A stretch of DNA of 64,000 bases. It comes from Pseudodesulfovibrio nedwellii. Its GTDB lineage: Bacteria; Desulfobacterota; Desulfovibrionia; Desulfovibrionales; Desulfovibrionaceae. The stretch covers positions 1,669,501 to 1,733,500 of the forward strand of contig NZ_AP026709.1 in the NCBI RefSeq assembly GCF_027923765.1, written 5' to 3'. Under the pieces are notes generated by a model. That model made no database searches. It was not told the origin of the DNA and was given only the letters and a program-made list of their open reading frames with translations. Within the stretch, counting starts at the first letter, position 1. Each line of letters begins with the position of its first letter. The position numbers and the translations under genes are program-made. Below are positions 1-64,000 of this stretch, piece after piece.

Positions 1-471
1 CGTTTTGGAATCGTAATATGCAGGGCAAAACGGGGCGATGACAGCACCGGCCTCTGTCAAAGTCTGCATATTGCGGAGATGAATCATTGTCAGGGGCGTC
101 TCTCTGGGGACGACTATCAACCTCTTGCGCTCCTTCAGCGTCACATCAGCCGCACGATGAATGAGATTGACTCCGGCACCGCTAGCAATGGAGGCCAGGG
201 AACTCATGGAACACGGGCAAATAATCATGCCGTCATGCTGCCACGACCCGCTGGACGGACCGGCCATCATATCCTTGATGTCGTAGACCTTATGGGCATG
301 TTTTTTGAGCGACAGATCACTGCCGCGAAATTCTGATTGCATGACCACTTCCGCGCCCGCCGACACGATAAGATGAACTTCCAGACCCTTGATTCCTGCG
401 TAATGACGCAGAAGCTTTTCAGCCAATGGCATACCACTTGCCCCAGTCACACCAACAACAATACGATGCAT
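1..471 (-). CDS. ubiX: UbiX-type flavin prenyltransferase, partial
   Basis: Only the first 157 codons are visible because the gene runs off the left edge. The N-terminus carries the flavoprotein signature VVGVTGASG (residues 5-13). Further on come ICPCSMSSLASIASG and VVPRETPLT, both typical of UbiX/Pad1 proteins. Members of this family join a dimethylallyl group to FMN to make the prenyl-FMN cofactor of UbiD-type decarboxylases. The ATG at 471 follows a GGAG-like site. It is the last visible gene of the minus-strand operon that begins with the 2-oxoacid oxidoreductase, so a UbiD partner may lie beyond the window. The family call is firm; the decarboxylase it serves is unknown. Confidence 0.88.
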   Translation of the reverse strand, partial: MHRIVVGVTGASGMPLAEKLLRHYAGIKGLEVHLIVSAGAEVVMQSEFRGSDLSLKKHAHKVYDIKDMMAGPSSGSWQHDGMIICPCSMSSLASIASGAGVNLIHRAADVTLKERKRLIVVPRETPLTMIHLRNMQTLTEAGAVIAPFCPAYYDSKT

Positions 472-612
472 AAACACTCCCCGTCTCAATCTCGGCACCC
501 TGCCCCGGACACCGTGAAAATTCGATAAACCTTGCCCTCGACACACAACCTTTCGCCGTGCGGAGCAAGGGGCCAACAATGTCAGCCCCTCACCAGCAGA
601 CGTGTTTCGGTT

Positions 613-990
613 TTATTCAACCACGCAAATAGCATCCATTTCGATCAGGCAGCCGCCAGCAATATTACTGACTTCTACGCAGACACGGGCCGGACGATGA
701 TCGCCCATGAAATTGGCGTACACTTCATTAAACGCCTCGAAGTCATCCCAATTTTCGATAAAAACAGTGGTTTTCGCGATATCGGTGATCTTTAAGCCAG
801 CCTCTTCGAGTACGGCATTCAGGTTGGCAAGCGTCTGTGCAGCCTGCTCGGCCATGTTTGATCCGACAATCGTTCCACCAACGGGATGAAATGGAACCTG
901 ACCGGAAAGGTAGTAAGTATTTCCAGCCTTTACGGCATGTGAATATGGACCTACTGAGGCACAGGCTTTAGAAGCATGAACAAATTCCAT
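613..990 (-). CDS. ridA: RidA family enamine/imine deaminase
   Basis: This 125-residue protein has the full YjgF/YER057c/UK114 fold length and the conserved C-terminal block RPARVCVEV, with the substrate-binding Arg, followed by LIEMDAICV. RidA proteins hydrolyse reactive 2-imino or 2-enamino acids to 2-oxoacids and ammonia. AGGAGAG lies just upstream of the ATG at 990. The gene directly follows a FAD amine/amino-acid oxidase, whose product would be an imine. The natural inference is that RidA speeds imine release to the 2-oxoacid used by the oxidoreductase of the same operon. The family is certain; the specific substrate is inferred from neighbours. Confidence 0.93.
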   Translation of the reverse strand: MEFVHASKACASVGPYSHAVKAGNTYYLSGQVPFHPVGGTIVGSNMAEQAAQTLANLNAVLEEAGLKITDIAKTTVFIENWDDFEAFNEVYANFMGDHRPARVCVEVSNIAGGCLIEMDAICVVE

Positions 991-1012
991 GACACTCTCT
1001 CCTTGAGGGGGG

Positions 1013-1046
1013 GCTTGTGGCTGCCGTTACGCAAACAGCCACAAGC
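1013..1046 (-). terminator. Intercistronic hairpin between the oxidase gene and ridA
   Basis: An 11-bp perfect stem (GCTTGTGGCTG at 1013-1023 and its complement at 1036-1046) with a 12-nt loop lies between the oxidase stop and ridA. No U-tract follows on the minus strand, so it is more likely an mRNA-stabilising or processing hairpin than a full terminator. Confidence 0.45.
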
Positions 1047-1056
1047 ATTGTATATT

Positions 1057-2379
1057 TTAGATTTCGTCTTTGGCGTTGAATTCTTCCCAGGCAAGACGGA
1101 CGCGTGCACCGGCGGTACGGAAAGGATCCGGCGGCAACCAGCTGGGCTTGGCAATGCGGCGCAAGAAGTTAAGTTCTTCGCTCTGAACACCGCTGATCCA
1201 CTCTGCAATGTAGTGACCCATCATGCAGGTTTTCGCCACGCCGGCACCTTCACCACAGGCGGAAGCGAACAGGTTGGATGATTTCTGCATCATCAACGGA
1301 CGGTAGTTCATGGTCATGTTAATCATGCCGCCGTAGACAAATTCAAAGTTCACATGGCGAAGATTGGGGAACCGGTTTTCAAACGCCTTGCGCAACTTGG
1401 GAATGGACTGCTGAATGCGCTGATGTGATGTGGTGAGCTGCGAGTTGAAGGCAAAACCGTTACGCACGTAGATGCGCTGGTCAGCGGTATAACGCACTGT
1501 GGTTCCAGCAGGATGACCAGCAGTACACCCCCAAGGCTCGACGCCTTCAAAATCCCTCAGTTCATTGTCAGTCAATTTACGGGAAAATGCGCCGTAGGAA
1601 AGCACGGGGCAAAACACGTTCTTGACGATACCAAACTGTTCAATGAAAGGACCGCCGGTGACGATGACATGTCCACCGGTGATGGTTCTGCCATTCTTGA
1701 GGACAACAGACATTGTGCTGCCTTCGTCAATGCGCAGAACAGGAGTCTCTTCAAAAATTTCAACATTGTCAGGCAGGGTGGTGCAAAGGCCGCGAAGTAC
1801 GTCGGCGGGGTTCACCAGAGTGGAGCCTGCGGTATACAAAGCCTTGGTATAGTACTTGGTACCGAGACGACGGTTCAACTCTTCGCCTTCGAAAATCTTG
1901 TAATTAACGCCCATCTTTTCAAGATCATGCACTTCCGTGTCGATCATCTTGTAGCTACGGGGATGGCAGCAGCAGACATATTTGCCGCTGTCACGCCAAT
2001 CCACATCAATACCACTATTGTTGATGGTGTCACGCATTCTACCGATGATGGCGGTGTTCAGCTTGAAGTACATCTTGTTGTCTTCAAAAGAGGAACTACC
2101 GGTGTCACCAAAATCGTGAGGAACATCGATAATAAAACCGGCGTTCTTGCCACTGTCGTTGTTGCCGATCTTGATGGCCTCGATCAAGGCAATCGACTTG
2201 TCAGGGTTCAACTCAGCAAGACGGCTGGCTGCCCCGTACCCACCGTAACCACCGCCAACAATAATGAAATCGTACTTGTCACTCATGTCAGCAGGAGACT
2301 TGAAAGTGTGGTCTTTGTAAGAAGACATTTCAAGCCAGCTCTGCCCGGTAGTCGTTGGAAATAATTTTACTTCATGCAT
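1057..2379 (-). CDS. FAD-dependent amine/amino-acid oxidoreductase (DAO family)
   Basis: This 440-residue protein has a dinucleotide-binding GGGYGGYG near residues 42-49 and an IEA acidic end of the second strand. The segment SGKNAGF matches the SGRNGGQ-type motif of the DAO superfamily, especially gamma-glutamylputrescine oxidase-like proteins. Such enzymes oxidise a primary or secondary amine, or an amino acid, to the imine. No signal peptide is present, so it is cytoplasmic. An N-terminal extension of about 35 residues precedes the FAD fold, as in PuuB-like members. It sits between the acyl-CoA synthetase and ridA, consistent with feeding a 2-oxoacid into the pathway. The substrate cannot be read from sequence. 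Confidence 0.8.
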   Translation of the reverse strand: MHEVKLFPTTTGQSWLEMSSYKDHTFKSPADMSDKYDFIIVGGGYGGYGAASRLAELNPDKSIALIEAIKIGNNDSGKNAGFIIDVPHDFGDTGSSSFEDNKMYFKLNTAIIGRMRDTINNSGIDVDWRDSGKYVCCCHPRSYKMIDTEVHDLEKMGVNYKIFEGEELNRRLGTKYYTKALYTAGSTLVNPADVLRGLCTTLPDNVEIFEETPVLRIDEGSTMSVVLKNGRTITGGHVIVTGGPFIEQFGIVKNVFCPVLSYGAFSRKLTDNELRDFEGVEPWGCTAGHPAGTTVRYTADQRIYVRNGFAFNSQLTTSHQRIQQSIPKLRKAFENRFPNLRHVNFEFVYGGMINMTMNYRPLMMQKSSNLFASACGEGAGVAKTCMMGHYIAEWISGVQSEELNFLRRIAKPSWLPPDPFRTAGARVRLAWEEFNAKDEI

Positions 2380-2587
2380 AATGATGCTTCCCTTATTTAA
2401 AGTAACGCTGTCAAAAGGCAGCTGACAAAAAACCTGTCAGAAAACAACCCGTTTTCGAAGCGTCTCTCCCTTTCCTCACAGCTCCGATCTGGGCGGTGGC
2501 GCGAAGGCAAGAGCTGCAGCTCCTACCTCGCAACCAATCGGGAGTTTGGGCTTACGGCTACTAAGGCCTTATCGCCCGTCCCTCCGG

Positions 2588-4741
2588 CTAATCGTTGGGA
2601 TGCAACACAATCCGAGCATCCGCCACGGCCAGCCCTTTTTCCCATGCGAACACGGGATTCAGATCAACTTCAGCGATCTCTCGTAACTCATTCACCATGT
2701 GCGAGATCACACATACCGTTTCCGCCAAGGCCTCTTTATCGCAAGGAGCAGAGCCTCGGGCTCCTTCCAGCAACTTGTGACCCTTGATTTCTTCCACCAT
2801 CTGGCGACATGAAGGCATGTTCACCGGTGCGACGCGGAAAGAGATGTCTTTAAGAATTTCCACGAAGATTCCACCCAAGCCGAACATTACTGTGGGGCCA
2901 AACGTTGTATCGTGGCTGGCGCCGATGATGCATTCCACGCCACCGGGCAGCATGGGAGTCAGCATCACACCAAAGATGTCAGCGTCAGATTTATAGTTCA
3001 AACCGTTTGCCACGAGTCGTGCATAGGCTTCGCGAGCGGCTTGGGCCGAATCGATGCTCAATGCAACGCCTCCGGCGTCGGTCTTATGCAGGATATCCGG
3101 GGATACGATCTTCATGACGACCTTGCCGCCAAGAGTCTCATATTTCTCAGCCGCTTCATCTTCGCTGCTGGCAAGCAGGCATTCCGCAAGCGGCAAGCCG
3201 TAGGCACTCAGCACTTCACGGGCCTCAGTCTCCACCAGATTGATACGACCGCTCTCGCGCACTGCACCAAAAATCGCGTCAACCTTTTCCTTACGATCAG
3301 CAGGCAGAGCCGGAAGTTCGGCTTGAGCCTCTTCCTGCAGGGCATTACGATTCTCGCTGTAATCAACCAGTGCACCCATGGTGCGCATGGCAGCTTTGAC
3401 GGAATCGAATACCGGCACACCCATATCACTGATATAAGCGAGGCATTCGGGACGCTGCGGAGCATAGATGGAGTGCATGACAACTGGTTTGTCAGAAGAC
3501 TGCACACGAGTGATCATACTCTTGGCAACATCCATTTCCAGTTCCCGGAATTCTTCAGACAGGTCGGCATATCCGCCGTAAAGTCCAACGATCACAACGC
3601 CGTCGATCTCTGGGTCTTTCAAAAGCACATCAAGACAGCGATCAAATACCCACATGTCAGCTTCGGGCGTACCCGCAAGGTCGACAGGGTTTTTGATGGG
3701 GCAGTGAGGCATCAGAATCTCAGCCAGCTTTCCTTGTGTGGCCTCCGAAAGAACCGGAGCTTCCAGCTTAAAGCTTTCCGCGGAGTCCGTAGCCATAACG
3801 CCGTGACCGCCACCGTCTGTCAGGATAGCGATACGCTTGCCTTGAGCCGGTTTACACTTGGAAAAAGCCTCGGCAACATCCAACAATTCATTGGGGCTGT
3901 CTACACGGATGATACCGGCCTGCTTCAAGGCTGCATCAAAGATCTTTTCACTTCCGGCCAAAGAACCGGTATGAGATGCAGCGGCTCGAGCGCCGGCAGC
4001 ACTGCGACCAATTTTAATTGCGGCGATGGGCTTCTTGGCAGCAACTTTACGAGCAGCTTCAAGGAATTTACGGCCATCTTCCTCGGATTCGACACGCAGA
4101 CCTTCCATGTAGAGGAGAATGACCTTGGAGATATCATCTTCTTCAAGGTATTCCACGAAATCATGAAAACGCAGATCCATCTGGTTGCCAATGGTGGCCC
4201 AGCAGCTGTAACCGAGGTTACGTGCCTTGGCATTGAAGTTCAGGTCAATGCCGAAGTTTCCACTTTGCAGCACCAGGCTCATGGGGCCGGGGGCGAGATC
4301 AATAATACTTGCGTTCATGCTCACGGCTGCGCTGTAAGTTCCCATGCAGTTGGGACCCTGAATACGCATGCCACCTTTGCGGGCAATCTCGAGCATCTGC
4401 CGTTCGATTTCCTTGCCTTCGGCACCGGTTTCACCAAATCCGGTGGAAACCACGATGGCACTTTTCACGCCTTTTTCCACACACTGCTCCACAACGGGAA
4501 CAATATATTTCGGTGCAATGGCGATGATAGCGAGATCGACATCCCCTTCCACGGACATAATATCCGGGTAGGTCGGGTGTCCCAGAATTTCTCCGCCAGA
4601 GCGAGAAATCAGGTAAATATCGCCTTCGTATTTATTATCAAACAGGCTTTTTGCCGTCCAATAGCCATACTTTTTCGTGTCGCGCGAAGCACCAATCAGT
4701 GCGACGCTACGAGGGCGGAACAGGGTCTTCAAATCAGACAT
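2588..4741 (-). CDS. ADP-forming acyl-CoA synthetase (acetate--CoA ligase, ADP-forming type), fused alpha-beta
   Basis: This 717-residue single-chain enzyme has a CoA-binding domain (about 1-130), a succinyl-CoA-ligase-like domain with the phosphohistidine motif AASHTGSLAG (near residue 257), and a C-terminal ATP-grasp domain (about 490-715, with HKTDAGGV). Such NDP-forming synthetases convert acyl-CoA, ADP and phosphate to the free acid, CoA and ATP. The gene starts 24 bp after the ferredoxin gene of the 2-oxoacid oxidoreductase. This suggests substrate-level phosphorylation from the acyl-CoA the oxidoreductase makes. The chain length of the acyl group is unknown. A Pat-type acetyltransferase is less likely because there is no GNAT domain. 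Confidence 0.9.
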   Translation of the reverse strand: MSDLKTLFRPRSVALIGASRDTKKYGYWTAKSLFDNKYEGDIYLISRSGGEILGHPTYPDIMSVEGDVDLAIIAIAPKYIVPVVEQCVEKGVKSAIVVSTGFGETGAEGKEIERQMLEIARKGGMRIQGPNCMGTYSAAVSMNASIIDLAPGPMSLVLQSGNFGIDLNFNAKARNLGYSCWATIGNQMDLRFHDFVEYLEEDDISKVILLYMEGLRVESEEDGRKFLEAARKVAAKKPIAAIKIGRSAAGARAAASHTGSLAGSEKIFDAALKQAGIIRVDSPNELLDVAEAFSKCKPAQGKRIAILTDGGGHGVMATDSAESFKLEAPVLSEATQGKLAEILMPHCPIKNPVDLAGTPEADMWVFDRCLDVLLKDPEIDGVVIVGLYGGYADLSEEFRELEMDVAKSMITRVQSSDKPVVMHSIYAPQRPECLAYISDMGVPVFDSVKAAMRTMGALVDYSENRNALQEEAQAELPALPADRKEKVDAIFGAVRESGRINLVETEAREVLSAYGLPLAECLLASSEDEAAEKYETLGGKVVMKIVSPDILHKTDAGGVALSIDSAQAAREAYARLVANGLNYKSDADIFGVMLTPMLPGGVECIIGASHDTTFGPTVMFGLGGIFVEILKDISFRVAPVNMPSCRQMVEEIKGHKLLEGARGSAPCDKEALAETVCVISHMVNELREIAEVDLNPVFAWEKGLAVADARIVLHPND

Positions 4742-4764
4742 TGTTTTCCTCTTGGCTCTACGGG

Positions 4765-4986
4765 TTAGTCCAACTCGACGACGCCGATGGCGACATCAGG
4801 ACAGACGATGCGACACAGGCCGCACAGGACACAATCTTCAGGACGGACCTGTTCAACAACGTTATATCCTTGACCATTCAAGGTCTGACCGATGGCAAGG
4901 GTATCCTTGGGGCAAGCTTCAACGCACAAACCGCAAGACTTGCAGCGTTCGGCGCAAATAACGTGCTTTTTATTCTTGGCTTTCAT
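4765..4986 (-). CDS. 2x[4Fe-4S] ferredoxin subunit of 2-oxoacid:ferredoxin oxidoreductase
   Basis: This 73-residue protein has two CxxCxxCxxxC(P) clusters: CKSCGLCVEACP and CVLCGLCRIVCP. It matches the delta (ferredoxin-like) subunit of KorABGD/VorABGD enzymes and would carry electrons from the TPP/FeS core to a soluble ferredoxin. It lies 4 bp after the gamma subunit and 24 bp before the acyl-CoA synthetase, so translation is probably coupled. Confidence 0.92.
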   Translation of the reverse strand: MKAKNKKHVICAERCKSCGLCVEACPKDTLAIGQTLNGQGYNVVEQVRPEDCVLCGLCRIVCPDVAIGVVELD

Positions 4987-4990
4987 AGTA

Positions 4991-5545
4991 TTACTCCGCA
5001 GCGCTGACGTAGAGGGCGCGACCCTTTTCCAGGGCTTTCAAGTTCATTTCCAGCAGGGCAGGCTTCTTGACGCCCATAAGCTCCCGCAACACTTCTTCCA
5101 CGGTCTCAAACGTCAGGACTTTCGTTGCTTCCAGCACAGCTCCGAGCATGACGATATTCGCGCAGCGCACGGAACCGAGTTCCACAGCGACATCAGAAGC
5201 CGGAATCAAAACCTGCTTCACACCTTCGCGTTCACGAATTTCCGTAATCAAAGAACTGTTTGTCAGCACAAGGCCACCAATGGCCGATCCGTCTATGCAA
5301 CCATCATAAATGGTCGGACTGAGAGCAACACTCACATCAGCGTCGTTCTCCACAAGCGGATTGCCAATGCGGGAATCGGATACGACAACATATCCAGTGG
5401 AGTCTCCACCACGCTGCTCAATGCCGTAGGTCTGGGTCATCACGACCTGCAACGCCTGCTTCATGGCACCCTTGCAAATCAGCTTGGCGAGCAGCGCTGA
5501 TCCCTGACCGCCGGAACCAGAAAATGTACACTTAGTTCTCATCAT
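4991..5545 (-). CDS. 2-oxoacid:ferredoxin oxidoreductase gamma subunit
   Basis: The protein begins MMRTKCTFSGSGGQGS, with the GxGGQG phosphate-binding motif of the gamma domain of pyruvate/2-oxoacid oxidoreductases. At 184 residues it is the usual length. The start at 5545 is chosen because GGAG lies just upstream and the gene then overlaps the end of the beta subunit by 14 bp. A longer reading frame upstream is antisense-like and was not used. It completes the alpha-beta-gamma-delta heterotetramer. Confidence 0.9.
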   Translation of the reverse strand: MMRTKCTFSGSGGQGSALLAKLICKGAMKQALQVVMTQTYGIEQRGGDSTGYVVVSDSRIGNPLVENDADVSVALSPTIYDGCIDGSAIGGLVLTNSSLITEIREREGVKQVLIPASDVAVELGSVRCANIVMLGAVLEATKVLTFETVEEVLRELMGVKKPALLEMNLKALEKGRALYVSAAE

Positions 5546-6293
5546 TCTGCTCCATCTCGTTTTTGAAAACTTGTGGCTTGAAGTATTCCACCATTTTTTC
5601 CTTGTTCCACTTGTAGGAGTCCGGCACGGAAAGCTTGAGGCCCGTGGGACAGGGGACAATGAATTCAACAAAGGAAAAACCAAGACCCTTCATCTGACAA
5701 TCCAAGGCCTTGCGCACGCTGCTGGCAGCCTTGCGGATACTCTTGGCATCACACACGGATTCGCGAGCAACATATTTGGCTCCACGCATATCAGCCATCA
5801 TTTCAGGGACACGCAGGGGGTAACCATGCTGATGCACATCACGGCCCTTGGGAGTGGTCGAAGTGACCTGTCCTTCAAGTGTGGCTGGCGACATCTGGCC
5901 GCCGGTCATGCCGAACAGGTTGTTGTTGATCATGAAACAGGTGACGGGAAGGCCACGGTTGGCTGTGTGCAACAGCTCTGCCAAGCCGATGGCACTGCAA
6001 TCACCATCGCCCTGGTAGGTGTAGACGATGTTATCCGGGTTCGCGACCTTGTACCCAACGGCGACTGCCGGGGCGCGACCGTGCATAGCCTCAATGGCAT
6101 CAATGTCCATATAGTGATGAGAGAAACCGCCACAGCCGATACCGACAACGCTGACTGTACGCTTACGGATGCCCAACGCTTCAATAGCTTCCGCAACGAG
6201 GCGCGTTACAATGCCGTGACCGCAGCCGGGGCAGTAACTGAACTTCTTATCCAGCAACAGTGTTTCGCCGTATATTTTTGCGAGTTCTTGCAT
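5532..6293 (-). CDS. 2-oxoacid:ferredoxin oxidoreductase beta (TPP-binding) subunit
   Basis: This 253-residue subunit has CPGCGHG near the N-terminus and the thiamine pyrophosphate motif GDGDCSAIG followed by NNNLFGMTGGQ. It binds TPP and catalyses oxidative decarboxylation of a 2-oxoacid to acyl-CoA together with the alpha subunit. Its start lies 12 bp from the end of the alpha gene. The sequence resembles Kor/Vor-type enzymes more than pyruvate oxidoreductase. Whether it acts on 2-oxoglutarate or branched-chain oxoacids cannot be fixed by eye. Confidence 0.92.
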   Translation of the reverse strand: MQELAKIYGETLLLDKKFSYCPGCGHGIVTRLVAEAIEALGIRKRTVSVVGIGCGGFSHHYMDIDAIEAMHGRAPAVAVGYKVANPDNIVYTYQGDGDCSAIGLAELLHTANRGLPVTCFMINNNLFGMTGGQMSPATLEGQVTSTTPKGRDVHQHGYPLRVPEMMADMRGAKYVARESVCDAKSIRKAASSVRKALDCQMKGLGFSFVEFIVPCPTGLKLSVPDSYKWNKEKMVEYFKPQVFKNEMEQNDEN

Positions 6294-6304
6294 ATCGTCT
6301 ATCC

Positions 6305-7369
6305 TTACAGCAACGTGTTGATTTTATCGGTCATTTCAGCAAGGGTGCACAGCGGCATGTCGCCACCGGTTTTACCAAGGAAATGCACAGGGACACTGCC
6401 GTTCACTGCCAGACGTACGTCGTCAACCATCTGACCGTGGTTCATTTCCACCACCACCATGGACTTCACGGACTCAGGCAGATTTTCGAAGGGTTTATTC
6501 GGGAAAGGCCACAGGGAAATCGGACGAATCAGGCCGACTTTCTTGCCTTCAGCGCGCATGTTTTCCACCAAATCCTGACCCATACGGCCATGGATGCCAA
6601 AAGCAACCAATACGACTTCGGCGTCGTCCACCTGAATCTCTTCCCAACGCTGTTCATTTTCCTGAATATTCTCGTACTTAGCGAGCAAGTGCCGGTTCAG
6701 CTCTTCACCCTGAGCATGGGTGTAACTACCGGTCAACAGATAACGCTTGGAATGATCACCCGTGCCTGTGTAGGCCCAAGAAGAAGTGTCGAATTCGGCA
6801 GCGTAATCGTGTGCATCCGGGAAAATGGCAGATTCTGTCATGGTGCAGGTTACACCGTCGATCACGAACAGCACGGGGGTGCGGTAGGTGTAGGCCAGCT
6901 TCACGGCATCAGGCATAATGTCCACGATCTCCTGACCGCTAGCCGGGGCGAGCACGATGACACGGTAATCACCATGCCCACCGCCACGCGTGGCCTGAAA
7001 ATAGTTGCTCTGTGCACCAACGATATCACCGTCACCGGGACCGACGCGCATGGCATCAAGCATGATGCAAGGCAGCTCGCCGCCAGCCATAAAAGAAATG
7101 GTCTCCTGCATGAGGGACATTCCGGGACCGGATGTGGACGTTGCGCCCAACTTGCCGGTACAGGCACATCCTGCCAAAGCATTGGCAACTGCCAACTCGC
7201 TCTCCATCTGCACCATCCGTCCACCGTACTGGGGAAGAATAACAGCTGTATGCTTCATCACTTCCGTCGCAGGCGTAATGGGGTATGCAAAATGATAACG
7301 CACCCCGCACCGCACCATTGCCTCAGCAAATGTCTGCGCATTTTTCAGGAACAAAGTCTCTGATTTCAT
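6305..7369 (-). CDS. 2-oxoacid:ferredoxin oxidoreductase alpha subunit (VorB/KorA-like)
   Basis: This 354-residue protein starts with the YPITPATEV segment that contacts TPP in the alpha subunit. It continues with GATSTSGPGMSLMQE and a C-terminal domain II/VI region ending in EMNHGQM. The length fits the VorB/KorA alpha subunit rather than fused PorA. It is the first gene of the minus-strand operon reaching to ubiX. A 540-bp non-coding region separates it from the IclR gene, and a palindromic candidate operator lies about 125 bp upstream of its start. Confidence 0.92.
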   Translation of the reverse strand: MKSETLFLKNAQTFAEAMVRCGVRYHFAYPITPATEVMKHTAVILPQYGGRMVQMESELAVANALAGCACTGKLGATSTSGPGMSLMQETISFMAGGELPCIMLDAMRVGPGDGDIVGAQSNYFQATRGGGHGDYRVIVLAPASGQEIVDIMPDAVKLAYTYRTPVLFVIDGVTCTMTESAIFPDAHDYAAEFDTSSWAYTGTGDHSKRYLLTGSYTHAQGEELNRHLLAKYENIQENEQRWEEIQVDDAEVVLVAFGIHGRMGQDLVENMRAEGKKVGLIRPISLWPFPNKPFENLPESVKSMVVVEMNHGQMVDDVRLAVNGSVPVHFLGKTGGDMPLCTLAEMTDKINTLL

Positions 7370-7492
7370 GTAACCCTCACTTGCAATTGTTTTGAGGTTC
7401 GACCGTAATTTTCATCTACGATCGTTTCCGTACTGTATTGTGTTATGCCGTACCATTAATAAAGCTGAAAAAAATCAGCAAAACTCGGTAAC

Positions 7493-7505
7493 TACGACTG
7501 TCGTA
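7493..7505. promoter_or_regulatory. Candidate regulator-binding palindrome upstream of the 2-oxoacid oxidoreductase operon
   Basis: TACGACTGTCGTA is a perfect odd-length inverted repeat inside a wider GGTA...TACC frame, 124 bp before the alpha-subunit start. Its size and position suit an IclR-type site, and an IclR gene is adjacent. This assignment is inference. Confidence 0.35.
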
Positions 7506-7685
7506 CCACATTGTGTTTCGCCGTTCCAGAAAAATCTATTCCTCTCCGCCTTTTTCGTCAAGGAGTTTCAAGAAAAAATACGCTCCGTTTTTCATAAATA
7601 TTTCCATGAAACAAGTTCAATTAAACTTATTCATTAAAATGATTGGAAAAAACCAAAATTGTCCCAACCTCAAAAACAAGAAAAA

Positions 7686-7717
7686 GCTTTCATGCGACAA
7701 CTCAATCGCATGAAAGC
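7686..7717 (-). terminator. Rho-independent terminator, minus strand
   Basis: A 12-bp perfect stem (GCTTTCATGCGA with its complement) and an 8-nt loop is followed on the minus strand by TTTTTC and further T-rich sequence. It lies downstream of the symmetric terminator at 7784, so it does not simply end the IclR transcript. Confidence 0.6.
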
Positions 7718-7783
7718 CCACTGTTCACTTATAATTCGGTAAGCAGAATTTGTTGAGTTTCACCTGACGAAAAATCAATAAAA

Positions 7784-7815
7784 AAAAGTAGCGATCTTTA
7801 AAGATCGCTACTTTT
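7784..7815. terminator. Symmetric bidirectional terminator
   Basis: A 32-bp perfect palindrome (half-site AAAAGTAGCGATCTTT), A-rich on its left and T-rich on its right, lies about 100 bp after the IclR stop. It can form a 14-16 bp stem in either direction. It most simply ends the IclR mRNA. Confidence 0.7.
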
Positions 7816-7911
7816 ATATTTCAATTCCATACCAACTCAATCAAAACCATACCGCCAATGACATGACGAAAACATGGTCAGATAAATCACACTGAATGTA
7901 AAAAAAAAATT

Positions 7912-8703
7912 TTATGCCTGTTTCTCCGGCGGGTAACTGCTGGCACCTAAGCGTATTGAAAGCTGCTCAGCGGCCTTGAATAACTCCCGGCTCGCCATTT
8001 CTCGCACACCAGGAGAAAATCGAACACTCGGCACGGAGGTTCCGATGGCCGCGACAAACTCATCATTGCAATCAAACACAGGCACGGCCACACAGCACAC
8101 GCCCTGATATATTTCCTCATTGTCATACGCAATGACGTTTTCCCGTGCTGCTTCAATTTCTTTTATAAAATAAGCCATCTCGGCGGGACCAATCGCTCCA
8201 TCCGATTCTTTTCGAATATTTTCCAACAATGAACCGGACTTCATGGGGTCTAAAAAGGCAAGGCAAACCTTCCCGGAAGCCGATTGATAGATAGGGAATG
8301 AACGCCCAACAATCGAATCCTGCCGCAACACCTGCTTTGTCACAAGCCTGTCGACAACAACCATTTCCGTGCCGGAATACACACTGAGATTGATTGTTTC
8401 CCCGACGGCCTCAAGCAATCTTCTTCCGTATGGTCTGGCCATTTCCTGAATACTTGCATGCTCAGTAACCAGACTTCCCATTTTAAAAAGCTTGAATGTC
8501 AATGCATACGCACTTTCTTCTTCGCCCTGTGAAACATAACCAAGATCCTGCAAAGTCAACAAAAACCGATGAACCGTTGTTTTGGGGATACCAACTGCCC
8601 GACTCAAGTCTGCAAGTTCCCATTTATGCTGTTTCGTCATCTGCTCCAGAACAGAGAACACTTTTACCACAGATCCAATTGTATAATATGCGTCTTTCGC
8701 CAT
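7912..8703 (-). CDS. IclR family transcriptional regulator
   Basis: This protein of about 263 residues has an N-terminal winged helix (residues 5-65, with the DLSRAVGIPKTTVHRFLLTL helix-turn-helix) and a C-terminal IclR effector domain (about 80-250). ATG at 8703 is preferred over one 15 bp upstream because GGAGAAG sits just before it. IclR proteins bind small aromatic or aliphatic acids and control a neighbouring catabolic operon. Here the obvious target is the 2-oxoacid oxidoreductase operon, which lies downstream on the same strand. Confidence 0.9.
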   Translation of the reverse strand: MAKDAYYTIGSVVKVFSVLEQMTKQHKWELADLSRAVGIPKTTVHRFLLTLQDLGYVSQGEEESAYALTFKLFKMGSLVTEHASIQEMARPYGRRLLEAVGETINLSVYSGTEMVVVDRLVTKQVLRQDSIVGRSFPIYQSASGKVCLAFLDPMKSGSLLENIRKESDGAIGPAEMAYFIKEIEAARENVIAYDNEEIYQGVCCVAVPVFDCNDEFVAAIGTSVPSVRFSPGVREMASRELFKAAEQLSIRLGASSYPPEKQA

Positions 8704-9300
8704 ATCTTCTCCATTCATATTTTCTTACCATTCTCATGATTACGGAGCCACGAAAAACACCTCTAATCATGTTTGGTGACAGCCATAGCTTATCACTGCG
8801 GTAATATTTCAATTCATACGTTCACGAAGCAAACTGTAATCAAGCAATCATCCAAAGATATAAAATCATTGGTATTACAAAAAACCAAAGGACCATGTCC
8901 TTTAGGAACCAGCCCCAAAAGGCGGAGGCAGGTGTCATTGTGCGCCCAAATTTTGTGATAAATATTGGTATGAATCCAGTCTTTGAAACAAAATCACTGG
9001 ATCGCTCTGATGAGGTCAGATGTAATATTGAACAAAAATCTTGAAATCAACAGCCAACTGATTGCCTGCCATTCTACACTGCAATTCTATAATTATTCCC
9101 AACGGACACTTTTTTATTTCAACATGCCACGTGTTCAAGAAAGAACCGGCACTGAATATAGCTTGCAAAACTATGTAGCTATGGTATCCGTTTTCATATG
9201 TCAAGATGACGTAACACCTTCTGGTACAAAAGGAAAGTCTATTTTTACACAATACCAAGCAAAGCCTTGCCAATATACTCCTACAACACGCTAAATTTAA
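8704..9300. other. Intergenic region without a supported gene
   Basis: About 600 bp lies between the divergent IclR gene and the orphan terminator at 9301. One reading frame (TTG 8983 to 9294, 103 residues) ends six bases before that terminator but has no ribosome-binding site or recognisable motif. A short or decayed transcript unit cannot be excluded. Confidence 0.4.
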
Positions 9301-9338
9301 ACGGCTTGGAAGAAACACCTTCCAAGCCGTTACTTTTT
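9301..9338 (+). terminator. Orphan rho-independent terminator
   Basis: ACGGCTTGGAAG pairs perfectly with CTTCCAAGCCGT across a 6-nt loop and is followed by TACTTTTT. No recognised gene ends upstream on the plus strand, so it implies an unannotated plus-strand transcript. Confidence 0.75.
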
Positions 9339-9506
9339 CATAGAGGACTGTGGATGGATTCTCTTGAAAGCCATGCAAACGATCATCCAACATTCCTACT
9401 GTTCCGTTGCACTCCCGGAAATATCCTGTATGCTCAAAGAGAATTGAACTCTTTTCAATTATTCGACCACCCGTAAAAATGGGCTTCCGAGGGAGAAGGA
9501 GAGGAT

Positions 9507-11219
9507 ATGAAACGTCTCGCTTTAATCATCTTCTGTCTCATAACGATATTTACCGTCGTTCTGGTCACCTATTTCATATCCATGAATCAACAGATCAACA
9601 CCGCGTGGCATAATTCCAAAATCCAACTTGAAACATCACAAAGTCTTTTTCTTGATAAAATAAACAAATATAAACATTTACCATTTACAGTATCCAAAAA
9701 CAGGACGATTCTGAGACTTTTCGAAAACCGTGCAGACTACATCAAAACGGGAATATTGATCAAGGCTATTCAAGTCCGCTCAGGCGCAGCCGTCGTCTAC
9801 ATCATGGACAAACAAGGCAACACAATCGCGTCGAGCAATTATGATGAACCGGATAGTTTCGTCGGCAAAAACTATGAATTTCGGCCCTATTTTCAACGGG
9901 CTATGGATGGTCGGGAAGGGTCCATGTATGCCATCGGCGCTACGAGCGGCATCCCCGGCTACTATCTCTCCCATCCCATCATGCTGAACTCCGAAATCGT
10001 CGGCGTGGCAGTGGTAAAATTCGAACTCTCGGAACTTCAAAATACATGGAAGGCCACGAACAACATCGTCATGGCAAAAGATCCCAACGGCGTCATTGTC
10101 CTTTCAAGTCGAGAAGACTGGATCAACAAAACTCTTGCCCCTTTGCCGAAACGACTCCTAAAAGCAGCCCGCAAGGGACGTTTATACAAGGGTGCTCCAC
10201 TTGCCCCGCTTGCTGTTTCCACCGGAAAAAGCTTGGGTACTCAGTGGATCGAAATCGACCAGACACGATACCTACTCAATGAACAACGGGTCCTCGGCAA
10301 ACAATGGGAATTGCTTGTCCTTGTTCCATGGTCTGACATGGTAGACAACAGCATGCGAAAAAGTCTCATTGCCTTTTTGGCAAGCCTCGCGGCCGCGGCC
10401 GGCATACTCCTCATCCAGGCACACTTTCTTAAAAAACGCATGGAACGAAGGATCGAAAGGGCCAGACGGACCCGACGAATTGACTCGGAAAGAGAGGAAT
10501 CGCTCAGGCAACTTGCAGACTCCATCGCCCACCAGATTCGCAACCCGCTCATTGGCATAGGAGGCAATGCCAACCTGCTGAAACGGAAAATCCCGGAGGA
10601 CGAGAACATGATTGAACACCTTGGAACAATCATGAACTGTTGCCACGATCTGGAGCAACTGGTTGTCTCTGTCAGGGATTATATTGACATCATGCCAACG
10701 GAAGCCATTCCCTTCGATTTGGAAACATTGGTCGAGAAAGCCCATTTTAAAGTCATGGCTGACGTAAATCCGCCACTCGAAGCTGTCCATTGGCGCATCA
10801 GCATAGCCCCGGTTTCATTGCCCATGGACGAAATCCTCATCGGTAAAGCTCTCCATGAAATCCTTACCAATGCGTTGGAGGCAAGAAACTCCGACACCAT
10901 TTCAATCGAAATTATCGGCGAATGGAAGACAACAAAAGAATGCGCTAGCAAATTCGATCTTCCCAGCGAGAAGTGCTATGTGCTCACGATCTACGACTCA
11001 GGCAGTGGCATTGATGCAGACATTTTCAATCATGTCATGGAACCTTTTTTCTCGACCAAACCGCACGGCTCAGGTCTCGGCCTCGCCAAAGCAAAACGCG
11101 TCGTACAGCTATTCAACGGCGAGTTCGCCATTGCTTCACCTGTTCCCGGACACACGGAATGGAGTACCATGGTACAATTGACCATGCCATTTCTGGTCGA
11201 TCTGAAAATCGAACAATGA
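9507..11219 (+). CDS. Membrane-bound sensor histidine kinase, DctB-like
   Basis: This 570-residue kinase has an N-terminal membrane helix (about 5-25), a periplasmic double-Cache-like sensor (about 30-285), and a second membrane helix (about 295-318). These are followed by a HisKA domain with SIAHQIRNPL and a HATPase domain with N, DSGSGI and GSGLGLA boxes. The layout matches sensors of C4-dicarboxylates or other small acids. GGAGAGG precedes the ATG. No response regulator gene adjoins it, so it is an orphan kinase here. The ligand is unknown. Confidence 0.88.
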   Translation: MKRLALIIFCLITIFTVVLVTYFISMNQQINTAWHNSKIQLETSQSLFLDKINKYKHLPFTVSKNRTILRLFENRADYIKTGILIKAIQVRSGAAVVYIMDKQGNTIASSNYDEPDSFVGKNYEFRPYFQRAMDGREGSMYAIGATSGIPGYYLSHPIMLNSEIVGVAVVKFELSELQNTWKATNNIVMAKDPNGVIVLSSREDWINKTLAPLPKRLLKAARKGRLYKGAPLAPLAVSTGKSLGTQWIEIDQTRYLLNEQRVLGKQWELLVLVPWSDMVDNSMRKSLIAFLASLAAAAGILLIQAHFLKKRMERRIERARRTRRIDSEREESLRQLADSIAHQIRNPLIGIGGNANLLKRKIPEDENMIEHLGTIMNCCHDLEQLVVSVRDYIDIMPTEAIPFDLETLVEKAHFKVMADVNPPLEAVHWRISIAPVSLPMDEILIGKALHEILTNALEARNSDTISIEIIGEWKTTKECASKFDLPSEKCYVLTIYDSGSGIDADIFNHVMEPFFSTKPHGSGLGLAKAKRVVQLFNGEFAIASPVPGHTEWSTMVQLTMPFLVDLKIEQ

Positions 11220-11236
11220 CAATCAATTTGGATAAA

Positions 11237-11704
11237 CTATTTTGCAACCGTAGCGAACAAAGCACGGGTCAACGTCGCAAGATCATATGGAGAAAGTTCG
11301 ATATCCACTCCCCTGCGCCCGCCACTCACAAAGATGGTTTCGTACCCTTCTGCCGAAGCATCGACGACTGTCTTGAGCGACTTTTTCTGACCAAGGGGAC
11401 TCACGCCGCCAACAACGTAACCGGTCACCCGCTCAACCATTCCGATGTCTGCCATCCCCACTTTCTTCACCCCGATGGCCTTGGCCAGCAGCTTCATGTC
11501 CAACTGTTTTGAAACAGGCAGGACAGCCACTGTCAAATCTTTCGTACTGCTCCCGACAACAAGGGTCTTAAAAACTCTTTCAGGAGCAATTTTTAATTTT
11601 TGAGCCGCTTCCATGCCATACGATTCAGCAGTTGAATCATGCTCATATTCGTGAACAAAAAAAGTAATACCGGCCTTCTTCGCCTTATCAATAGCTGGGG
11701 TCAT
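11237..11704 (-). CDS. ybaK: YbaK/EbsC-type Cys-tRNA deacylase
   Basis: This protein of about 155 residues belongs to the YbaK/ProX editing family. These enzymes hydrolyse Cys mis-attached to tRNA-Pro. The motifs ERVFKTLVV, GVSPLG and the C-terminal GGRRGVDIEL are typical. ATG at 11704 is chosen because AGGAAAAG sits just upstream; a longer frame from 11752 lacks such a site. It converges with the kinase gene, with 17 bp between stops. Confidence 0.9.
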   Translation of the reverse strand: MTPAIDKAKKAGITFFVHEYEHDSTAESYGMEAAQKLKIAPERVFKTLVVGSSTKDLTVAVLPVSKQLDMKLLAKAIGVKKVGMADIGMVERVTGYVVGGVSPLGQKKSLKTVVDASAEGYETIFVSGGRRGVDIELSPYDLATLTRALFATVAK

Positions 11705-11986
11705 TGTCTTTTCCTGTGATATCTTGATCGAAAGGACTCCATCCCCGACCATGCGTTCAATGAGTTTCGCCTACCACCGAACCATCCCTGACCACAAGCC
11801 GATCCATCCCATAAAAAAGGACAATATGATCTTCATAAAAGCCCACTTCAAACAAACAAAATGATTGGCTCCATTGAGAATGGAATTATTCAGGACTAAA
11901 TGGTATCGGACAAGTAATATATACACCCGAAATGATACAGACTGACGCCCTAAAAAATCCAGTAACCTTCACCAAGGAAGGATCAC

Positions 11987-13090
11987 ATGTCTCATTCGCG
12001 CTTTAACGTCACCCTACTTTTGCTCATCGCCTTGCTGCTCGCATGTCCACACGGGGCGCAGGCCTGCACCGGAATGCGCGTCATTGCCCAGGACGGTTCC
12101 GTTGCCTTTGCCCGTTCACTCGAATTCGGTTTTCCTTCAAAGTCCGACATCATGGTTGTCCCACGCGGCATGCAATGGACCGCCTCCGCGCCTGACGGCA
12201 AAGACGGATTGCAATGGACCAACACATACGCCTTCGTCGGCCCCAATGCCTTTGGATTGAATCGCCCCCTTGAGGGCATGAACGAAAAAAGTCTCTATGT
12301 AGCCGGGTTCTGGATGACAACCGGAGAAACCAATTTCCCCAAAGTCAACCCAGCGGATTACCCCAAAGCGATCTCTCAATTAGACATGTGCGCCTGGGTT
12401 CTCAGCAATTTCGCGACCGTTGCAGAAGTAAAAAAAGGTCTTTCCAAACAAAAACTGACCGGAGTGACCCTCGAAGCCATGCACACAACACCCCTTGCCC
12501 ATTGGTATGTGATGGACAAGACCGGCAAGGCAATCGTCATCGAATCCATAGACGGAAAAATCCAATTCTCAGACAACCCTGTTGGTGTCGTCACTAATGC
12601 CCCGTACTTCGGATGGCATCTCGACAATTTACGCAATTACATCAATTTACGCCCCGCAAATGTTGAACAATTCAAACTCGGCGAGTATACGGTACGTCCT
12701 CTGGGCGAAGGAACCGGCCTTCTTGGGTTGCCGGGAGACATGACTCCTCCCTCACGCTTTGTCAGAGCCGCTTTTTTTGCAAACATCGCCATCCAGCCTA
12801 CCGACGCAGACAGCGCCGTCACCTTGGGTATGAACCTGATCGCCAACTTTTCTATCCCCAGAGGGATCACGTCATCCGTTGATTCAGAGGGAAAACGCGG
12901 CTACGACTATACACAGTGGACGACCGTTTATGATTTAAGCAGAAAGGCCTTGTACTACCGAACTTACATCAACCAAGACTATAAGGTCATACACTTCGAC
13001 AAACTCCCGCTGAATGGGAAAAAACAACACACCATTCCCCTATGGGGCGTCAAACCTACCTACGAAGACGTCAGCCAAAAGACGCAATAA
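11987..13090 (+). CDS. Secreted linear amide C-N hydrolase (choloylglycine hydrolase family)
   Basis: This 367-residue protein has a clear signal peptide ending AQA, directly followed by CTGMRV. Cleavage would expose Cys27 as the N-terminal nucleophile of the Ntn-hydrolase fold. Other motifs are ARSLEFG, GMNEKSLYVAG and the late Asn/Arg region. The family hydrolyses linear amides such as conjugated bile salts, penicillin V or N-acyl homoserine lactones. In a free-living bacterium the substrate is open. AGGAAGG lies 5-10 bp before the ATG. A strong terminator follows, so it is probably monocistronic. Confidence 0.88.
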   Translation: MSHSRFNVTLLLLIALLLACPHGAQACTGMRVIAQDGSVAFARSLEFGFPSKSDIMVVPRGMQWTASAPDGKDGLQWTNTYAFVGPNAFGLNRPLEGMNEKSLYVAGFWMTTGETNFPKVNPADYPKAISQLDMCAWVLSNFATVAEVKKGLSKQKLTGVTLEAMHTTPLAHWYVMDKTGKAIVIESIDGKIQFSDNPVGVVTNAPYFGWHLDNLRNYINLRPANVEQFKLGEYTVRPLGEGTGLLGLPGDMTPPSRFVRAAFFANIAIQPTDADSAVTLGMNLIANFSIPRGITSSVDSEGKRGYDYTQWTTVYDLSRKALYYRTYINQDYKVIHFDKLPLNGKKQHTIPLWGVKPTYEDVSQKTQ

Positions 13091-13106
13091 CAAGAACACC
13101 GAAAAA

Positions 13107-13141
13107 AGAAGGCTTGAAAGGTATTCTTTTCAAGCCTTCTT
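13107..13141 (+). terminator. Rho-independent terminator after the Ntn hydrolase
   Basis: AGAAGGCTTGAAA pairs with TTTCAAGCCTTCT across a short loop, 17 bp after the stop codon. Confidence 0.8.
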
Positions 13142-13215
13142 GCATATCTCCAACAATTGACACCTGTCATCAGATCAGGCAGGGGGATTCCATAAGACTA
13201 AATCAAGGAGTGTTG

Positions 13216-13281
13216 ATGATCATTTGTTTTATTGATCTTGTGTCTGAAGTTGCCAAAGAGCAAGGCAATCAAAAGGCTTAA
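13216..13281 (+). CDS. Possible 21-residue small protein
   Basis: A short frame MIICFIDLVSEVAKEQGNQKA starts with ATG five bases after a perfect AAGGAG and ends in TAA. It lies in the 409-bp gap between the Ntn hydrolase terminator and rsgA. The predicted peptide has a hydrophobic first half and a polar second half. No family is recognised. The only support is the ribosome-binding site and position. Confidence 0.3.
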   Translation: MIICFIDLVSEVAKEQGNQKA

Positions 13282-13499
13282 ACGGTTTTCACCCACATGC
13301 TATTGTGGCGTATGGTCAAATCTCGCAGGCCAATTTGATGTGTGTTTCTTCCGAAACCACTCCTTTGTTTTGCCCTCCCTTTTTTGCAACACATTCATCA
13401 TTGGTTATACTTCCAAAACCTTTGCCCTTGCGCCATAGGTTTTATGACTATGAATCGCGGCTGGATTTTCAAGCCGCCACAATAAAATGGTGATGACAC

Positions 13500-14609
13500 A
13501 TGACAAATCATATCGAATTACAATCAAAAAAATTCTTTGACCCAACACGACTCGGCGAATTGGGATGGAATACATACTTTGACCTCCAATTGGCGGACAT
13601 AGATGTGGCAAACAGCCACATTGCCCGTATCATAAGCATACAGCGCGGCCAATTTCTGGTGACAGACGGACACAACGAACAATTGTGTTCTGCAGCAGGC
13701 AGACTTCTGCATACAAAAGACCGGGATTACCCCATCACAGGAGACTGGGTGTTAATTGAGGGCACCATAATTACGGGCGTCATTCCCCGCAAAAACATCC
13801 TTTCCCGAGGAGAAGCCGGTTCACGCAGCAATCGAACAAGGACCGCAAAACGCGAACAACCGATTGCCGCGAATCTTGATACCGTATTCATTGTTTGCGG
13901 GCTGGACCGTGATTTCAATATCAGACGACTGGAACGTTATCTGACGCTGGTCCACAATTATGGCCTTCCTCCGGTCGTGGTGCTCACCAAGGCAGACCTC
14001 CATGAAAACCCGGAGTCATTCCAACAGGACGTTGAAAGCATTGCTTTCGGCGTATCCGTCGTGTTGACCTCCATGGAAGATGGAAGAGGCAAAGCCGAAC
14101 TGGAAAGCTACCTTGAATACGGACAAACCGTAGCCATGATTGGTTCGTCAGGTGCAGGAAAGTCCACCCTGGCAAACATGCTGCACGGCAGCGACATTCA
14201 GGCCACCGGAGCGGTCAGTGACAGCGTCGGCAAAGGACGCCATACCACGACAGTGCGAGAAATCATCCGCATGCCGCAAGGCGGATTGCTCATGGACAAC
14301 CCCGGCATCCGCGAAATTGCATTCCATGAAGAAGGCAGTGGCATTGAAAACACTTTCGCCGACATAGAGGAATTGGCTACAATGTGCCGCTTTGCCAACT
14401 GCTCGCACCAACAAGAACCGGATTGTGCAGTCCTGCATGCCGTAAAAACCAGCAAGCTCCCGCACGAACGACTGGCAAGTTTTCGCAAGATGCAAAGTGA
14501 AATGGACTATCTTTCGACACGCCGCACCAAAAGCGCAGATCGTGTCGAAAAAGAACGCTGGCGAGGAGTCTCCCAACGTATTAAAAACATGAAAAAAGGC
14601 AAAAATTAA
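13500..14609 (+). CDS. rsgA: Ribosome small-subunit GTPase RsgA (YjeQ)
   Basis: This 369-residue circularly permuted GTPase has an N-terminal OB fold (about 25-115), then G4 (LTKADL) before the P-loop GSSGAGKST, then DNPGIREI (G3). It ends with a zinc knuckle Cys-x-x-x-x-Cys-x-His-x-x-x-x-x-Cys in CRFANCSHQQEPDC. RsgA helps late 30S maturation. The order G4-G1-G3 is the diagnostic permutation. A terminator follows 22 bp after the stop. Confidence 0.95.
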   Translation: MTNHIELQSKKFFDPTRLGELGWNTYFDLQLADIDVANSHIARIISIQRGQFLVTDGHNEQLCSAAGRLLHTKDRDYPITGDWVLIEGTIITGVIPRKNILSRGEAGSRSNRTRTAKREQPIAANLDTVFIVCGLDRDFNIRRLERYLTLVHNYGLPPVVVLTKADLHENPESFQQDVESIAFGVSVVLTSMEDGRGKAELESYLEYGQTVAMIGSSGAGKSTLANMLHGSDIQATGAVSDSVGKGRHTTTVREIIRMPQGGLLMDNPGIREIAFHEEGSGIENTFADIEELATMCRFANCSHQQEPDCAVLHAVKTSKLPHERLASFRKMQSEMDYLSTRRTKSADRVEKERWRGVSQRIKNMKKGKN

Positions 14610-14630
14610 CGAACGCCCAAATGCACCCAA

Positions 14631-14669
14631 AAGGCTGAGAAGAAAAGTCTTCTCAGCCTTATTCTTTTG
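14631..14669 (+). terminator. Rho-independent terminator after rsgA
   Basis: AAGGCTGAGAAG and its perfect complement flank a 6-nt loop and are followed by ATTCTTTT. Confidence 0.8.
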
Positions 14670-14736
14670 GATATACCCCCGATCAAACATAAAATTAACA
14701 AAGGGTAAAAGGATAAATTAACTGACTTTCAAATCG

Positions 14737-15360
14737 TCATCCTCTAAACAAGTCGGCAGCAGTCTTCAATTCCTGACAAAGCGGAGAATCTTCTCCACAA
14801 TTGGCAAGGACAAATTCGGCTGTCACAAGAACTTTTTTCCAACGGGGCTTCTTGGGCAAAGTTTCTTCATCAAGGTACTTGTCCAAAGTCTGCGTTCTAA
14901 AATACCCATCTCTCTCCATGTAAACATTCCATAGACCGGATTGTTCGGCCATATCAGCCTTTGTGGAACCGATTGATTCGACCCAACAGTCAACAGCCAA
15001 ATTCATGACCGTTACGGCCAAAGACCGCTTTTCATCAACCGTGCCCAACGACATTCGCGAACTCATCTCTTCAAGCAACAGATCAAGAGATTTTAAATCG
15101 TCCAGCGCTACCTGCTGATTTTTTACATCACCGGACTCGAGAGAAAGAATGGTTTCCTCCAGACTCACAAGTCGTTGACGATTTGAATCTAGCGCCTCAT
15201 ACAACTGCGTGGAAATGGACACGGCGTGTCCCATGTCCATGGGACCAACCGGTCGAACAATCATTAGGCACAAAGACTCTTCTTCAATCTCCATCTGCGT
15301 CACCCAAAAGGAGACCTTGAGTTCACGACCTTCACTGGCAAAGACTACGACATCATCTAC
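14737..15360 (-). pseudogene. C-terminal fragment of the hybrid kinase, separated by an in-frame amber codon
   Basis: The reading frame after the TAG at 15361-15363 stays open without a frameshift for 208 codons. Its first residues, VDDVVVFASEGRELKVSFWV then MEIEEESLCLMIVRPVG, read as the missing second half of the PAS domain that the upstream kinase breaks off in. The remaining 150 residues are helical and of unknown function. A GTG at 15303 could start an independent 188-residue protein, but no good ribosome-binding site is seen. I take it as the tail of a gene broken by one nonsense mutation, or read through. Confidence 0.7.
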
Positions 15361-18186
15361 CTAACTCGGCAAATCGAACGCCGCTGATTGAAGATGGACG
15401 GAATCAAGCAAAGCCGCACACTGCTGCGCCTCGACATTAACCAGCAATGACGCAAGAGGGCGGCCAAGCATGGTATCGGCAACATTTCCGGTGAGCACTT
15501 CAAAAGGATGGTTGCAAAAGGCAATCTCGTTACTCAAATTCACGCCGACAATGGCATCATCCAAAGAATCCAAAATCTTTGCCAACTTCGCCTGCATGAA
15601 CCGAAGTCCGCTTTCCGTTTTCCGTCGAAGTTCAACTTCCCGCTTCAATGCCACATTCTCTTCCAACGCAGCATAGGCCTCTTTTAACTTAAGTTGTGTC
15701 GCAACGCGCGCTCCCAACTCCTCTCGTGAAAACGGTTTTGTAAGATAGTCATTCGCACCAGCGGCAAAGCCTTTGATAACATCTTCAATACGATTCTTTA
15801 CGGTCAACAAAACTATAGGTAAAACCGAGGCCGGATATTCCTTTCGCAATTCACGACACACCGCATACCCGTCCATAGCCGGCATCATGACATCCAACAG
15901 TACCATATCCGGCTCTTTGCCGTTTTTAATCATCTGCAATGCCATAGATCCACTCTCAGCCGTTCGAAAAGAGATTCCGGCAAGATTCAGAATGGATGCA
16001 ACCACCTGCAGATTAACAGGCTCATCATCCACCACCAGAACCTTATATTTCCCGTCTGAAGACAAAGCGTGACTCTGTAAGGATTCAACCGTCACGAGAG
16101 CTGACGAATTCATCCCTTCCATGGGAGAATCAACAAGAGGAAAGACCTCTGGCGTGGTGGACAGCGAAACTGTTGAATCGCCGGAAGAAAAGGCGTCTGC
16201 CAAAGGCAGGGAAAAAGAAAAGGAACTCCCGACACCCTCTTCAGAAATAACCGCAAGTATTCCGCCATGCAGTTCCACAAGATGACGGGTAATGGAAAGC
16301 CCAAGTCCTGCCCCACCCGAACGGGAAGTACTCCCCTGAGCATATGCATCGAAGATCCGCTCCTGATCCTCGGCTGAAATGCCCATTCCAGTGTCTGTAA
16401 CAATGATTTTTGCGATGCCTTCATGAGATTCAGCTGAAACAATGATCTGGCCGGCCTCAGTAAACTTGAGACTGTTTCCAACCAGATTAAACAATATTTG
16501 TTCAAGACGATCAGGATCAGCTTTCACTGCGGGAAAATCCATTGGAATGGCATTAATCAACAAAGTATTGCCATCACGTTTCAATGCTTCGCCCAACGCG
16601 AGAACTCGTCGCACAGCGGCATATGGCTGAACAGACTCGACCCGTAACACAACATCACGATGCTTCAATCGAGAAAGATCGAGCACATCATTAATAAGCT
16701 TTGAAAGCCGTTTACCGCTATGCACGACAACCTTCAACTGTCTGGCTGTCGTACTGGATAAATCCGCCCCCCCCCTGGCAAGCAGAGAGTCAGCGATACC
16801 GACCATCCCGGCCAGTGGCGTTTTCAATTCATGCGTTGTGTTGGCGAGGAACTCATCCTTCAATCGGTCCAACTGCACCAGGCGAACGTTGGTCATTTCC
16901 AATTCTTCAGAAAGAGCCTCCGTCTGGGCAAATGCATTGGAAAAACGGAATGCGAGATAAAAGGCGTAAGAAAAAATGAAAACAAAAACCCCAAGAGGAC
17001 GAAGTGAGGCTGAATTAATGATGTGCAAGTCAAAAAACAGGTCAACCAATTCCGTGAACACCAGGGCGAGGTAGCCGACAACAAGTATTCCGACCCCTCT
17101 TTCTCTGCGAAACAAGTCAACGGCAAAACAGCAAAACATATAAACCAACACGAGACTACTAACCCAAAAGTATAAAAACAACACGACATCATACGCATTG
17201 GGAGGCGTTATGAGAATATATGCGACATAGAGCAGACCGATGCCCCAATACACACGCTCCATGAGCCAACCATATTTTTTGGGAAACAACCGATGATAAA
17301 ACATCAACATCAATGGAACGGTCACCCCATACGGCAACACGGAACAATTGATATACCATTCCCACGAAAGGGACGGGATCAATATGGTCGCCAAAAAGCC
17401 GGATGAAGGACTAAAAAGAATGGCAACACACCAAAACAAACAAAACAGTCCGAAATAAAAATATTCTTTCCCGGACTGACGCATACAAAAAAGAGCAATA
17501 TACAATAAACTCAGGCAAAAAACGGCGCTTGCCATACACGCACCGAGAAGCCGAGGTAGAGTGTAAAAATCAAGAATTTGCTGAGAAGTACCGAGAAATA
17601 TATCGCTATTCAAACCGCCTTGCGCGTTGTGATAATTGGAAACGCGAAGCTCGATTTCCATAAGCCGCCCTGATGTCGGGCACTCAGCTATCACGTAATG
17701 CCGCATGGGATTTTCGGATCCAAAACTCTTACCGAGAGTTCCGCTCGACGCTCTCTTTATCCCGTTAATCCAAGCCTCACAGACCGACATGCCACCCGTG
17801 ACAAGAATGGCCATCTGCTCTGGATAATTTGAGGGCATATTGAAACGAAGACGATAAATCCCGTTGCCCTTCGGGCTCAACACACGCCCCTGGGCAGTCT
17901 GCCCCTCCCACAGTCCAGGCACATGAAAACGATCACTTCCTTCGAAGCCATTCGCTTGTGTCGAAAGAAAACCCTCGTCCTGCCCCCTCCACTGAAATCC
18001 CCACTCTCCGAAAAGACGCACAGGCCCGTCGCTGTCAAAATCCCATGACGAAAAATCGATGGCGCCACCGAAAGCCCGCGGGGCCTGCTCTTGCGGAGTG
18101 CATCCGAAAAAAGCCAACAACACAACTGCGATCAAAAGGATAAAACGAACCGAAGCCAAATGTGTTCCATTTCTACGCAGCGTCAT
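15361..18186 (-). CDS. 7TMR-DISM hybrid sensor histidine kinase, truncated in its C-terminal PAS domain
   Basis: The 941 residues comprise an N-terminal signal or lipoprotein-like segment (FFGC at 26-29) and a periplasmic 7TMR-DISM extracellular domain (about 40-195). Next come seven membrane helices (about 205-415), HisKA with His452 in THELKTPL, HATPase (about 555-662), and a receiver domain (about 715-835) with Asp765. A PAS domain begins near 866 and ends abruptly at an amber codon. The kinase and receiver modules are complete, so phosphotransfer may still work. The frame continues past the stop. The ligand and partner are unknown. It is followed by rsgA in the opposite direction. Confidence 0.85.
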   Translation of the reverse strand: MTLRRNGTHLASVRFILLIAVVLLAFFGCTPQEQAPRAFGGAIDFSSWDFDSDGPVRLFGEWGFQWRGQDEGFLSTQANGFEGSDRFHVPGLWEGQTAQGRVLSPKGNGIYRLRFNMPSNYPEQMAILVTGGMSVCEAWINGIKRASSGTLGKSFGSENPMRHYVIAECPTSGRLMEIELRVSNYHNAQGGLNSDIFLGTSQQILDFYTLPRLLGACMASAVFCLSLLYIALFCMRQSGKEYFYFGLFCLFWCVAILFSPSSGFLATILIPSLSWEWYINCSVLPYGVTVPLMLMFYHRLFPKKYGWLMERVYWGIGLLYVAYILITPPNAYDVVLFLYFWVSSLVLVYMFCCFAVDLFRRERGVGILVVGYLALVFTELVDLFFDLHIINSASLRPLGVFVFIFSYAFYLAFRFSNAFAQTEALSEELEMTNVRLVQLDRLKDEFLANTTHELKTPLAGMVGIADSLLARGGADLSSTTARQLKVVVHSGKRLSKLINDVLDLSRLKHRDVVLRVESVQPYAAVRRVLALGEALKRDGNTLLINAIPMDFPAVKADPDRLEQILFNLVGNSLKFTEAGQIIVSAESHEGIAKIIVTDTGMGISAEDQERIFDAYAQGSTSRSGGAGLGLSITRHLVELHGGILAVISEEGVGSSFSFSLPLADAFSSGDSTVSLSTTPEVFPLVDSPMEGMNSSALVTVESLQSHALSSDGKYKVLVVDDEPVNLQVVASILNLAGISFRTAESGSMALQMIKNGKEPDMVLLDVMMPAMDGYAVCRELRKEYPASVLPIVLLTVKNRIEDVIKGFAAGANDYLTKPFSREELGARVATQLKLKEAYAALEENVALKREVELRRKTESGLRFMQAKLAKILDSLDDAIVGVNLSNEIAFCNHPFEVLTGNVADTMLGRPLASLLVNVEAQQCAALLDSVHLQSAAFDLPS

Positions 18187-18367
18187 GAGGAATTCCCGGA
18201 AGCAGTATGTTCTATGTGGTATGAGTCTTCATCATGTGACCCGCCCTCATCATTATGTCTAGTCTTTTCAAATCAAAAGGTTAAAAAAAATAGCACACAC
18301 CAATTGTATGCTCTGTAATAAGCAAACACAGGATTCGGGCAAATCAAATAAGATGAAAACGACGCTA

Positions 18368-18412
18368 AAAAAAATAAGAACTACGGCCAAAATAGGAATC
18401 TTGGCCGTAGTT
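18368..18412 (-). terminator. Rho-independent terminator after the aconitase X genes
   Basis: On the minus strand AACTACGGCCAA pairs with TTGGCCGTAGTT and is followed by CTTATTTTTTTT. It lies 12 bp after the small-subunit stop. Confidence 0.8.
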
Positions 18413-18423
18413 AAATAAACGTA

Positions 18424-18849
18424 TTATGCTGTGAGGGTAATCTCGCCAGCGGTGCTGTCGACTGTCGCCTCACCCGCCTGACTGAGGATTTCCATGCCTG
18501 CTTCATTAACACAGACAACGGGCATTTCCTTTTTGTAAAACTCACGCATAACCAACGGACCAGTCAAAAGGACCGTGTTGGTGCGAAGATTCACCAAAGC
18601 CTTTGGCGCTTTGCCAACCCGTGCCAGTTCGAGCAAGACCAATCCAGCCCCGCTGGACCCCTTGCCAAAAGGGAAGACAAGGATTTTATCGGCCATTGAC
18701 TGCCCGTATTGGTCGCTCAACGGATCTTGGATAATGCCCGTTTCAGGATCAACACCACCAATAAAACTCAATGGCTTGCGAGAAAACAAAACTTTACCGG
18801 CCACTTTCCCTTTGACAACACCTTTGCACTCAATTGTGGTTAATGCCAT
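18424..18849 (-). CDS. Aconitase X small (swivel) subunit, DUF126
   Basis: This 141-residue protein matches the swivelling domain of aconitase X. It has KVLFSRKPLSFIGGVDPETG near the N-terminus and FPFGKGSSGAG, the phosphate/substrate loop, in the middle. It overlaps the large subunit by 10 bp, as expected for a heterodimer. Bacterial two-subunit aconitase X includes cis-3-hydroxy-L-proline dehydratases; archaeal relatives dehydrate phosphomevalonate. The bacterial assignment is more likely here. Confidence 0.88.
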   Translation of the reverse strand: MALTTIECKGVVKGKVAGKVLFSRKPLSFIGGVDPETGIIQDPLSDQYGQSMADKILVFPFGKGSSGAGLVLLELARVGKAPKALVNLRTNTVLLTGPLVMREFYKKEMPVVCVNEAGMEILSQAGEATVDSTAGEITLTA

Positions 18850-20096
18850 GATTTCGCGCTCCTTTGCATTGTGCCGGCAACAGCAGTTTCAACACAATCT
18901 TCAAGACTTCCATACACCGGTTTAATTCCGCTATACGAAAAACAATATGTGCTAAATTTGCCGGAGTTACTCATAATCCCAGTAAAATTCCATCGGTCAA
19001 ACGGCGAAGACATGGGGCAGCCATCGGTGTAAATTTTCACACCGCAACGCCGCAAAGCCTCGTACATCCCATTTTTTTCCATGTGCTGTTTATTACAACG
19101 GTTGGTAAAAGCCCAAAACTCCATCGATGAGTGAACCGTTCGCCCTGCAAACGCTGTCAACAAGCTCTCACACTCGGCATGAGAAAGATGAGGGCAGCCA
19201 ACAGTAACCATATTGATTTCCTTGGGAGAGGAGTTGCTCATGCGTTCTTCTGATTCACGAAGACGTTCAGGAGTGACGATCACCACATCCTTGGGCTTTT
19301 TACCGTGAAAAGCCATTTCAAGAGTCTGCGCTTCTGGAGTCAGTCCGATAAGATGGAACAACCCCACACCGCCGGAAGAGGCGGAAGTCGCCGAGAATCG
19401 CTTCAAGCCATCAATTTTACTATGAAGAGGCAGCCCTTCCATTGCGCCAATCCGGTCGCCGACGATTTCACCATGTACATACCCAAGCATGTCATAAATG
19501 GCGTCATCTAAAAAATCATCCTCTTTAAATCCTTCAAGTTTAATAAGGACTTCCGCTCTACGATTTTCAGGACAATGCAAACCTTGATAAGGAACTCGCC
19601 CTGTCAAACCAGCACAAAGATCAAGTAAGCCGGCATACCGCTCAGTACGGGCACCGATGATAGAATTCACATAGTTCGTCGCGTTTGATTCTGCCCAGGC
19701 AACTTGTTCACCAAAACGAGGCACAAACCCCGCAAAATAGGGAGCGCAAGTCCATGAAGCAGAAGCGCCAAGGGAAGTGTGCGCTTTTTCGATACGTTTA
19801 TGGATTATGTATAATTCAGGATCAAATCGTTGCTCTTGCCACTTTTCCAAATCCATCAAACACGAATTCAACGAGGTCGGTACACAAAATTTTCCTCCCA
19901 GGTCGACGAGATGTTCCGCGAACTCCAAAGCGGCAAGTCCGCTATACCAAGCGCTGTCATCATGGACCATGGAAATGGAAATCATCTTTTCCGCCCCCAT
20001 GGTTTCACCAAGGTCGGTGAGAATACTCATCCCGATCCGTGCGGCCTCACCGAAGTCTCCATTCAACAAAGACTTGTCATAATCGGTTAAATACAT
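18840..20096 (-). CDS. Aconitase X catalytic subunit (cis-3-hydroxy-L-proline dehydratase-like), DUF521
   Basis: The 418 residues cover the whole aconitase X catalytic domain, including MVHDDSAWYSG, the Cys-containing CAGLTGRVPYQG and the C-terminal TDGCPMSSPFDRW. The retained cysteines fit the Fe-S ligands described for the family. Members dehydrate cis-3-hydroxy-L-proline to delta1-pyrroline-2-carboxylate. No proline racemase or pyrroline-carboxylate reductase adjoins, so the substrate is inferred from family alone. A weak -24/-12-like element lies 57 bp upstream. Confidence 0.85.
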   Translation of the reverse strand: MYLTDYDKSLLNGDFGEAARIGMSILTDLGETMGAEKMISISMVHDDSAWYSGLAALEFAEHLVDLGGKFCVPTSLNSCLMDLEKWQEQRFDPELYIIHKRIEKAHTSLGASASWTCAPYFAGFVPRFGEQVAWAESNATNYVNSIIGARTERYAGLLDLCAGLTGRVPYQGLHCPENRRAEVLIKLEGFKEDDFLDDAIYDMLGYVHGEIVGDRIGAMEGLPLHSKIDGLKRFSATSASSGGVGLFHLIGLTPEAQTLEMAFHGKKPKDVVIVTPERLRESEERMSNSSPKEINMVTVGCPHLSHAECESLLTAFAGRTVHSSMEFWAFTNRCNKQHMEKNGMYEALRRCGVKIYTDGCPMSSPFDRWNFTGIMSNSGKFSTYCFSYSGIKPVYGSLEDCVETAVAGTMQRSAKSWH

Positions 20097-20867
20097 TCCT
20101 TATTTCTCCTTACATTATATACCATGAAACATCTGTTGGTGTTTCTGGATATGGCAGGCAGCGTCCCACCCGATTTCCAAACAACCTTCACCAAATACGG
20201 CGCCTTTCACGACACTGTTTCAAACAGACTATATTTTTTGCTCAAACCATCGTACCGGATTAAGACACATCGTTCCATTTATTGAATATATTAACGTCCT
20301 TCCACTTTTGTCAACCAAAATCAAAAAGCCCTATCGCAAGCAATACTCATTTAAAATCATATAGTTAAACATATTGTGGCGGCCTGTTTCTAACTCTTAC
20401 TGTGCACAGGAGCACCATGACAATTCTCGGTTGATTCTTAATTTATTTTCTCTCTCCACTGCTCATTTCTTTTAAAAAAAAGGCCAATAGGATATCACCT
20501 CATTCCCTGCAGCACGCAAACGTTCTTTCAAATATTCCATGTAAAAAAACTTAAAAGTAAAATCTTCTAAGCCTTTACTTTCTTGTGGTGGAGCTGAGGA
20601 AAATCAAGCCCTCATCATCTTGAATAGCATTTTACACTCCATTATTGAGACGTTCCATCCTTTTTTGGCAGCATACACAGCATCATAAAACCATTATGAA
20701 TGTCTGTCTGCAGCGCTCTAATCGTGTGCTTTCGGTTTTTCAACGAGTTTGATGTACACATAAAAAAACAACTTAAAACATCAGTAGTGACTCAAGGAAA
20801 CGGATCTCATTTTTAATCATCCTGAAGCGCGGTTTTCATTGGCTCGACAGCATGCTACTTAAAACTC
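20097..20867. other. Intergenic region between divergent aconitase X and LuxR genes
   Basis: This 771-bp AT-rich region has no supported coding frame. It holds the candidate sigma-54 element at 20153 and a weak stem (AAAGTAAA...TTTACTTT) near 20551-20578. Nothing else stands out. Confidence 0.5.
20153..20168 (-). promoter_or_regulatory. Weak candidate -24/-12 promoter for aconitase X genes
   Basis: TGGGACGCTGCCTGCC on the minus strand keeps the GG and GC cores at the correct 10-bp spacing but has three mismatches to TGGCAC-N5-TTGCW. It is 57 bp before the start codon. Confidence 0.35.
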
Positions 20868-22082
20868 ATGGATGACTCGAAAACACAGACCATAACACTG
20901 ACCGAGCCTAGCGATGTTGTCGCAGTCTTGAATGACATCTTTCTCTATACGGACAATCATGGATTAGTGGTTAAGTCTAATGGTGCCAATTTTACATACC
21001 TTCCCAACACAGAAAAATGTGGACTTTTTTTCTGGGAAGCATTGCCTTTGAACACAGATTCTCTGGAAAGCACGTTAAATAAATACCCCCCTCTCGAAGT
21101 TCGGGAAATTTTTTGTGACAACCACAATAGCTTTCTGCTTAGGATCCTCCCATTACCTTCAATAGACTCCTCGCAAAACGGTTTTGTCATCGCGGCCACA
21201 GACAATCGCCCAGTTGAAGCTCTCTGTGAAAACTATGAAGAACGGCTTGAAAAAAAGACAATAGCGTGGTCGGATTCAATTACATTGTTCAACGCTTTCT
21301 TTGACACAGCGCTGGATGCAACGTTTCTTCTTGATGAAAATGGAGAAATCGTTGCAGCAAACAAGGCAGCACAAAAACAACACGTTAAGTCAGAGCAAGC
21401 TTTAACCGGTGAAAATTTCAAACGATTGGTGGGCAGACGTTTTTACGCAACCCTTCGCAACTCCATGCACACGCTTGATGCACAAGCAACGTGGACGGGA
21501 AATATTGTTGCCATTGATGGAGATGGGGAAGGATTTCCCGTAGCGGCCACTCTGCGCAAAATTGTTTTTTCCAACTATTCTCTCTTTCAACTTATTCTTC
21601 ATGATCTGACTGCCCATGTGGAACTCAAAGAACATCTGCAAGAAAAACAGGCCGAAGTGAAAGAAAAGGATATCGCACTTAAACAAGTTATTAACTCGGT
21701 GGAAAAAGACCGCCAGGAAATGCGCGAACAATTAACCAGCCAAGTCAAGAAACAGATGCTTCCAGCCCTGGAACGTCTCACCTCTTCAGACACCCCGGAA
21801 GTGCGAGAAGGATACAAGGCTGTGATTGAGGACCAATTGGTAGATATTGCAAATGACTCATCCGGTGAATTTGATTCAGAGTTATTACGTCTATCACCTC
21901 GTGAAATGGAAATTTGCCAACTTGTTCAGCTTGGTAGAAGTGGAAAAGATATAGCACAGCTTCTCACGATGTCGTTTGAAACAGTTCAAACTCATCGAAA
22001 GAACATACGAAAAAAGCTTGGGTTACGAGGATCAAAAGTACCATTATTTACCTATCTTCGCCAAAAGCCCTCACTCTCATAA
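20868..22082 (+). CDS. PAS-containing LuxR-type transcriptional regulator
   Basis: The 404 residues start with a poorly conserved sensor region (about 10-130). A PAS domain follows (about 143-250, with DTALDATFLLDENGEIVAAN), then a charged coiled coil (about 255-325) and a C-terminal LuxR helix-turn-helix (LSPREMEICQLV...SFETVQTHRKNIRKKLGL). No membrane helix or receiver domain is present, so it should sense a cytoplasmic signal. It stands alone between the aconitase X pair and proVWX. Its target is not evident. Confidence 0.85.
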   Translation: MDDSKTQTITLTEPSDVVAVLNDIFLYTDNHGLVVKSNGANFTYLPNTEKCGLFFWEALPLNTDSLESTLNKYPPLEVREIFCDNHNSFLLRILPLPSIDSSQNGFVIAATDNRPVEALCENYEERLEKKTIAWSDSITLFNAFFDTALDATFLLDENGEIVAANKAAQKQHVKSEQALTGENFKRLVGRRFYATLRNSMHTLDAQATWTGNIVAIDGDGEGFPVAATLRKIVFSNYSLFQLILHDLTAHVELKEHLQEKQAEVKEKDIALKQVINSVEKDRQEMREQLTSQVKKQMLPALERLTSSDTPEVREGYKAVIEDQLVDIANDSSGEFDSELLRLSPREMEICQLVQLGRSGKDIAQLLTMSFETVQTHRKNIRKKLGLRGSKVPLFTYLRQKPSLS

Positions 22083-22511
22083 TTCAGGTATTCCTGATTA
22101 GCTCAACCCCATCACATCCACTTGTTGGTCGTGTGTAGAGTCGTTTTCATAAGTAGTAAAAACACCTCGCATCACACCGAAACGTCATTTCTGAAGAGCC
22201 ACTAAAGGCCGTAACACTCGCCCCTATCGGGTATACCCGAATACCTGAAACATACCCTATACCCCCCCCTTGATAGAAACTGTTCTGGAATATAAGATTA
22301 ATGAATTGAAAATGCACCTTATTGGTTTATTTTCATATTCCCCAATATCTTATGTATATACCAAACCCAACATAACACCCTCGACTCTAACGAACGACAA
22401 AGGCCCCAGCTGCCTAGCGAGAATGAGTCGAATGTGCTGCTCGGCAATTCAGATGAAAGTTGAACAACCTTCATCCTTGGCGGGCGTGCAATATTGAACT
22501 ATGGAGAATTA
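22083..22511. other. Intergenic region upstream of proV
   Basis: This 429-bp AT-rich gap precedes the betaine transporter operon and presumably holds its promoter. No clear operator or riboswitch was recognised. Confidence 0.5.
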
Positions 22512-23729
22512 ATGGAAAAAATTCGCGTTGAAAATCTTTATAAGATATTTGGCAATAAGCCTCAAAAAGCTCTAGACATGCTTAATGATAATCATGACAA
22601 ACAGTCTGTCTTTGATGAAACCGGCATGACTGTAGGTGTGAACAATGCCTCATTTGCTATAGAAGCAGGAGAGATATTCGTCATCATGGGACTATCCGGT
22701 TCGGGCAAATCCACCATTGTCCGCATGCTCAACAGACTCATCGAACCGACCGCAGGCCGTGTTATTGTTGACGGACAAGATGTAACAGCCATGAACAATG
22801 AGGAATTGGTCAAATTTCGACTCCACAACATGAGCATGGTTTTCCAGTCGTTTGCACTTATGCCCCACCAAACGGTTCTTGATAACGCCGCATTCGGGTT
22901 AGAATTGGCCGGAGTAGAAAAAGAAAAACGTTACCAACGGGCTCGTGAAGCTCTGGCGCAAGTCGGACTCACAGGTTGGGAAGACCAATACCCAGATCAA
23001 CTCAGTGGTGGTATGCAGCAGCGCGTTGGACTGGCTCGCGGTTTGGCTGTTGACCCGGACATACTGCTGATGGATGAAGCTTTTTCCGCTTTAGATCCAC
23101 TCATTCGAACCGAAATGCAAGACGAATTGCTCAAGCTGCAGGAAGAACAGGAGCGCACTATTGTTTTTATCTCTCACGATCTCGACGAAGCCCTTCGTAT
23201 TGGCGACCGAATAGCCATCATGGAAGGTGGCAATGTCGTGCAGGTGGGCACTCCTGATGAAATTTTACAAAACCCGGCAAATGATTACGTTCGGGCATTT
23301 TTCCGAGGCGTGGACCCTACCAATGTGATCAGTGCCGGGGATATCGTAAGCGATACGCACCCAACCATTGTCATTACCAAAGAAGGCAGCCTCCGCACGG
23401 CCCATGAGATCCTCAGCAGAAGTGAACGTGAGCATGGCTATGTTCTCGACACAAAGCATCGTTTACTTGGCGTCATCTCATCAGAAGAGATTAGGGAAAC
23501 TTTGGAAAAAGGGATGCCGGACCAACCAATCAGCCAAGCGTATATCGATGATGCTGAACCGGTAAATTTTGATGAATCAATGCAGGATATCCTTCCGATG
23601 ATCGCATCCAGCCCTTGGCCTGTCCCAGTAATAGATGCCGACGGCGTCTTTAAAGGAGTGGTTTCCAAAAACCGATTTCTGCGAACGCTGCACTATGCGG
23701 AAGAAACTATCCATAAGTCGGGAGCATAA
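22512..23729 (+). CDS. proV: Glycine betaine/proline ABC transporter ATP-binding protein ProV
   Basis: This 405-residue ATPase has Walker A GLSGSGKST, the signature LSGGMQQRVGLAR, Walker B ILLMDEAFSALDP and two C-terminal CBS domains (about 285-400). CBS domains are typical of osmoregulated OpuA/ProV proteins, where they gate transport in response to ionic strength. ATG at 22512 is preferred over an upstream TTG because GGAG lies six bases before it. It leads proVWX. Confidence 0.95.
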   Translation: MEKIRVENLYKIFGNKPQKALDMLNDNHDKQSVFDETGMTVGVNNASFAIEAGEIFVIMGLSGSGKSTIVRMLNRLIEPTAGRVIVDGQDVTAMNNEELVKFRLHNMSMVFQSFALMPHQTVLDNAAFGLELAGVEKEKRYQRAREALAQVGLTGWEDQYPDQLSGGMQQRVGLARGLAVDPDILLMDEAFSALDPLIRTEMQDELLKLQEEQERTIVFISHDLDEALRIGDRIAIMEGGNVVQVGTPDEILQNPANDYVRAFFRGVDPTNVISAGDIVSDTHPTIVITKEGSLRTAHEILSRSEREHGYVLDTKHRLLGVISSEEIRETLEKGMPDQPISQAYIDDAEPVNFDESMQDILPMIASSPWPVPVIDADGVFKGVVSKNRFLRTLHYAEETIHKSGA

Positions 23730-23731
23730 TA

Positions 23732-24562
23732 ATGTTTGAAGAAGCGATAATTCCTCTTGATCAATGGGTTACCACCCTTGTCGACTGGCTTGTGGACGAC
23801 TATAGGGAGGTTTTCCAGCTCCTTAAATGGCCTATTGAGCAAATGCTCAACGGATTTGAACACGGACTTACAAGTCTGCATCCGCTCATTGTTATTCTTA
23901 TTATTGCGCTTGTGGCATTAAAATTCTCCGGGAAACGGCTAGCGGTTTTTAGCTACTTGGCAATGCTCATAATAGGATTTCTGGGACTTTGGGAAGACGC
24001 CATGGTGACTTTGGCCATGGTCTTGTCATCAGTAATTGTCTGCACAGTATTGGGTGTCCCCCTCGGAATCATGGCTGGTCGAAGCGACCATTTTGAAGCA
24101 GCACTCAGACCAGTATTGGATGCCATGCAAACCACGCCAGCGTTTGTTTATCTAGTTCCCATTGTCATGCTCTTTTCCGTGGGTAACGTGGCTGGTGTTC
24201 TTGCGACCATTATCTTTGCATTGCCCCCTATAATAAGACTGACTGGATTGGGAATACGACAAGTTCACCCGGAATTGGTCGAAGCTGCTCAAGCCTTTGG
24301 AGCCAGCCGTTGGCAAGTCCTGATTAAAGTACAAATCCCCCTTGCTTTGCCGACCATTTTGGCTGGCCTGAACCAAACTATAATGATGGCGCTTTCCATG
24401 GTGGTCATTGCTGCACTCATTGGCGCTGGCGGCCTTGGCTCCCCGGTTATTCTCGGTCTGAACACCTTGGATATAGGCCGTGCTGTGGTCGGTGGCGTCG
24501 GTATTGTGCTCATGGCAATCGTGCTGGATCGCATCACCCAATCAATTGCTCAAAAAAAGTAA
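23732..24562 (+). CDS. proW: Glycine betaine/proline ABC transporter permease ProW
   Basis: This 276-residue membrane protein has about six membrane helices after a hydrophilic N-terminal segment. The cytoplasmic coupling loop EAAQAFGASRWQVLIKVQIPLALP carries the EAA-type motif. The gene starts two bases after the proV stop. ProW forms the membrane channel for betaine or proline import. Confidence 0.95.
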   Translation: MFEEAIIPLDQWVTTLVDWLVDDYREVFQLLKWPIEQMLNGFEHGLTSLHPLIVILIIALVALKFSGKRLAVFSYLAMLIIGFLGLWEDAMVTLAMVLSSVIVCTVLGVPLGIMAGRSDHFEAALRPVLDAMQTTPAFVYLVPIVMLFSVGNVAGVLATIIFALPPIIRLTGLGIRQVHPELVEAAQAFGASRWQVLIKVQIPLALPTILAGLNQTIMMALSMVVIAALIGAGGLGSPVILGLNTLDIGRAVVGGVGIVLMAIVLDRITQSIAQKK

Positions 24563-24587
24563 TACAAATAGAATCTGAGGAGGTTCC

Positions 24588-25592
24588 ATGAAACTGTTGA
24601 AGATGACCCTCGCCGCAATTTGTGCGGTTCTGATCGTGTCCTCTGCCATGGCAATGGAAATGAAACCGGGTAAAGGGGTCACTCTGACGCCAGCCCGTGC
24701 TACCTGGAATACTGGTTTTTTCCAGGAAGCTCTGGCTCGCAAGGGCCTGGAAGAGTTGGGCTATAAGGTCAAAAAGACTAAAGATCTTTCCAACCCCATT
24801 GCCTACAAGTCCATCTATCTGGGAGACATCGACTACTGGTGCAACGGCAACTTTCCACTGCACAACGAACAACTTCCCAAGAATTTCGAAAAGAAAGCTG
24901 TGATCCTTGATCCGATCATTAAAGCTGGTGGAATGCAGGGCTACCTCGTCTCAAAGAAAGAAGTTGAAAAATACAACATCAAATCTCTTGATGATTTCAA
25001 ACGCCCTGAAGTGAAGAAAGCATTCGATTTAAACGATGACGGCAAAGCCGACCTCATTGCATGCCCTCCGGGCTGGGGTTGTGAAAAAGTCATCGCCCAG
25101 CACATGAAAGCGTTTGACTTGGACGATCATATCAACCCCGTCAAGGCCGCCTATGAAGCTGGTATGGCATCCGCATTGGGTGCTTACAAAGCTGGCAAGC
25201 CCGTTTTCTTTTATACTTGGACACCCAACTGGACTGTCTTCAAGTTTAAGCCTGGCAAGGACGTAATGTGGATCAATGTTCCGGCCGAGGGTAATACAGC
25301 CGGAGAAGTCTCTGGCGTCGAAGGAGCCGTCTCTGATCCCCTGAGAAATGGCTTCATGGTCTACGACATTACCGTTGTGGCGAATAAAAAATTCCTTGAA
25401 GAAAACCCTGCTGCGGCATCCTTCCTGAGCAGTTTCAAACTGACCATTGGTGACGTGAGCGCCCAGAATACCCGCATGAACGAAGGCGAAAAGTCCGATA
25501 GGGATATCGCAAAACACGTGGATGAATGGATCTCCAGCAATCAGGCCAAATGGGACAGCTGGCTCGACAGCGCCCGCAAGGCCGCTCAATAA
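24588..25592 (+). CDS. proX: Glycine betaine-binding periplasmic protein ProX
   Basis: This 334-residue protein has a signal peptide cleaved near AMAME and a mature OpuAC/ProX-type binding domain. The segment CPPGWGCEK matches the Trp-containing loop of E. coli ProX, and YTWTPNW supplies a further aromatic stretch. GAGGAGG lies just before the ATG. As the last gene of proVWX it is followed by two strong terminators. The system imports compatible solutes, pointing to a saline habitat. Confidence 0.94.
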   Translation: MKLLKMTLAAICAVLIVSSAMAMEMKPGKGVTLTPARATWNTGFFQEALARKGLEELGYKVKKTKDLSNPIAYKSIYLGDIDYWCNGNFPLHNEQLPKNFEKKAVILDPIIKAGGMQGYLVSKKEVEKYNIKSLDDFKRPEVKKAFDLNDDGKADLIACPPGWGCEKVIAQHMKAFDLDDHINPVKAAYEAGMASALGAYKAGKPVFFYTWTPNWTVFKFKPGKDVMWINVPAEGNTAGEVSGVEGAVSDPLRNGFMVYDITVVANKKFLEENPAAASFLSSFKLTIGDVSAQNTRMNEGEKSDRDIAKHVDEWISSNQAKWDSWLDSARKAAQ

Positions 25593-25663
25593 AGAGATTC
25601 TCCAAACGTCAATGCAGAGCCCTCCTCTCATGAGGCTCTCTGCGTGAGTTTCCAGCTCTTTAA

Positions 25664-25707
25664 AAGCCCCCCATGCCGAGAATTATTCGGCATAGGGGGC
25701 TTATTTT
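25664..25707 (+). terminator. Terminator 1 after proX
   Basis: AAGCCCCCCATGCCGA and a near-perfect complement form a stem of about 15 bp, followed by TTATTTTGTTG. Confidence 0.8.
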
Positions 25708-25768
25708 GTTGTAAAACAGAAAAGGAAAACCCCACAACTCAATTTCAATTCTTCACTTCTCCAAATCT

Positions 25769-25816
25769 AAAAGCTGCACCAGATACCCTCTCAAACTATC
25801 TGGTACAGCTTTTTTT
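25769..25816 (+). terminator. Terminator 2 after proX
   Basis: AAAAGCTGCACCAGATA pairs with TATCTGGTACAGCTTTT across an 11-nt loop, ending in a run of seven T. Confidence 0.8.
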
Positions 25817-25919
25817 CAGCAGACCGTCACCCCATACATTCCGGTCTGTGCCCCAGCCCTTCTCGAATTTTCATACACCACTTCAATACCGAGTAAGATA
25901 GACTTACGATTCCATGTTT

Positions 25920-28682
25920 TCAATTCACTGGATAATCGATTCTAACAGAGCATGCTTTGTATTCGGCCGTATCCGAAATCGGATCTGCAGCTGAATTAGT
26001 AAGCCAATTCGAATTATTCTTATAGAAATGAAACGCCATCCAAACCATTCCCTTAGGGACCTCATCCGTTACACGAGCTCGGACTGTGATGGTGCCACGC
26101 CTTGAGGTGAGTTGAATCATTTCACCAGTTTCAAAGCCCAACTGTTTGGCGTCAACAGGCGCGATATCGACTATTTCTTCGCTGAGCAAATCATTAAGTC
26201 CAATCGCGTTGGCTGTTTGCGAACTGCAATTGTAATGATAGAGTCTTCTGCCTGTACTCAAGATTAAAGGGTACTCCTTGTCAGGCGTCTCCGCAGATGG
26301 TGTCCAATCAACAGCTTGAAAATGAGCCTTCCCCTGTTTGAATTTTACGTCACGGAACAAATGCGGCGTATCCTTGAACAGATGCGGTGTACCGGGATGC
26401 AAAGAATGCGGAACCGGCCATTGCAACGATTCATTTTCCAATCGGTCATAGGTAATTCCATTCAGCATAGAGCATTGCGGCGCCATCTCATTGTCCCAGA
26501 TGTCCTGAGCACTGGAGGATTCCCAAGTGTCTCCCATGCGCTTTGCCAGCTCACGGAAAATCCACCAATTGGGCCGAGCCTCTCCAGGGGGAGGAGACAC
26601 CTTACGAACGCGGTTGACTCGACGTTCCGTATTAATGAATGTCCCGTCATCTTCGCTCCAGGCAGCGGATGGAAGAACTACGTCCGCATATTCGGTCGTT
26701 TTCGTAGGAAAGATGTCGTTACACACCATAAACTCGGCAGACGAGAGGCAACCGTGGACATGGTGCATGTCAGGTTCGGTTGTAGCCGGATCTTCACCGA
26801 AAACATAGAATCCACGAACCTTTTTTGTTTTCAAACCTTCGAGCATGGCGGGAAGCCGCAACCCCTCATAGCCGAGGAGGTTGCCAACATTCCACGCTTT
26901 TTGGAACTTCTTACGAGCAGCCGGGTTATGCACTTTCTCATAGCCGGGGAAAGAATCCGGCAGAGCACCTGCATCACATGCGCCCTGAACATTGTTTTGA
27001 CCTCGCAATGGGTTTACGCCCCCACCGGGTATACCAATGTTTCCAAGCAATAATTGCAAATTTGCGCAGCTGAACACGTTATGAACACCAGAAGTATGTT
27101 CCGTTATACCAAGAGTATATATAAGCATTGCGGGTTTTGATTCAGCCAACAGTCGTGCGAGATCAACGACTTGTTCAGCGGGAACTCCTGTGACCTTTTC
27201 GGCCTCTTCAGGAGTGTACCTGAGTACGGTTTCCTCAAGCTCATCAAAACCATCAACCCACTGCTCTACGTAATCCTTGTCATACAGATTTTCCGTGATC
27301 AAAACATTCATTATGGAGTTGATCAACGCGACATCAGAGCCGACTTTCAGCCGCAAGTGCATATTCGCCCACTCTGTAAGCTTGGTTGCCCGAGGATCAA
27401 CGACAACCAGTTTTGCACCTTTCTGAACGGCATTATGAACAAACGTCGCAACCACTGGATGGGCTACGGTCATGTTCGAGCCGATAACGAGTATTGTGCT
27501 CGCCTTTTCGATATCTTCAAAGTTATTAGACATTGCACCGGAACCAAGCATTGTCGTCAGACCGACGACCGATGGAGCGTGTCAGGTTCGTGCGCAATGA
27601 TCGATGTTGTTGGTGCCTATGGTCGCCCTAAAGAGCTTCTGCATGTTATATGAATCTTCGGTAATACTTCGGGCGCAACTCAAACCTGCAATTGCATCTG
27701 GACCGTATTCGTCACGAATCTCCATAAATTTGGAAGCAACAAGATCGAGAGCCTCATCCCATGACGCTTCCCTGAATTTCCCATTTTCCTTGATAAGAGG
27801 CGCTGTGAGGCGATTTTTGGAATAGATAAAATCGTATCCAAAGCGTCCCTTCACACACAATCGCCCCTTGTTTGGCGCAATATTTTCATCGGCTGTGACT
27901 TTGATGATCTTTTCGTCCTTAACGTGAAGGATCAACTGACAGCCAGTCCCGCAATATGGACATGTCGTCTGGACTTTTTTGACTTTTTTTTTAGTTATCC
28001 CAAGTGCTTTCTTGTCAAAAAGGGCTCCAACAGGACACGCCTCAATACATTGACCGCAATGGGTGCACTTTTCCATATCGACAGTTGGATGCCATGTTCC
28101 ATTAAAAGAATGACGGGAAATAGCGCTCTGGCCAATGTCCTGGCAGGTTGCGATGCATTGGCCGCATTTGATGCAACGACTATAATCTCGAGCAATAAAC
28201 GGAGAGCGATTGTCAACAACCGGCGTCTCAATTTCTAAGGGAACATCCCTAACAGGCACCTTGTGCTTCCCTGCCATTTTCTGAAGGACACACGCCCCTT
28301 TTGCCGGGCATTCGTGATCGTGCCACTCCATGTCCCTGGCTTCAAGATGGCCGGGTGCGCATTTCCCTTCCGGTAGCTTGGCTGTAAAACAGTTGTGCGC
28401 CCCGGTAGAAAAAATAGACGTCAATTTAGTTTTTCGAGCCTCAAAGACTTTGGGAGACTCGGTTGTGATGTTCAACCCTTCCACGGCAAGCGTGGTCGAT
28501 GTTGAAATCAACTCTCCCGTATCTATATTTTCAGCGATGCTGAGTTCACAACTATTGTCACAATAACATGTCTCGCTCTGGCACAAAGTCGGGATGCTGA
28601 TACCTGCCTGAGAGGCAACGTCCAGAAGTGTCTGATTCTCTCGGAATTCTATCTTCTTATCGTTTATAATGACGTGTCGCAT
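25920..28682 (-). CDS. fdhA: Selenocysteine-containing formate dehydrogenase alpha subunit, NuoG-like N-terminus
   Basis: The gene reads through an in-frame TGA (27582-27584) as Sec367, in the context CARTUHAPSV. This is the active-site signature of molybdenum/tungsten formate dehydrogenases. Upstream lie a 2Fe-2S domain (about 1-80), a His-Cys 4Fe-4S motif (about 85-125), two 4Fe-4S clusters (CIKCGQCIATC and CTHCGQCIEACP) and a further 4Fe-4S CPYCGTGC. Downstream lie the molybdopterin and MGD-binding domains, for a total of 920 residues. It has no Tat signal, so it is cytoplasmic, and oxidises formate to CO2. No NuoE/F-like partner adjoins. It should use formate released by AmiF, encoded in the same region. 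Confidence 0.94.
27545..27584 (-). promoter_or_regulatory. Bacterial SECIS element with UGA codon of fdhA
   Basis: Directly after the UGA the mRNA can form a stem GUCGU/ACGAC closed by a loop containing GGUCUG. The same apical GGUCUG loop occurs in the E. coli fdhF SECIS that binds SelB. The element lies inside the coding frame. Confidence 0.85.
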
Positions 28683-28739
28683 TGGTTATCCTTTGTATTA
28701 TATAAATAAAATATGTTATTCTGGAACTTTTATGCGTGG

Positions 28740-29258
28740 TTAAGACGCATCCTTTTTGAAAACGGAAAAAAACATTTCCATACAATGCTTTGAACAAAAA
28801 TCGAAACTTTCATCGATTCCACCTCCTGCGGGGACCTTGGTGAAACTATGCGATTCATCTTCTACAGCGTTGAAACGCATTCCACACTGATCACAAATTT
28901 TTATGTTGCTTGTAATAAAGGCACTGACGCAATTTTCGGAACACAACGGAATATCTCCCTGCGTTTCTCCATAAATACGTCTGCCACAAACATGACAAAA
29001 CACCGCTTCATCTGGTGACAAATTCAAAGCCCCTCCGCACAAAGGGCAAAAATTTGAAGGTCGGGATTCCACTGTATGGTGGCAATGCGGACAACTTGAA
29101 CGCAGAGCCGTTTTGCAGTGGGGGCAGGCGGAAGGTGCAACCGAATTTTCTGTCTCAATTGAAAATACGTTGAAATACGATTCTGGCTCATGTTTCGTAT
29201 TCAAATGAGGACAGTGAGGGTTGGGACAATACATATAAATCGAGTGGTCTTTTTTCAT
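28740..29258 (-). CDS. Multi-zinc-ribbon protein of unknown function
   Basis: These 172 residues contain at least six Cys-x-x-Cys or Cys-x-x-x-Cys pairs, including CPNPHCPH, CPHCKTAL, CPHCHHTV, CPLCGG, CHVCGRRI and CDQCGM. A C-terminal segment CSKHCMEMFF resembles a TRASH-type metal site. No catalytic motif is seen. It lies 57 bp upstream of fdhA and is probably cotranscribed, so a role in formate dehydrogenase maturation or redox coupling is possible but not shown. Confidence 0.75.
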   Translation of the reverse strand: MKKDHSIYMYCPNPHCPHLNTKHEPESYFNVFSIETENSVAPSACPHCKTALRSSCPHCHHTVESRPSNFCPLCGGALNLSPDEAVFCHVCGRRIYGETQGDIPLCSENCVSAFITSNIKICDQCGMRFNAVEDESHSFTKVPAGGGIDESFDFCSKHCMEMFFSVFKKDAS

Positions 29259-29283
29259 GGCATAACTAATTTTGCTAATGAGT

Positions 29284-29332
29284 TGATAAAAAAAGGCTGG
29301 AGATTAATGAGGCGATTGACCTCCAGCCTTTT
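29284..29332 (-). terminator. Terminator between the channel gene and the zinc-ribbon/fdhA genes
   Basis: On the minus strand AAAAGGCTGGAG pairs with CTCCAGCCTTTT and is followed by a run of T. It should separate the fmdB-channel transcript from fdhA, at least partly. Confidence 0.7.
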
Positions 29333-29400
29333 ATAAAAGCCGATCGATACCTTTAGATGCAGCTAGATGCTGTTCATCCCGAAACTATTTTCTCCAAAAA

Positions 29401-30393
29401 CTAAGGGTGTTTCAGATTGCTTTCGGGCGTACCAAGCATCTCTGCCGGAACCGCGGCTATATGACCAAAACCTTTGCTTGCGAACATAAACATCCAGGTA
29501 ACGATGACAAACGGCCACGTGAGTGACGGCATGCCGATGGGAGCAAGAAGTACGCTTATAGATGCCTGAGCTATGGAACCGATGATCATGCAGAAAGTCG
29601 CATAGAGAAATGTTTTCCAATTGAGATAATAAAAAAGCCCGCCCAATGCGATGGCACAAAGCACCGAGTTATAACCATACAATCCAAGACGAAGCGGGGC
29701 TTCTGGAGACTGCATGACCAAAGCGGTGAGCAGGCCAATCAGGGAGCCGAAAACCGCAAAGAATGCAGATATTCTGGAATTGACGAGGATGGCTATGACA
29801 AAGATAATTCCAGTGACAACGCTATCTTCGAACATGACTTCACCAACGCCTTTGGTCACGCCATCCAGGAAAGTCATTGCTGAAATTTTGCCAACGGAAA
29901 TCGTGGTGTGCGGATCAGGAATCGAAGTTGCCAGCAATGACCCAGCCTCCAGAATGCCGAACTTGGAAGCACAGAACATGAGAATCCAGGTGGCCAGCAC
30001 AAAGGGTGCCGTTAAAGCAGGCATGCCCCATTTGCCCAAAAAATTCATGAGTGCACTCATGATAATGGTACTGAGTGCAGCGTTGATAACCACGTAAAGC
30101 AACAACTCGGGGCTATAGACGAAATAAAAAGGCAGTGCGATACCCGCGAGTGTGCCGTTAAATCCGAACAACCCGGCCTTGATAAGACCTTTGTCCGCAC
30201 CAAGGGCTATGGCAACAAAGGTTGACGCGGCAGTCCCAAGAACAGCACAGAATCCCAATTCCCAGGAATTATAGAATATCCCTATAAAAAAAATAAAGCC
30301 GGTCACAGGGTTATTCTGAAACATGACCTGTCCGCATCCACGTAGGCATGCGTCTACAAATTGAAATAGCGAATTGTTTTTTGGCGCTTCCAT
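29401..30393 (-). CDS. Urea transporter family channel, probable short-amide (formamide/urea) channel
   Basis: The 330 residues form two homologous halves of about five helices each. The repeat is visible as [14 protein letters not shown] (Gln22) and [14 protein letters not shown]. These are the positions whose Gln and Glu line the selectivity filter in the D. vulgaris dvUT channel. UT proteins pass urea and small amides passively. No urease is present in the window, while a formamidase is. I therefore infer that formamide or a similar amide is the physiological cargo. The gene lies 40 bp after fmdB. Confidence 0.85.
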
Positions 30394-30433
30394 GATCGTT
30401 ATATCTCCTTGAATGATGGTGTGCAGGTGTTGT

Positions 30434-30667
30434 CTATACCGTTTGAGCTTCCAGTTCCTTTTTGAGCTTGTCGCGCTCCTGAGACTTGTGCATGGCGCTC
30501 ATCATGTTTTTCATCCAGTGATCAGCATGGCGGTAGGATGTGAGAGAAATGTATCTGTGCGTATCGGCGGAGCCACAATGAACACAGGGAATTGTCTCAT
30601 CGCTTGAGTGAGCGAGTGTTTCAAAATCGGTGTCGCAGCCGTTACAATGCAGTTCGTAGATTGGCAT
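30434..30667 (-). CDS. fmdB: FmdB-family zinc-ribbon protein
   Basis: The 77 residues start [18 protein letters not shown] and contain a second pair in CVHCGS, a single CxxC...CxxC zinc ribbon. This is the FmdB family, first named beside a formamidase operon and thought to be regulatory. The rest is helical and charged. It is the first gene after a -24/-12 promoter and leads the channel gene. The family is firm; the molecular role is not known. Confidence 0.88.
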
Positions 30668-30701
30668 AGTCTTCTCCGTGAAAAGGTTGTGACCTCTCTA
30701 T

Positions 30702-30717
30702 TGCGACAACTGTACCA
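30702..30717 (-). promoter_or_regulatory. Sigma-54 promoter of the fmdB-channel operon
   Basis: TGGTACAGTTGTCGCA on the minus strand has two mismatches to TGGCAC-N5-TTGCW, with exact GG/GC spacing. The start codon is 35 bp downstream. Confidence 0.7.
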
Positions 30718-30872
30718 ACTTCTAGAGAACTGATAAATGCATGGTTATTATGGATAAATTAAAATAATCACGAGAGGATTCAAAGAGAAGGGTTACAACG
30801 AAGATTGTTGTTTTAAGAACTGAAGAGAATGGAGTGCGAACTGAAAGGGCTGAGCCCTTACAATGAAATCGG

Positions 30873-30892
30873 TGGCTACAACTTTTCTTGTA
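30873..30892 (-). promoter_or_regulatory. Candidate enhancer site for the formamide response regulator
   Basis: On the minus strand the sequence is TACAA-GAAAAG-TTGTAGCCA, a dyad plus GCCA extension. The same arrangement occurs upstream of amiF. It lies about 155 bp upstream of the -24 element. Confidence 0.65.
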
Positions 30893-30956
30893 AGAGTTGG
30901 TTTGATACAATCAAAAATTTGCAAAAGAAAAACCAAAAAAACTTTGGATGGCAGAA

Positions 30957-31003
30957 TGCGTCAGAGCAATTTATCTCCATAAGAGACAAATTGCTCTGAC
31001 GCA
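30957..31003 (-). terminator. Perfect 16-bp inverted repeat after the response regulator gene
   Basis: TGCGTCAGAGCAATTT and its exact complement flank a 15-nt loop, 48 bp after the regulator stop. On the minus strand T-rich sequence follows about 15 bp later. It probably ends the kinase-regulator transcript. Confidence 0.65.
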
Positions 31004-31051
31004 CACATTTAATAATGGAACTCTTGGCTTTTTTTCTATGAGGATAAATGT

Positions 31052-32485
31052 TTAATTATTTATTTTCTTGAGCTTAAGACTCAATGACTGTTGCGAAATA
31101 CCAAGTATTCGTGCGGCGGCACTCTGATTTCCACCAGACCGTTCCATGGCTGTATTTATGAGTGTTGTAGATATTTTTGTAACGACTTCTTTAAGCGGGG
31201 GAAGGCTTTCAGGCGAAAAATTCACCGTATCCCACGAACTGGTTTCTTCAACATGAGGTATCACTCCCCCAAGTGAATCTTCGCTGTGGATATGATTCTT
31301 GAAACTGGCTGAAGACAACATGCGTGAACAATGCTGACTCACGGCATCACTGGCCATAGCTTTCAACTCTCGCACATTCCCAGGAAACGAGTATGTCCGT
31401 AAAAAGTTTATGAGTTCAGGATGGTATGCTGGCTTCTTCTTATCTTGTTCAGTTGCCTCACATTCCAAAAAATAATCCAAAAGCAGGGAGACATCATCAA
31501 GCCTTTCGCGCAATGGGGGGAGCGTAACCTGATGGCCGACAAGTCTATAATAGAGATCTTCCCTGAACTTCCCTTCTTGTTTCAAGGTGGACAAATTCTT
31601 CAATGTTGACGTCACGACGCGGACATTGGCTTTTTTAGGAAGGTCAGAACCGACCGGGAAATATTCTTGTTCCTGCAACAATCGCAAGAGTTTTACCTGC
31701 GAACTCAGGCTCAGGTCTCCAATTTCATCAAGAAACAGAGTACCTCCATTGGCCTGCTCGACCAACCCTTTGCGCGCCTTATCAGCACCTGTAAATGCTC
31801 CACGCACATGACCAAATAAAGAATCCGCAAAAACCGGATCATCAAATGCAGCCACATTCACTGCCACAAATTCACCACAGCGCATGCTCAGATGATGAAT
31901 GGCCTGAGCAATCAACTCCTTGCCAGTTCCGGTCTCCCCTGTAATCAAAATGGGATTCTGACTACCAGCCACCGCTTCACAATATTTGAAGATAGAAAGC
32001 ATTTTGGGATTTTGCGTAAGAATTTTTGAGAACATTTCCGGGTGTTTCAGTTTGGTCTCAAGGATTTGTTCACGCAGTCTAGCATTTTCCTGTTCCATGT
32101 CCTTAAATTCGAGCGTGCTCCTCACCCTTTTCGCCAATTCGGTCTTGTCTACGGGTTTAAACAAGTAATCTCTGGCTCCGTCCCTCATACATTGTATAAC
32201 TGATTTCCCATCACTAATTGCTGAAACAATAATGATGGGAATCCATGGATATTTTTCTTTGATCATCTTAAGTAAAGCAGGCCCACTAATATGAGGCATC
32301 ACTAAATCGAGTAAAACAAGACTGAATTGTTTTTTCTTCATCAAAGACATAACCGTTCTACTGTCATCACAAGTGATTACATTTGAGTAACCAGATGCAT
32401 ACAAGGCTATTTCGAAACTTTGCAACGCAGATTTCTCATCGTCGACAACAAGAATCGGATGTGAAGGACACAAATGATTTTCCAT
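31052..32485 (-). CDS. NtrC-family sigma-54 response regulator of the formamide module
   Basis: The 477 residues comprise a receiver domain (about 8-122, phospho-acceptor Asp60), an AAA+ domain with Walker A GETGTGKE (183-190), the sigma-54 contact loop GAFTGA (229-234), GGTLFLDEIGD, and a Fis-type helix-turn-helix at the C-terminus. It follows the permease-kinase gene by 28 bp, a typical two-component pair. It should activate the -24/-12 promoters of fmdB and amiF from the shared upstream motif. Confidence 0.93.
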   Translation of the reverse strand: MENHLCPSHPILVVDDEKSALQSFEIALYASGYSNVITCDDSRTVMSLMKKKQFSLVLLDLVMPHISGPALLKMIKEKYPWIPIIIVSAISDGKSVIQCMRDGARDYLFKPVDKTELAKRVRSTLEFKDMEQENARLREQILETKLKHPEMFSKILTQNPKMLSIFKYCEAVAGSQNPILITGETGTGKELIAQAIHHLSMRCGEFVAVNVAAFDDPVFADSLFGHVRGAFTGADKARKGLVEQANGGTLFLDEIGDLSLSSQVKLLRLLQEQEYFPVGSDLPKKANVRVVTSTLKNLSTLKQEGKFREDLYYRLVGHQVTLPPLRERLDDVSLLLDYFLECEATEQDKKKPAYHPELINFLRTYSFPGNVRELKAMASDAVSQHCSRMLSSASFKNHIHSEDSLGGVIPHVEETSSWDTVNFSPESLPPLKEVVTKISTTLINTAMERSGGNQSAAARILGISQQSLSLKLKKINN

Positions 32486-32513
32486 AACTCACCTCATTTA
32501 CAATCTATTGTAA

Positions 32514-35500
32514 TCAATTGGAGCCTGTGAAAGACAGGGTTACGCATGTTCCTTGTCCCTCTTCTGAATCGATAAAGATATCACCGCCATGCTCCTTGAT
32601 AATTCCCGCTGAAACAGACAAACCAAGCCCAGTGCCGCCCCACTCTCTTTTCGTCGTATAGAATGGGTCCCTAACGTGCTTGAGGTCTTTCTTTGAAATA
32701 CCAATTCCCTGATCTGTTATTTTAAAATAGACCTTTTCTTCTATTGCGTAGGTCTCAATGAGAATAGAATTCTCTCGTGATTTCAACGCTTGACAAGAAT
32801 TTTGGATCAAATTGACAAGGACTTGTTCGATCCGACGCAAATCGCCTTTGAACAAAGGCAGACAGTCATTAATACTTATGACAAAGTTATCCGTGCTGTT
32901 CTTTATGAGATTGGTAAGCAGCATGTGGGCAGACCTGAAGGCCTTGTTGATATCCACATCTCCACCCATTTTGACCGGAGATTGTCTGGAATAATCTTTC
33001 AAATTTCGCACAATAGTTGAAACACGATCAGACCCCTCGTTAATACCGAGAAGCAATTTGGGCATGCTTTTCTGAACATAGCTCAAGGGCAAGTTTCCGA
33101 TCCAGACTTCTTCACCCTCTTCATTCTGCTGTCTGAGATATTCCATCATGCCTTGCCATATCTCATCCATTGTTTGAGAATTCAGGCTGATGAGATTCAA
33201 AGGATTGTTGATCTCATGTGCCATGCCAGACACAAGAATTCCAAGAGATGCCATCTTGTCTGCCTGATGCAAGGATTTGTAGCTCTGTTCCAATTCTTTG
33301 GTCCGCTTCTGGATTTTTCCTTCAAGACTTTCGTTCAATTCCTTCAGTCGCTGCCTGTTTTCCTTCAACGCTTTATCGGCTTTCTTTTGTCGATTGATAT
33401 CATTCAAAAGCCAGATAACACCCTGACTGGGGTTACCGGAATCAATGGCGCTGATGGAAAGTTTGCGCCACTCACTCTCAGTCTGATTCATTTTCAAAGG
33501 TATTTCGCAATTAAAGTGCCTTCCTTGTCTCAAGAAATTCTCAGAATCTCTTTCGATTCTTGAATATAAAGTCTTATCGAGGAAGAGATCTTTTGTTGCG
33601 ATTGGTCTTTTGGTGCCCCTTGGAACGAAACAAATGTCAAGGAATCTATTGTTACACCACTTCAATTTAGAGTTAACTATAAATGCAATACCTATAGTGG
33701 CATTCTCCAAGATCATTTTTTGTTGTTTGCTTGTCTTATTTAGTTTTTCACTGATCCTTTTACGGGCATGAACTTCTTGCTCTAATTCATCAATTTGAAT
33801 AGCAAGCTCTTCCTCAACTTCAATCCGACGTTCCTGGATCAAGGTAAACCACCAGACCCAGACAGCGATAATAAGAAGTGTAAAAATGTATATTGTTATG
33901 ACGTACCATTTAAAATTGTGCCATATTTGATAATTTGTGTGTTCAGAAAGAAATACACTTGAAGAAAACACAACACCAAGAACAACAGATATGATGAGAT
34001 AGTGTTGAAGAAATCTTTTCGTTTTCTTCATGAAAGCTTCTTTTGGAGAGGCCACATGCTTTCTTTGTTTTTTTAAATCTATATCTTCGCATTTTCCACC
34101 ACAGATACTATCCAGAACACAGCACAATGAACAAATATGATTACCACGCATAGGGCAGTATACCATTTCACTCTGTCCGTATTGTTTTTCACAAATTGGA
34201 CAGGTCATTAAAGTGTCACTCTGCAAAATGGTATTTTCTCGACGTATATAATACTTACCCTTTGTCAAAATAGCGACCAATGGTGCAACGGTAAATGCAA
34301 CAGAAAATGCAATCAGTGTTGAAAAAGATTTTCCGTATATACCAAAGAGACCAAAATATGCAGGAATGGCTGTAGCGAGTGACACTAAAAGAGAAATAAT
34401 ACCAACAGGGTTTATATTATAAAGATATGCACGTTTGTATTCGATAGTTCTCGGAGCAATCTTGAGGGGCTTAATAACTGTTAAGTCAGCGACAATCGTA
34501 CCGATCCATGACAATGCAAATATGGCATAGATGAAAAGCATGGAATGCATTGTCTTGAATACACCCAGTTGCGCAAAAAGAATTGACATGAGGATATTGA
34601 ACAAAAGCCAAACAGCCCTGCCCGGATGGCTTCCTGTTATTCTTGAAAAGAAATTCGACCATGCGAGTGACCCGGCATAAGCGTTCGTCGCATTTATTTT
34701 GACCTGACATATAACAATATACAATGTCACAAGAAGCAATGCATACTGAGGGTTATCAATTACTGTGTCATACACGTTGAGATAAAGTTGAACAGTGTCA
34801 ATACTTTCACTGCTCACGACATTCCCCGCCTCAATGAACAACACAACGAGAAAAGCGCCGCAAAGAATTTTCAATGCACCAATGATGATCCAACCGGGCC
34901 CGGCCGTCAGTACTGCCAGCCACCATTTAAATTTGTTCTCATCCGTTTTGTCAGGAAGAAAACGCAGATAATCAACCTGCTCTCCGATTTGTGGAATTAA
35001 TGAAAATAAAACAGAGAGAGCGGAACCAAACAGAAAGGGATCAAATGAGCCTGTGCCCACATGGTTTTCGTATGAAATCCATCGAGTAACGCTTTCGGGA
35101 TCTTTGAAAATGATAATGGCTATGGGAACAATCCAGAGAAACAGCCAAAGAAATTGCGTATAATTATGCAGCTTATTGATGACCGTTATTCCATAAAATG
35201 AAAAAGGAATGATCACCAACGAACAGAGCAGGTATCCAATAGGTAATGGAATCCCAAAACAAAGAAATACCGCTTGCGCCATGATCGTTGTTTCAATGGC
35301 AAAAAATATTATCGTAAAGAATGCATATATAAGTGAAGTAATTGTGGAGCCAATATATCCGAAACCTGCTCCACGAGTCAGCAAGTCGATATCAATATTT
35401 TCTTTTGATGCATGATAGGCAATTGGAATACCCGTAAGAAAGATCACTACGCCCAAGGACAAAATTGCCCAAAGTGAATTGGCAAATCCGTAGTTTATAA

Positions 35501-35678
35501 TAAGTAATGCACCAATCGCTTCCAGAGCAAGAAATGAAATACCCCCGAGAGCTGTACTGGCAATCTGCCATTCTGGCCACCGTCTGAACGCTTTGCTTAC
35601 ACGTCGCAAGGAGAAATCTTCAATGGCCGTGTTAGTGACCAACAGGTTGTATGTTCTTTGCTGCCTGGATGTGTTCAC
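32514..35678 (-). CDS. Histidine kinase fused to an NCS1-type permease domain
   Basis: The 1054 residues begin with a permease-like domain of about 12 helices (about 35-475) resembling NCS1 cytosine/purine transporters. A Cys-rich zinc-ribbon-like segment follows with eight Cys between 493 and 530, then two further helices (about 556-612), a coiled coil and a PAS domain (about 655-765). HisKA with His821 (GMAHEINNP) and HATPase (about 905-1050, GGTGLGLS) complete it. Transporter-fused kinases such as CbrA sense a solute through the transporter part. Here a small amide is the likely ligand, by neighbourhood. The start is GTG. Confidence 0.9.
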   Translation of the reverse strand: MNTSRQQRTYNLLVTNTAIEDFSLRRVSKAFRRWPEWQIASTALGGISFLALEAIGALLIINYGFANSLWAILSLGVVIFLTGIPIAYHASKENIDIDLLTRGAGFGYIGSTITSLIYAFFTIIFFAIETTIMAQAVFLCFGIPLPIGYLLCSLVIIPFSFYGITVINKLHNYTQFLWLFLWIVPIAIIIFKDPESVTRWISYENHVGTGSFDPFLFGSALSVLFSLIPQIGEQVDYLRFLPDKTDENKFKWWLAVLTAGPGWIIIGALKILCGAFLVVLFIEAGNVVSSESIDTVQLYLNVYDTVIDNPQYALLLVTLYIVICQVKINATNAYAGSLAWSNFFSRITGSHPGRAVWLLFNILMSILFAQLGVFKTMHSMLFIYAIFALSWIGTIVADLTVIKPLKIAPRTIEYKRAYLYNINPVGIISLLVSLATAIPAYFGLFGIYGKSFSTLIAFSVAFTVAPLVAILTKGKYYIRRENTILQSDTLMTCPICEKQYGQSEMVYCPMRGNHICSLCCVLDSICGGKCEDIDLKKQRKHVASPKEAFMKKTKRFLQHYLIISVVLGVVFSSSVFLSEHTNYQIWHNFKWYVITIYIFTLLIIAVWVWWFTLIQERRIEVEEELAIQIDELEQEVHARKRISEKLNKTSKQQKMILENATIGIAFIVNSKLKWCNNRFLDICFVPRGTKRPIATKDLFLDKTLYSRIERDSENFLRQGRHFNCEIPLKMNQTESEWRKLSISAIDSGNPSQGVIWLLNDINRQKKADKALKENRQRLKELNESLEGKIQKRTKELEQSYKSLHQADKMASLGILVSGMAHEINNPLNLISLNSQTMDEIWQGMMEYLRQQNEEGEEVWIGNLPLSYVQKSMPKLLLGINEGSDRVSTIVRNLKDYSRQSPVKMGGDVDINKAFRSAHMLLTNLIKNSTDNFVISINDCLPLFKGDLRRIEQVLVNLIQNSCQALKSRENSILIETYAIEEKVYFKITDQGIGISKKDLKHVRDPFYTTKREWGGTGLGLSVSAGIIKEHGGDIFIDSEEGQGTCVTLSFTGSN

Positions 35679-36088
35679 AATCTTACCTCGATCTCACTGA
35701 CGGCCCGACGGCTCCACAGAAAGACTCAAACTTCTTCATTCAATCTCGTACAATCACGAATCCACGTCTTTCATCCGTAAAATATTTCGTCATTTTGAAA
35801 ACCATTTCATATAAAGACGCCTCTTGCTTTTCAATCTGACGATGTATCCGCATATGCAAAAGCCAGCCCAATGATCCCCATGATAGATTTAACGTCATAA
35901 TTCACACACAATTTCATGGCATCGTGTGATAAAATGTATATTAAATCATTCTTTCTATACCAGAAGCACCTTAAATCATTGATGAAAAAAGACTGCTATT
36001 CTTAATGTGAATTTTACTTCTTTTCAAGCTCTTCACATAAAAAATGACTTTCATTTAACGCAGTAATCCAGAACCCCCACAAGTATCG
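35679..36088. other. Divergent intergenic region, kinase side
   Basis: About 410 bp upstream of the kinase gene. No coding frame is supported. A kinase promoter must lie here but none was recognised. Confidence 0.5.
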
Positions 36089-36118
36089 TTGTAGCTACAA
36101 TTGTCCTTGTAGCCAGAA
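36089..36118 (+). promoter_or_regulatory. Candidate enhancer sites upstream of amiF
   Basis: The perfect palindrome TTGTAGCTACAA (36089-36100) is followed after six bases by a partial copy, TTGTAGCCAGAA. The TACAA-N6-TTGTAGCCA core matches the fmdB site and lies about 140 bp before the -24 element. Confidence 0.7.
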
Positions 36119-36256
36119 TGATCCCTTTGCTACGGGGATTTTTTGGGATCGCGCCAATGTACGCACCACGATATTTGTAGGTTGGAAGTCCCAAACAGCG
36201 TCAGCTTATTTAATATAGTCGAATATTTTCAATTAGTTATGTCGTTTCACCGGCAA

Positions 36257-36272
36257 TGGCACGATAATGGCT
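36257..36272 (+). promoter_or_regulatory. Sigma-54 promoter of amiF
   Basis: TGGCACGATAATGGCT has one mismatch to TGGCAC-N5-TTGCW. The start codon is 92 bp downstream of it. Confidence 0.8.
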
Positions 36273-36363
36273 CTAAGGCAATGAGCGCTCAAGAGTTTCT
36301 GTATTAAAGATTGCCAATATTCGCGATCTTCATAGCAATTCACTAATTAATTGGAGGTTTTAA

Positions 36364-37368
36364 ATGGGAAGCATCGGCAGCATGAATCGTCCGACTGAAG
36401 GTATGCTCATGGGTTTGGTCCAATACCCTGTGCCCATTGTTAACTCGCGCCGCGACATCGAAGCAAACATCGACAGAATCTGTGAAGCCACAGTAAACAC
36501 CAAGGCCGGCTATCCTGGCATGGATCTGATCGTATGGCCGGAATATAGCTCGCAGGGGCTGAACACAAAGAAGTGGGTCAGCGATGAATTCCTGCTTGAT
36601 GTCGAAGGCCCTTTGTTCCAGCGTTATGCTCAGACCTGTAAGGAAAACGACATCTGGGGCCTGTTCTCTCTCATGGAGCGCAACCCCAACAAAGATCAAA
36701 TGCCTTACAACACGGCTGTTATCTTCAACAACAAGGGCGAACTTGCCCTGAAATATCGCAAACTGAATCCGTGGGTTCCCATCGAGCCTTGGATGCCCGG
36801 CGATCTCGGCCAGCCCGTATGTGACGGCCCCGGTGGCAGTAGACTTTCCGTTTGCATTTGTCATGACGGCATGTTCCCCGAGCAGGCTCGTGAAGCTGCT
36901 TACAATGGCTGCAACGTTTACATTCGCATTTCTGGCTACAGCACCCAGGTCAACGACCAGTGGATGCTGACCAACCGTTCCAACGCTTGGCAGAACCTGA
37001 TGTACACCGCTTCAGTTAACCTCGCCGGTTACGATGGCGTCTTCTATTACTTTGGTGAAGGTCAAGTCTGCAACTTCGACGGCACCACCATTCAGCAGGG
37101 TCATCGTAATCCTTGGGAAATCGTCACCGCCGAAGTTTTCCCGAAGATGGCAGATCAGGCACGCAAGGACTGGGGCCTGGAAAACAACATCTACAACCTC
37201 GGTACCCGCGGTTACGTAGCCGTTCCCGGTGGAGTAAAGGAATGCCCCTACACTTGGGTCAAAGATTTCGCTAAGGGTGAATACAAGTTGCCCTGGGAAG
37301 ACGACATCAAGATCAAAGACGGTTCCATTTACGGATACCCGACAACCGGTGGACGCTTCGGCCTCTAG
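36364..37368 (+). CDS. amiF: Formamidase AmiF
   Basis: The 334 residues match the H. pylori formamidase in length and in most motifs, including the start MGSIGSM and the end [10 protein letters not shown]. The nitrilase triad is exact: Glu60 in WPEYSSQ, Lys133 in LKYRKLNPW and Cys166 in CICHDGM. AmiF hydrolyses formamide to formate and ammonia in the cytoplasm. The aliphatic amidase AmiE is excluded by the AmiF-specific ends. GGAGG lies 7 bp before the ATG. The gene is transcribed away from its likely regulators from a sigma-54 promoter. Confidence 0.96.
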
Positions 37369-37498
37369 ACCACACTGAGTCTCGTTTGTGGAATAAGGAT
37401 GGAGATGATTACATTTTCTCACATCCTGACTGACAACAAACGAATGATGAATACGGCATAGCTACCAGGTGCATGCAGCATGACTGCATCTTGCACAA

Positions 37499-37532
37499 AC
37501 GCCCGCGAATTGGTCTTCGCGGGCGTTTTTTT
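37499..37532 (+). terminator. Terminator after amiF
   Basis: ACGCCCGCGAA pairs with TTCGCGGGCGT across a 6-nt loop and ends in seven T. It lies 130 bp after the stop, following a second imperfect stem (GTGCA...TGCAC). Confidence 0.82.
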
Positions 37533-37567
37533 ATGATTAAAACAGGTCAGAGGGAATGACTATCCCC

Positions 37568-38161
37568 TTACTCATTTTCAGGCCGATACGGTTCTTCACG
37601 CACAATATGGCTTACGAGCAACTTCAGATAAAGCAAAGGTAAAAACCATTCTAAATGAACCGGAGCCGAGAAAACATACAGCGACAGCAGAACACCCACG
37701 GAATAAAGCATCAAAGCCATAGTTCGCTGTAAATAAAGCGGAGTGCAAAGGACCAACGCACAAGCCAAAACCAAATAGCAACCGGCAGCGGCGATCCAAA
37801 TAAAATCAAAATCCATAAAGAAGATGTTGATCAAAAATATCTGACTGAAATGAAGCAACACAAAACTCATATGGGACTTAAACCCTTGTCCTTCCCTATG
37901 AAACCAACGCTTTGCCGATGAAGTTGAGTTGGTAATAATGCCACCGGCAATATCGAAGGTTATCAAAAAAGCGACCACTTGTTGCCCTACACTCCAGTTA
38001 AACTGAGAACTATAGCTTTTCAGAATGACAACTATCCCCGCCAGCAACGGGATATAAAGCTGCAATTTCTTTTCAGCGGAGGTAGCCCTTGGCCCAATAA
38101 ATTTATCTAAAACCCCATAAAAACCACTTCTCAATTCAGGCAACTCCCAAGTAATTTTCAT
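37568..38161 (-). CDS. Integral membrane protein of unknown function
   Basis: These 197 residues have about five hydrophobic helices (roughly 35-55, 65-85, 103-120, 123-145 and 150-185) after a short polar N-terminus. The last 12 residues are charged. No family motif is recognised. It is divergent from the TetR gene, and the operator there could control both. Confidence 0.6.
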   Translation of the reverse strand: MKITWELPELRSGFYGVLDKFIGPRATSAEKKLQLYIPLLAGIVVILKSYSSQFNWSVGQQVVAFLITFDIAGGIITNSTSSAKRWFHREGQGFKSHMSFVLLHFSQIFLINIFFMDFDFIWIAAAGCYLVLACALVLCTPLYLQRTMALMLYSVGVLLSLYVFSAPVHLEWFLPLLYLKLLVSHIVREEPYRPENE

Positions 38162-38271
38162 TACGAACTCCCTTACCTAATAATCTTTTTGCTTTTCATC
38201 CTTTTTGCAAACGCATTTTTATCGACCACACGGACGAAATAACAATCTTGATTTTCCTTGTCAATCTAATA

Positions 38272-38287
38272 TAGTCCATTCGGTCTA
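38272..38287. promoter_or_regulatory. TetR-type operator overlapping a promoter
   Basis: TAGTCCATTCGGTCTA is an inverted repeat of TAGWCC half-sites with a 4-bp spacer. A -35-like TTGATT (38248) and a -10-like TATAGT (38270) at 16-bp spacing overlap it, so a bound repressor would block the promoter. Confidence 0.6.
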
Positions 38288-38305
38288 AAAAGAGGAGTAG
38301 ATGTA

Positions 38306-38869
38306 ATGCCTAAAATTGTTGACCATGACAAATACAAAAAAACGTTGACTGACAAAACTACAAAAATATTTAGAAAACACGGATACTCCGGCCTCGGAAT
38401 GCGTAAAATCGCACAAGAACTCGGTATTTCCAAGAGTGCTCTATATCACTATTTCCCGAGCAAAGAGGCACTGTTCTCAGCGTGCACGAAATCGGTGACA
38501 TCTTTTGAGAATCAAGACTTCCATGATTTGCCCATAAAAAAAATGAACCAACAAAAACGAATTAGTGCTTTGATTTCTATATTCAAAAAGATCGAAACTG
38601 AATTCAAAGGGGAATTATCTCTTTTGATTGATTATTTACGACCACTCACACCATCCCAAATCTCAACCGACAAAAATATGCAATTTGCAAATCAACAATA
38701 CTTAACCATGGTCTCTGCACTTGTTGGAAAGCCGAACGCCCAATTCGTGCTGTGTTTAATGTATGGAGTTTTGTTGCAACGGCTCTTTGATGGTGGGAAA
38801 TCCAGCTTTCAAGACATCGAAGAAAAACTCATTTCTTTTACTGAAATGAGGCATGACTTCGAAACATAA
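38306..38869 (+). CDS. TetR/AcrR family transcriptional regulator
   Basis: The 187 residues carry an N-terminal helix-turn-helix typical of TetR (residues 10-55, GLGMRKIAQELGISKSALYHYFPSKEAL). A C-terminal ligand domain shows no similarity I can name. AGGAGT lies 8 bp before the ATG, and the operator-like palindrome is 19 bp upstream, which suggests autoregulation. The next genes downstream are a pantothenate symporter pair, 50 bp or more away. Confidence 0.88.
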   Translation: MPKIVDHDKYKKTLTDKTTKIFRKHGYSGLGMRKIAQELGISKSALYHYFPSKEALFSACTKSVTSFENQDFHDLPIKKMNQQKRISALISIFKKIETEFKGELSLLIDYLRPLTPSQISTDKNMQFANQQYLTMVSALVGKPNAQFVLCLMYGVLLQRLFDGGKSSFQDIEEKLISFTEMRHDFET

Positions 38870-38938
38870 AAATATCAATTAAACTGCTTTCCCTCAAACC
38901 CATATCCTTCTGAAAAAGTTTTGCAAAGTGAAGCCATT

Positions 38939-39259
38939 ATGAACAAACAATCACAGGACCCGCGCTTCAAACAAGCCAACAAGGAAGCCCTGCTCGCATT
39001 GGGCGTATACGCCATGTATTTTGTCTGGTGGTATGTCTGCGCTTACGGCATGGGCAGCGGAAATCCAGACGATTATTCATATGTTCTGGGTATGCCGGAA
39101 TGGTTTTTCTATAGTTGTATCGTTGGGTACCCTCTCGTCACCATTCTCCTCTGGATCGTTGTTCGCTTTAATTTCAAAGACATGCCCCTCGACGCTGACG
39201 AATCTCCCACTGACATCACACACTCGGCCACAAACGCCAACTCGAGGAAAAACCGCTAA
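38939..39259 (+). CDS. Small membrane protein of the PanF locus (DUF997/YhdT family)
   Basis: This protein of about 106 residues has two membrane helices (about 18-40 and 53-78) and the pattern YVLGMPEWFFYSC, typical of the YhdT family. In many bacteria it is encoded just before panF. ATG at 38939 is used; an upstream TTG at 38921 is possible. It abuts panF with no gap, so the two are likely cotranslated. Confidence 0.82.
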   Translation: MNKQSQDPRFKQANKEALLALGVYAMYFVWWYVCAYGMGSGNPDDYSYVLGMPEWFFYSCIVGYPLVTILLWIVVRFNFKDMPLDADESPTDITHSATNANSRKNR

Positions 39260-40729
39260 ATGCCTACAAACTTCTCAACCATTATCCCTGTTGTCGCGTA
39301 TCTGGTTCTTTCTTTTGCCGTGGCATTCTGGGCACGAAAAAAGACAGAATCCTCTGTTTCCTCGCAAGGATTCATTGAGGACTATTTCATTGGAGGACGC
39401 TCCTTGGGTGGCTTCGTACTGGCCATGACCATTATCGCGAGCTACACAAGTGCCAGTAGCTTTGTGGGTGGTCCCGGCGTGGCATACCGCCTCGGCCTAA
39501 GTTGGGTACTTCTGGCAATGATACAGGTTCCCACCACCTTCCTGACGCTCGGCATTCTCGGCAAACGCTTCGCCATCATGGCTCGCAAAACACAATCTGT
39601 GACCATTACAGATTACCTCCGCGCCCGCTACGACAGCGACGCCGTGGTCATACTCTGCTCCATCGCCCTCATTGTCTTTTTCATGGCCGCCATGCTTGCA
39701 CAATTTATCGGAGGCGCACGACTTTTTCAGACGGTGACAGGCTATCCCTACATTGTAGGACTCGTACTCTTTGGCGTCAGTGTTGTGTTGTATACAGCAA
39801 TAGGAGGCTTTCGGGCCGTGGTCCTGACTGATGCCATCCAGGGCATCGTTATGATTGTGGCCGTCATCGTCGTGCTACTGGCCGTCATCAAAGCTGGCGG
39901 AGGCATGGAGCAATGCATCTCCTCGCTCAAAGCCATCGACCCAGGCCTTATCACCCCAACAGGCCCAAAAAACGCTATCCCCCAACCCTTCACCCTGTCA
40001 TTTTGGGTGCTGGTCGGCATCGGCATCCTCGGCCTTCCCCAGACAACACAACGATGCATGGCCTACAAGGATTCAAAAGCCATGCACAACGCCATGGTCA
40101 TCGGCACACTGCTGATAGGCTTCATGATCCTCTGCGCTCACCTTGCAGGAACATTGGGACGTGCCGTCATTCCCGATCTTCCGGCAGGAGACTTGGCCAT
40201 GCCGAGCCTCATCATGGAATTACTTTCACCGGTGTGGGCGGGTGTCTTCATAGCCGGTCCGCTCGCAGCCATCATGTCCACCGTAGACTCAATGCTTCTC
40301 TTGGTATCCGCCGCTATCATCAAGGACTTATACATCCATTACAGGCTCAAGGGCGATGCGTCGCGCATGACAATTGTCAGCCTCAAAAAAGCGAGCCTCA
40401 TAAGTACTACCGTCATCGGACTCATGGTCTTTGTCGCCGCCATTGAACCGCCGGATCTTCTCGTTTGGATCAATCTGTTCGCCTTTGGCGGACTTGAAGC
40501 GGTTTTCCTTTGCCCCATGGTTTTGGGCCTTTACTGGGAAAAGGCAAACGCCACAGGAGCTATCGCCTCCATCATATTCGGCGTGTCCACCTTCATTATC
40601 CTGACCATCATAAAACCAGCCATGGGCGGCGTCCATGCTATCGTACCAACCACGTTGGCCTCATTGGCAGCCTTCGTCATAGGTTCATACGCGGGTCATC
40701 CAGTCCGACTTCGAAAACAACAGAATTAA
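39260..40729 (+). CDS. panF: Sodium/pantothenate symporter PanF
   Basis: The 489 residues form about 13 membrane helices of the sodium:solute symporter family. Conserved patches are DYFIGGRSLGGFVLAMTIIASYTSASSF, ITDYLRARY, YTAIGGFRAVVLTDAIQG and AIMSTVDSMLLL. It imports pantothenate with Na+. A perfect terminator follows 24 bp after the stop. Proline or other solutes are less likely given the paired YhdT-type gene. Confidence 0.9.
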   Translation: MPTNFSTIIPVVAYLVLSFAVAFWARKKTESSVSSQGFIEDYFIGGRSLGGFVLAMTIIASYTSASSFVGGPGVAYRLGLSWVLLAMIQVPTTFLTLGILGKRFAIMARKTQSVTITDYLRARYDSDAVVILCSIALIVFFMAAMLAQFIGGARLFQTVTGYPYIVGLVLFGVSVVLYTAIGGFRAVVLTDAIQGIVMIVAVIVVLLAVIKAGGGMEQCISSLKAIDPGLITPTGPKNAIPQPFTLSFWVLVGIGILGLPQTTQRCMAYKDSKAMHNAMVIGTLLIGFMILCAHLAGTLGRAVIPDLPAGDLAMPSLIMELLSPVWAGVFIAGPLAAIMSTVDSMLLLVSAAIIKDLYIHYRLKGDASRMTIVSLKKASLISTTVIGLMVFVAAIEPPDLLVWINLFAFGGLEAVFLCPMVLGLYWEKANATGAIASIIFGVSTFIILTIIKPAMGGVHAIVPTTLASLAAFVIGSYAGHPVRLRKQQN

Positions 40730-40753
40730 CAAATCATCATAACAACAAAAAAA

Positions 40754-40791
40754 CCCAAGCCCAAAAACTTCGCACTTGGGCTTGGGCTTTT
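40754..40791 (+). terminator. Terminator after panF
   Basis: CCCAAGCCCAA pairs perfectly with TTGGGCTTGGG and is followed by CTTTT. Confidence 0.82.
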
Positions 40792-40820
40792 CAGCTCCTT
40801 CTCAACAGGGGGGTCACATA

Positions 40821-40854
40821 AAGGACTTCAAGTATACACTTGAAATCCTTTTTT
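40821..40854 (+). terminator. Second, orphan terminator
   Basis: AAGGACTTCAAGT pairs with ACTTGAAATCCTT (one mismatch) over a 4-nt loop and is followed by TTTTTT. No gene ends between it and the panF terminator. Confidence 0.7.
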
Positions 40855-40860
40855 CTTGCG

Positions 40861-40890
40861 ATGGAGTTGGAGGGAATCGAACCCAAAATC
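40861..40890 (-). other. tRNA/tmRNA-like 3'-end fragment, possible attachment-site scar
   Basis: The minus strand reads GGGTTCGATTCCCTC then CAACTCCA. This is a T-loop (TTCGATT) with three intact stem pairs and a plausible acceptor 3' strand plus discriminator A. No 5' half of a tRNA is present upstream. CAACTCCA resembles the 3' strand of tmRNA acceptors, a common integration target. This may be a leftover att site or coincidence. Confidence 0.35.
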
Positions 40891-41061
40891 TCTTGAATGG
40901 CATTCAAAATGAAGTCCAAATTAAATCATAAAACAACTTCTCAATAATAGAAACCTTTTCGCCACCAAATACCGTCACCCAATCGAGCATAACCTCTGTG
41001 CCCTTTTAGTCTCGGCTAAATATCTTCTAAAAAAACTCTTTTTTATGCCAAATTTCTTGCC

Positions 41062-41787
41062 TCAAAAACAGGAAAACATGGTGTATGTTCCAGAGGTAAC
41101 AATAAGAAGAAGCAGAATATTTCCATACGCCCTCTGCGAAAGGAAACGAGATATGAAAAGTCCTGCGGCACCACCTATTAAAGCTCCGGGGCAGCCTGCG
41201 GCATAGTAAGTTAGCGTCTGGATGTTATGAATGCCTGCCAGCACCTGCCCGGCTAGTATCGTCACACCAGTCATAATGAAACACGCTGCAAGAACACCTT
41301 TTGCTTCCTCTTGTGACCAACCCAATTTGAAAACATACATGGCGAGCGGCGGACCGTTAAAGCCGAAAAGTGCACCGAGTGTCGTGGAAGCAAACCCGGC
41401 TAATACGCCCCAACCAGGTCCGAGTCCCGTGTGAACTTTTTTGGGTGCCAGCAACCAATACCCAGCATAGGCGACCATGAATATTCCCATGCCTAATTTG
41501 AGCGTGTTATTATCTGTAGTCTGCATGAGCTGGAGGCCAAAGACAGTCCCTGCAACCCCACCGACAAACAGATATCGTAACCGCTTCCATTTGATGTAAT
41601 GACGATAGTTCCATCCCATCTGAAGATTCAAAGTCAGTACGATGAGCGTTGATGTCGGAACCGCTATTTCAAGGGGAACCAAAGCCGCAATAAAAGGCAT
41701 GGCAACCATGGCTGCCCCGAAACCAGTTATGTTGTTAACGAAGCCTCCGAGAAACCATGCGAAGAAAAAAATCAGGGTGTTATGCAT
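41062..41787 (-). CDS. TSUP family membrane exporter (TauE/SafE-like)
   Basis: The 241 residues form about seven to eight membrane helices with the two TSUP repeats, including NNITGFGAAMVAMPFIAAL and the matching second-half segment FGFNGPPLAMYVFKLG. TSUP proteins move sulfite, sulfoacetate and related anions. The -24/-12 element and palindrome just upstream tie it to the sulfonate module. It may handle a sulfonate or released sulfite. The predicted transcript would start only 2-3 bases before this ATG. Confidence 0.83.
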   Translation of the reverse strand: MHNTLIFFFAWFLGGFVNNITGFGAAMVAMPFIAALVPLEIAVPTSTLIVLTLNLQMGWNYRHYIKWKRLRYLFVGGVAGTVFGLQLMQTTDNNTLKLGMGIFMVAYAGYWLLAPKKVHTGLGPGWGVLAGFASTTLGALFGFNGPPLAMYVFKLGWSQEEAKGVLAACFIMTGVTILAGQVLAGIHNIQTLTYYAAGCPGALIGGAAGLFISRFLSQRAYGNILLLLIVTSGTYTMFSCF

Positions 41788-41799
41788 GGGATTCGACCA

Positions 41800-41815
41800 A
41801 GCAATTACCTTGCCA
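41800..41815 (-). promoter_or_regulatory. Sigma-54 promoter of the TSUP gene
   Basis: TGGCAAGGTAATTGCT on the minus strand has one mismatch to consensus. It lies 13 bp before the TSUP start codon and 61 bp from a GTTGYR-type palindrome. Confidence 0.65.
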
Positions 41816-41875
41816 AATATTTATCGAAGGGTCCGCTTGCCCCACTGAGGACTTTGTGACAAAGTGCACTATTCT

Positions 41876-41891
41876 GTTGCAGCACCGCAAC
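41876..41891. promoter_or_regulatory. Activator-binding palindrome, copy 1
   Basis: GTTGCAGCACCGCAAC fits GTTGYR-N4-YRCAAC. It lies between the divergent TSUP and activator genes, so it may also affect the activator itself. Confidence 0.65.
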
Positions 41892-41939
41892 AAGCTGTCC
41901 TTCAACACACAGGGCTCACCTCTTCAAAAGTATGTTATT

Positions 41940-43313
41940 ATGATTAACAAATATTGTTCGCAAATCATTGAAACAATGGAAGAAGCTGTTTCCATCAGTG
42001 ACCCGGACGGGGTTATTCTCTATTTGAATAAACGGCATGAATTGATTACCGGCATTCCGTCTTTTGAACTGCTTGGCAAATCGGTACATGAATTAGTGCG
42101 CCGAGGACTGTTCGACGTTGTTTTGAATCCTGACATTATGCGCAACAAGCAATCCGAAACACGGGTGCAAGAACTCGGCAATGGACGTAAAGTGGTGCTT
42201 GATGGACACCCGGTATTTGACGAAAATGAAGAGGTTGCACTTGTTGTCACTTATCTTCGTGATATTACAAAACTAGCTGAAATGCGTGAACAAATGTCTT
42301 CTCAACAGGAACTTCTGGAGGCTTATCAAAAACTCCAGAGCTTTGACAGCGCCCTTGAAAAGGTGCCGCCAGTTGTTCAAAGCAAACCTATGAAGCGATT
42401 ATACGGCCAGTTGGGAATTATTGCAGAAACAGATGCCACGGTCTTGCTTCTGGGGGAAACTGGCGTCGGCAAAGATGTTTTTGCACGTAAGCTGCACAGG
42501 CTGAGTGACCGAGCTGACAAAGCGTTTGTAAAGGCTGATTGCGGCAGTATGCCGGAGAATCTTATTGAAACGGAACTGTTCGGCTATGCTCCGGGCACAT
42601 TTTCCGGTGGAAATAAAAATGGTAAAATTGGTCTCATCGAAACGGCTTCCGGCGGCACACTCTTTCTTGATGAAATAGGGGAATTGCCGCTGCTCATGCA
42701 GACGAAACTGCTCAGGCTTCTACAGGACAGGGAAATCGTTCGCGTTGGAGCAACCACACCTCAAGATGTAAACGTCCGCATTGTTGCTGCAACCAATAAA
42801 TCACTGGAAAAAGAAGTTGAAGCCGGCCGGTTCCGCAGTGACTTGTACTATCGTCTAAAAGTCGCGGTTATCGACATCCCACCCTTGAGAAAGCGTAAGG
42901 CCGATATTTTGCCGATGGCGCGTCTTTTCTTGAAATCTTTTTGTCAAAAATATCAGCGGGACATAACGTTCACCCAGGAAACGGAAGACTCATTGCTCAA
43001 TCATACATGGCCTGGCAATGTCCGAGAATTAGAGAATCTGATTCTTGGTTGCGTGGTGACGTCCAAAAAGAATATTATAGAGGTGGCGGACTTGCCGTTT
43101 TCCCCGACCACTGAGATACGTGTTTCCACCGGAGACGGATTGGACGGTATGAAAATATCCGGAAAATCCATGAAGAGTATTCTCGATGAAGTGGAAAAAA
43201 CCATTATATTGAACGGAATGGAGCGTGTGGGCAATATCGCCAAGCTCGCCAAGGAGCTGAACCTTGACCGCACCACTGTGTTTCGCAAACTCAAGAAATA
43301 TGGAGCGCGATAA
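41940..43313 (+). CDS. PAS-domain sigma-54-dependent activator of the sulfonate module
   Basis: The 457 residues comprise a PAS sensor (about 8-110), an AAA+ domain with GETGVGKD (172-179), GGTLFLDEIGELP and a Fis-type DNA-binding helix-turn-helix ending RTTVFRKLKKYG. The sigma-54 contact loop is an unusual GTFSGG (219-224) instead of GAFTGA. There is no receiver domain, so the PAS domain should sense a metabolite directly. ATG at 41940 is chosen; the longer frame upstream runs through the operator. It is flanked by genes with -24/-12 promoters. Confidence 0.9.
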   Translation: MINKYCSQIIETMEEAVSISDPDGVILYLNKRHELITGIPSFELLGKSVHELVRRGLFDVVLNPDIMRNKQSETRVQELGNGRKVVLDGHPVFDENEEVALVVTYLRDITKLAEMREQMSSQQELLEAYQKLQSFDSALEKVPPVVQSKPMKRLYGQLGIIAETDATVLLLGETGVGKDVFARKLHRLSDRADKAFVKADCGSMPENLIETELFGYAPGTFSGGNKNGKIGLIETASGGTLFLDEIGELPLLMQTKLLRLLQDREIVRVGATTPQDVNVRIVAATNKSLEKEVEAGRFRSDLYYRLKVAVIDIPPLRKRKADILPMARLFLKSFCQKYQRDITFTQETEDSLLNHTWPGNVRELENLILGCVVTSKKNIIEVADLPFSPTTEIRVSTGDGLDGMKISGKSMKSILDEVEKTIILNGMERVGNIAKLAKELNLDRTTVFRKLKKYGAR

Positions 43314-43338
43314 GCACTTTCACACACTTTTTTAAACG

Positions 43339-43381
43339 TCGACGCGCCCCCTGTCTTTTTAGACTGGGGGCGCGTCTTCTT
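43339..43381. terminator. Bidirectional terminator between convergent activator and activase genes
   Basis: GACGCGCCCCC pairs perfectly with GGGGGCGCGTC, with a nested smaller stem in the loop. TTCTTTC follows on the plus strand. Confidence 0.75.
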
Positions 43382-43418
43382 TCAGGGGAGGAGGTTTGGA
43401 CCTTGCAACAGGGTCCTG

Positions 43419-44342
43419 TTATGCATTTCGAAATCTGTCGTTGGCCTCTTTCTCCAGCGGACGCAGTTTTCCCATAATTTCTGTGTCGAGGGCCTTGCCT
43501 TCGTAAGGGAATTCCATGCCGAGGTATGCGTATTTGGGCTGGCCCATGCGATGATAGGGAAGCAACTCGTATGAGATGTTCGAACGTACCGGAATAAAAT
43601 CGATGATACTCTGAATTTCCTCGATGGTATCGTTGAACTCAGGAATTATCGGCGTGCGGACCAGGATGGGCAAATTCGGAAAATCGTCCACCAGACACTT
43701 AATATTGTCGAGAATACGTCGGTTGCTGACACCGGTACCCTTCTTGTGTTTCTCATCGTCGTGGGCTTTTATATCAATAATCAGTTCATCAAGAAATTCA
43801 CAGACGGCCTTAAGGTCTTCATAGGAAGCGTAACCGCAGGTTTCCATGGCGGTCTTGATACGGCGTTTCTTTGCTTCCTTGAGCAATGCCAGCGCAAATT
43901 CTGGCTGGGACAAAGCTTCACCGCCGCTCAGGGTCATCCCTCCGCCTGACCGGGCGTAAAAGGCCGCTTCTTTTTCCACTTCATCTATCACCGCGCCAAC
44001 AGTCATGGTTTTGCCATAAACACACAAGGCATCGGAAGCGCAATTGTCCGCGCAAGTATGACATTGAACACACTTTTCAGGATCAATGGCTATCAGCTTA
44101 TCTTCGGTAGCAGAAATAGCGCCTTCAGGACACATTCGTATACATCGAGTACATTTGTCGGTGGTCAAACATTTGCCCGGGTTGTATCCCATCTGCGGCT
44201 TCATTTTCTGCGACTCGGGGTTGCTACACCAAGCACAGCGAAGCGGGCATCCTTTCATGAACACAATGGTTCGAATGCCAGCTCCATCATGCACGGAAAA
44301 ATTCTGGATATTGAAGACAATGCCTTCGTTTAGTTTACTCAT
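43419..44342 (-). CDS. Glycyl-radical enzyme activating enzyme (radical SAM)
   Basis: The 307 residues have the radical SAM motif in GCPLRCAWCSNPE (CxxxCxxC) and a ferredoxin-like insertion with two 4Fe-4S clusters (CTRCIRMCP and CVQCHTCADNC). GGGMTLSGGE supplies the SAM-binding GGE. Such activases abstract hydrogen from the glycine of their partner enzyme. The partner gene lies directly upstream in the same orientation, with an intervening hairpin. The gene should belong to the lyase transcript. Confidence 0.93.
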   Translation of the reverse strand: MSKLNEGIVFNIQNFSVHDGAGIRTIVFMKGCPLRCAWCSNPESQKMKPQMGYNPGKCLTTDKCTRCIRMCPEGAISATEDKLIAIDPEKCVQCHTCADNCASDALCVYGKTMTVGAVIDEVEKEAAFYARSGGGMTLSGGEALSQPEFALALLKEAKKRRIKTAMETCGYASYEDLKAVCEFLDELIIDIKAHDDEKHKKGTGVSNRRILDNIKCLVDDFPNLPILVRTPIIPEFNDTIEEIQSIIDFIPVRSNISYELLPYHRMGQPKYAYLGMEFPYEGKALDTEIMGKLRPLEKEANDRFRNA

Positions 44343-44429
44343 GACTGTTTCCTTTCTTGAGTATGAAATTCTTTAAGGCCGGGAAAAAGCGTGCAATGCG
44401 TAGTGGCAGCCCCGAAAGTTCAATAAAAT

Positions 44430-44458
44430 GCGGGGAGCAGGCAAAGCCCACTCCCCGC
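44430..44458 (-). terminator. Intercistronic hairpin between the lyase and activase genes
   Basis: GCGGGGAG pairs with CTCCCCGC over 13 nt, just after the lyase stop, with no U-tract. It could lower activase expression or protect the lyase mRNA. Confidence 0.5.
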
Positions 44459-44473
44459 GATATAGTCTATCAG

Positions 44474-46945
44474 TTACATTTGTACGTGTTCGGTACGATT
44501 GATGATGTCGTTCTGCAAATCGCGGGAAAGATCGCAGAAATATGCGGAGTAACCGGCGATACGAACGAGCAGGCTGCGGTACTTGTCAGGATTGGCCTGA
44601 GCTTCGAGCAGAGTCTTTTTGTTGATGATGTTGAACTGGAGATGCCAGAGGTGCAGGTCGCACCAGGTACGGATCAGGTCAACGAGCTTCTGAGTACCGG
44701 CTTCACCTTCGACAACTTTCGGAGAAAGCTTGACGTTCAGCAAACGAGATGCCCGATTTTTCATGCCACGGTTCTTGGAATGGTAATTGGACATCAGAAC
44801 TGCGGTGGGGCCTTTTTGGTCTGCACCGTGGGATGCGGAGGCACCGTCGGACAGAGCGGTCCATGCTTCACGACCATTGGGGGTTGCGGAAACAACCTTA
44901 CCGAAAGGTACGTGAGAAGTGATGGGCACGTAACGAACGTCGAGGTTCACGCCGCGTTCTTCGGAGTACTTATGAGCGTATTCCTGGCAAACGCAGTCAA
45001 TTTTCTTGGCAATTGCGTCAGCGTAGGAATCATTGTTTCCGTAGCAAGGAGCGGAACGAAGGATCTCGCGAGTTTCTTCGTGCCCTTCGAAGTTCACCTT
45101 CAGGGCGTCTACGACTTCCTGCATCGTCAGCTTCTTGTCTTCGAAGACCAGCTTTTTGATAGCGGAAAGAGAGTCGACCACGGTGCCGTAACCAAGGAAT
45201 TCAAAGTAGGAATACTCAAGGCCGCCCGGAATGGTCTGACTCTGCAAGTCCATGCCTTCTTTCATGCACAGGTCGTGCAGGACGGAAGCCAGGGGAGAAG
45301 CAAAGTGTTCGGGACGCAGACTATCAACGATGTACTGCTGACGGAAAGCTTTCACGAGCAGATTGTTGTGCTGCTTCAGGTAAGCTTCATAGAATTCGTC
45401 CCAGCTCTTGAACTCACCAGCCTCACCTGTTTCGAGACCGACAACTTCTTCACCGTACTTAAGCATGCGACCATTATGCATGGTCATTTCCATGGCAGTG
45501 GCGAAGTTGATGTAAACACAACCGGAAGTGTAGGTCTCGCAGTTGGGCATACGGGCTTCGGTGCAACCGGACACGGAATAGTCCATGGCCTGATCTAACG
45601 GTGCGCCCTTGGCGGTGTACAGCGGAATGATTTCTTCGTCGTTGATGAGTTTCGGGAAACCGGAACCATCCTTGATGGTCTCAGCAATCTCAGCGAGGAA
45701 ACGCTCGGGAGAGTTGGAATGAATACGAGTTGCGAGGTCAGGGTAATTCAACGGGAACTCACGCTTGGACTCAAGGAACAAGTAAGTAAGTTCGTTGGTT
45801 GCATCATCACCGTCCGGGGTCTGTCCACCGATAGTGACAGCTTCCCAATGAGCATAACCTTCATTGAATTCGTTGCCTGTAGGGTTGATGTACAGATCAA
45901 TGAACTGAGCCATTTCGACCCACATATTTTCCAGAAGTTCCTTGGCCTGTTCGGGAGTCAAAATGCCGGCCTTAATATCCTGCTCGTAGAAAGGAAGCAG
46001 GTACTGATCCATGCGACCGTTGGAGATGATGGCGGAAGCCTTCTGCTCAATACGGGAGAACATCTGAACGAACCATTGGGACTGAATAGCATCGCGGAAG
46101 TCTTTTGCAGGTTCGGCAGGCATGCGTTCACAACGGTCTGCCATTGCAAGCAGTTCGGCCTTGCGGATCTTATCGGTCTCAGCTTCTGCCTGCTCGCGGG
46201 CGAGGTCGGCGTGACGACGTGCCCAGAGGACAATAGCATCGCAGATGATAACCATGGCTTCATAGAAAGGACGTTTTTCCCAAGTCTGAACAGGACTTTC
46301 AGCGTCCAGCTCAGCCATTTTTTCAAGAGCTTCGCGTTTGATGTCGTTGAAGCCGCGCTTCAGGACCTTGTCGTAGTCATGTACCCACTGGAGAGCGGAA
46401 CGGTAAGAAGACGTCTCGGAAACAACAAATTTGGACTTCAAGCCATGGTCGTCGTCGTAGGTGACACCGCGCAGGTCGTCAGGCATGGCGCCGTTCAGGT
46501 GCTCATGGTAGGTCTTGCCTTCCCAGTAAGGAGCGATCTCGTTGACAACGATGTCTACTTCTTCAGGGGTAATCTTGAAGGGACTCTTTTCGCGCTTGTC
46601 CAGATCCTTGAGGATGGAGTAAAAATCACCATCGATTTCAGGGTACAGGATGCCGTAACGACCCAGCTTACCGGAACGACCGGCGATGAGGGATTTAGGG
46701 GTGATGTATACGGACATCTTCTCAGCGCAGTTTTTCAACGCCTTGGCCCAACGCAAAACGAGGGGCTGACCTTCGGTCTTCTTCATGGATTCGGTAAAAA
46801 AGCGGGCGCGTTCGATATCAATAAACGGGGTGGTCATATGAAAGGAATCAAGCATTTCGTATACGCGTTCACGGCCCTCTCGGGTATCAACGCTATTCGC
46901 GATACGCTCTTCCTGTGGGGAAAGACAGCAGTCATAGTTCGTCAT
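44474..46945 (-). CDS. Glycyl radical enzyme, sulfonate C-S lyase type (isethionate or dihydroxypropanesulfonate lyase-like)
   Basis: The 823-residue enzyme has the C-terminal glycyl radical motif RIAGYSAYF (Gly798) and the active-site Cys461 and Glu463 in [10 protein letters not shown]. With an offset of seven, Arg182, Gln186, Trp367 and Arg671 line up with the residues I recall as sulfonate-binding in isethionate lyase (Arg189, Gln193, Trp374, Arg678). These suggest release of sulfite from a small hydroxy-sulfonate. The position matching Phe682 is Ile675, so dihydroxypropanesulfonate or another substrate is possible. ATG at 46945 has AGGAG upstream, and a perfect -24/-12 promoter lies 94 bp before it. 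Confidence 0.86.
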
Positions 46946-47038
46946 GATGGTTCTCCTGGTGAATGAAATTGTGTTAAACTCAATATTTTTTTGCCAATGT
47001 TGTGTTAAATCCATGCGCTCAAAACGCTATTCACCATG

Positions 47039-47054
47039 AGCAACTACAGTGCCA
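47039..47054 (-). promoter_or_regulatory. Sigma-54 promoter of the glycyl radical lyase
   Basis: TGGCACTGTAGTTGCT on the minus strand is a perfect match to TGGCAC-N5-TTGCW. Confidence 0.88.
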
Positions 47055-47133
47055 AACGCGTAACGTGTTGATTTTTAAAGATTATCTTCTATACCCTCAT
47101 TATCTCCCCCCCCTTGAGAAAAAAAGCACTTGT

Positions 47134-47149
47134 GTTGTACCCATACAAC
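47134..47149. promoter_or_regulatory. Activator-binding palindrome, copy 2
   Basis: GTTGTACCCATACAAC fits GTTGYR-N4-YRCAAC exactly. It lies 80 bp upstream of the lyase promoter and 240 bp upstream of the amidohydrolase promoter. Confidence 0.65.
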
Positions 47150-47192
47150 AATCTGCTCAAATCAAGATAAATATCAATAGTTTATTAACACT

Positions 47193-47208
47193 GTTGCACT
47201 GTTGCACA
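47193..47208. promoter_or_regulatory. Activator-binding palindrome, imperfect copy 3
   Basis: GTTGCACTGTTGCACA keeps the first half-site and a partial second. A further TTGCAAC half-site follows at 47219. It sits midway between the two divergent sigma-54 promoters. Confidence 0.45.
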
Positions 47209-47388
47209 GCGTGATGAATTGCAACCAAATGCGAAGATAAGTATGCGACCGAAAGACCTGAGGGAATTTTAATGAACAAAAAAAACGTCTGGTGCATATA
47301 TTTTATGTAATGGGCTGGTAAATCGGGACGTGAATATTGTCACAGAAAGATAAAAGAGAGTCTGAACAGACAAGAAAGCAGCCGTGCA

Positions 47389-47404
47389 TGGCATCACGCT
47401 TGCT
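47389..47404 (+). promoter_or_regulatory. Sigma-54 promoter of the amidohydrolase gene
   Basis: TGGCATCACGCTTGCT has one mismatch to consensus and lies 46 bp before the GTG start. Confidence 0.8.
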
Positions 47405-47449
47405 ATTTACGGAACAATCTCATGCACACAAATATAAGGAGAATACACC

Positions 47450-48280
47450 GTGCAAATAATTGATTTCCGTTTCCGTCCCAACACGCAGGCAACCATTGAC
47501 GGCTTTACCAACAGCACCATGTTTAAAGGCATGTTTGCCAAGATCGATTTGACACATCTGGTGGCACAGGAAGTCCCGGAAGTTGTCGAAATGATCAAAA
47601 AGCACAACGTTGTAAAGGCCGTCATCACCGGCCGTGACTGCTCCATGACCTACGATGCTGCTGCTAACAACGAAGGCGTCATCTCTTTTGTAAAAGACTT
47701 CCCGGAAATTTTTCTTGGCTTCATGGGTGTTGACCCTCACAAAGGAATGAACGGCATTTATGAATTGACGCGCCAAATTACTGAAGAAGGAATGCACGGT
47801 GCAGCCATCGACCCGTATCTGGCAAAAATTTTTGTCAATGACGCCAAGTACTACCCAATTTACAGCAAATGCTGCGAGTTGGATATTCCCATTGTTGTTG
47901 CCACAGGACCGGGAACATTGGTTCCTGGTGCCGTTATGGAGCATTCTGCTCCGCGTTACATCGACTATGTCGCCCGTGACTTCCCGCAATTGAAGATCAT
48001 CATCAGCCATGGCGGGTATCCTTGGGTTGAAGAGGCAATAATGGTCACGGAACGCAATGAAAATGTGTACATGGAACTCTCCGAGTATGAACGTCACCCT
48101 GGTGGAAAATCTTACATCAAAGCTGCCATAAACCTGATCGGTGACAAGCTTCTTTTTGCCAGCGCTCACCCCGGGGCGGACTTCCGTGATGCTATCGCCA
48201 TGTACAAGGATTTTGGCCTTTCCGAAGAGATCATGGAGCAAATCATGTATAAAAATGCGGAAAAGGTTCTCGGACTCTAA
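47450..48280 (+). CDS. Divergent amidohydrolase-2 family protein in the sulfonate module
   Basis: The 276 residues form a TIM-barrel metal-dependent hydrolase of the Amidohydro_2 group, which also includes decarboxylases. The usual N-terminal HxH metal pair is replaced by IIDFRFRPN, and the late GSD-type motif reads ASAHPGADF. The central His in ISHGGYPW is kept. It starts with GTG, seven bases after AAGGAG, behind its own sigma-54 promoter. The reaction is unknown. Its co-regulation with the lyase suggests it acts on the same substrate or its product. Confidence 0.8.
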   Translation: MQIIDFRFRPNTQATIDGFTNSTMFKGMFAKIDLTHLVAQEVPEVVEMIKKHNVVKAVITGRDCSMTYDAAANNEGVISFVKDFPEIFLGFMGVDPHKGMNGIYELTRQITEEGMHGAAIDPYLAKIFVNDAKYYPIYSKCCELDIPIVVATGPGTLVPGAVMEHSAPRYIDYVARDFPQLKIIISHGGYPWVEEAIMVTERNENVYMELSEYERHPGGKSYIKAAINLIGDKLLFASAHPGADFRDAIAMYKDFGLSEEIMEQIMYKNAEKVLGL

Positions 48281-48303
48281 CCAAACAACTTTGTATTCCA
48301 ATG

Positions 48304-48335
48304 AAAAGGAGGAGTTTCGGCTCCTCCTTTTTTTT
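48304..48335 (+). terminator. Terminator after the amidohydrolase gene
   Basis: AAAAGGAGGAG pairs with CTCCTCCTTTT and ends in eight T. Confidence 0.85.
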
Positions 48336-48371
48336 GTTGAGTAATCTGATCAAGAATATTATCAGGTGACT

Positions 48372-48404
48372 GTTGCGCCTGCGCAACCGTTGCACACATG
48401 CAAC
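48372..48404. promoter_or_regulatory. Activator-binding palindromes, tandem copies 4 and 5
   Basis: GTTGCGCCTGCGCAAC (48372-48387) and GTTGCACACATGCAAC (48389-48404) both fit GTTGYR-N4-YRCAAC exactly and lie 17 bp apart, start to start. They are about 270 bp before the TRAP promoter. Confidence 0.75.
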
Positions 48405-48670
48405 ATTTTTGTATTTTTACTTTAATTTAATACACTTACGGCTAAAATAGAATACCCTCTCATCCTTATGTTGTCGGATTGCCACACTACTGTGAAACTT
48501 TTCACAGCATTGGATTCGCGCTTCAAACAAAAGAAATTGCCAGTTTATTGATTCTCTTTTCCCACAATAATAAAAAGTATTTTTACGACTTAAGATTTCA
48601 GATTCTTACACGCTGAAATAATTGTACTTATTTTCACAACACAGCCTCCTAGTAATCATTTTCACATGCA

Positions 48671-48686
48671 AGGCACACCATTTGCA
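48671..48686 (+). promoter_or_regulatory. Sigma-54 promoter of the TRAP transporter operon
   Basis: AGGCACACCATTTGCA has one mismatch to consensus. It implies a leader of about 330 nt before dctP. An inverted repeat GGCACC-TT-GGTGCC lies inside that leader at 48755-48768. Confidence 0.7.
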
Positions 48687-48914
48687 AATCGTGAAAAAAC
48701 GCACACTGGTTTTTTCGACGAGAAAATTCTTTTTTCTCCTTCCCAAATGGTTGCGGCACCTTGGTGCCAAAGCAAACTGGAAAATAAAAAGCTAGATGCC
48801 ACACTGACCACTAGGCATTGGGCCACAGGTTTGAACATTGCTAATTTTTAATGGTTTGGGAAGAAAATCACAGTCAAGTTGGCCTCAATTTTATGCTGTC
48901 CGAGGAGGGCAAGG

Positions 48915-49028
48915 GTGACAATTGATAATGCCGCTGAACAACAAAGTAATTCTGTGACTGATTTTAAATTTCTCTCTCAAAATTCGATTGCTGAAATCAT
49001 ATTTTTAACCCGTCAAACTGGAGTGTAA
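48915..49028 (+). CDS. Possible 37-residue small protein upstream of dctP
   Basis: A GTG-started frame five bases after a strong GAGGAGGG runs 38 codons, to a TAA one base before the dctP ATG. The predicted peptide starts MTIDNAAEQQSNSV and has a hydrophobic stretch AEIIFL near its end. No family is recognised. It may be a small protein or a translational leader coupled to dctP, which also has its own GGAG. Confidence 0.45.
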   Translation: MTIDNAAEQQSNSVTDFKFLSQNSIAEIIFLTRQTGV

Positions 49029-49029
49029 A

Positions 49030-50031
49030 ATGAAAAAAGTACTGATTCCGCTTATAGCCGCAGTTCTGTTGGTATGCTCTACTTCTGCTTTTGCAGAAGA
49101 TTACCAGAGAACCATGATCATGGCAGCTACAGCCAACCCTTCTGGAAGCCTTCATGCTGTTGCATTGGAAAAATTCAAGGAAATTGTTGAGCAAGAATCC
49201 GCTGGCAATGTCCAGGTCAATCTTTTCTTGGGCGGCTCCATGGGCTCAGAGCAAGCGAACGTAAAACAACTTCGTGGCTCTGAAATTCATGTAGCAGTTT
49301 TGGCGGCTGGTAACTTAACTCCTTTTGCTCCGTCTGCTACTATTTCGATCCTGCCTTACCTTTTTCCGAAAATCGAAGATGCATACACACTCCTGAGCAA
49401 TGAAGAATTTGTCAAAGGACTTGGCGACTCGGTTGCTGCAGAGAGCAAAACCCGTCCCCTAGGTTGGCTTATCGGTGGTTACCGTGTGCTGACCAACTCC
49501 CAACATAGCATCACCAAGCTGGCAGACCTTCAGGGCCTCAAAATTCGTGTGCCCAAAGTCCGTATTCAGCTTGATTCTTTCCGTTCCTGGGGCGTAGAGC
49601 CACATCCTTTGGCTTGGTCTGAGACCTTCAATGCTCTCCAACAAGGCGTCGCTGATGGTCAGGAAAACCCTCATTCTATCAATCAGGATCAAAAATTCTG
49701 GGAAGTACAGAAATACATCACAGACCTGCATTACATGCTGTGGGTCGGCCCGCTGCTCGTTTCCGAGAAATGGTTCCAACGTCTGCCTGAAAACACTCAG
49801 ATTCTTGTTCAAAAAGCTGCCACCGAGGCCTGCAAATACGAATGGGAATGGGTTGCAGCACAGAATAAGGTCGCCTTGGACAATTGCATCAAGCACGGCA
49901 TGGAGCTGAATGAACTTACCGATGAAGCTGAATGGATGACAAAGGCCCGCGCCTTATGGCCTGAGTACTACGAAGCCATTGGCGGAAAGGACAAAGTCGA
50001 CAACGCCCTGAACATCATGGGTCAGAACTAG
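49030..50031 (+). CDS. dctP: TRAP transporter substrate-binding protein DctP
   Basis: The 333 residues start with a signal peptide cleaved near SAFAED. A DctP-type binding fold follows, with the conserved Arg in LKIRVPKVRIQLDSFRSWG and the NPHSI loop near 215. Such proteins bind small organic acids in the periplasm. The sigma-54 promoter and neighbouring C-S lyase make an organosulfonate a plausible ligand. A GC hairpin separates it from the membrane subunits, as is common for abundant binding proteins. Confidence 0.93.
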   Translation: MKKVLIPLIAAVLLVCSTSAFAEDYQRTMIMAATANPSGSLHAVALEKFKEIVEQESAGNVQVNLFLGGSMGSEQANVKQLRGSEIHVAVLAAGNLTPFAPSATISILPYLFPKIEDAYTLLSNEEFVKGLGDSVAAESKTRPLGWLIGGYRVLTNSQHSITKLADLQGLKIRVPKVRIQLDSFRSWGVEPHPLAWSETFNALQQGVADGQENPHSINQDQKFWEVQKYITDLHYMLWVGPLLVSEKWFQRLPENTQILVQKAATEACKYEWEWVAAQNKVALDNCIKHGMELNELTDEAEWMTKARALWPEYYEAIGGKDKVDNALNIMGQN

Positions 50032-50044
50032 GCGAGTCTTAAAA

Positions 50045-50064
50045 GGGCGGGCTACGGCCCGCCC
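50045..50064 (+). terminator. Intercistronic hairpin between dctP and dctQ
   Basis: GGGCGGGC-TACG-GCCCGCCC, without a U-tract, 13 bp after the dctP stop. It probably stabilises dctP mRNA or attenuates dctQM. Confidence 0.65.
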
Positions 50065-50090
50065 ATAACCTCCTACTGCACAATCAAAAT

Positions 50091-50600
50091 ATGACTATTA
50101 TAAAAAAATTCTTTGCAAACTTTGAAGAAAGTGCCTGTATGGCCTTGATGGCGACTATGGTGTTCGCCCTCACACTCCAGGTGTTCATGCGCTTTGTTCT
50201 GAGTTCCTCTCTGGCTTGGACTGAAGAGTTGTCCCGATACAGCTTCATATGGTCCGTCTACATGGGGGGCGTCCTGGCCGTGAAACATAGCCAGCATGTG
50301 CGTATTACGGCCCAGTTTCTGGTTTTTCCTCCAAAGATCAGAGTCGGTATGACCATCTTCACAGACCTACTCTGGATCGCGGCAAACTTTTTTATCGCTT
50401 ATCAGTCGGGCTTGGCCCTGCAAAGCGCGTTTGAATTTCCCGAAGTTTCCCCAACATTAGGTATCGTCAAAGGGTATGTTGAAGCCATGCTGCCAGCATG
50501 CTTCCTGCTGATGAACCTAAGGTTGATCATGAAATATTGGGAGCTGATCAAAAATCATGATCTGATGAGCCTCGCAAAAATTGGTGGAGGGGAAGCGTAA
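50091..50600 (+). CDS. dctQ: TRAP transporter small permease DctQ
   Basis: The 169-residue protein has four membrane helices and the DctQ hallmark WTEELSRYSFIWSVYMGGVLAVKH near residue 45-65. It forms the small membrane subunit of the transporter. Its last base is the first base of the dctM start, so the two are translationally coupled. Confidence 0.92.
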   Translation: MTIIKKFFANFEESACMALMATMVFALTLQVFMRFVLSSSLAWTEELSRYSFIWSVYMGGVLAVKHSQHVRITAQFLVFPPKIRVGMTIFTDLLWIAANFFIAYQSGLALQSAFEFPEVSPTLGIVKGYVEAMLPACFLLMNLRLIMKYWELIKNHDLMSLAKIGGGEA

Positions 50601-51898
50601 TGTCTACTCTTGCTATTACCATCGTATCCCTGATCATCTGTTTTTTCATTGGCATGCCCATTTTCATGTCCCTGATTATTTCAGCGGTCATCGCCATCAC
50701 GACGTGTGGCTACCTTCCGATGTCCATCATTCACAACTCACTGTTCGATGGTGTGAACCTGTTCCCGCTCCTTGCAATTCCTTGTTTCGTCATTGCTGGA
50801 ACTCTGATGGAATACGGTAACATTACTAAACAGATCATTGATGTAGTGAAGCAGCTCGTCGGCCGTTTGCCTGGCGGACTCGGCATCACCACGATTCTGG
50901 CGTGTACCTTCTTCGCCGCTATCTCCGGCTCAGGTCCGGGAACTGTTGCTGCAATCGGTACCCTGATGATCCCATCCATGGTGCGTAACGGGTACACTCC
51001 GTCTTACGCTGCGGCATCAGCTTCGTCCGGTGGTACCATCGGCATCCTACTGCCGCCAAGTAACCCCATGATCATCTTTGCCATCCTGGCCAACGTATCT
51101 GTTACTGCCATGTTCACAGCAGGCATTCTGCCCGGCCTGATGGTCGCAGTGTGTATGACTTCCATGGCTATGCTCAAGGCAAAGTTGGAAGGTGTTAAAC
51201 CCGACGTTGAACAGCCGCCATTTAACCTGAAAGTATTTTTGAAAAGCCTTTCCAAAGGCGGCTTCGCCCTTGCGACGCCTTTCATTATTCTGGGCTCCAT
51301 TTACACTGGTATGGCAACGCCTGTTGAGGCTTCCGTCATCGCCATTGTCTGGGCTCTGTTTGTCGGTATCGTAATCAATAAGGCCCTGAGGTGGAAACAC
51401 ATCAAGTTGTCCCTACTGGAAGGAGCTATGCTCTGCGGTACGGTCCTCTTTATTGTCGGTGCATCCACGCTTTTCGGCAAGATACTGACCTATGAACAGG
51501 CTCCGCTGCGTTTGGCAAATATGGTTTTCGGCGTGTCAAAAGATCCTGAGATCGTCCTTTTGATGATTGTTGGTATTCTTTACTTCCTGGGCATGTTCAT
51601 GGAGACCCTCTCCACAATGATCATCCTGGCCCCGGTGCTCCTGCCTATGGTTGTCGGTCTTGGTATCGACCCAATTCACTTCGGTGTTATCATGGTTATC
51701 ACCAACGAAGTTGCTATGTTGACCCCTCCTTTGGGCGTCAACCTCTTCGTGGCTTCCCGTATTGCAAACCTGTCTGTGGAAAAAATATCCCTCGCAGTTT
51801 TGCCATACCTATTCGTCCTTACAATGTGCATTCTCATTGTAATCTACTGCCCATTCCTCAGCACGTGGCTTCCCTCTGTGCTCGGCGCGGGACAGTAG
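50600..51898 (+). CDS. dctM: TRAP transporter large permease DctM
   Basis: The 432 residues form about 12 helices of the DctM/ion-transporter superfamily. Typical patches are AISGSGPGTVAAIGTLMIPSM, ASSGGTIGILLPPSNPMI and the mirrored NEVAMLTPPLGVNLFV. It carries the sodium-coupled transport step. A GC-rich hairpin follows the stop. Confidence 0.93.
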   Translation: MSTLAITIVSLIICFFIGMPIFMSLIISAVIAITTCGYLPMSIIHNSLFDGVNLFPLLAIPCFVIAGTLMEYGNITKQIIDVVKQLVGRLPGGLGITTILACTFFAAISGSGPGTVAAIGTLMIPSMVRNGYTPSYAAASASSGGTIGILLPPSNPMIIFAILANVSVTAMFTAGILPGLMVAVCMTSMAMLKAKLEGVKPDVEQPPFNLKVFLKSLSKGGFALATPFIILGSIYTGMATPVEASVIAIVWALFVGIVINKALRWKHIKLSLLEGAMLCGTVLFIVGASTLFGKILTYEQAPLRLANMVFGVSKDPEIVLLMIVGILYFLGMFMETLSTMIILAPVLLPMVVGLGIDPIHFGVIMVITNEVAMLTPPLGVNLFVASRIANLSVEKISLAVLPYLFVLTMCILIVIYCPFLSTWLPSVLGAGQ

Positions 51899-51921
51899 CT
51901 CAACCACCAACAAACCACATC

Positions 51922-51950
51922 CGGCCCCGTCAGTTTCTGGCGGGGCCGTT
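51922..51950 (+). terminator. Hairpin after dctM
   Basis: CGGCCCCG and its complement, extended by CAG/CTG, are followed by TTTCC. It may reduce read-through into the reductase gene, which starts 16 bp later. Confidence 0.6.
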
Positions 51951-51965
51951 TCCGTAGGGGGAATC

Positions 51966-52910
51966 ATGAAATATCTGACACTGCACACTGACAGCAAAAT
52001 GCCTGCCCTCGGCCTCGGAACATGGCAGGCAGCAAAAGGAGAGGTCGGTCAAGCCGTCTCCAAGGCCCTCAGCATAGGCTATCGCCATATTGACTGCGCC
52101 CATGTTTACGGCAATGAAACGGAAATCGGAGAAGCCCTGACATCTACGCGCGTTCCCCGGCAAGAACTGTGGGTTACGTCCAAACTTTGGAATAATTCCC
52201 AGCGGCCTCAAGATGTACGGGCGGCTTTGGTCAATTCTCTCAAGAGGCTTTGCCTAGACTATCTCGATCTTTATCTCATTCATTGGCCAGTACAAATTTC
52301 ACATATGGTTATGTCCCCACAGTCCGCCACCGACCTTATTCCATGGACGACGGAACACGCTCTTGAAACGTGGGGCGCACTTGAAGAATGCGTAAAGGAA
52401 GGACTGGTGCGTCACATCGGGACATCCAATTTCAGCACCAAGAAAATTCAGATTCTACTCGACAATGGCACAATTCGGCCGGCGGTAAGCCAAGTGGAAA
52501 TGCACCCTTATCTTCAACAGAACAGGATGCGTAAATTCTGTGCTGATAACGGTATTATTGTGACTGGCTTTGCTCCTCTTGGCTCCAAACATCGCCCCGC
52601 GCACCAAATCAAAGAAGGCGAACCAAGTCTTCTTGATCATCCAGACATCATTGCCATTGCGGAAAAGTATGAAACAACACTCGCCACAATCCTGCTTGGT
52701 TGGGCCATGACACGCAACACTTCTGTCATTCCCAAATCCACCAATCCCATGCGGTTGCAGCAGAATCTAGCCGCCGCCGACATTGTGCTCGACGAAAAAG
52801 ACATGACGGTGATCAAAGGGCTTGATGCCGGCTACCGTTTTCTCGACGGCTCTCACTGGATGATGGAAGGCTCGTCGTATACGTCGAAAAATTTGTGGGA
52901 CGGCGAATAA
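51966..52910 (+). CDS. Aldo/keto reductase
   Basis: The 314-residue AKR has the complete catalytic tetrad: Asp43 and Tyr48 (DCAHVYGN), Lys73 (TSKLW) and His106 (LIHWP). Late in the barrel it keeps the NADPH-binding PKSTNP. It would reduce an aldehyde or ketone. Acetaldehyde or hydroxyacetone would be the organic product of a sulfonate C-S lyase, so this enzyme may dispose of that product. The substrate is inferred. It follows dctM by 67 bp. Confidence 0.9.
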   Translation: MKYLTLHTDSKMPALGLGTWQAAKGEVGQAVSKALSIGYRHIDCAHVYGNETEIGEALTSTRVPRQELWVTSKLWNNSQRPQDVRAALVNSLKRLCLDYLDLYLIHWPVQISHMVMSPQSATDLIPWTTEHALETWGALEECVKEGLVRHIGTSNFSTKKIQILLDNGTIRPAVSQVEMHPYLQQNRMRKFCADNGIIVTGFAPLGSKHRPAHQIKEGEPSLLDHPDIIAIAEKYETTLATILLGWAMTRNTSVIPKSTNPMRLQQNLAAADIVLDEKDMTVIKGLDAGYRFLDGSHWMMEGSSYTSKNLWDGE

Positions 52911-52966
52911 CTTTTTAAAGTTGTGCACCGGATTTATTTCTTGATTTCAGCAAAATGAGGAAAAAT

Positions 52967-54856
52967 ATGACCATAAGCGCAAAAAACAAAATAGTTCTGA
53001 GTGTGTTTCTTTTTTTCACGATCATCATTTTAACTATGACAGTGTTTTCCTATAGAAGTTTCAGCAACTCATCTTATGATAATCATATGAAGGAACTGGA
53101 CACTGCTTCCCTGGCAGTCGGTAAGGCTGTCAAAGAAAAGACAAACACTTACTTCAGTGAACTGGAACTAATATCCAATCTCTATAACGGCGGAACCGCT
53201 TCAGATGAACAGGAACAGCTTGCCTACCGAGTGAATCTGCTTGGTCAACTCGCAAAACAGGCTGGCGTCAAGGATACATATTACTGCCTTAGTGATGGAA
53301 GCACTTTTTCAATTGGTGCCAAAGGCAAGGTCCCAAATTTTAACGCCAAGAAAGTGGGTCGAGAGTGGTTTAGACGTGTTTTCAACGGTGAAAAACGTAT
53401 TGTCACCACGCCGTATGTTTCTTCCATCGGACAGACCGTTATGGCCGTGGCCGTCCCCATCACTGTTTCCGGGCGGACTGAAGGCGTTCTCTGCCTCAAT
53501 CTGCCATTAACAACAATTACTGAAATAACGCAGAACACGCTTAACTTTAAGAACATATTTCTTTCACGCCCGGATGGATACATCATGGCAAGCGCGGACA
53601 AAGAACAGATCGGCAAAAGTCTTTGGGAAGAGGTTCCATCTCTCGCGAATTTTAAAGACTCCAACTCAACCGACAGAATCCGTTTTGTAATGAACGGTGT
53701 GGACTATGAGGGCAGTGTCTATGTTATTGACTCTCTCGGCTGGAAGGTCTGGACATATGAAAAAATAGAAATAATACAGACTGATTCCATCGACAATCTG
53801 ATTTTTAACATTATCACGGCGATCATCGCCTTAATCTTGTCTGCCTTGATTCTCACATTTCTTGTGAAGACCGTTATTTTTAAACCGCTTGAGACGGTCG
53901 ACAAAGGACTTAGCCGGATTGAACAAGGTGATTTAACCTATGTTGAAGAGGGAAAAATCCAGAACGACGAAATCGGAAAGTTGATGCAGTCCCTTAAGAA
54001 CATGGGACAACAGCTTTTGTCAGTTGTCAGCGAAGTCCGTTCTACAATTTTATCGGTCAGTGGAGGAGCGGAAGAACTGTCTTCTACAGCACAAGTTTTG
54101 GCGCAGGGAGCAACGGAACAGGCTGCCAGTATCGAAGAAGTCTCAGCGTCCATGGAAGAAATGGTTTCAAACATCAGTCAAAATGCCAAAAATTCACGTG
54201 AAACCGAACGCATATCCCGTCAGTCTGCCATAGAGGCGGAAAAAGGCGGCAAGGCTGTTGCAAAAACTGTCGAAGCCATGCGGGAAATCGCAGACAAAAT
54301 ATCCGTTATTGAGGAAATCGCTCGTCAAACCAATCTTCTCGCTTTGAATGCCGCCATCGAGGCTGCCCGCGCCGGCGAACATGGCAAAGGGTTTGCCGTG
54401 GTTGCAGCCGAAGTGCGAAAATTGGCTGAACGTTCCGGCATGGCCGCTGCCGAGATCAGCGATTTGTCGGCATCCAGTGTCGCCGTGGCTGAAGAAGCTG
54501 GTGAAATGCTGAGCAAAATGGTCCCTGACATTAAGCATACTTCCGAATTGATTCAGGAGATCGCAGCGGCAAGTGATGAACAGAATGCTGGAGCCGAGAC
54601 AGTAAACAGAGCTATTCATCAGCTTGATCAGGTTATCCAGCAGGCTGCAGCGGCCTCGGAGGAAATGTCGTCGACTTCGGAACAATTGAGTTCACAAGCT
54701 GCGCATCTCAGCGAAACAGTGGCCTTCTTCAATATCCGCCACGAAAATGGCGGTATTCGTTCGCAAACGACGACTCTTCTCAGAAGAAACAATTCGCCTG
54801 CCCAACTCCCTACGGGACGACAGGCCATTGATCGCGATGTATATGAACGATTTTAA
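52967..54856 (+). CDS. Methyl-accepting chemotaxis protein with double-Cache sensor
   Basis: This protein of about 629 residues has a membrane helix (about 10-30), a periplasmic dCache domain (about 35-275), a second helix (about 280-303) and HAMP (about 304-355). The signalling domain has the invariant hairpin tip in [31 protein letters not shown] at 52967 is favoured because GAGGA lies five bases before it; ATG at 52955 is the alternative. No CheR-docking pentapeptide is seen. Its location suggests taxis towards the module's substrate, which is inference. Confidence 0.92.
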
Positions 54857-54877
54857 CAATCAAAACACGTAAAAAAA

Positions 54878-54916
54878 CAAATAAGGCCCAAAAGTTTTAA
54901 CTTTTGAGCCTTATTT
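54878..54916 (+). terminator. Terminator after the chemoreceptor gene
   Basis: AAATAAGGCCCAAAAGT pairs with ACTTTTGAGCCTTATTT (one mismatch) over TTTA. Confidence 0.82.
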
Positions 54917-55081
54917 TCATGTTTATATCTGAAAAAACAAAGCGTAAGGAAGCCTACAACTCCAAAACCTATTGCGTTGAGAGATGGCCTCAGAGAACTG
55001 GACTACTTGTTTAGGTGGACATATAGTAGCCTAAACTTGCCCCCATCTCTGGACCACGGGGAGTGAGAAAATTTGGACTTT

Positions 55082-55924
55082 TCAGCCTCTGGGCAGGCTA
55101 GCCTGCCCAGAGGCTGAAGCGAACTCAATCGGGGTTTGCTGGTCGATTGAGCTGTGCGGACGAACCTCATTATATTCCTTCCGCCATCCTTCACATTTAG
55201 ACTTTGCATCTTTTTCGCTCAAAAACCAAGATGCATTCAAACATTCCTCTCTAAGTTTGCCGTTGAAGCTTTCGATAAAAGCATTGTCCGTTGGCTTGCC
55301 AGAACGCGAGAATCCAAGCGTCACGCCGTTCATATAGCCCCAAAGGTCAAGGTTTTTGCTGATGAACTCCGGCCCGTTGTCTACACTAATTTCTTTGGGC
55401 ATACCGTATATTTTAGTCACTCGTTCAAGTGTGTCGACAACATCGGCGCCTTTGTAACTGCATCGCACATCAACAACAGGGCTGATCTTGGTAAAAACAT
55501 CCACGACGGTCAGAACCCGTATCCTACGTCCATTAAAGAGTTGGTCCAACATGAAGTCCATGGCCCACACCTCATTGGGCTGGGTAGCTGTAACAGGAGC
55601 TTCTCGACGTTTGGCCGAAACCTTACGTTTGGGAGTCTTGTTCCGCAGTTGTAGCCCCTCTTCCTTGTAGATTCGGTAAACTCGCTTAGCATTGACCTGC
55701 TATCCTTCACGCTGGAGCAGCACATGAATACGCCGGTAGCCGTAGCGAATACGAGTCTCCTCAATTTCACGAATTCATTTTCTTAGTATTGCCTGCGCAT
55801 TGCGGTGAGGTTTGTAGTAGAAAGTCGATCGGGCAGCCATGATTGTACGGCATGCATGTCTAACACTAATCTGCCAAACGATCTGAAGATACTCTACAAC
55901 CTGCTTGCGATGTGTAGGCCTCAT
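55082..55924 (-). pseudogene. IS3-family transposase OrfB with two nonsense codons
   Basis: The frame from ATG 55924 would encode about 280 residues with the HTH_21 region and the rve integrase core. The DDE signature is visible as Asp in MWAMDFM, Asp in SVDNGPEF and Glu in NAFIESFNG. Two in-frame stops interrupt it: TGA at 55775-55777 where relatives have Arg (RKR), and TAG at 55700-55702 where relatives have Trp (EGW). Both fit single transitions. The catalytic half is open from about 55699 onwards but has no start of its own. Confidence 0.88.
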
Positions 55925-56186
55925 AGCTTTCGGCGGATCACATCCTGAAGCATCTCTTTATCCAAAGACAAATCGCCCACAATAGTCTTGAGACGCTTAT
56001 TCTCTTCTTCAAGTTGCTTGAGGCGTTTCATTTCGGACGGCATCAGCCCTCCATACTTCTTGCGCCACGGTAGTAAGTCTGAACGGAGATGCCTGCCTTG
56101 CGGCAGACCTCCTCAACGGAAGTGCCTTCTTCAGCCTGGCGAAGTATGAAAGCAATTTGACTGTCGGTAAATTTGATTTTTTTCAT
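55921..56186 (-). pseudogene. IS3-family OrfA with a one-base deletion
   Basis: OrfA starts at ATG 56186 behind AGGAGG, with a helix-turn-helix FTDSQIAFILRQAEEGTSV. The frame breaks near 56070, where relatives read YYRWRKKYGG; one T is missing in the Trp codon. The remaining coiled coil (LKQLEEENKRLK) continues in the next frame to a TGA at 55921. The normal product would be about 88 residues. Confidence 0.82.
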
Positions 56187-56349
56187 CGGAAAATCCTCCT
56201 GATCGGTTATGTAAACCTATACGAGAATTTTCTCACTTTGTGTGGTCTAGTTTTTGGGAAGCAGGTCAGCTATATACACAGCCGTTATTAAAAGGATCTT
56301 GAATCGACAAAGTTCTTAGACTTATATCTACCGACTTGCCGCCTTACTC

Positions 56350-56372
56350 TTTGTGCCCATTCAGGGCACAAA
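56350..56372 (-). terminator. Hairpin downstream of the glycan operon
   Basis: TTTGTGCCC and its perfect complement flank 5 nt, 26 bp after the last gene. No U-tract follows on the minus strand, so terminator function is uncertain. Confidence 0.4.
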
Positions 56373-56397
56373 TATACACAATCAAAAATACTTGTGA

Positions 56398-57855
56398 TTA
56401 TTCAATCTTAATCAAACGAGGACTGAAATAGGAATAATCTTTAAAAAAATAATTATACCAATACCAAAATCGGCCCTCTTGGTGATAGTTGTCAATTTTG
56501 TAGCGATATTTGGTAAAGGCATCTCCTGTAACTTCAAAAGCAAACATTTGTTTTTTTACTTTTTCTGAGTGATATATGTTTTTTAAGTCGTTCAAAGAAT
56601 AGTTGTATCCACGTCGTTTCCAGAAACCATTGGGCATCCATTCCCCTTTCCCATATGCTCTATAGAAACACAAGGCTACTGAATAGATATGTACGTGTCG
56701 GGGAGCCTTGTACCCATCTTCCAAAAGAGAGACAAAGCCGGATTCGGGAGACTCTATCGCCTGAAGAGAAGAAACAAGCATCTCCTTGAACAGGAGGGCG
56801 GCAGCCTTATGGGAGTATCCTTGATATAACAGGATGATAAAAGCGGTTAAAATAAAAGCCGCAACTCCATGAAAAGTTTTGGTCGCATGTCGTTTGAGAA
56901 GCTCTTCCGCAGAGATGGCAAAAAGAATAGCGAAGGGGACACAGGTTAATATGGCGTGACGGCCGCCGAAACTGCCGAATTGGAAGAAACGAAGAGGTCG
57001 TCCCACATAAACGTAGGCAAATATGGAAAAGAAAAATAATGTTATGAACGAAAGCAGAAAACGAACGATACGATTTGCATCATCGGAGCTTGAGGTCTGT
57101 CTTTTCCAGATCATCCAGCCTCCCAAAATGACCACACTTGCGGCTATGTAGCCAATTCCGGCGACAATGACGGAGTGAACGTCGAGAAGATTATAGTCAT
57201 GAGTCTCGCCGTGAACCTCCACAAAAGAAGTGATGAGGAGATAATATACGGTCAGTGCGATGCTGTAGAGGAATCCATTTCGTGTAAGCCTACCGACGTT
57301 CTGTCTGGTGACGGTCATAATATATTCGACAGCTAAAATACCTATGGCAAACGAAAATAATGAATAGTAATTCAGTGAAAAAACAAACAGAATAAACGAG
57401 ATAAGAGGACGTTTGTACCGAAGGTTGACTGCCCACATAAAAGTCCAAATAAACATGACGCTGATGGACATGCAGCTCGCCATGGTGACGTGCCACAATG
57501 GGAATGTCAGCACAATAAGTGCACCAAACCATGCGGCTACTTTGGACAATTCAAACTGTTTTTGTAGGTAAACGAAGGTCTCGTGAGCTAGGCCAACGAT
57601 TGAACACGCCGTGATGATTGAAAAAAAGACTCTGGGGAATATACCCGTGAGTTGAAAGACCTTGCCTAAGACAAAGTATAAAGCGTAGGCGGTATACCAT
57701 CCATGAGTTAATATTTCTTTCAAATATACGGTGTCCTGCGTGTAAAAATACATGGCAACCGTATCATTGTCCCACATTGAATGCGTGACAAGTAGGATGG
57801 GAACAAGGACAAGAACCGCAATTAAAATGGTAATTTGTTTGTAAATTGTCTGCAT
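56398..57855 (-). CDS. GT-C-like polytopic membrane protein of the glycan operon
   Basis: The 485 residues have about ten to eleven membrane helices and a soluble C-terminal domain (about 375-485). After the first helix comes a large-loop-like segment with WDNDTVAMYF, where GT-C enzymes keep an Asp near the first loop. No exact family was recognised. It is the last gene of the minus-strand glycan operon, so a lipid-linked sugar transferase or polymerase is possible. Function is inferred from topology and context only. Confidence 0.6.
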   Translation of the reverse strand: MQTIYKQITILIAVLVLVPILLVTHSMWDNDTVAMYFYTQDTVYLKEILTHGWYTAYALYFVLGKVFQLTGIFPRVFFSIITACSIVGLAHETFVYLQKQFELSKVAAWFGALIVLTFPLWHVTMASCMSISVMFIWTFMWAVNLRYKRPLISFILFVFSLNYYSLFSFAIGILAVEYIMTVTRQNVGRLTRNGFLYSIALTVYYLLITSFVEVHGETHDYNLLDVHSVIVAGIGYIAASVVILGGWMIWKRQTSSSDDANRIVRFLLSFITLFFFSIFAYVYVGRPLRFFQFGSFGGRHAILTCVPFAILFAISAEELLKRHATKTFHGVAAFILTAFIILLYQGYSHKAAALLFKEMLVSSLQAIESPESGFVSLLEDGYKAPRHVHIYSVALCFYRAYGKGEWMPNGFWKRRGYNYSLNDLKNIYHSEKVKKQMFAFEVTGDAFTKYRYKIDNYHQEGRFWYWYNYFFKDYSYFSPRLIKIE

Positions 57856-57879
57856 GTACTTCTCTTAGCTACTTTTCAT

Positions 57880-58845
57880 TTAGATTTTGTGAGCTACCGT
57901 CAACATGTTCCCAACGGGAAAAGAAAGTTGTACATTTTCACATCTGACGGCTTTGAGCACTGAGAGTATCATGTCTTTAATTGACCGCGGCAGGGGAAGC
58001 AGACGAAGCCAATACCGAATTGGGTATCGATTGACTATCGGCTGAATACTAATGTTGGTAAAGCCGCATCGATTCATGGCGTAGGCCATAGTTTTCGGGC
58101 AGAATATTTGAAGATGCTCGATGTCGATGATAGGCGATCTCAGGCCGAGTATCCTATTGAGGGCTCCCTGATAATTATGTGTGGTAACAGCAACCATTCC
58201 ACCTGGCTGTAACAGGTCATAAGCCTCTTCCAATATTGTCAGAGGTGATGTTACATGCTCCAGCGTGGCAAACGAGCAAAACAGGGAGAGCGGTTGCTCC
58301 GGGAGCATTTCAGGCGAGAACATACCCTCGACCAAATTGTCGCGTATTTCCTCCGGCGCGGTTTTGATAGCTTCCTTAGAAGGTTCAACTCCCACAACGT
58401 GTTTAAAGCCCATTGATTTCAGATGTGGCAACAAAGCGCCGTTTCCTGCTCCGACATCAACGGCCATTTTTTTGTGTGGCAGTTCTTCAACAAAAGGTTT
58501 TAATTCTACGGCATAACTTTCGGCGGCGCAGTAAGCCTCCATGGTGCTATCGTAACCCGCTTCATTGTACGCTTGTTCCAAAAAACTTCTTTCTGGTGGG
58601 CTAGGAGCGTAAACACAATCACAACAATCGCATTTAACCATCTTGAGCCGCATAAATTCTGGTGACTTACGAGAAGAGTAACTGTATTTGTTAAGTTTAT
58701 TTTCATCAATTTTCTGTGTGGCAAACACGGTGCTAATTCTGTTTCCACAGATTGGACATGCCCGATAGGAGAAGGATTGTGATGTGCTCATAGGAATATA
58801 TATTTTGTTTGTCATTAAACATGTTTGACGTGATACCGCATACAT
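57880..58845 (-). CDS. SAM-dependent methyltransferase with N-terminal zinc ribbon
   Basis: Up to 321 residues. A zinc-ribbon-like segment (CPICGN and CDCCDC) precedes a class I methyltransferase fold with AVDVGAGNGALLPHL (motif I), the acidic VVGVEPS and FATLEHV. The start is unsure: ATG 58815 or 58791 would remove 10 or 18 residues. Proteins of this layout commonly methylate sugars in surface polysaccharide clusters. Confidence 0.8.
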   Translation of the reverse strand: MYAVSRQTCLMTNKIYIPMSTSQSFSYRACPICGNRISTVFATQKIDENKLNKYSYSSRKSPEFMRLKMVKCDCCDCVYAPSPPERSFLEQAYNEAGYDSTMEAYCAAESYAVELKPFVEELPHKKMAVDVGAGNGALLPHLKSMGFKHVVGVEPSKEAIKTAPEEIRDNLVEGMFSPEMLPEQPLSLFCSFATLEHVTSPLTILEEAYDLLQPGGMVAVTTHNYQGALNRILGLRSPIIDIEHLQIFCPKTMAYAMNRCGFTNISIQPIVNRYPIRYWLRLLPLPRSIKDMILSVLKAVRCENVQLSFPVGNMLTVAHKI

Positions 58846-58895
58846 TAGTGCCGCATATAGAAAAGCAAAAAAAAGTTTTTTGGAAAATTAAAGTG

Positions 58896-59234
58896 TTACG
58901 GCTTAGCAAATGAGAGTATAGAAACAGCAATCACTATAAGCACATAGGCAAACATCATTGGTTTTGTAATGGTTTCGTCAAACAACCAAACTCCGACCCC
59001 CCCTGAAATGGCCAAACTCAATGCATTCATAGGAATGAGTCGAGAAAATTCAATTTTGCTGGCTGCTACAATCCAACCAACAAAGGCGAGCATCAGAAGG
59101 AAACCACCCAAGTACAAACGACTATCTTTAAATATGGACACAGGGGTCTCCATAGAAATAGCCGCAAGTTTGAGAAAAGCTTGAGCCATTGAAGCAAGAA
59201 AAATGCTGCCGAAAGCAACAATGAGATATTTCAA
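58896..59234 (-). CDS. Small EamA/ArnE-like membrane protein
   Basis: The 112 residues have four membrane helices like the half-size drug/metabolite transporters ArnE and EmrE, including LIPMNALSLAISGGVGVWLF. In glycan clusters such proteins often flip undecaprenyl-phosphate sugars. It lies 9 bp after the epimerase-transferase gene, which supports this role. The call is by topology and context. Confidence 0.72.
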   Translation of the reverse strand: MKYLIVAFGSIFLASMAQAFLKLAAISMETPVSIFKDSRLYLGGFLLMLAFVGWIVAASKIEFSRLIPMNALSLAISGGVGVWLFDETITKPMMFAYVLIVIAVSILSFAKP

Positions 59235-59243
59235 CTTGTTCTC

Positions 59244-61265
59244 CTATTGTTGCTTAAGCACATCAATAATTTTGGTCATACTGTCTTCTTCGGCATACAA
59301 ATCACCTGCATATATAATACTTTCTCTGATATAATGAGGGCGCTGTTTGGATTCTTCGAGTATCTTCCCGATGTAATCGCCCAAGACACTCAAGGAAACG
59401 AGCTGGACTGATCCAAGTATCAATACCAGCATGATGACCGTCATGAACCCTTTGGATTCTGGTGGGTTCACCATATAGTTAATAAAATAGTATATGCCCA
59501 AGAAGATTGAGACGCAAAACATACCGACTCCCATAGCCTGGATGTAATGCAACGGTTTTTGGCTGAACGAGAAAATTGCTTTTTTGGCCCACCAGATATT
59601 CTTGAAAAAGCTGTTTGTTGTTTCGCCAAACATCCGTTCGGGACGAACATACGGGATACCAGTTTGTTTGAATCCAACCCATGCTCTTATGCCGCGCAGA
59701 AACAGATCCTTTTCACCCATACGAAGAATTTCTTTGACGACCTTTTTATCGATGAGGGAAAAATCACCCGCATCCACGGGAATGGAAATGTCGGCCAAGC
59801 TCTTAAAAATACGATAAAACGATTTGTACGCCAACTGCATGTATGGTGGAGCTTCTCGTTTAACCCGCTCTCCATATACCACGTCATACCCTTCAAGCCA
59901 TTTATGATAGAATTGAGCAATCATCTCAGGAGGGTCTTGCAGGTCGCCGTCAAGCAAAACCACGGCATCCCCTGATGCGATCCCCATTCCACTGAGAAAA
60001 GCGGATTGCGAGCCAAAATTCCGAGAGTGACTGATCCCGATGACATGCGTATCCCGTGCGGAGATATCTGTAATCACGTCCTTATCATTTGCGGGACTGC
60101 AATCGTTGACGAATATAATTTCATAATCAACCCCCAGTTCAAGGAACATTTTCGACAGCCGCTTGTGCATAATCGGAATCGCCTGATTATCTTTGTAGCA
60201 GGCGATAATTGCGGATATCTTTTTGGCCTTTTGATATGGGGTTGCGAAATCCAACAAATCCATAGAGGCTCTTTCCCAACGGGCGGTTTCTGCTAGTCCA
60301 TCTTCAAAGGACACACGGGAAGTCCACCCCATAACCTCCTGAGCTTTCCCAGGAGCGCCATACCAGTCGGGAAGGTCCCACTTTCGATTTTTGTGTTCAC
60401 CAAAATGGCATTCTTCCTCAATGTCAAAAAGACGTTTTGAAGTTTCTGCGACATCTCTAATAGTCGTTTTGATTCCCGAGGCAATATTGAAAGACGCTCC
60501 AGGGGTCTCTATACACGCAGTGGATGCGGCCAAGACCATAGCGCGAGTGCAGTCATCGACGTAAACGAAATCCCGTGAGATATCTGGATTGACGAAAGGA
60601 GGCAGTTGCCCTTTCAGCCCTTTTGAAACCACTGCAGGAATCAGTCGATCCCTTTCTTCCCATGGTCCGAATATGGAATATAATCGAAGGTTACAACATG
60701 GAACACCACATGTACGTCCATAAAAATCAATAAGATAACTCGCGCCGGCCTTGGACACCGAATAATGACTGTTGGGAACCAATGGTGCGTCTTCCAGAGG
60801 GGCTGAGCAGTTTTCTCCATATTCAGAGGAACTACCGGAATGAACAAAGGCATCACATCCAGCATCCGCAAGGACTGACAGTAAGTGAAGCACCCCGAGA
60901 TAGTTGGTGTTATGAATCTTTTCATAATCCTGTTGACGGGCGTATGCGCCGTAAGCCGACAGGTTGAAAACCGTGCGAGGCTTGAGTCTGTGGACTAATT
61001 GCTCCACGGAGTTTCTGTTCATGATGTCAAGAGAGAGTAATTTATCCCGTGATGCTTTTTGTAAACGCCAACTTCCCTGTGGCAGTCGAGAGCATCCGTA
61101 AACATCATCACGCAAAGCGGAAAGCTGATAAAACAGATTTGTGCCAATGAAACCGGAAACCCCGACGATAATAATCGGGCCTTTCAGTCCTTTTGCGGCG
61201 GCAATGTCTGTCTTGTCCCAGAACGAAAAGGGGGATTTTTGTTGTGGTGAAGTCATGTCTGTCAA
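59244..61265 (-). CDS. Fusion of NAD-dependent sugar epimerase and GT2 glycosyltransferase
   Basis: The N-terminal half (about 25-330) is an extended short-chain epimerase/dehydratase with GVSGFIG (35-41) and the catalytic YSVSK. The C-terminal half (about 340-575) is a GT2 enzyme of the polyprenyl-phosphate sugar transferase kind, with FVNDCSP and DGDLQDPPE. It ends in two membrane helices (about 577-640), as in GtrB/DPM1-like proteins. The single protein could make a nucleotide sugar and load it on the lipid carrier. The frame starts at TTG 61265 behind GGGA; ATG 61256 is the alternative. Confidence 0.85.
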   Translation of the reverse strand: MTDMTSPQQKSPFSFWDKTDIAAAKGLKGPIIIVGVSGFIGTNLFYQLSALRDDVYGCSRLPQGSWRLQKASRDKLLSLDIMNRNSVEQLVHRLKPRTVFNLSAYGAYARQQDYEKIHNTNYLGVLHLLSVLADAGCDAFVHSGSSSEYGENCSAPLEDAPLVPNSHYSVSKAGASYLIDFYGRTCGVPCCNLRLYSIFGPWEERDRLIPAVVSKGLKGQLPPFVNPDISRDFVYVDDCTRAMVLAASTACIETPGASFNIASGIKTTIRDVAETSKRLFDIEEECHFGEHKNRKWDLPDWYGAPGKAQEVMGWTSRVSFEDGLAETARWERASMDLLDFATPYQKAKKISAIIACYKDNQAIPIMHKRLSKMFLELGVDYEIIFVNDCSPANDKDVITDISARDTHVIGISHSRNFGSQSAFLSGMGIASGDAVVLLDGDLQDPPEMIAQFYHKWLEGYDVVYGERVKREAPPYMQLAYKSFYRIFKSLADISIPVDAGDFSLIDKKVVKEILRMGEKDLFLRGIRAWVGFKQTGIPYVRPERMFGETTNSFFKNIWWAKKAIFSFSQKPLHYIQAMGVGMFCVSIFLGIYYFINYMVNPPESKGFMTVIMLVLILGSVQLVSLSVLGDYIGKILEESKQRPHYIRESIIYAGDLYAEEDSMTKIIDVLKQQ

Positions 61266-61274
61266 TGGAATTCC

Positions 61275-62201
61275 CTAATTGTTGCAAGCAGACAAGGTTT
61301 TCTTGACAATGTCTTTTGTGGTCATTTTATTGATATCTTTCAACATGGCATAGTCAGCACAGACCTTTTTGGGAGTACCCGTGCTGCCTGCCCGTATCAA
61401 TTTGCATCCAAGTCTATTCTCAGCAATGCCTTCTGCCACAAGTGAACCAAGGCCCCCATTGATAGAATGGTCCTCAAGCACGACACATGTTTTGATGCCG
61501 TTGAGTGCTTCAACCAAGGCTTTCTCGGGGGAAGGGCTTAAACTGTATGCACCATACACCGCAGCGTTTATCCCCTGTTCACGAAGAGCGTCAGCCGCTT
61601 CAATGGCCTCATTGCAACAACGCCCCAAGCCGATAATGGCAACGTTTTCACCTTTTCGGACACAATGCAATTCACCAGGAATCACCGAAATTTCGTTTTC
61701 ATTAGGGAGATCGATTTGATCCTTGCTGATTCGGTAGTAAATCGGGCCGTCTGTTTTCCATGTGTTGGCAAGGAGCTTTTGTGCGTGGTTATTACTAAGG
61801 GGACAATATATGGATACTCCCTGCAATGCGCGCATGAGGGCTATATCTTCCAACCCATGATGCGTCGGACCAGCGTGACCATAATCGAATCCACCGCCAA
61901 CACCTATAATCCGGACAGGCAGTTGATGCAGAGCCGCGCCGTTTCGAATAAATTCAAATGAGCGCATGGTCACAAAAGTCGTCATGGAATAAACAAATGG
62001 AATAAGACCGGAGGCTGTCATCCCTGCCGCTATGCCGAGCATGTTTTGTTCGGCAGCACCTACATTAAAATATCTATCAGGGAACTTATCGGAAAACTTT
62101 TCAAGAACGGTATATCCCAAATCAGCGGTCAGCAAAACAATCCGTTCATCAAGCGCCGCCTGTTCCACCAAAGCGTCTATGAAATCATTTCTCATCGACA
62201 T
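61275..62201 (-). CDS. Transketolase-like C-terminal subunit
   Basis: The 308 residues hold the pyrimidine-binding domain (NVGAAEQNMLGIAAGM, with the activating Glu) and the C-terminal transketolase domain. It forms the second half of a split transketolase with the next gene upstream, overlapping it by 10 bp. Such pairs in glycan clusters may make unusual sugars rather than serve the pentose phosphate pathway, but the reaction is not evident. Confidence 0.88.
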   Translation of the reverse strand: MSMRNDFIDALVEQAALDERIVLLTADLGYTVLEKFSDKFPDRYFNVGAAEQNMLGIAAGMTASGLIPFVYSMTTFVTMRSFEFIRNGAALHQLPVRIIGVGGGFDYGHAGPTHHGLEDIALMRALQGVSIYCPLSNNHAQKLLANTWKTDGPIYYRISKDQIDLPNENEISVIPGELHCVRKGENVAIIGLGRCCNEAIEAADALREQGINAAVYGAYSLSPSPEKALVEALNGIKTCVVLEDHSINGGLGSLVAEGIAENRLGCKLIRAGSTGTPKKVCADYAMLKDINKMTTKDIVKKTLSACNN

Positions 62202-62977
62202 GTGGACACCTCATTTATGGCAATTTCATATTTTTCATCATCCATGGACCAATAATGCCATTTGACTTGTTTTTCCATGTAGGAAACGCCCTTCCCGCAT
62301 TCGGTGTGACACACGATGACAGTAGGCTTTTCAGAAGTTCCTGCATCCTTGATGGCTTGACAAATGGTGACAACATCATGGCCGTCAACTTCAATGACGT
62401 TCCAATTGAAAGCGCACAATTTGTCGGCAAAAGGCTCAAGGGTTAAAATGTCATCTGTAAAACCAAATGCCTGTTGTTTATTGTAATCGATGAGCGCACA
62501 GAGGTTGCCTAACGAATGATGACCGGCGGCAAGCAGGGCTTCCCATGTTGATCCTTCGTTGCATTCAGCGTCACTGAGTAGTGCGTATGTACGCCGAGGG
62601 TTATTAACGACCCTGTCTCCCAAAGCCATGCCAACGGCAAAAGACAAACCCTGCCCCAAGGAGCCGGTAGAGAATGGTATCTCGTTTATCGCGTGACTCG
62701 GATGGACACCAAGGCAACTTCCGTTGACGCAGTAACCGTTCAAGTCCTCTTTGGTGAGGAGGCCTTGGGTGTGAAGTGTCGCATACAGGGCTAGGGCTGC
62801 GTGCCCCTTGGAAAGAACCAGACGATCAGCACCTGTTTCGGTTTTGAAATTACGGGTATCAAAAAGTGATGCCAGCATATCGACGATGGAAAGGGCTGAC
62901 CCAATGTGTCCCACGCCAGCTTTTTTGGCGTGTTCCAAAACGAGTAGTCGTATACTTTGAGCTAGTTGAGCTGTCAT
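62192..62977 (-). CDS. Transketolase-like N-terminal (TPP-binding) subunit
   Basis: The 261-residue subunit has the TPP-binding N-terminal half of transketolase: GHIGSALSIVDM, SKGHAALALY, STGSLGQGLSFAVGMAL and ECNEGSTWEALLAAGHH. Its end overlaps the C-terminal subunit. Both halves are required for catalysis. It follows the methyltransferase gene in the operon. Confidence 0.9.
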   Translation of the reverse strand: MTAQLAQSIRLLVLEHAKKAGVGHIGSALSIVDMLASLFDTRNFKTETGADRLVLSKGHAALALYATLHTQGLLTKEDLNGYCVNGSCLGVHPSHAINEIPFSTGSLGQGLSFAVGMALGDRVVNNPRRTYALLSDAECNEGSTWEALLAAGHHSLGNLCALIDYNKQQAFGFTDDILTLEPFADKLCAFNWNVIEVDGHDVVTICQAIKDAGTSEKPTVIVCHTECGKGVSYMEKQVKWHYWSMDDEKYEIAINEVSTCR

Positions 62978-63120
62978 TATGATATGTCACCCTACATTAT
63001 ATTGTGTAATGAATGTTTTTGACATGTGTAGTTTGATTTATGCCAAATAGCAATATGCCAATTATGATAAACCATATGGTTAAAATGAATACTGAATGGC
63101 TAAGATTGATAAAGCCGTGT

Positions 63121-63861
63121 TTAGCCTTTTTTGACAGCTGTGACACTATAGCCCAAGCAGTCATCCCGAGAACCAATCGGTTTACGAAAGCCGATTTGGC
63201 CAATTACCAAGCAAAGCCCTGCGATAGGAGCTAACAGGCACCCACAAAATTTTTCGGGCCATGATCCAAGCAAAAGACGGTAAAAAACGGATACGACTTT
63301 ATATCCGGCAACGGTTATATCATCGCCGCGTTCTTTGATTTCTATATTTTCAAAGCCGGCTTCTTCTAAAAGAAGCCGGAGGCTTGTTGGCGTAAAGCGC
63401 CAGTAATCATAAGGGATGTAGTGATACCTGGCTTGAAAAGGGACAGAAAAAAAGAGGTTCCCTCCATCGACCAGAACTTTATGGCACTGTCGTAAGAATT
63501 CATGTGGATCTTGAATGTGTTCCAATACTTCGGTATGAAAAAGGCTTTCAAAATAATTGGGAGGGAAAGGAAACTTATTACCGTCATAATATGTGACTTC
63601 TTCGACTTCATATCCAAAGGCTTTGGACGCACCGCTCCAATCGAGTCCCTGATACTTGCATCCGTCAGGGAGATACTGGCGATATGGCGCACCCCCGCAA
63701 CCGACTTCCAAAACGCTTCCCGCTCGGTTGGCAAGCCACGGAGTCAAGGTTTTCATCAATGAAGCCATTTGCAGGTCAAAGAGGGGCCGAAGTCTAAAAC
63801 GCAATCTGCCCCAAAAAGAATTTCCCGGTGTGTTGGGAGGAGTTTTAAATGACTCGGCCAT
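63121..63861 (-). CDS. SAM-dependent methyltransferase of the glycan operon
   Basis: The roughly 246-residue class I methyltransferase has motif I in VLEVGCGGAPYRQYL, the acidic GLDWS and HTEVLEHI. A hydrophobic C-terminal stretch (about 195-235) may touch the membrane. ATG at 63861 is preferred over GTG 63873; neither has a strong ribosome-binding site. It is the first visible gene of the minus-strand operon, which may begin beyond the right edge. Confidence 0.78.
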   Translation of the reverse strand: MAESFKTPPNTPGNSFWGRLRFRLRPLFDLQMASLMKTLTPWLANRAGSVLEVGCGGAPYRQYLPDGCKYQGLDWSGASKAFGYEVEEVTYYDGNKFPFPPNYFESLFHTEVLEHIQDPHEFLRQCHKVLVDGGNLFFSVPFQARYHYIPYDYWRFTPTSLRLLLEEAGFENIEIKERGDDITVAGYKVVSVFYRLLLGSWPEKFCGCLLAPIAGLCLVIGQIGFRKPIGSRDDCLGYSVTAVKKG

Positions 63862-64000
63862 TGTTCTATCCACGTCTACTTATAGTTTATAAAATATCAA
63901 AATAAAATCAAACCAAAATGTTTGCACACAAGGCCAAAAATTTCAACCGGACCGAGCAGCCTAGCAATTTGAATGTGAAAAATAAATGAGATCACATCTT

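Follow-up and report, generated by a model that had tools for sequence, protein, structure and literature searches.

The 64-kb window (the whole stretch of DNA that was analyzed), from a sulfate-reducing bacterium, contains what is reasonably likely to be a two-component regulon for amide utilization, whose sensor consists of an NCS1-fold permease and a histidine kinase joined by a linker with eight cysteines. This permease-kinase probably detects formamide and turns on both an uptake channel and a breakdown enzyme. The genes and sites of the locus are listed below by position in the window, with the evidence for each in parentheses.

25920–28682, minus strand: selenocysteine (Sec) formate dehydrogenase (FDH) alpha, UGA at 27582–27584 (TIGR01591, Sec motif)
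28740–29258, minus strand: zinc-ribbon protein, 172 aa (PF12773, 29.4 bits, cut-off 27.3)
29288–29328, minus strand: terminator-like hairpin GGCTGGAG...CTCCAGCC followed by seven T, between the UT and zinc-ribbon genes
29401–30393, minus strand: UT-family urea/amide channel (PF03253, TIGR03441, 3me1)
30434–30667, minus strand: fmdB, 77-aa FmdB-family zinc ribbon (TIGR02605, PF09723)
30702–30717, minus strand: sigma-54 element of fmdB-UT, TGGTACAGTTGTCGCA
30793–30810, no strand: candidate enhancer palindrome 2 upstream of fmdB, TTACAACGAAGATTGTTG
30876–30893, no strand: candidate enhancer palindrome 1 upstream of fmdB, CTACAACTTTTCTTGTAA
31052–32485, minus strand: sigma-54-dependent response regulator with receiver, AAA+ and Fis HTH (Pfam, GAFTGA)
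32514–35678, minus strand: sensor histidine kinase, GTG start, with NCS1-fold permease (residues ~1–480), linker (493–530), a further hydrophobic stretch (seen by eye), HisKA and HATPase_c (Pfam, predicted fold, alignments)
34089–34202, minus strand: eight-cysteine linker C493–C530 of the kinase (alignments)
36077–36094, no strand: candidate enhancer palindrome 1 upstream of amiF, CCACAAGTATCGTTGTAG
36095–36112, no strand: candidate enhancer palindrome 2 upstream of amiF, CTACAATTGTCCTTGTAG
36257–36272, plus strand: sigma-54 (-24/-12) element of amiF, TGGCACGATAATGGCT
36364–37368, plus strand: amiF, formamidase of the CN-hydrolase family (NF009803, phmmer, active-site residues)

AmiF scored 605.7 bits against the NCBIfam formamidase model NF009803 (cut-off 406), and it aligned without gaps over residues 1–333 to the solved formamidase 2dyu, which we take to be the H. 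pylori enzyme (phmmer, 590.8 bits). Residues E60, K133, E141 and C166 are all present; the catalytic positions are presumably Glu60, Lys133 and Cys166, so that the exact AmiF triad claimed in the preliminary description was recovered. AmiF is thus a member of the formamidase family and, judging from its sequence, would cleave formamide. The FmdB protein and UT-family channel named in the same description were also confirmed by models above their cut-offs: FmdB by TIGR02605 (42.0 bits, cut-off 31.3) and Pfam Zn_ribbon_8, PF09723 (44.1 bits, cut-off 34.4), and UT by PF03253 (326.4 bits, cut-off 25) and TIGR03441 (286.8 bits, cut-off 274.6). The closest solved chains to UT were 3me1/3k3f (461 bits), presumably from D. 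vulgaris. Since this channel and the UrtB-type transporters of relatives bear urea names, the circuit might be the same with urea or another amide (acetamide, cyanate-like) as ligand, or the sensor might read transport flux or nitrogen state. We consider this rather unlikely, because AmiF is nearer to the formamidase than to the aliphatic amidase model (605.7 versus 232.3 bits) and because the genome is devoid of urease, as the preliminary description had it for the locus: a search of the whole genome with urease alpha gave no match.

The C-terminal part of the sensor was identified by Pfam as HisKA and HATPase_c. Residues 1–540 matched no Pfam family at E≤1, including Transp_cyt_pur, which we take to be the Pfam name for the NCS1 transporter family, and the assignment of the permease part comes instead from its predicted fold, which is closest to CodB and Mhp1. 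At the level of this model, the kinase does appear to be fused to an NCS1-like permease, as first described. The same likeness to a cytosine transporter (CodB) and a hydantoin transporter (Mhp1) could suggest that the sensor recognizes a classical NCS1 ligand (nucleobase, hydantoin or allantoin) and that the amide genes handle its breakdown products. This is very improbable, as the conserved neighborhoods identified contain no nucleobase or hydantoin genes and the recurrent partners are amidases. Between permease and kinase lies a strand-rich segment whose eight cysteines were invariant in both alignments made (43 of 43 rows in one and 31 of 31 in the other). Pfam gave nothing over the cut-off for this linker, and profile and fold comparisons with RING-, PHD- and B-box-like two-metal zinc fingers revealed a weak zinc-finger resemblance.

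The response regulator has a receiver, an AAA+ activator domain with GAFTGA and a Fis-type HTH, and is therefore a sigma-54 enhancer-binding regulator, in agreement with the preliminary description. A strict sigma-54 element was located 97–113 bp upstream of amiF in all 12 amiF loci examined and ~50 bp upstream of all eight fmdB starts scored. In addition, palindromes of the form ACAA-N6-TTGT occur upstream of amiF and fmdB-UT, with ~79-fold enrichment at these positions; the exact palindrome was absent from two of the 12 amiF promoters (L037 and L192). Genome-wide, the palindrome alone showed no excess (19 occurrences versus 31 for the control), indicating that the enrichment resides in position. 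The half-site TTGTAGCCA was discarded as a mark of the regulator, being found at 35 places in the genome versus 38 for the reversed control, and the palindrome was used instead. These sequence elements support a putative regulon composed of amiF and fmdB-UT.

Comparison of genomes within Desulfovibrionaceae, the family of the host, which the preliminary description had proposed as a check, showed that AmiF, the permease-kinase and this type of UT occur in the identical 12 of 288 genomes, although these counts are not independent, with 6 of the 12 cluster-bearing genomes belonging to one genus. AmiF, FmdB, UT, the sigma-54 response regulator and the permease-kinase form one conserved unit in the family genomes compared; in one of the 12 the permease-kinase gene is broken by a frameshift. 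The 172-aa zinc-ribbon gene, which had been overlooked, is part of the cluster in each of the 12 genomes. Co-occurrence and promoter sites together far exceed what is expected for unrelated neighbors. As the evidence comes from sequence, the genes might be neighbors by chance, with no functional link, but this explanation is hardly credible in view of the 12 of 12 co-occurrence, the conserved order and the promoter sites in common. In a phylum-wide sample, the kinase profile matched only 2 of 395 genomes (the host's own and G069), suggesting that the system is sparse in the phylum.

The preliminary description had also placed FDH in the regulon. The enzyme itself was verified: it scored 817.7 bits against TIGR01591 (cut-off 666.25) and has a single in-frame UGA at the active site (U367, motif CART-U-HAPS). 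A tRNA-Sec gene was found elsewhere in the same genome (78.7 bits), and ARAGORN detected no tRNA within the 64-kb window. The UGA is followed by a small hairpin with a GGUCU loop, whose fold was no better than that of shuffled sequences (92/200), so that folding gave no support for a SECIS element at this site. Rfam had no match in the window. It is improbable that FDH belongs to the regulon, with amide sensing, uptake, cleavage and formate oxidation under one control. Its position would favor this, since FDH adjoins the cluster in 5 of 5 genomes of the host's type, precisely those without an MFS monocarboxylate-type carrier, which takes its place in the remaining seven loci; it is also the only FDH of the genome above the TIGR01591 cut-off. 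On the other hand, the five FDH-bearing genomes represent one genus, the genome has three additional Sec FDH-like genes, inspection of four genomes revealed neither the palindrome nor a sigma-54 element upstream of FDH or the zinc-ribbon gene, and a terminator-like hairpin lies 3' of UT. This hairpin was found by eye; the scanner, which allows loops of up to 8, did not list it. A single weak pair of GG-N10-GC matches was seen upstream of the zinc-ribbon gene/FDH, in L191 only. FDH was rejected as a core member, being missing from the examined pieces of 7 of the 12 genomes and having no promoter sites in common with the cluster; one of these seven (L032) has a different molybdopterin oxidoreductase (27% identity), which was not counted as FDH. 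FDH is a lineage-specific neighbor of the cluster. What stands of the regulon first described is amide entry (UT) and breakdown (AmiF) together with the kinase and regulator, with the same palindromes and sigma-54 elements.

The mutual exclusion of FDH and MFS carrier across the 12 loci hints at a common task, the handling of formate. The carrier may thus serve as a formate outlet, but it was not accepted as a proven exporter because curated models favor an L-lactate-type carrier: the two carriers scored were below the cut-off for oxalate/formate antiporters (TIGR00890/TIGR04259; 186.7 and 204.8 versus 374.85) and above that of the L-lactate MFS model NF049980 (415.3 and 416.2, cut-off 320). 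In the mechanism that we favor, formamide or a close small amide would bind the permease-like domain, and the kinase would pass phosphate to the sigma-54 regulator, as suggested by domains and gene order. The regulator would then bind the ACAA-N6-TTGT palindromes and activate amiF and fmdB-UT from their sigma-54 promoters. UT would admit the amide, AmiF would convert it to ammonia and formate, and formate would be disposed of by whichever lineage-specific part is present, the carrier (7 of the 12 genomes) or the cytoplasmic-looking Sec FDH (the other 5).

The preliminary description knew of no described system joining these parts. This needs qualification, because a link between the regulator DVU1156 and the formamidase gene DVU1164 of D. 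vulgaris Hildenborough has been published under “amide metabolism” (PMC4641369, PMC3333781). Like the present locus, it consists of a sigma-54 two-component regulator with a formamidase-annotated target, and DVU1156 is presumably orthologous to the present regulator. The passages describing DVU1156 give DVU1164 as the single target, with no sensor, UT, FmdB or ligand. D. vulgaris was reported to use formamide as a nitrogen source, and in the same source DVU1164 mutants had no formamide phenotype (all |fitness| < 0.5; PMC10102598); a pooled assay with ammonia in common could mask such a phenotype. The Methylophilus fmdCABDEF cluster, inducible by formamide and urea (reviewed in PMC10781810), likewise combines a formamidase, the putative regulator FmdB and amide/urea uptake, with FmdA, an ABC transporter and a porin where the present locus has AmiF and UT; the account of the cluster in that review names no sensor kinase. 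If true, the proposed circuit would supply the sensor that has been missing for the use of formamide and short amides, known for decades to be substrate-induced in Methylophilus, and would explain the D. vulgaris regulator-formamidase link, for which the literature searched gives no sensor.

Transporter-kinase fusions are known in the SLC5-STAC transceptor kinases CbrA, CrbS and RpuS (PMC13022988; also PMC7096432, PMC5715377, PMC9100948). As described, these also join a transporter of the LeuT-fold type to a histidine kinase and sense a nutrient for the genes of its own use. They are SLC5 proteins, whereas the present sensor is by predicted fold closest to NCS1, and its eight-cysteine linker stands where CbrA carries STAC, a small four-helix bundle (PMC13022988). 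Similarly, in the Amt-fused ammonium sensor kinase Ks-Amt5 (PMC5764959) a transporter-type module was recruited to sense a small nitrogen compound; its transporter fold and ligand are unrelated to those proposed here. The permease-kinase system would thus add to these fusions another transporter fold and the eight-cysteine linker.

The permease and eight-cysteine linker recur widely, including in distant bacteria. Among the best 80 named relatives, the eight-cysteine spacing pattern was present in 78 loci. An amidase (FmdA, AmiE or AmiF) lay close by in 58, in most cases along with an ABC transporter of the urea type and a different type of regulator. The retention of the receptor while its partner genes were exchanged is indirect evidence for an amide sensor, and these many other bacteria lend support to a small amide as the suggested ligand of the permease. 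The remaining 22 relatives, including Campylobacterota and some cyanobacteria, had no amidase on the examined piece, and the family may therefore have other ligands as well. Amide sensors of this kind may be widespread. More tentatively, and with nearly even chances in our estimation, the NCS1-fold permease and eight-cysteine linker would be the receptor of a broad, unnamed class of short-chain-amide transceptor kinases, in which the receptor stays constant across phyla while its partners are replaced: the amidase (AmiF, FmdA or AmiE), the uptake system (UT or urea-type ABC), the transmitter, the response regulator (sigma-54 or LuxR type) and, in sulfate reducers, even the formate outlet (carrier or Sec FDH). 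To our knowledge, ligands are known for few of the histidine kinases whose sensors derive from transporters. In the present family, genomic context strongly predicts the class of ligand, the receptor is conserved and the readout is compact, with two promoters, so that the conversion of a transporter fold into a receptor for nutrients could be tested directly. In a quick tree, nine of the sulfate-reducer kinases and one from a Neomarinimicrobiota MAG grouped together with 99% SH-aLRT support.

We found that the gene set named in the preliminary description stands as observed. In the closed 3.76-Mb genome of P. nedwellii, amiF runs outward from 36.3 kb on the + strand, and a permease-kinase gene (NCS1-fold permease, eight-cysteine linker and HisKA/HATPase_c domains) and its neighbors are divergent from it on the - strand, in the following order:

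36364-37368 (+), amiF, formamidase
32514-35678 (-), permease-kinase
31052-32485 (-), sigma-54 response regulator
30434-30667 (-), fmdB, 77-aa FmdB zinc ribbon
29401-30393 (-), UT channel
28740-29258 (-), zinc-ribbon protein, 172 aa, beyond UT
25920-28682 (-), Sec formate dehydrogenase (FDH)

Neither urease alpha nor an FmdA-type formamidase was found when this genome was searched. The FDH gene contains a small hairpin with a GGUCU loop (27553-27569, - strand) 12 bases after the UGA, with a stability not above that of shuffled sequence; the loop resembles a SECIS apical loop.

AmiF was present in 12 of 288 genomes of the Desulfovibrionaceae, and the permease-kinase profile matched 13, namely the same 12 and G145, where the match was a permease fragment standing alone. 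Among 199 family genomes sampled evenly, full-length kinase and AmiF both occurred in the same 8 genomes. UT was found in 36/288 genomes; identity of at least 66% was seen only in the 12 with AmiF, and the others showed at most 39%. The probability of a chance coincidence of two sets of 12 drawn from 288 is 10^-20.7 if kinship is ignored, and kinship makes this value far less extreme, as 6 of the 12 genomes belong to one genus; yet the 12 span 6 of 44 genera. The zinc-ribbon and regulator genes were present in all 12 clusters. FmdB was observed in 11; the remaining cluster, that of G077, is divided over two contigs. The roles of FmdB and the zinc-ribbon protein are putative. In the closed genome G663, the kinase is split across two overlapping frames (locus L191, 11304-14473; residues 1-70 and 71-1054), with no damage to amiF, UT or the promoter sites. 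The permease relative in G145 (L038/L153), a genome without AmiF, is a 585-aa frame of about 40% identity without a kinase.

A strict sigma-54 element precedes amiF by 97-113 bp in 12/12 loci and fmdB by about 50 bp in all eight starts scored, and palindromes (ACAA-N6-TTGT) sit upstream of these elements. The 400 bp ahead of amiF contain at least one exact palindrome in 10 of 12 loci (L037 and L192 are without), as do those ahead of fmdB in 8/8 scored. Three fmdB genes fall outside this count: a palindrome is located upstream in L036 and L192, and only a degenerate one in L037. In total, there were 31 copies in 8,000 bp, versus 13 in 264,973 bp in the rest of the same loci, a ratio of 79. The longer form YNACAA-N6-TTGTNR has 19 places in the P. 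nedwellii genome, 4 of them at this locus. The total of 19 is below the reversed control (31); thus, the signal is one of position, not number. At 14 of the 15 other places, which were examined, a sigma-54-like element (9/11) was near three and the palindrome was upstream of none. On this scale, amiF's own element reached 10/11 and that of fmdB 9/11.

The clusters come in two versions. FDH adjoins the zinc-ribbon gene, with no MFS carrier on the pieces examined, in P. nedwellii, G651, G654, G663 and G185, all of one genus, the first two being one species. An MFS carrier directly follows amiF, with no such FDH on the pieces examined, in G665, G077, G028, G060, G032, G069 and G160; G665 shares its genus with the FDH-type genomes. 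Curated models assign the two carriers that were scored to the L-lactate MFS type. Next to formamidase, a carrier of monocarboxylate type (one version) and formate dehydrogenase (the other) would fit alternative outlets for formate. Four FDH-type genomes were checked for sites ahead of FDH and of the zinc-ribbon gene, and neither a palindrome nor a sigma-54 site was found; by visual inspection, UT is followed by a hairpin with a T run. In L033-L035, palindromes also precede the zinc-ribbon gene, and two of these loci (L034 and L035) have a strict sigma-54 element there too. The suggestion that FDH is under the same control gained no strong genomic support.

Of greatest interest is a result from beyond the window: a transporter-derived receptor is conserved and accompanies varying sets of amide-use genes. 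When 84,980 species genomes were scanned with the permease-linker alignment, a relative was encoded in at least 480 candidate stretches. The 80 best of these were analyzed, a biased sample with many Bradyrhizobium and three family genomes already in the family counts. Of these 80 pieces, 58 carried an amidase of some kind (FmdA on 53, AmiE type on 31, AmiF on 2) and 61 a UrtB-type permease; LuxR-type receiver regulators occurred on 64 and sigma-54 regulators like that of P. nedwellii on 4. Of the 63 pieces with 8 kb or more ahead of the kinase, 54 carried an amidase and 54 a UrtB-type permease. A simple amide reading is opposed by the 22 of these best 80 whose pieces lack an amidase; among them are Campylobacterota and some cyanobacteria, with different neighbors. 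Permease-kinases of Campylobacterota, cyanobacteria and Thiotrichaceae (L054, L055, L060, L063, L064, L105) have neither amidase nor UrtB-type permease, with at least 8 kb upstream, and one in Pseudanabaena (L051) adjoins genes resembling nitrate reductase and an ABC importer; such proteins may have other ligands. Compared with relatives outside the family, the P. nedwellii permease-linker shows 47-57% identity and the stretch after the linker only 17-27%: the receptor is kept and the output changes. The kinase's nearest named relative among the matches listed was from a Pseudodesulfovibrio MAG (L047). A Neomarinimicrobiota MAG contig (L050) carries a sulfate-reducer-type kinase and sigma-54 regulator, the latter with 59% identity; by eye, the adjacent genes encode a metal-type ABC transporter.

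In Trotter-type pooled fitness data for D. vulgaris (PMC10102598), formamide was usable and DVU1164 mutants were without phenotype. The relevant section of Kazakov et al. (PMC4641369) gives DVU1164, 'amide metabolism', as the target of the two-component sigma-54 regulator DVU1156 and no orthologs of the regulator in Desulfovibrio spp.; the corresponding part of Rajeev et al. (PMC3333781) offers no functional prediction for it. Transporter-kinase fusions are described, in the sections concerned, with SLC5 (CbrA; PMC13022988) and Amt (PMC5764959). A search of open-access literature revealed no description of a kinase with an NCS1 fold or of a permease-kinase that senses amides; such a system may be in print elsewhere.

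It had been proposed that the permease-kinase senses a small amide and switches on amide entry and breakdown, with formate then oxidized by FDH; the core of this proposal has strong genomic support, and the oxidation arm does not. Genes, families, gene order, co-occurrence, promoter sites and fold were all observed. In the most likely mechanism, an amide would bind the NCS1-fold receptor, the kinase would pass phosphate to the sigma-54 regulator, and the regulator, probably binding the palindromes, would activate amiF and fmdB-UT. The amide would then enter through UT and be cleaved by AmiF, and formate may be removed by the carrier or the dehydrogenase.

A separate region (43419-52910) holds a glycyl radical enzyme with its activating enzyme:

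41757-43313, sigma-54 activator near the glycyl radical enzyme
44474-47014, sulfopropanediol dehydratase-type glycyl radical enzyme (NF048011, 1504.6 bits, cut-off 1000)
49030-51898, TRAP transporter near the glycyl radical enzyme

By visual inspection, an integrase-like fragment at 55082-55570 (-) resembles transposases of the IS3 type.
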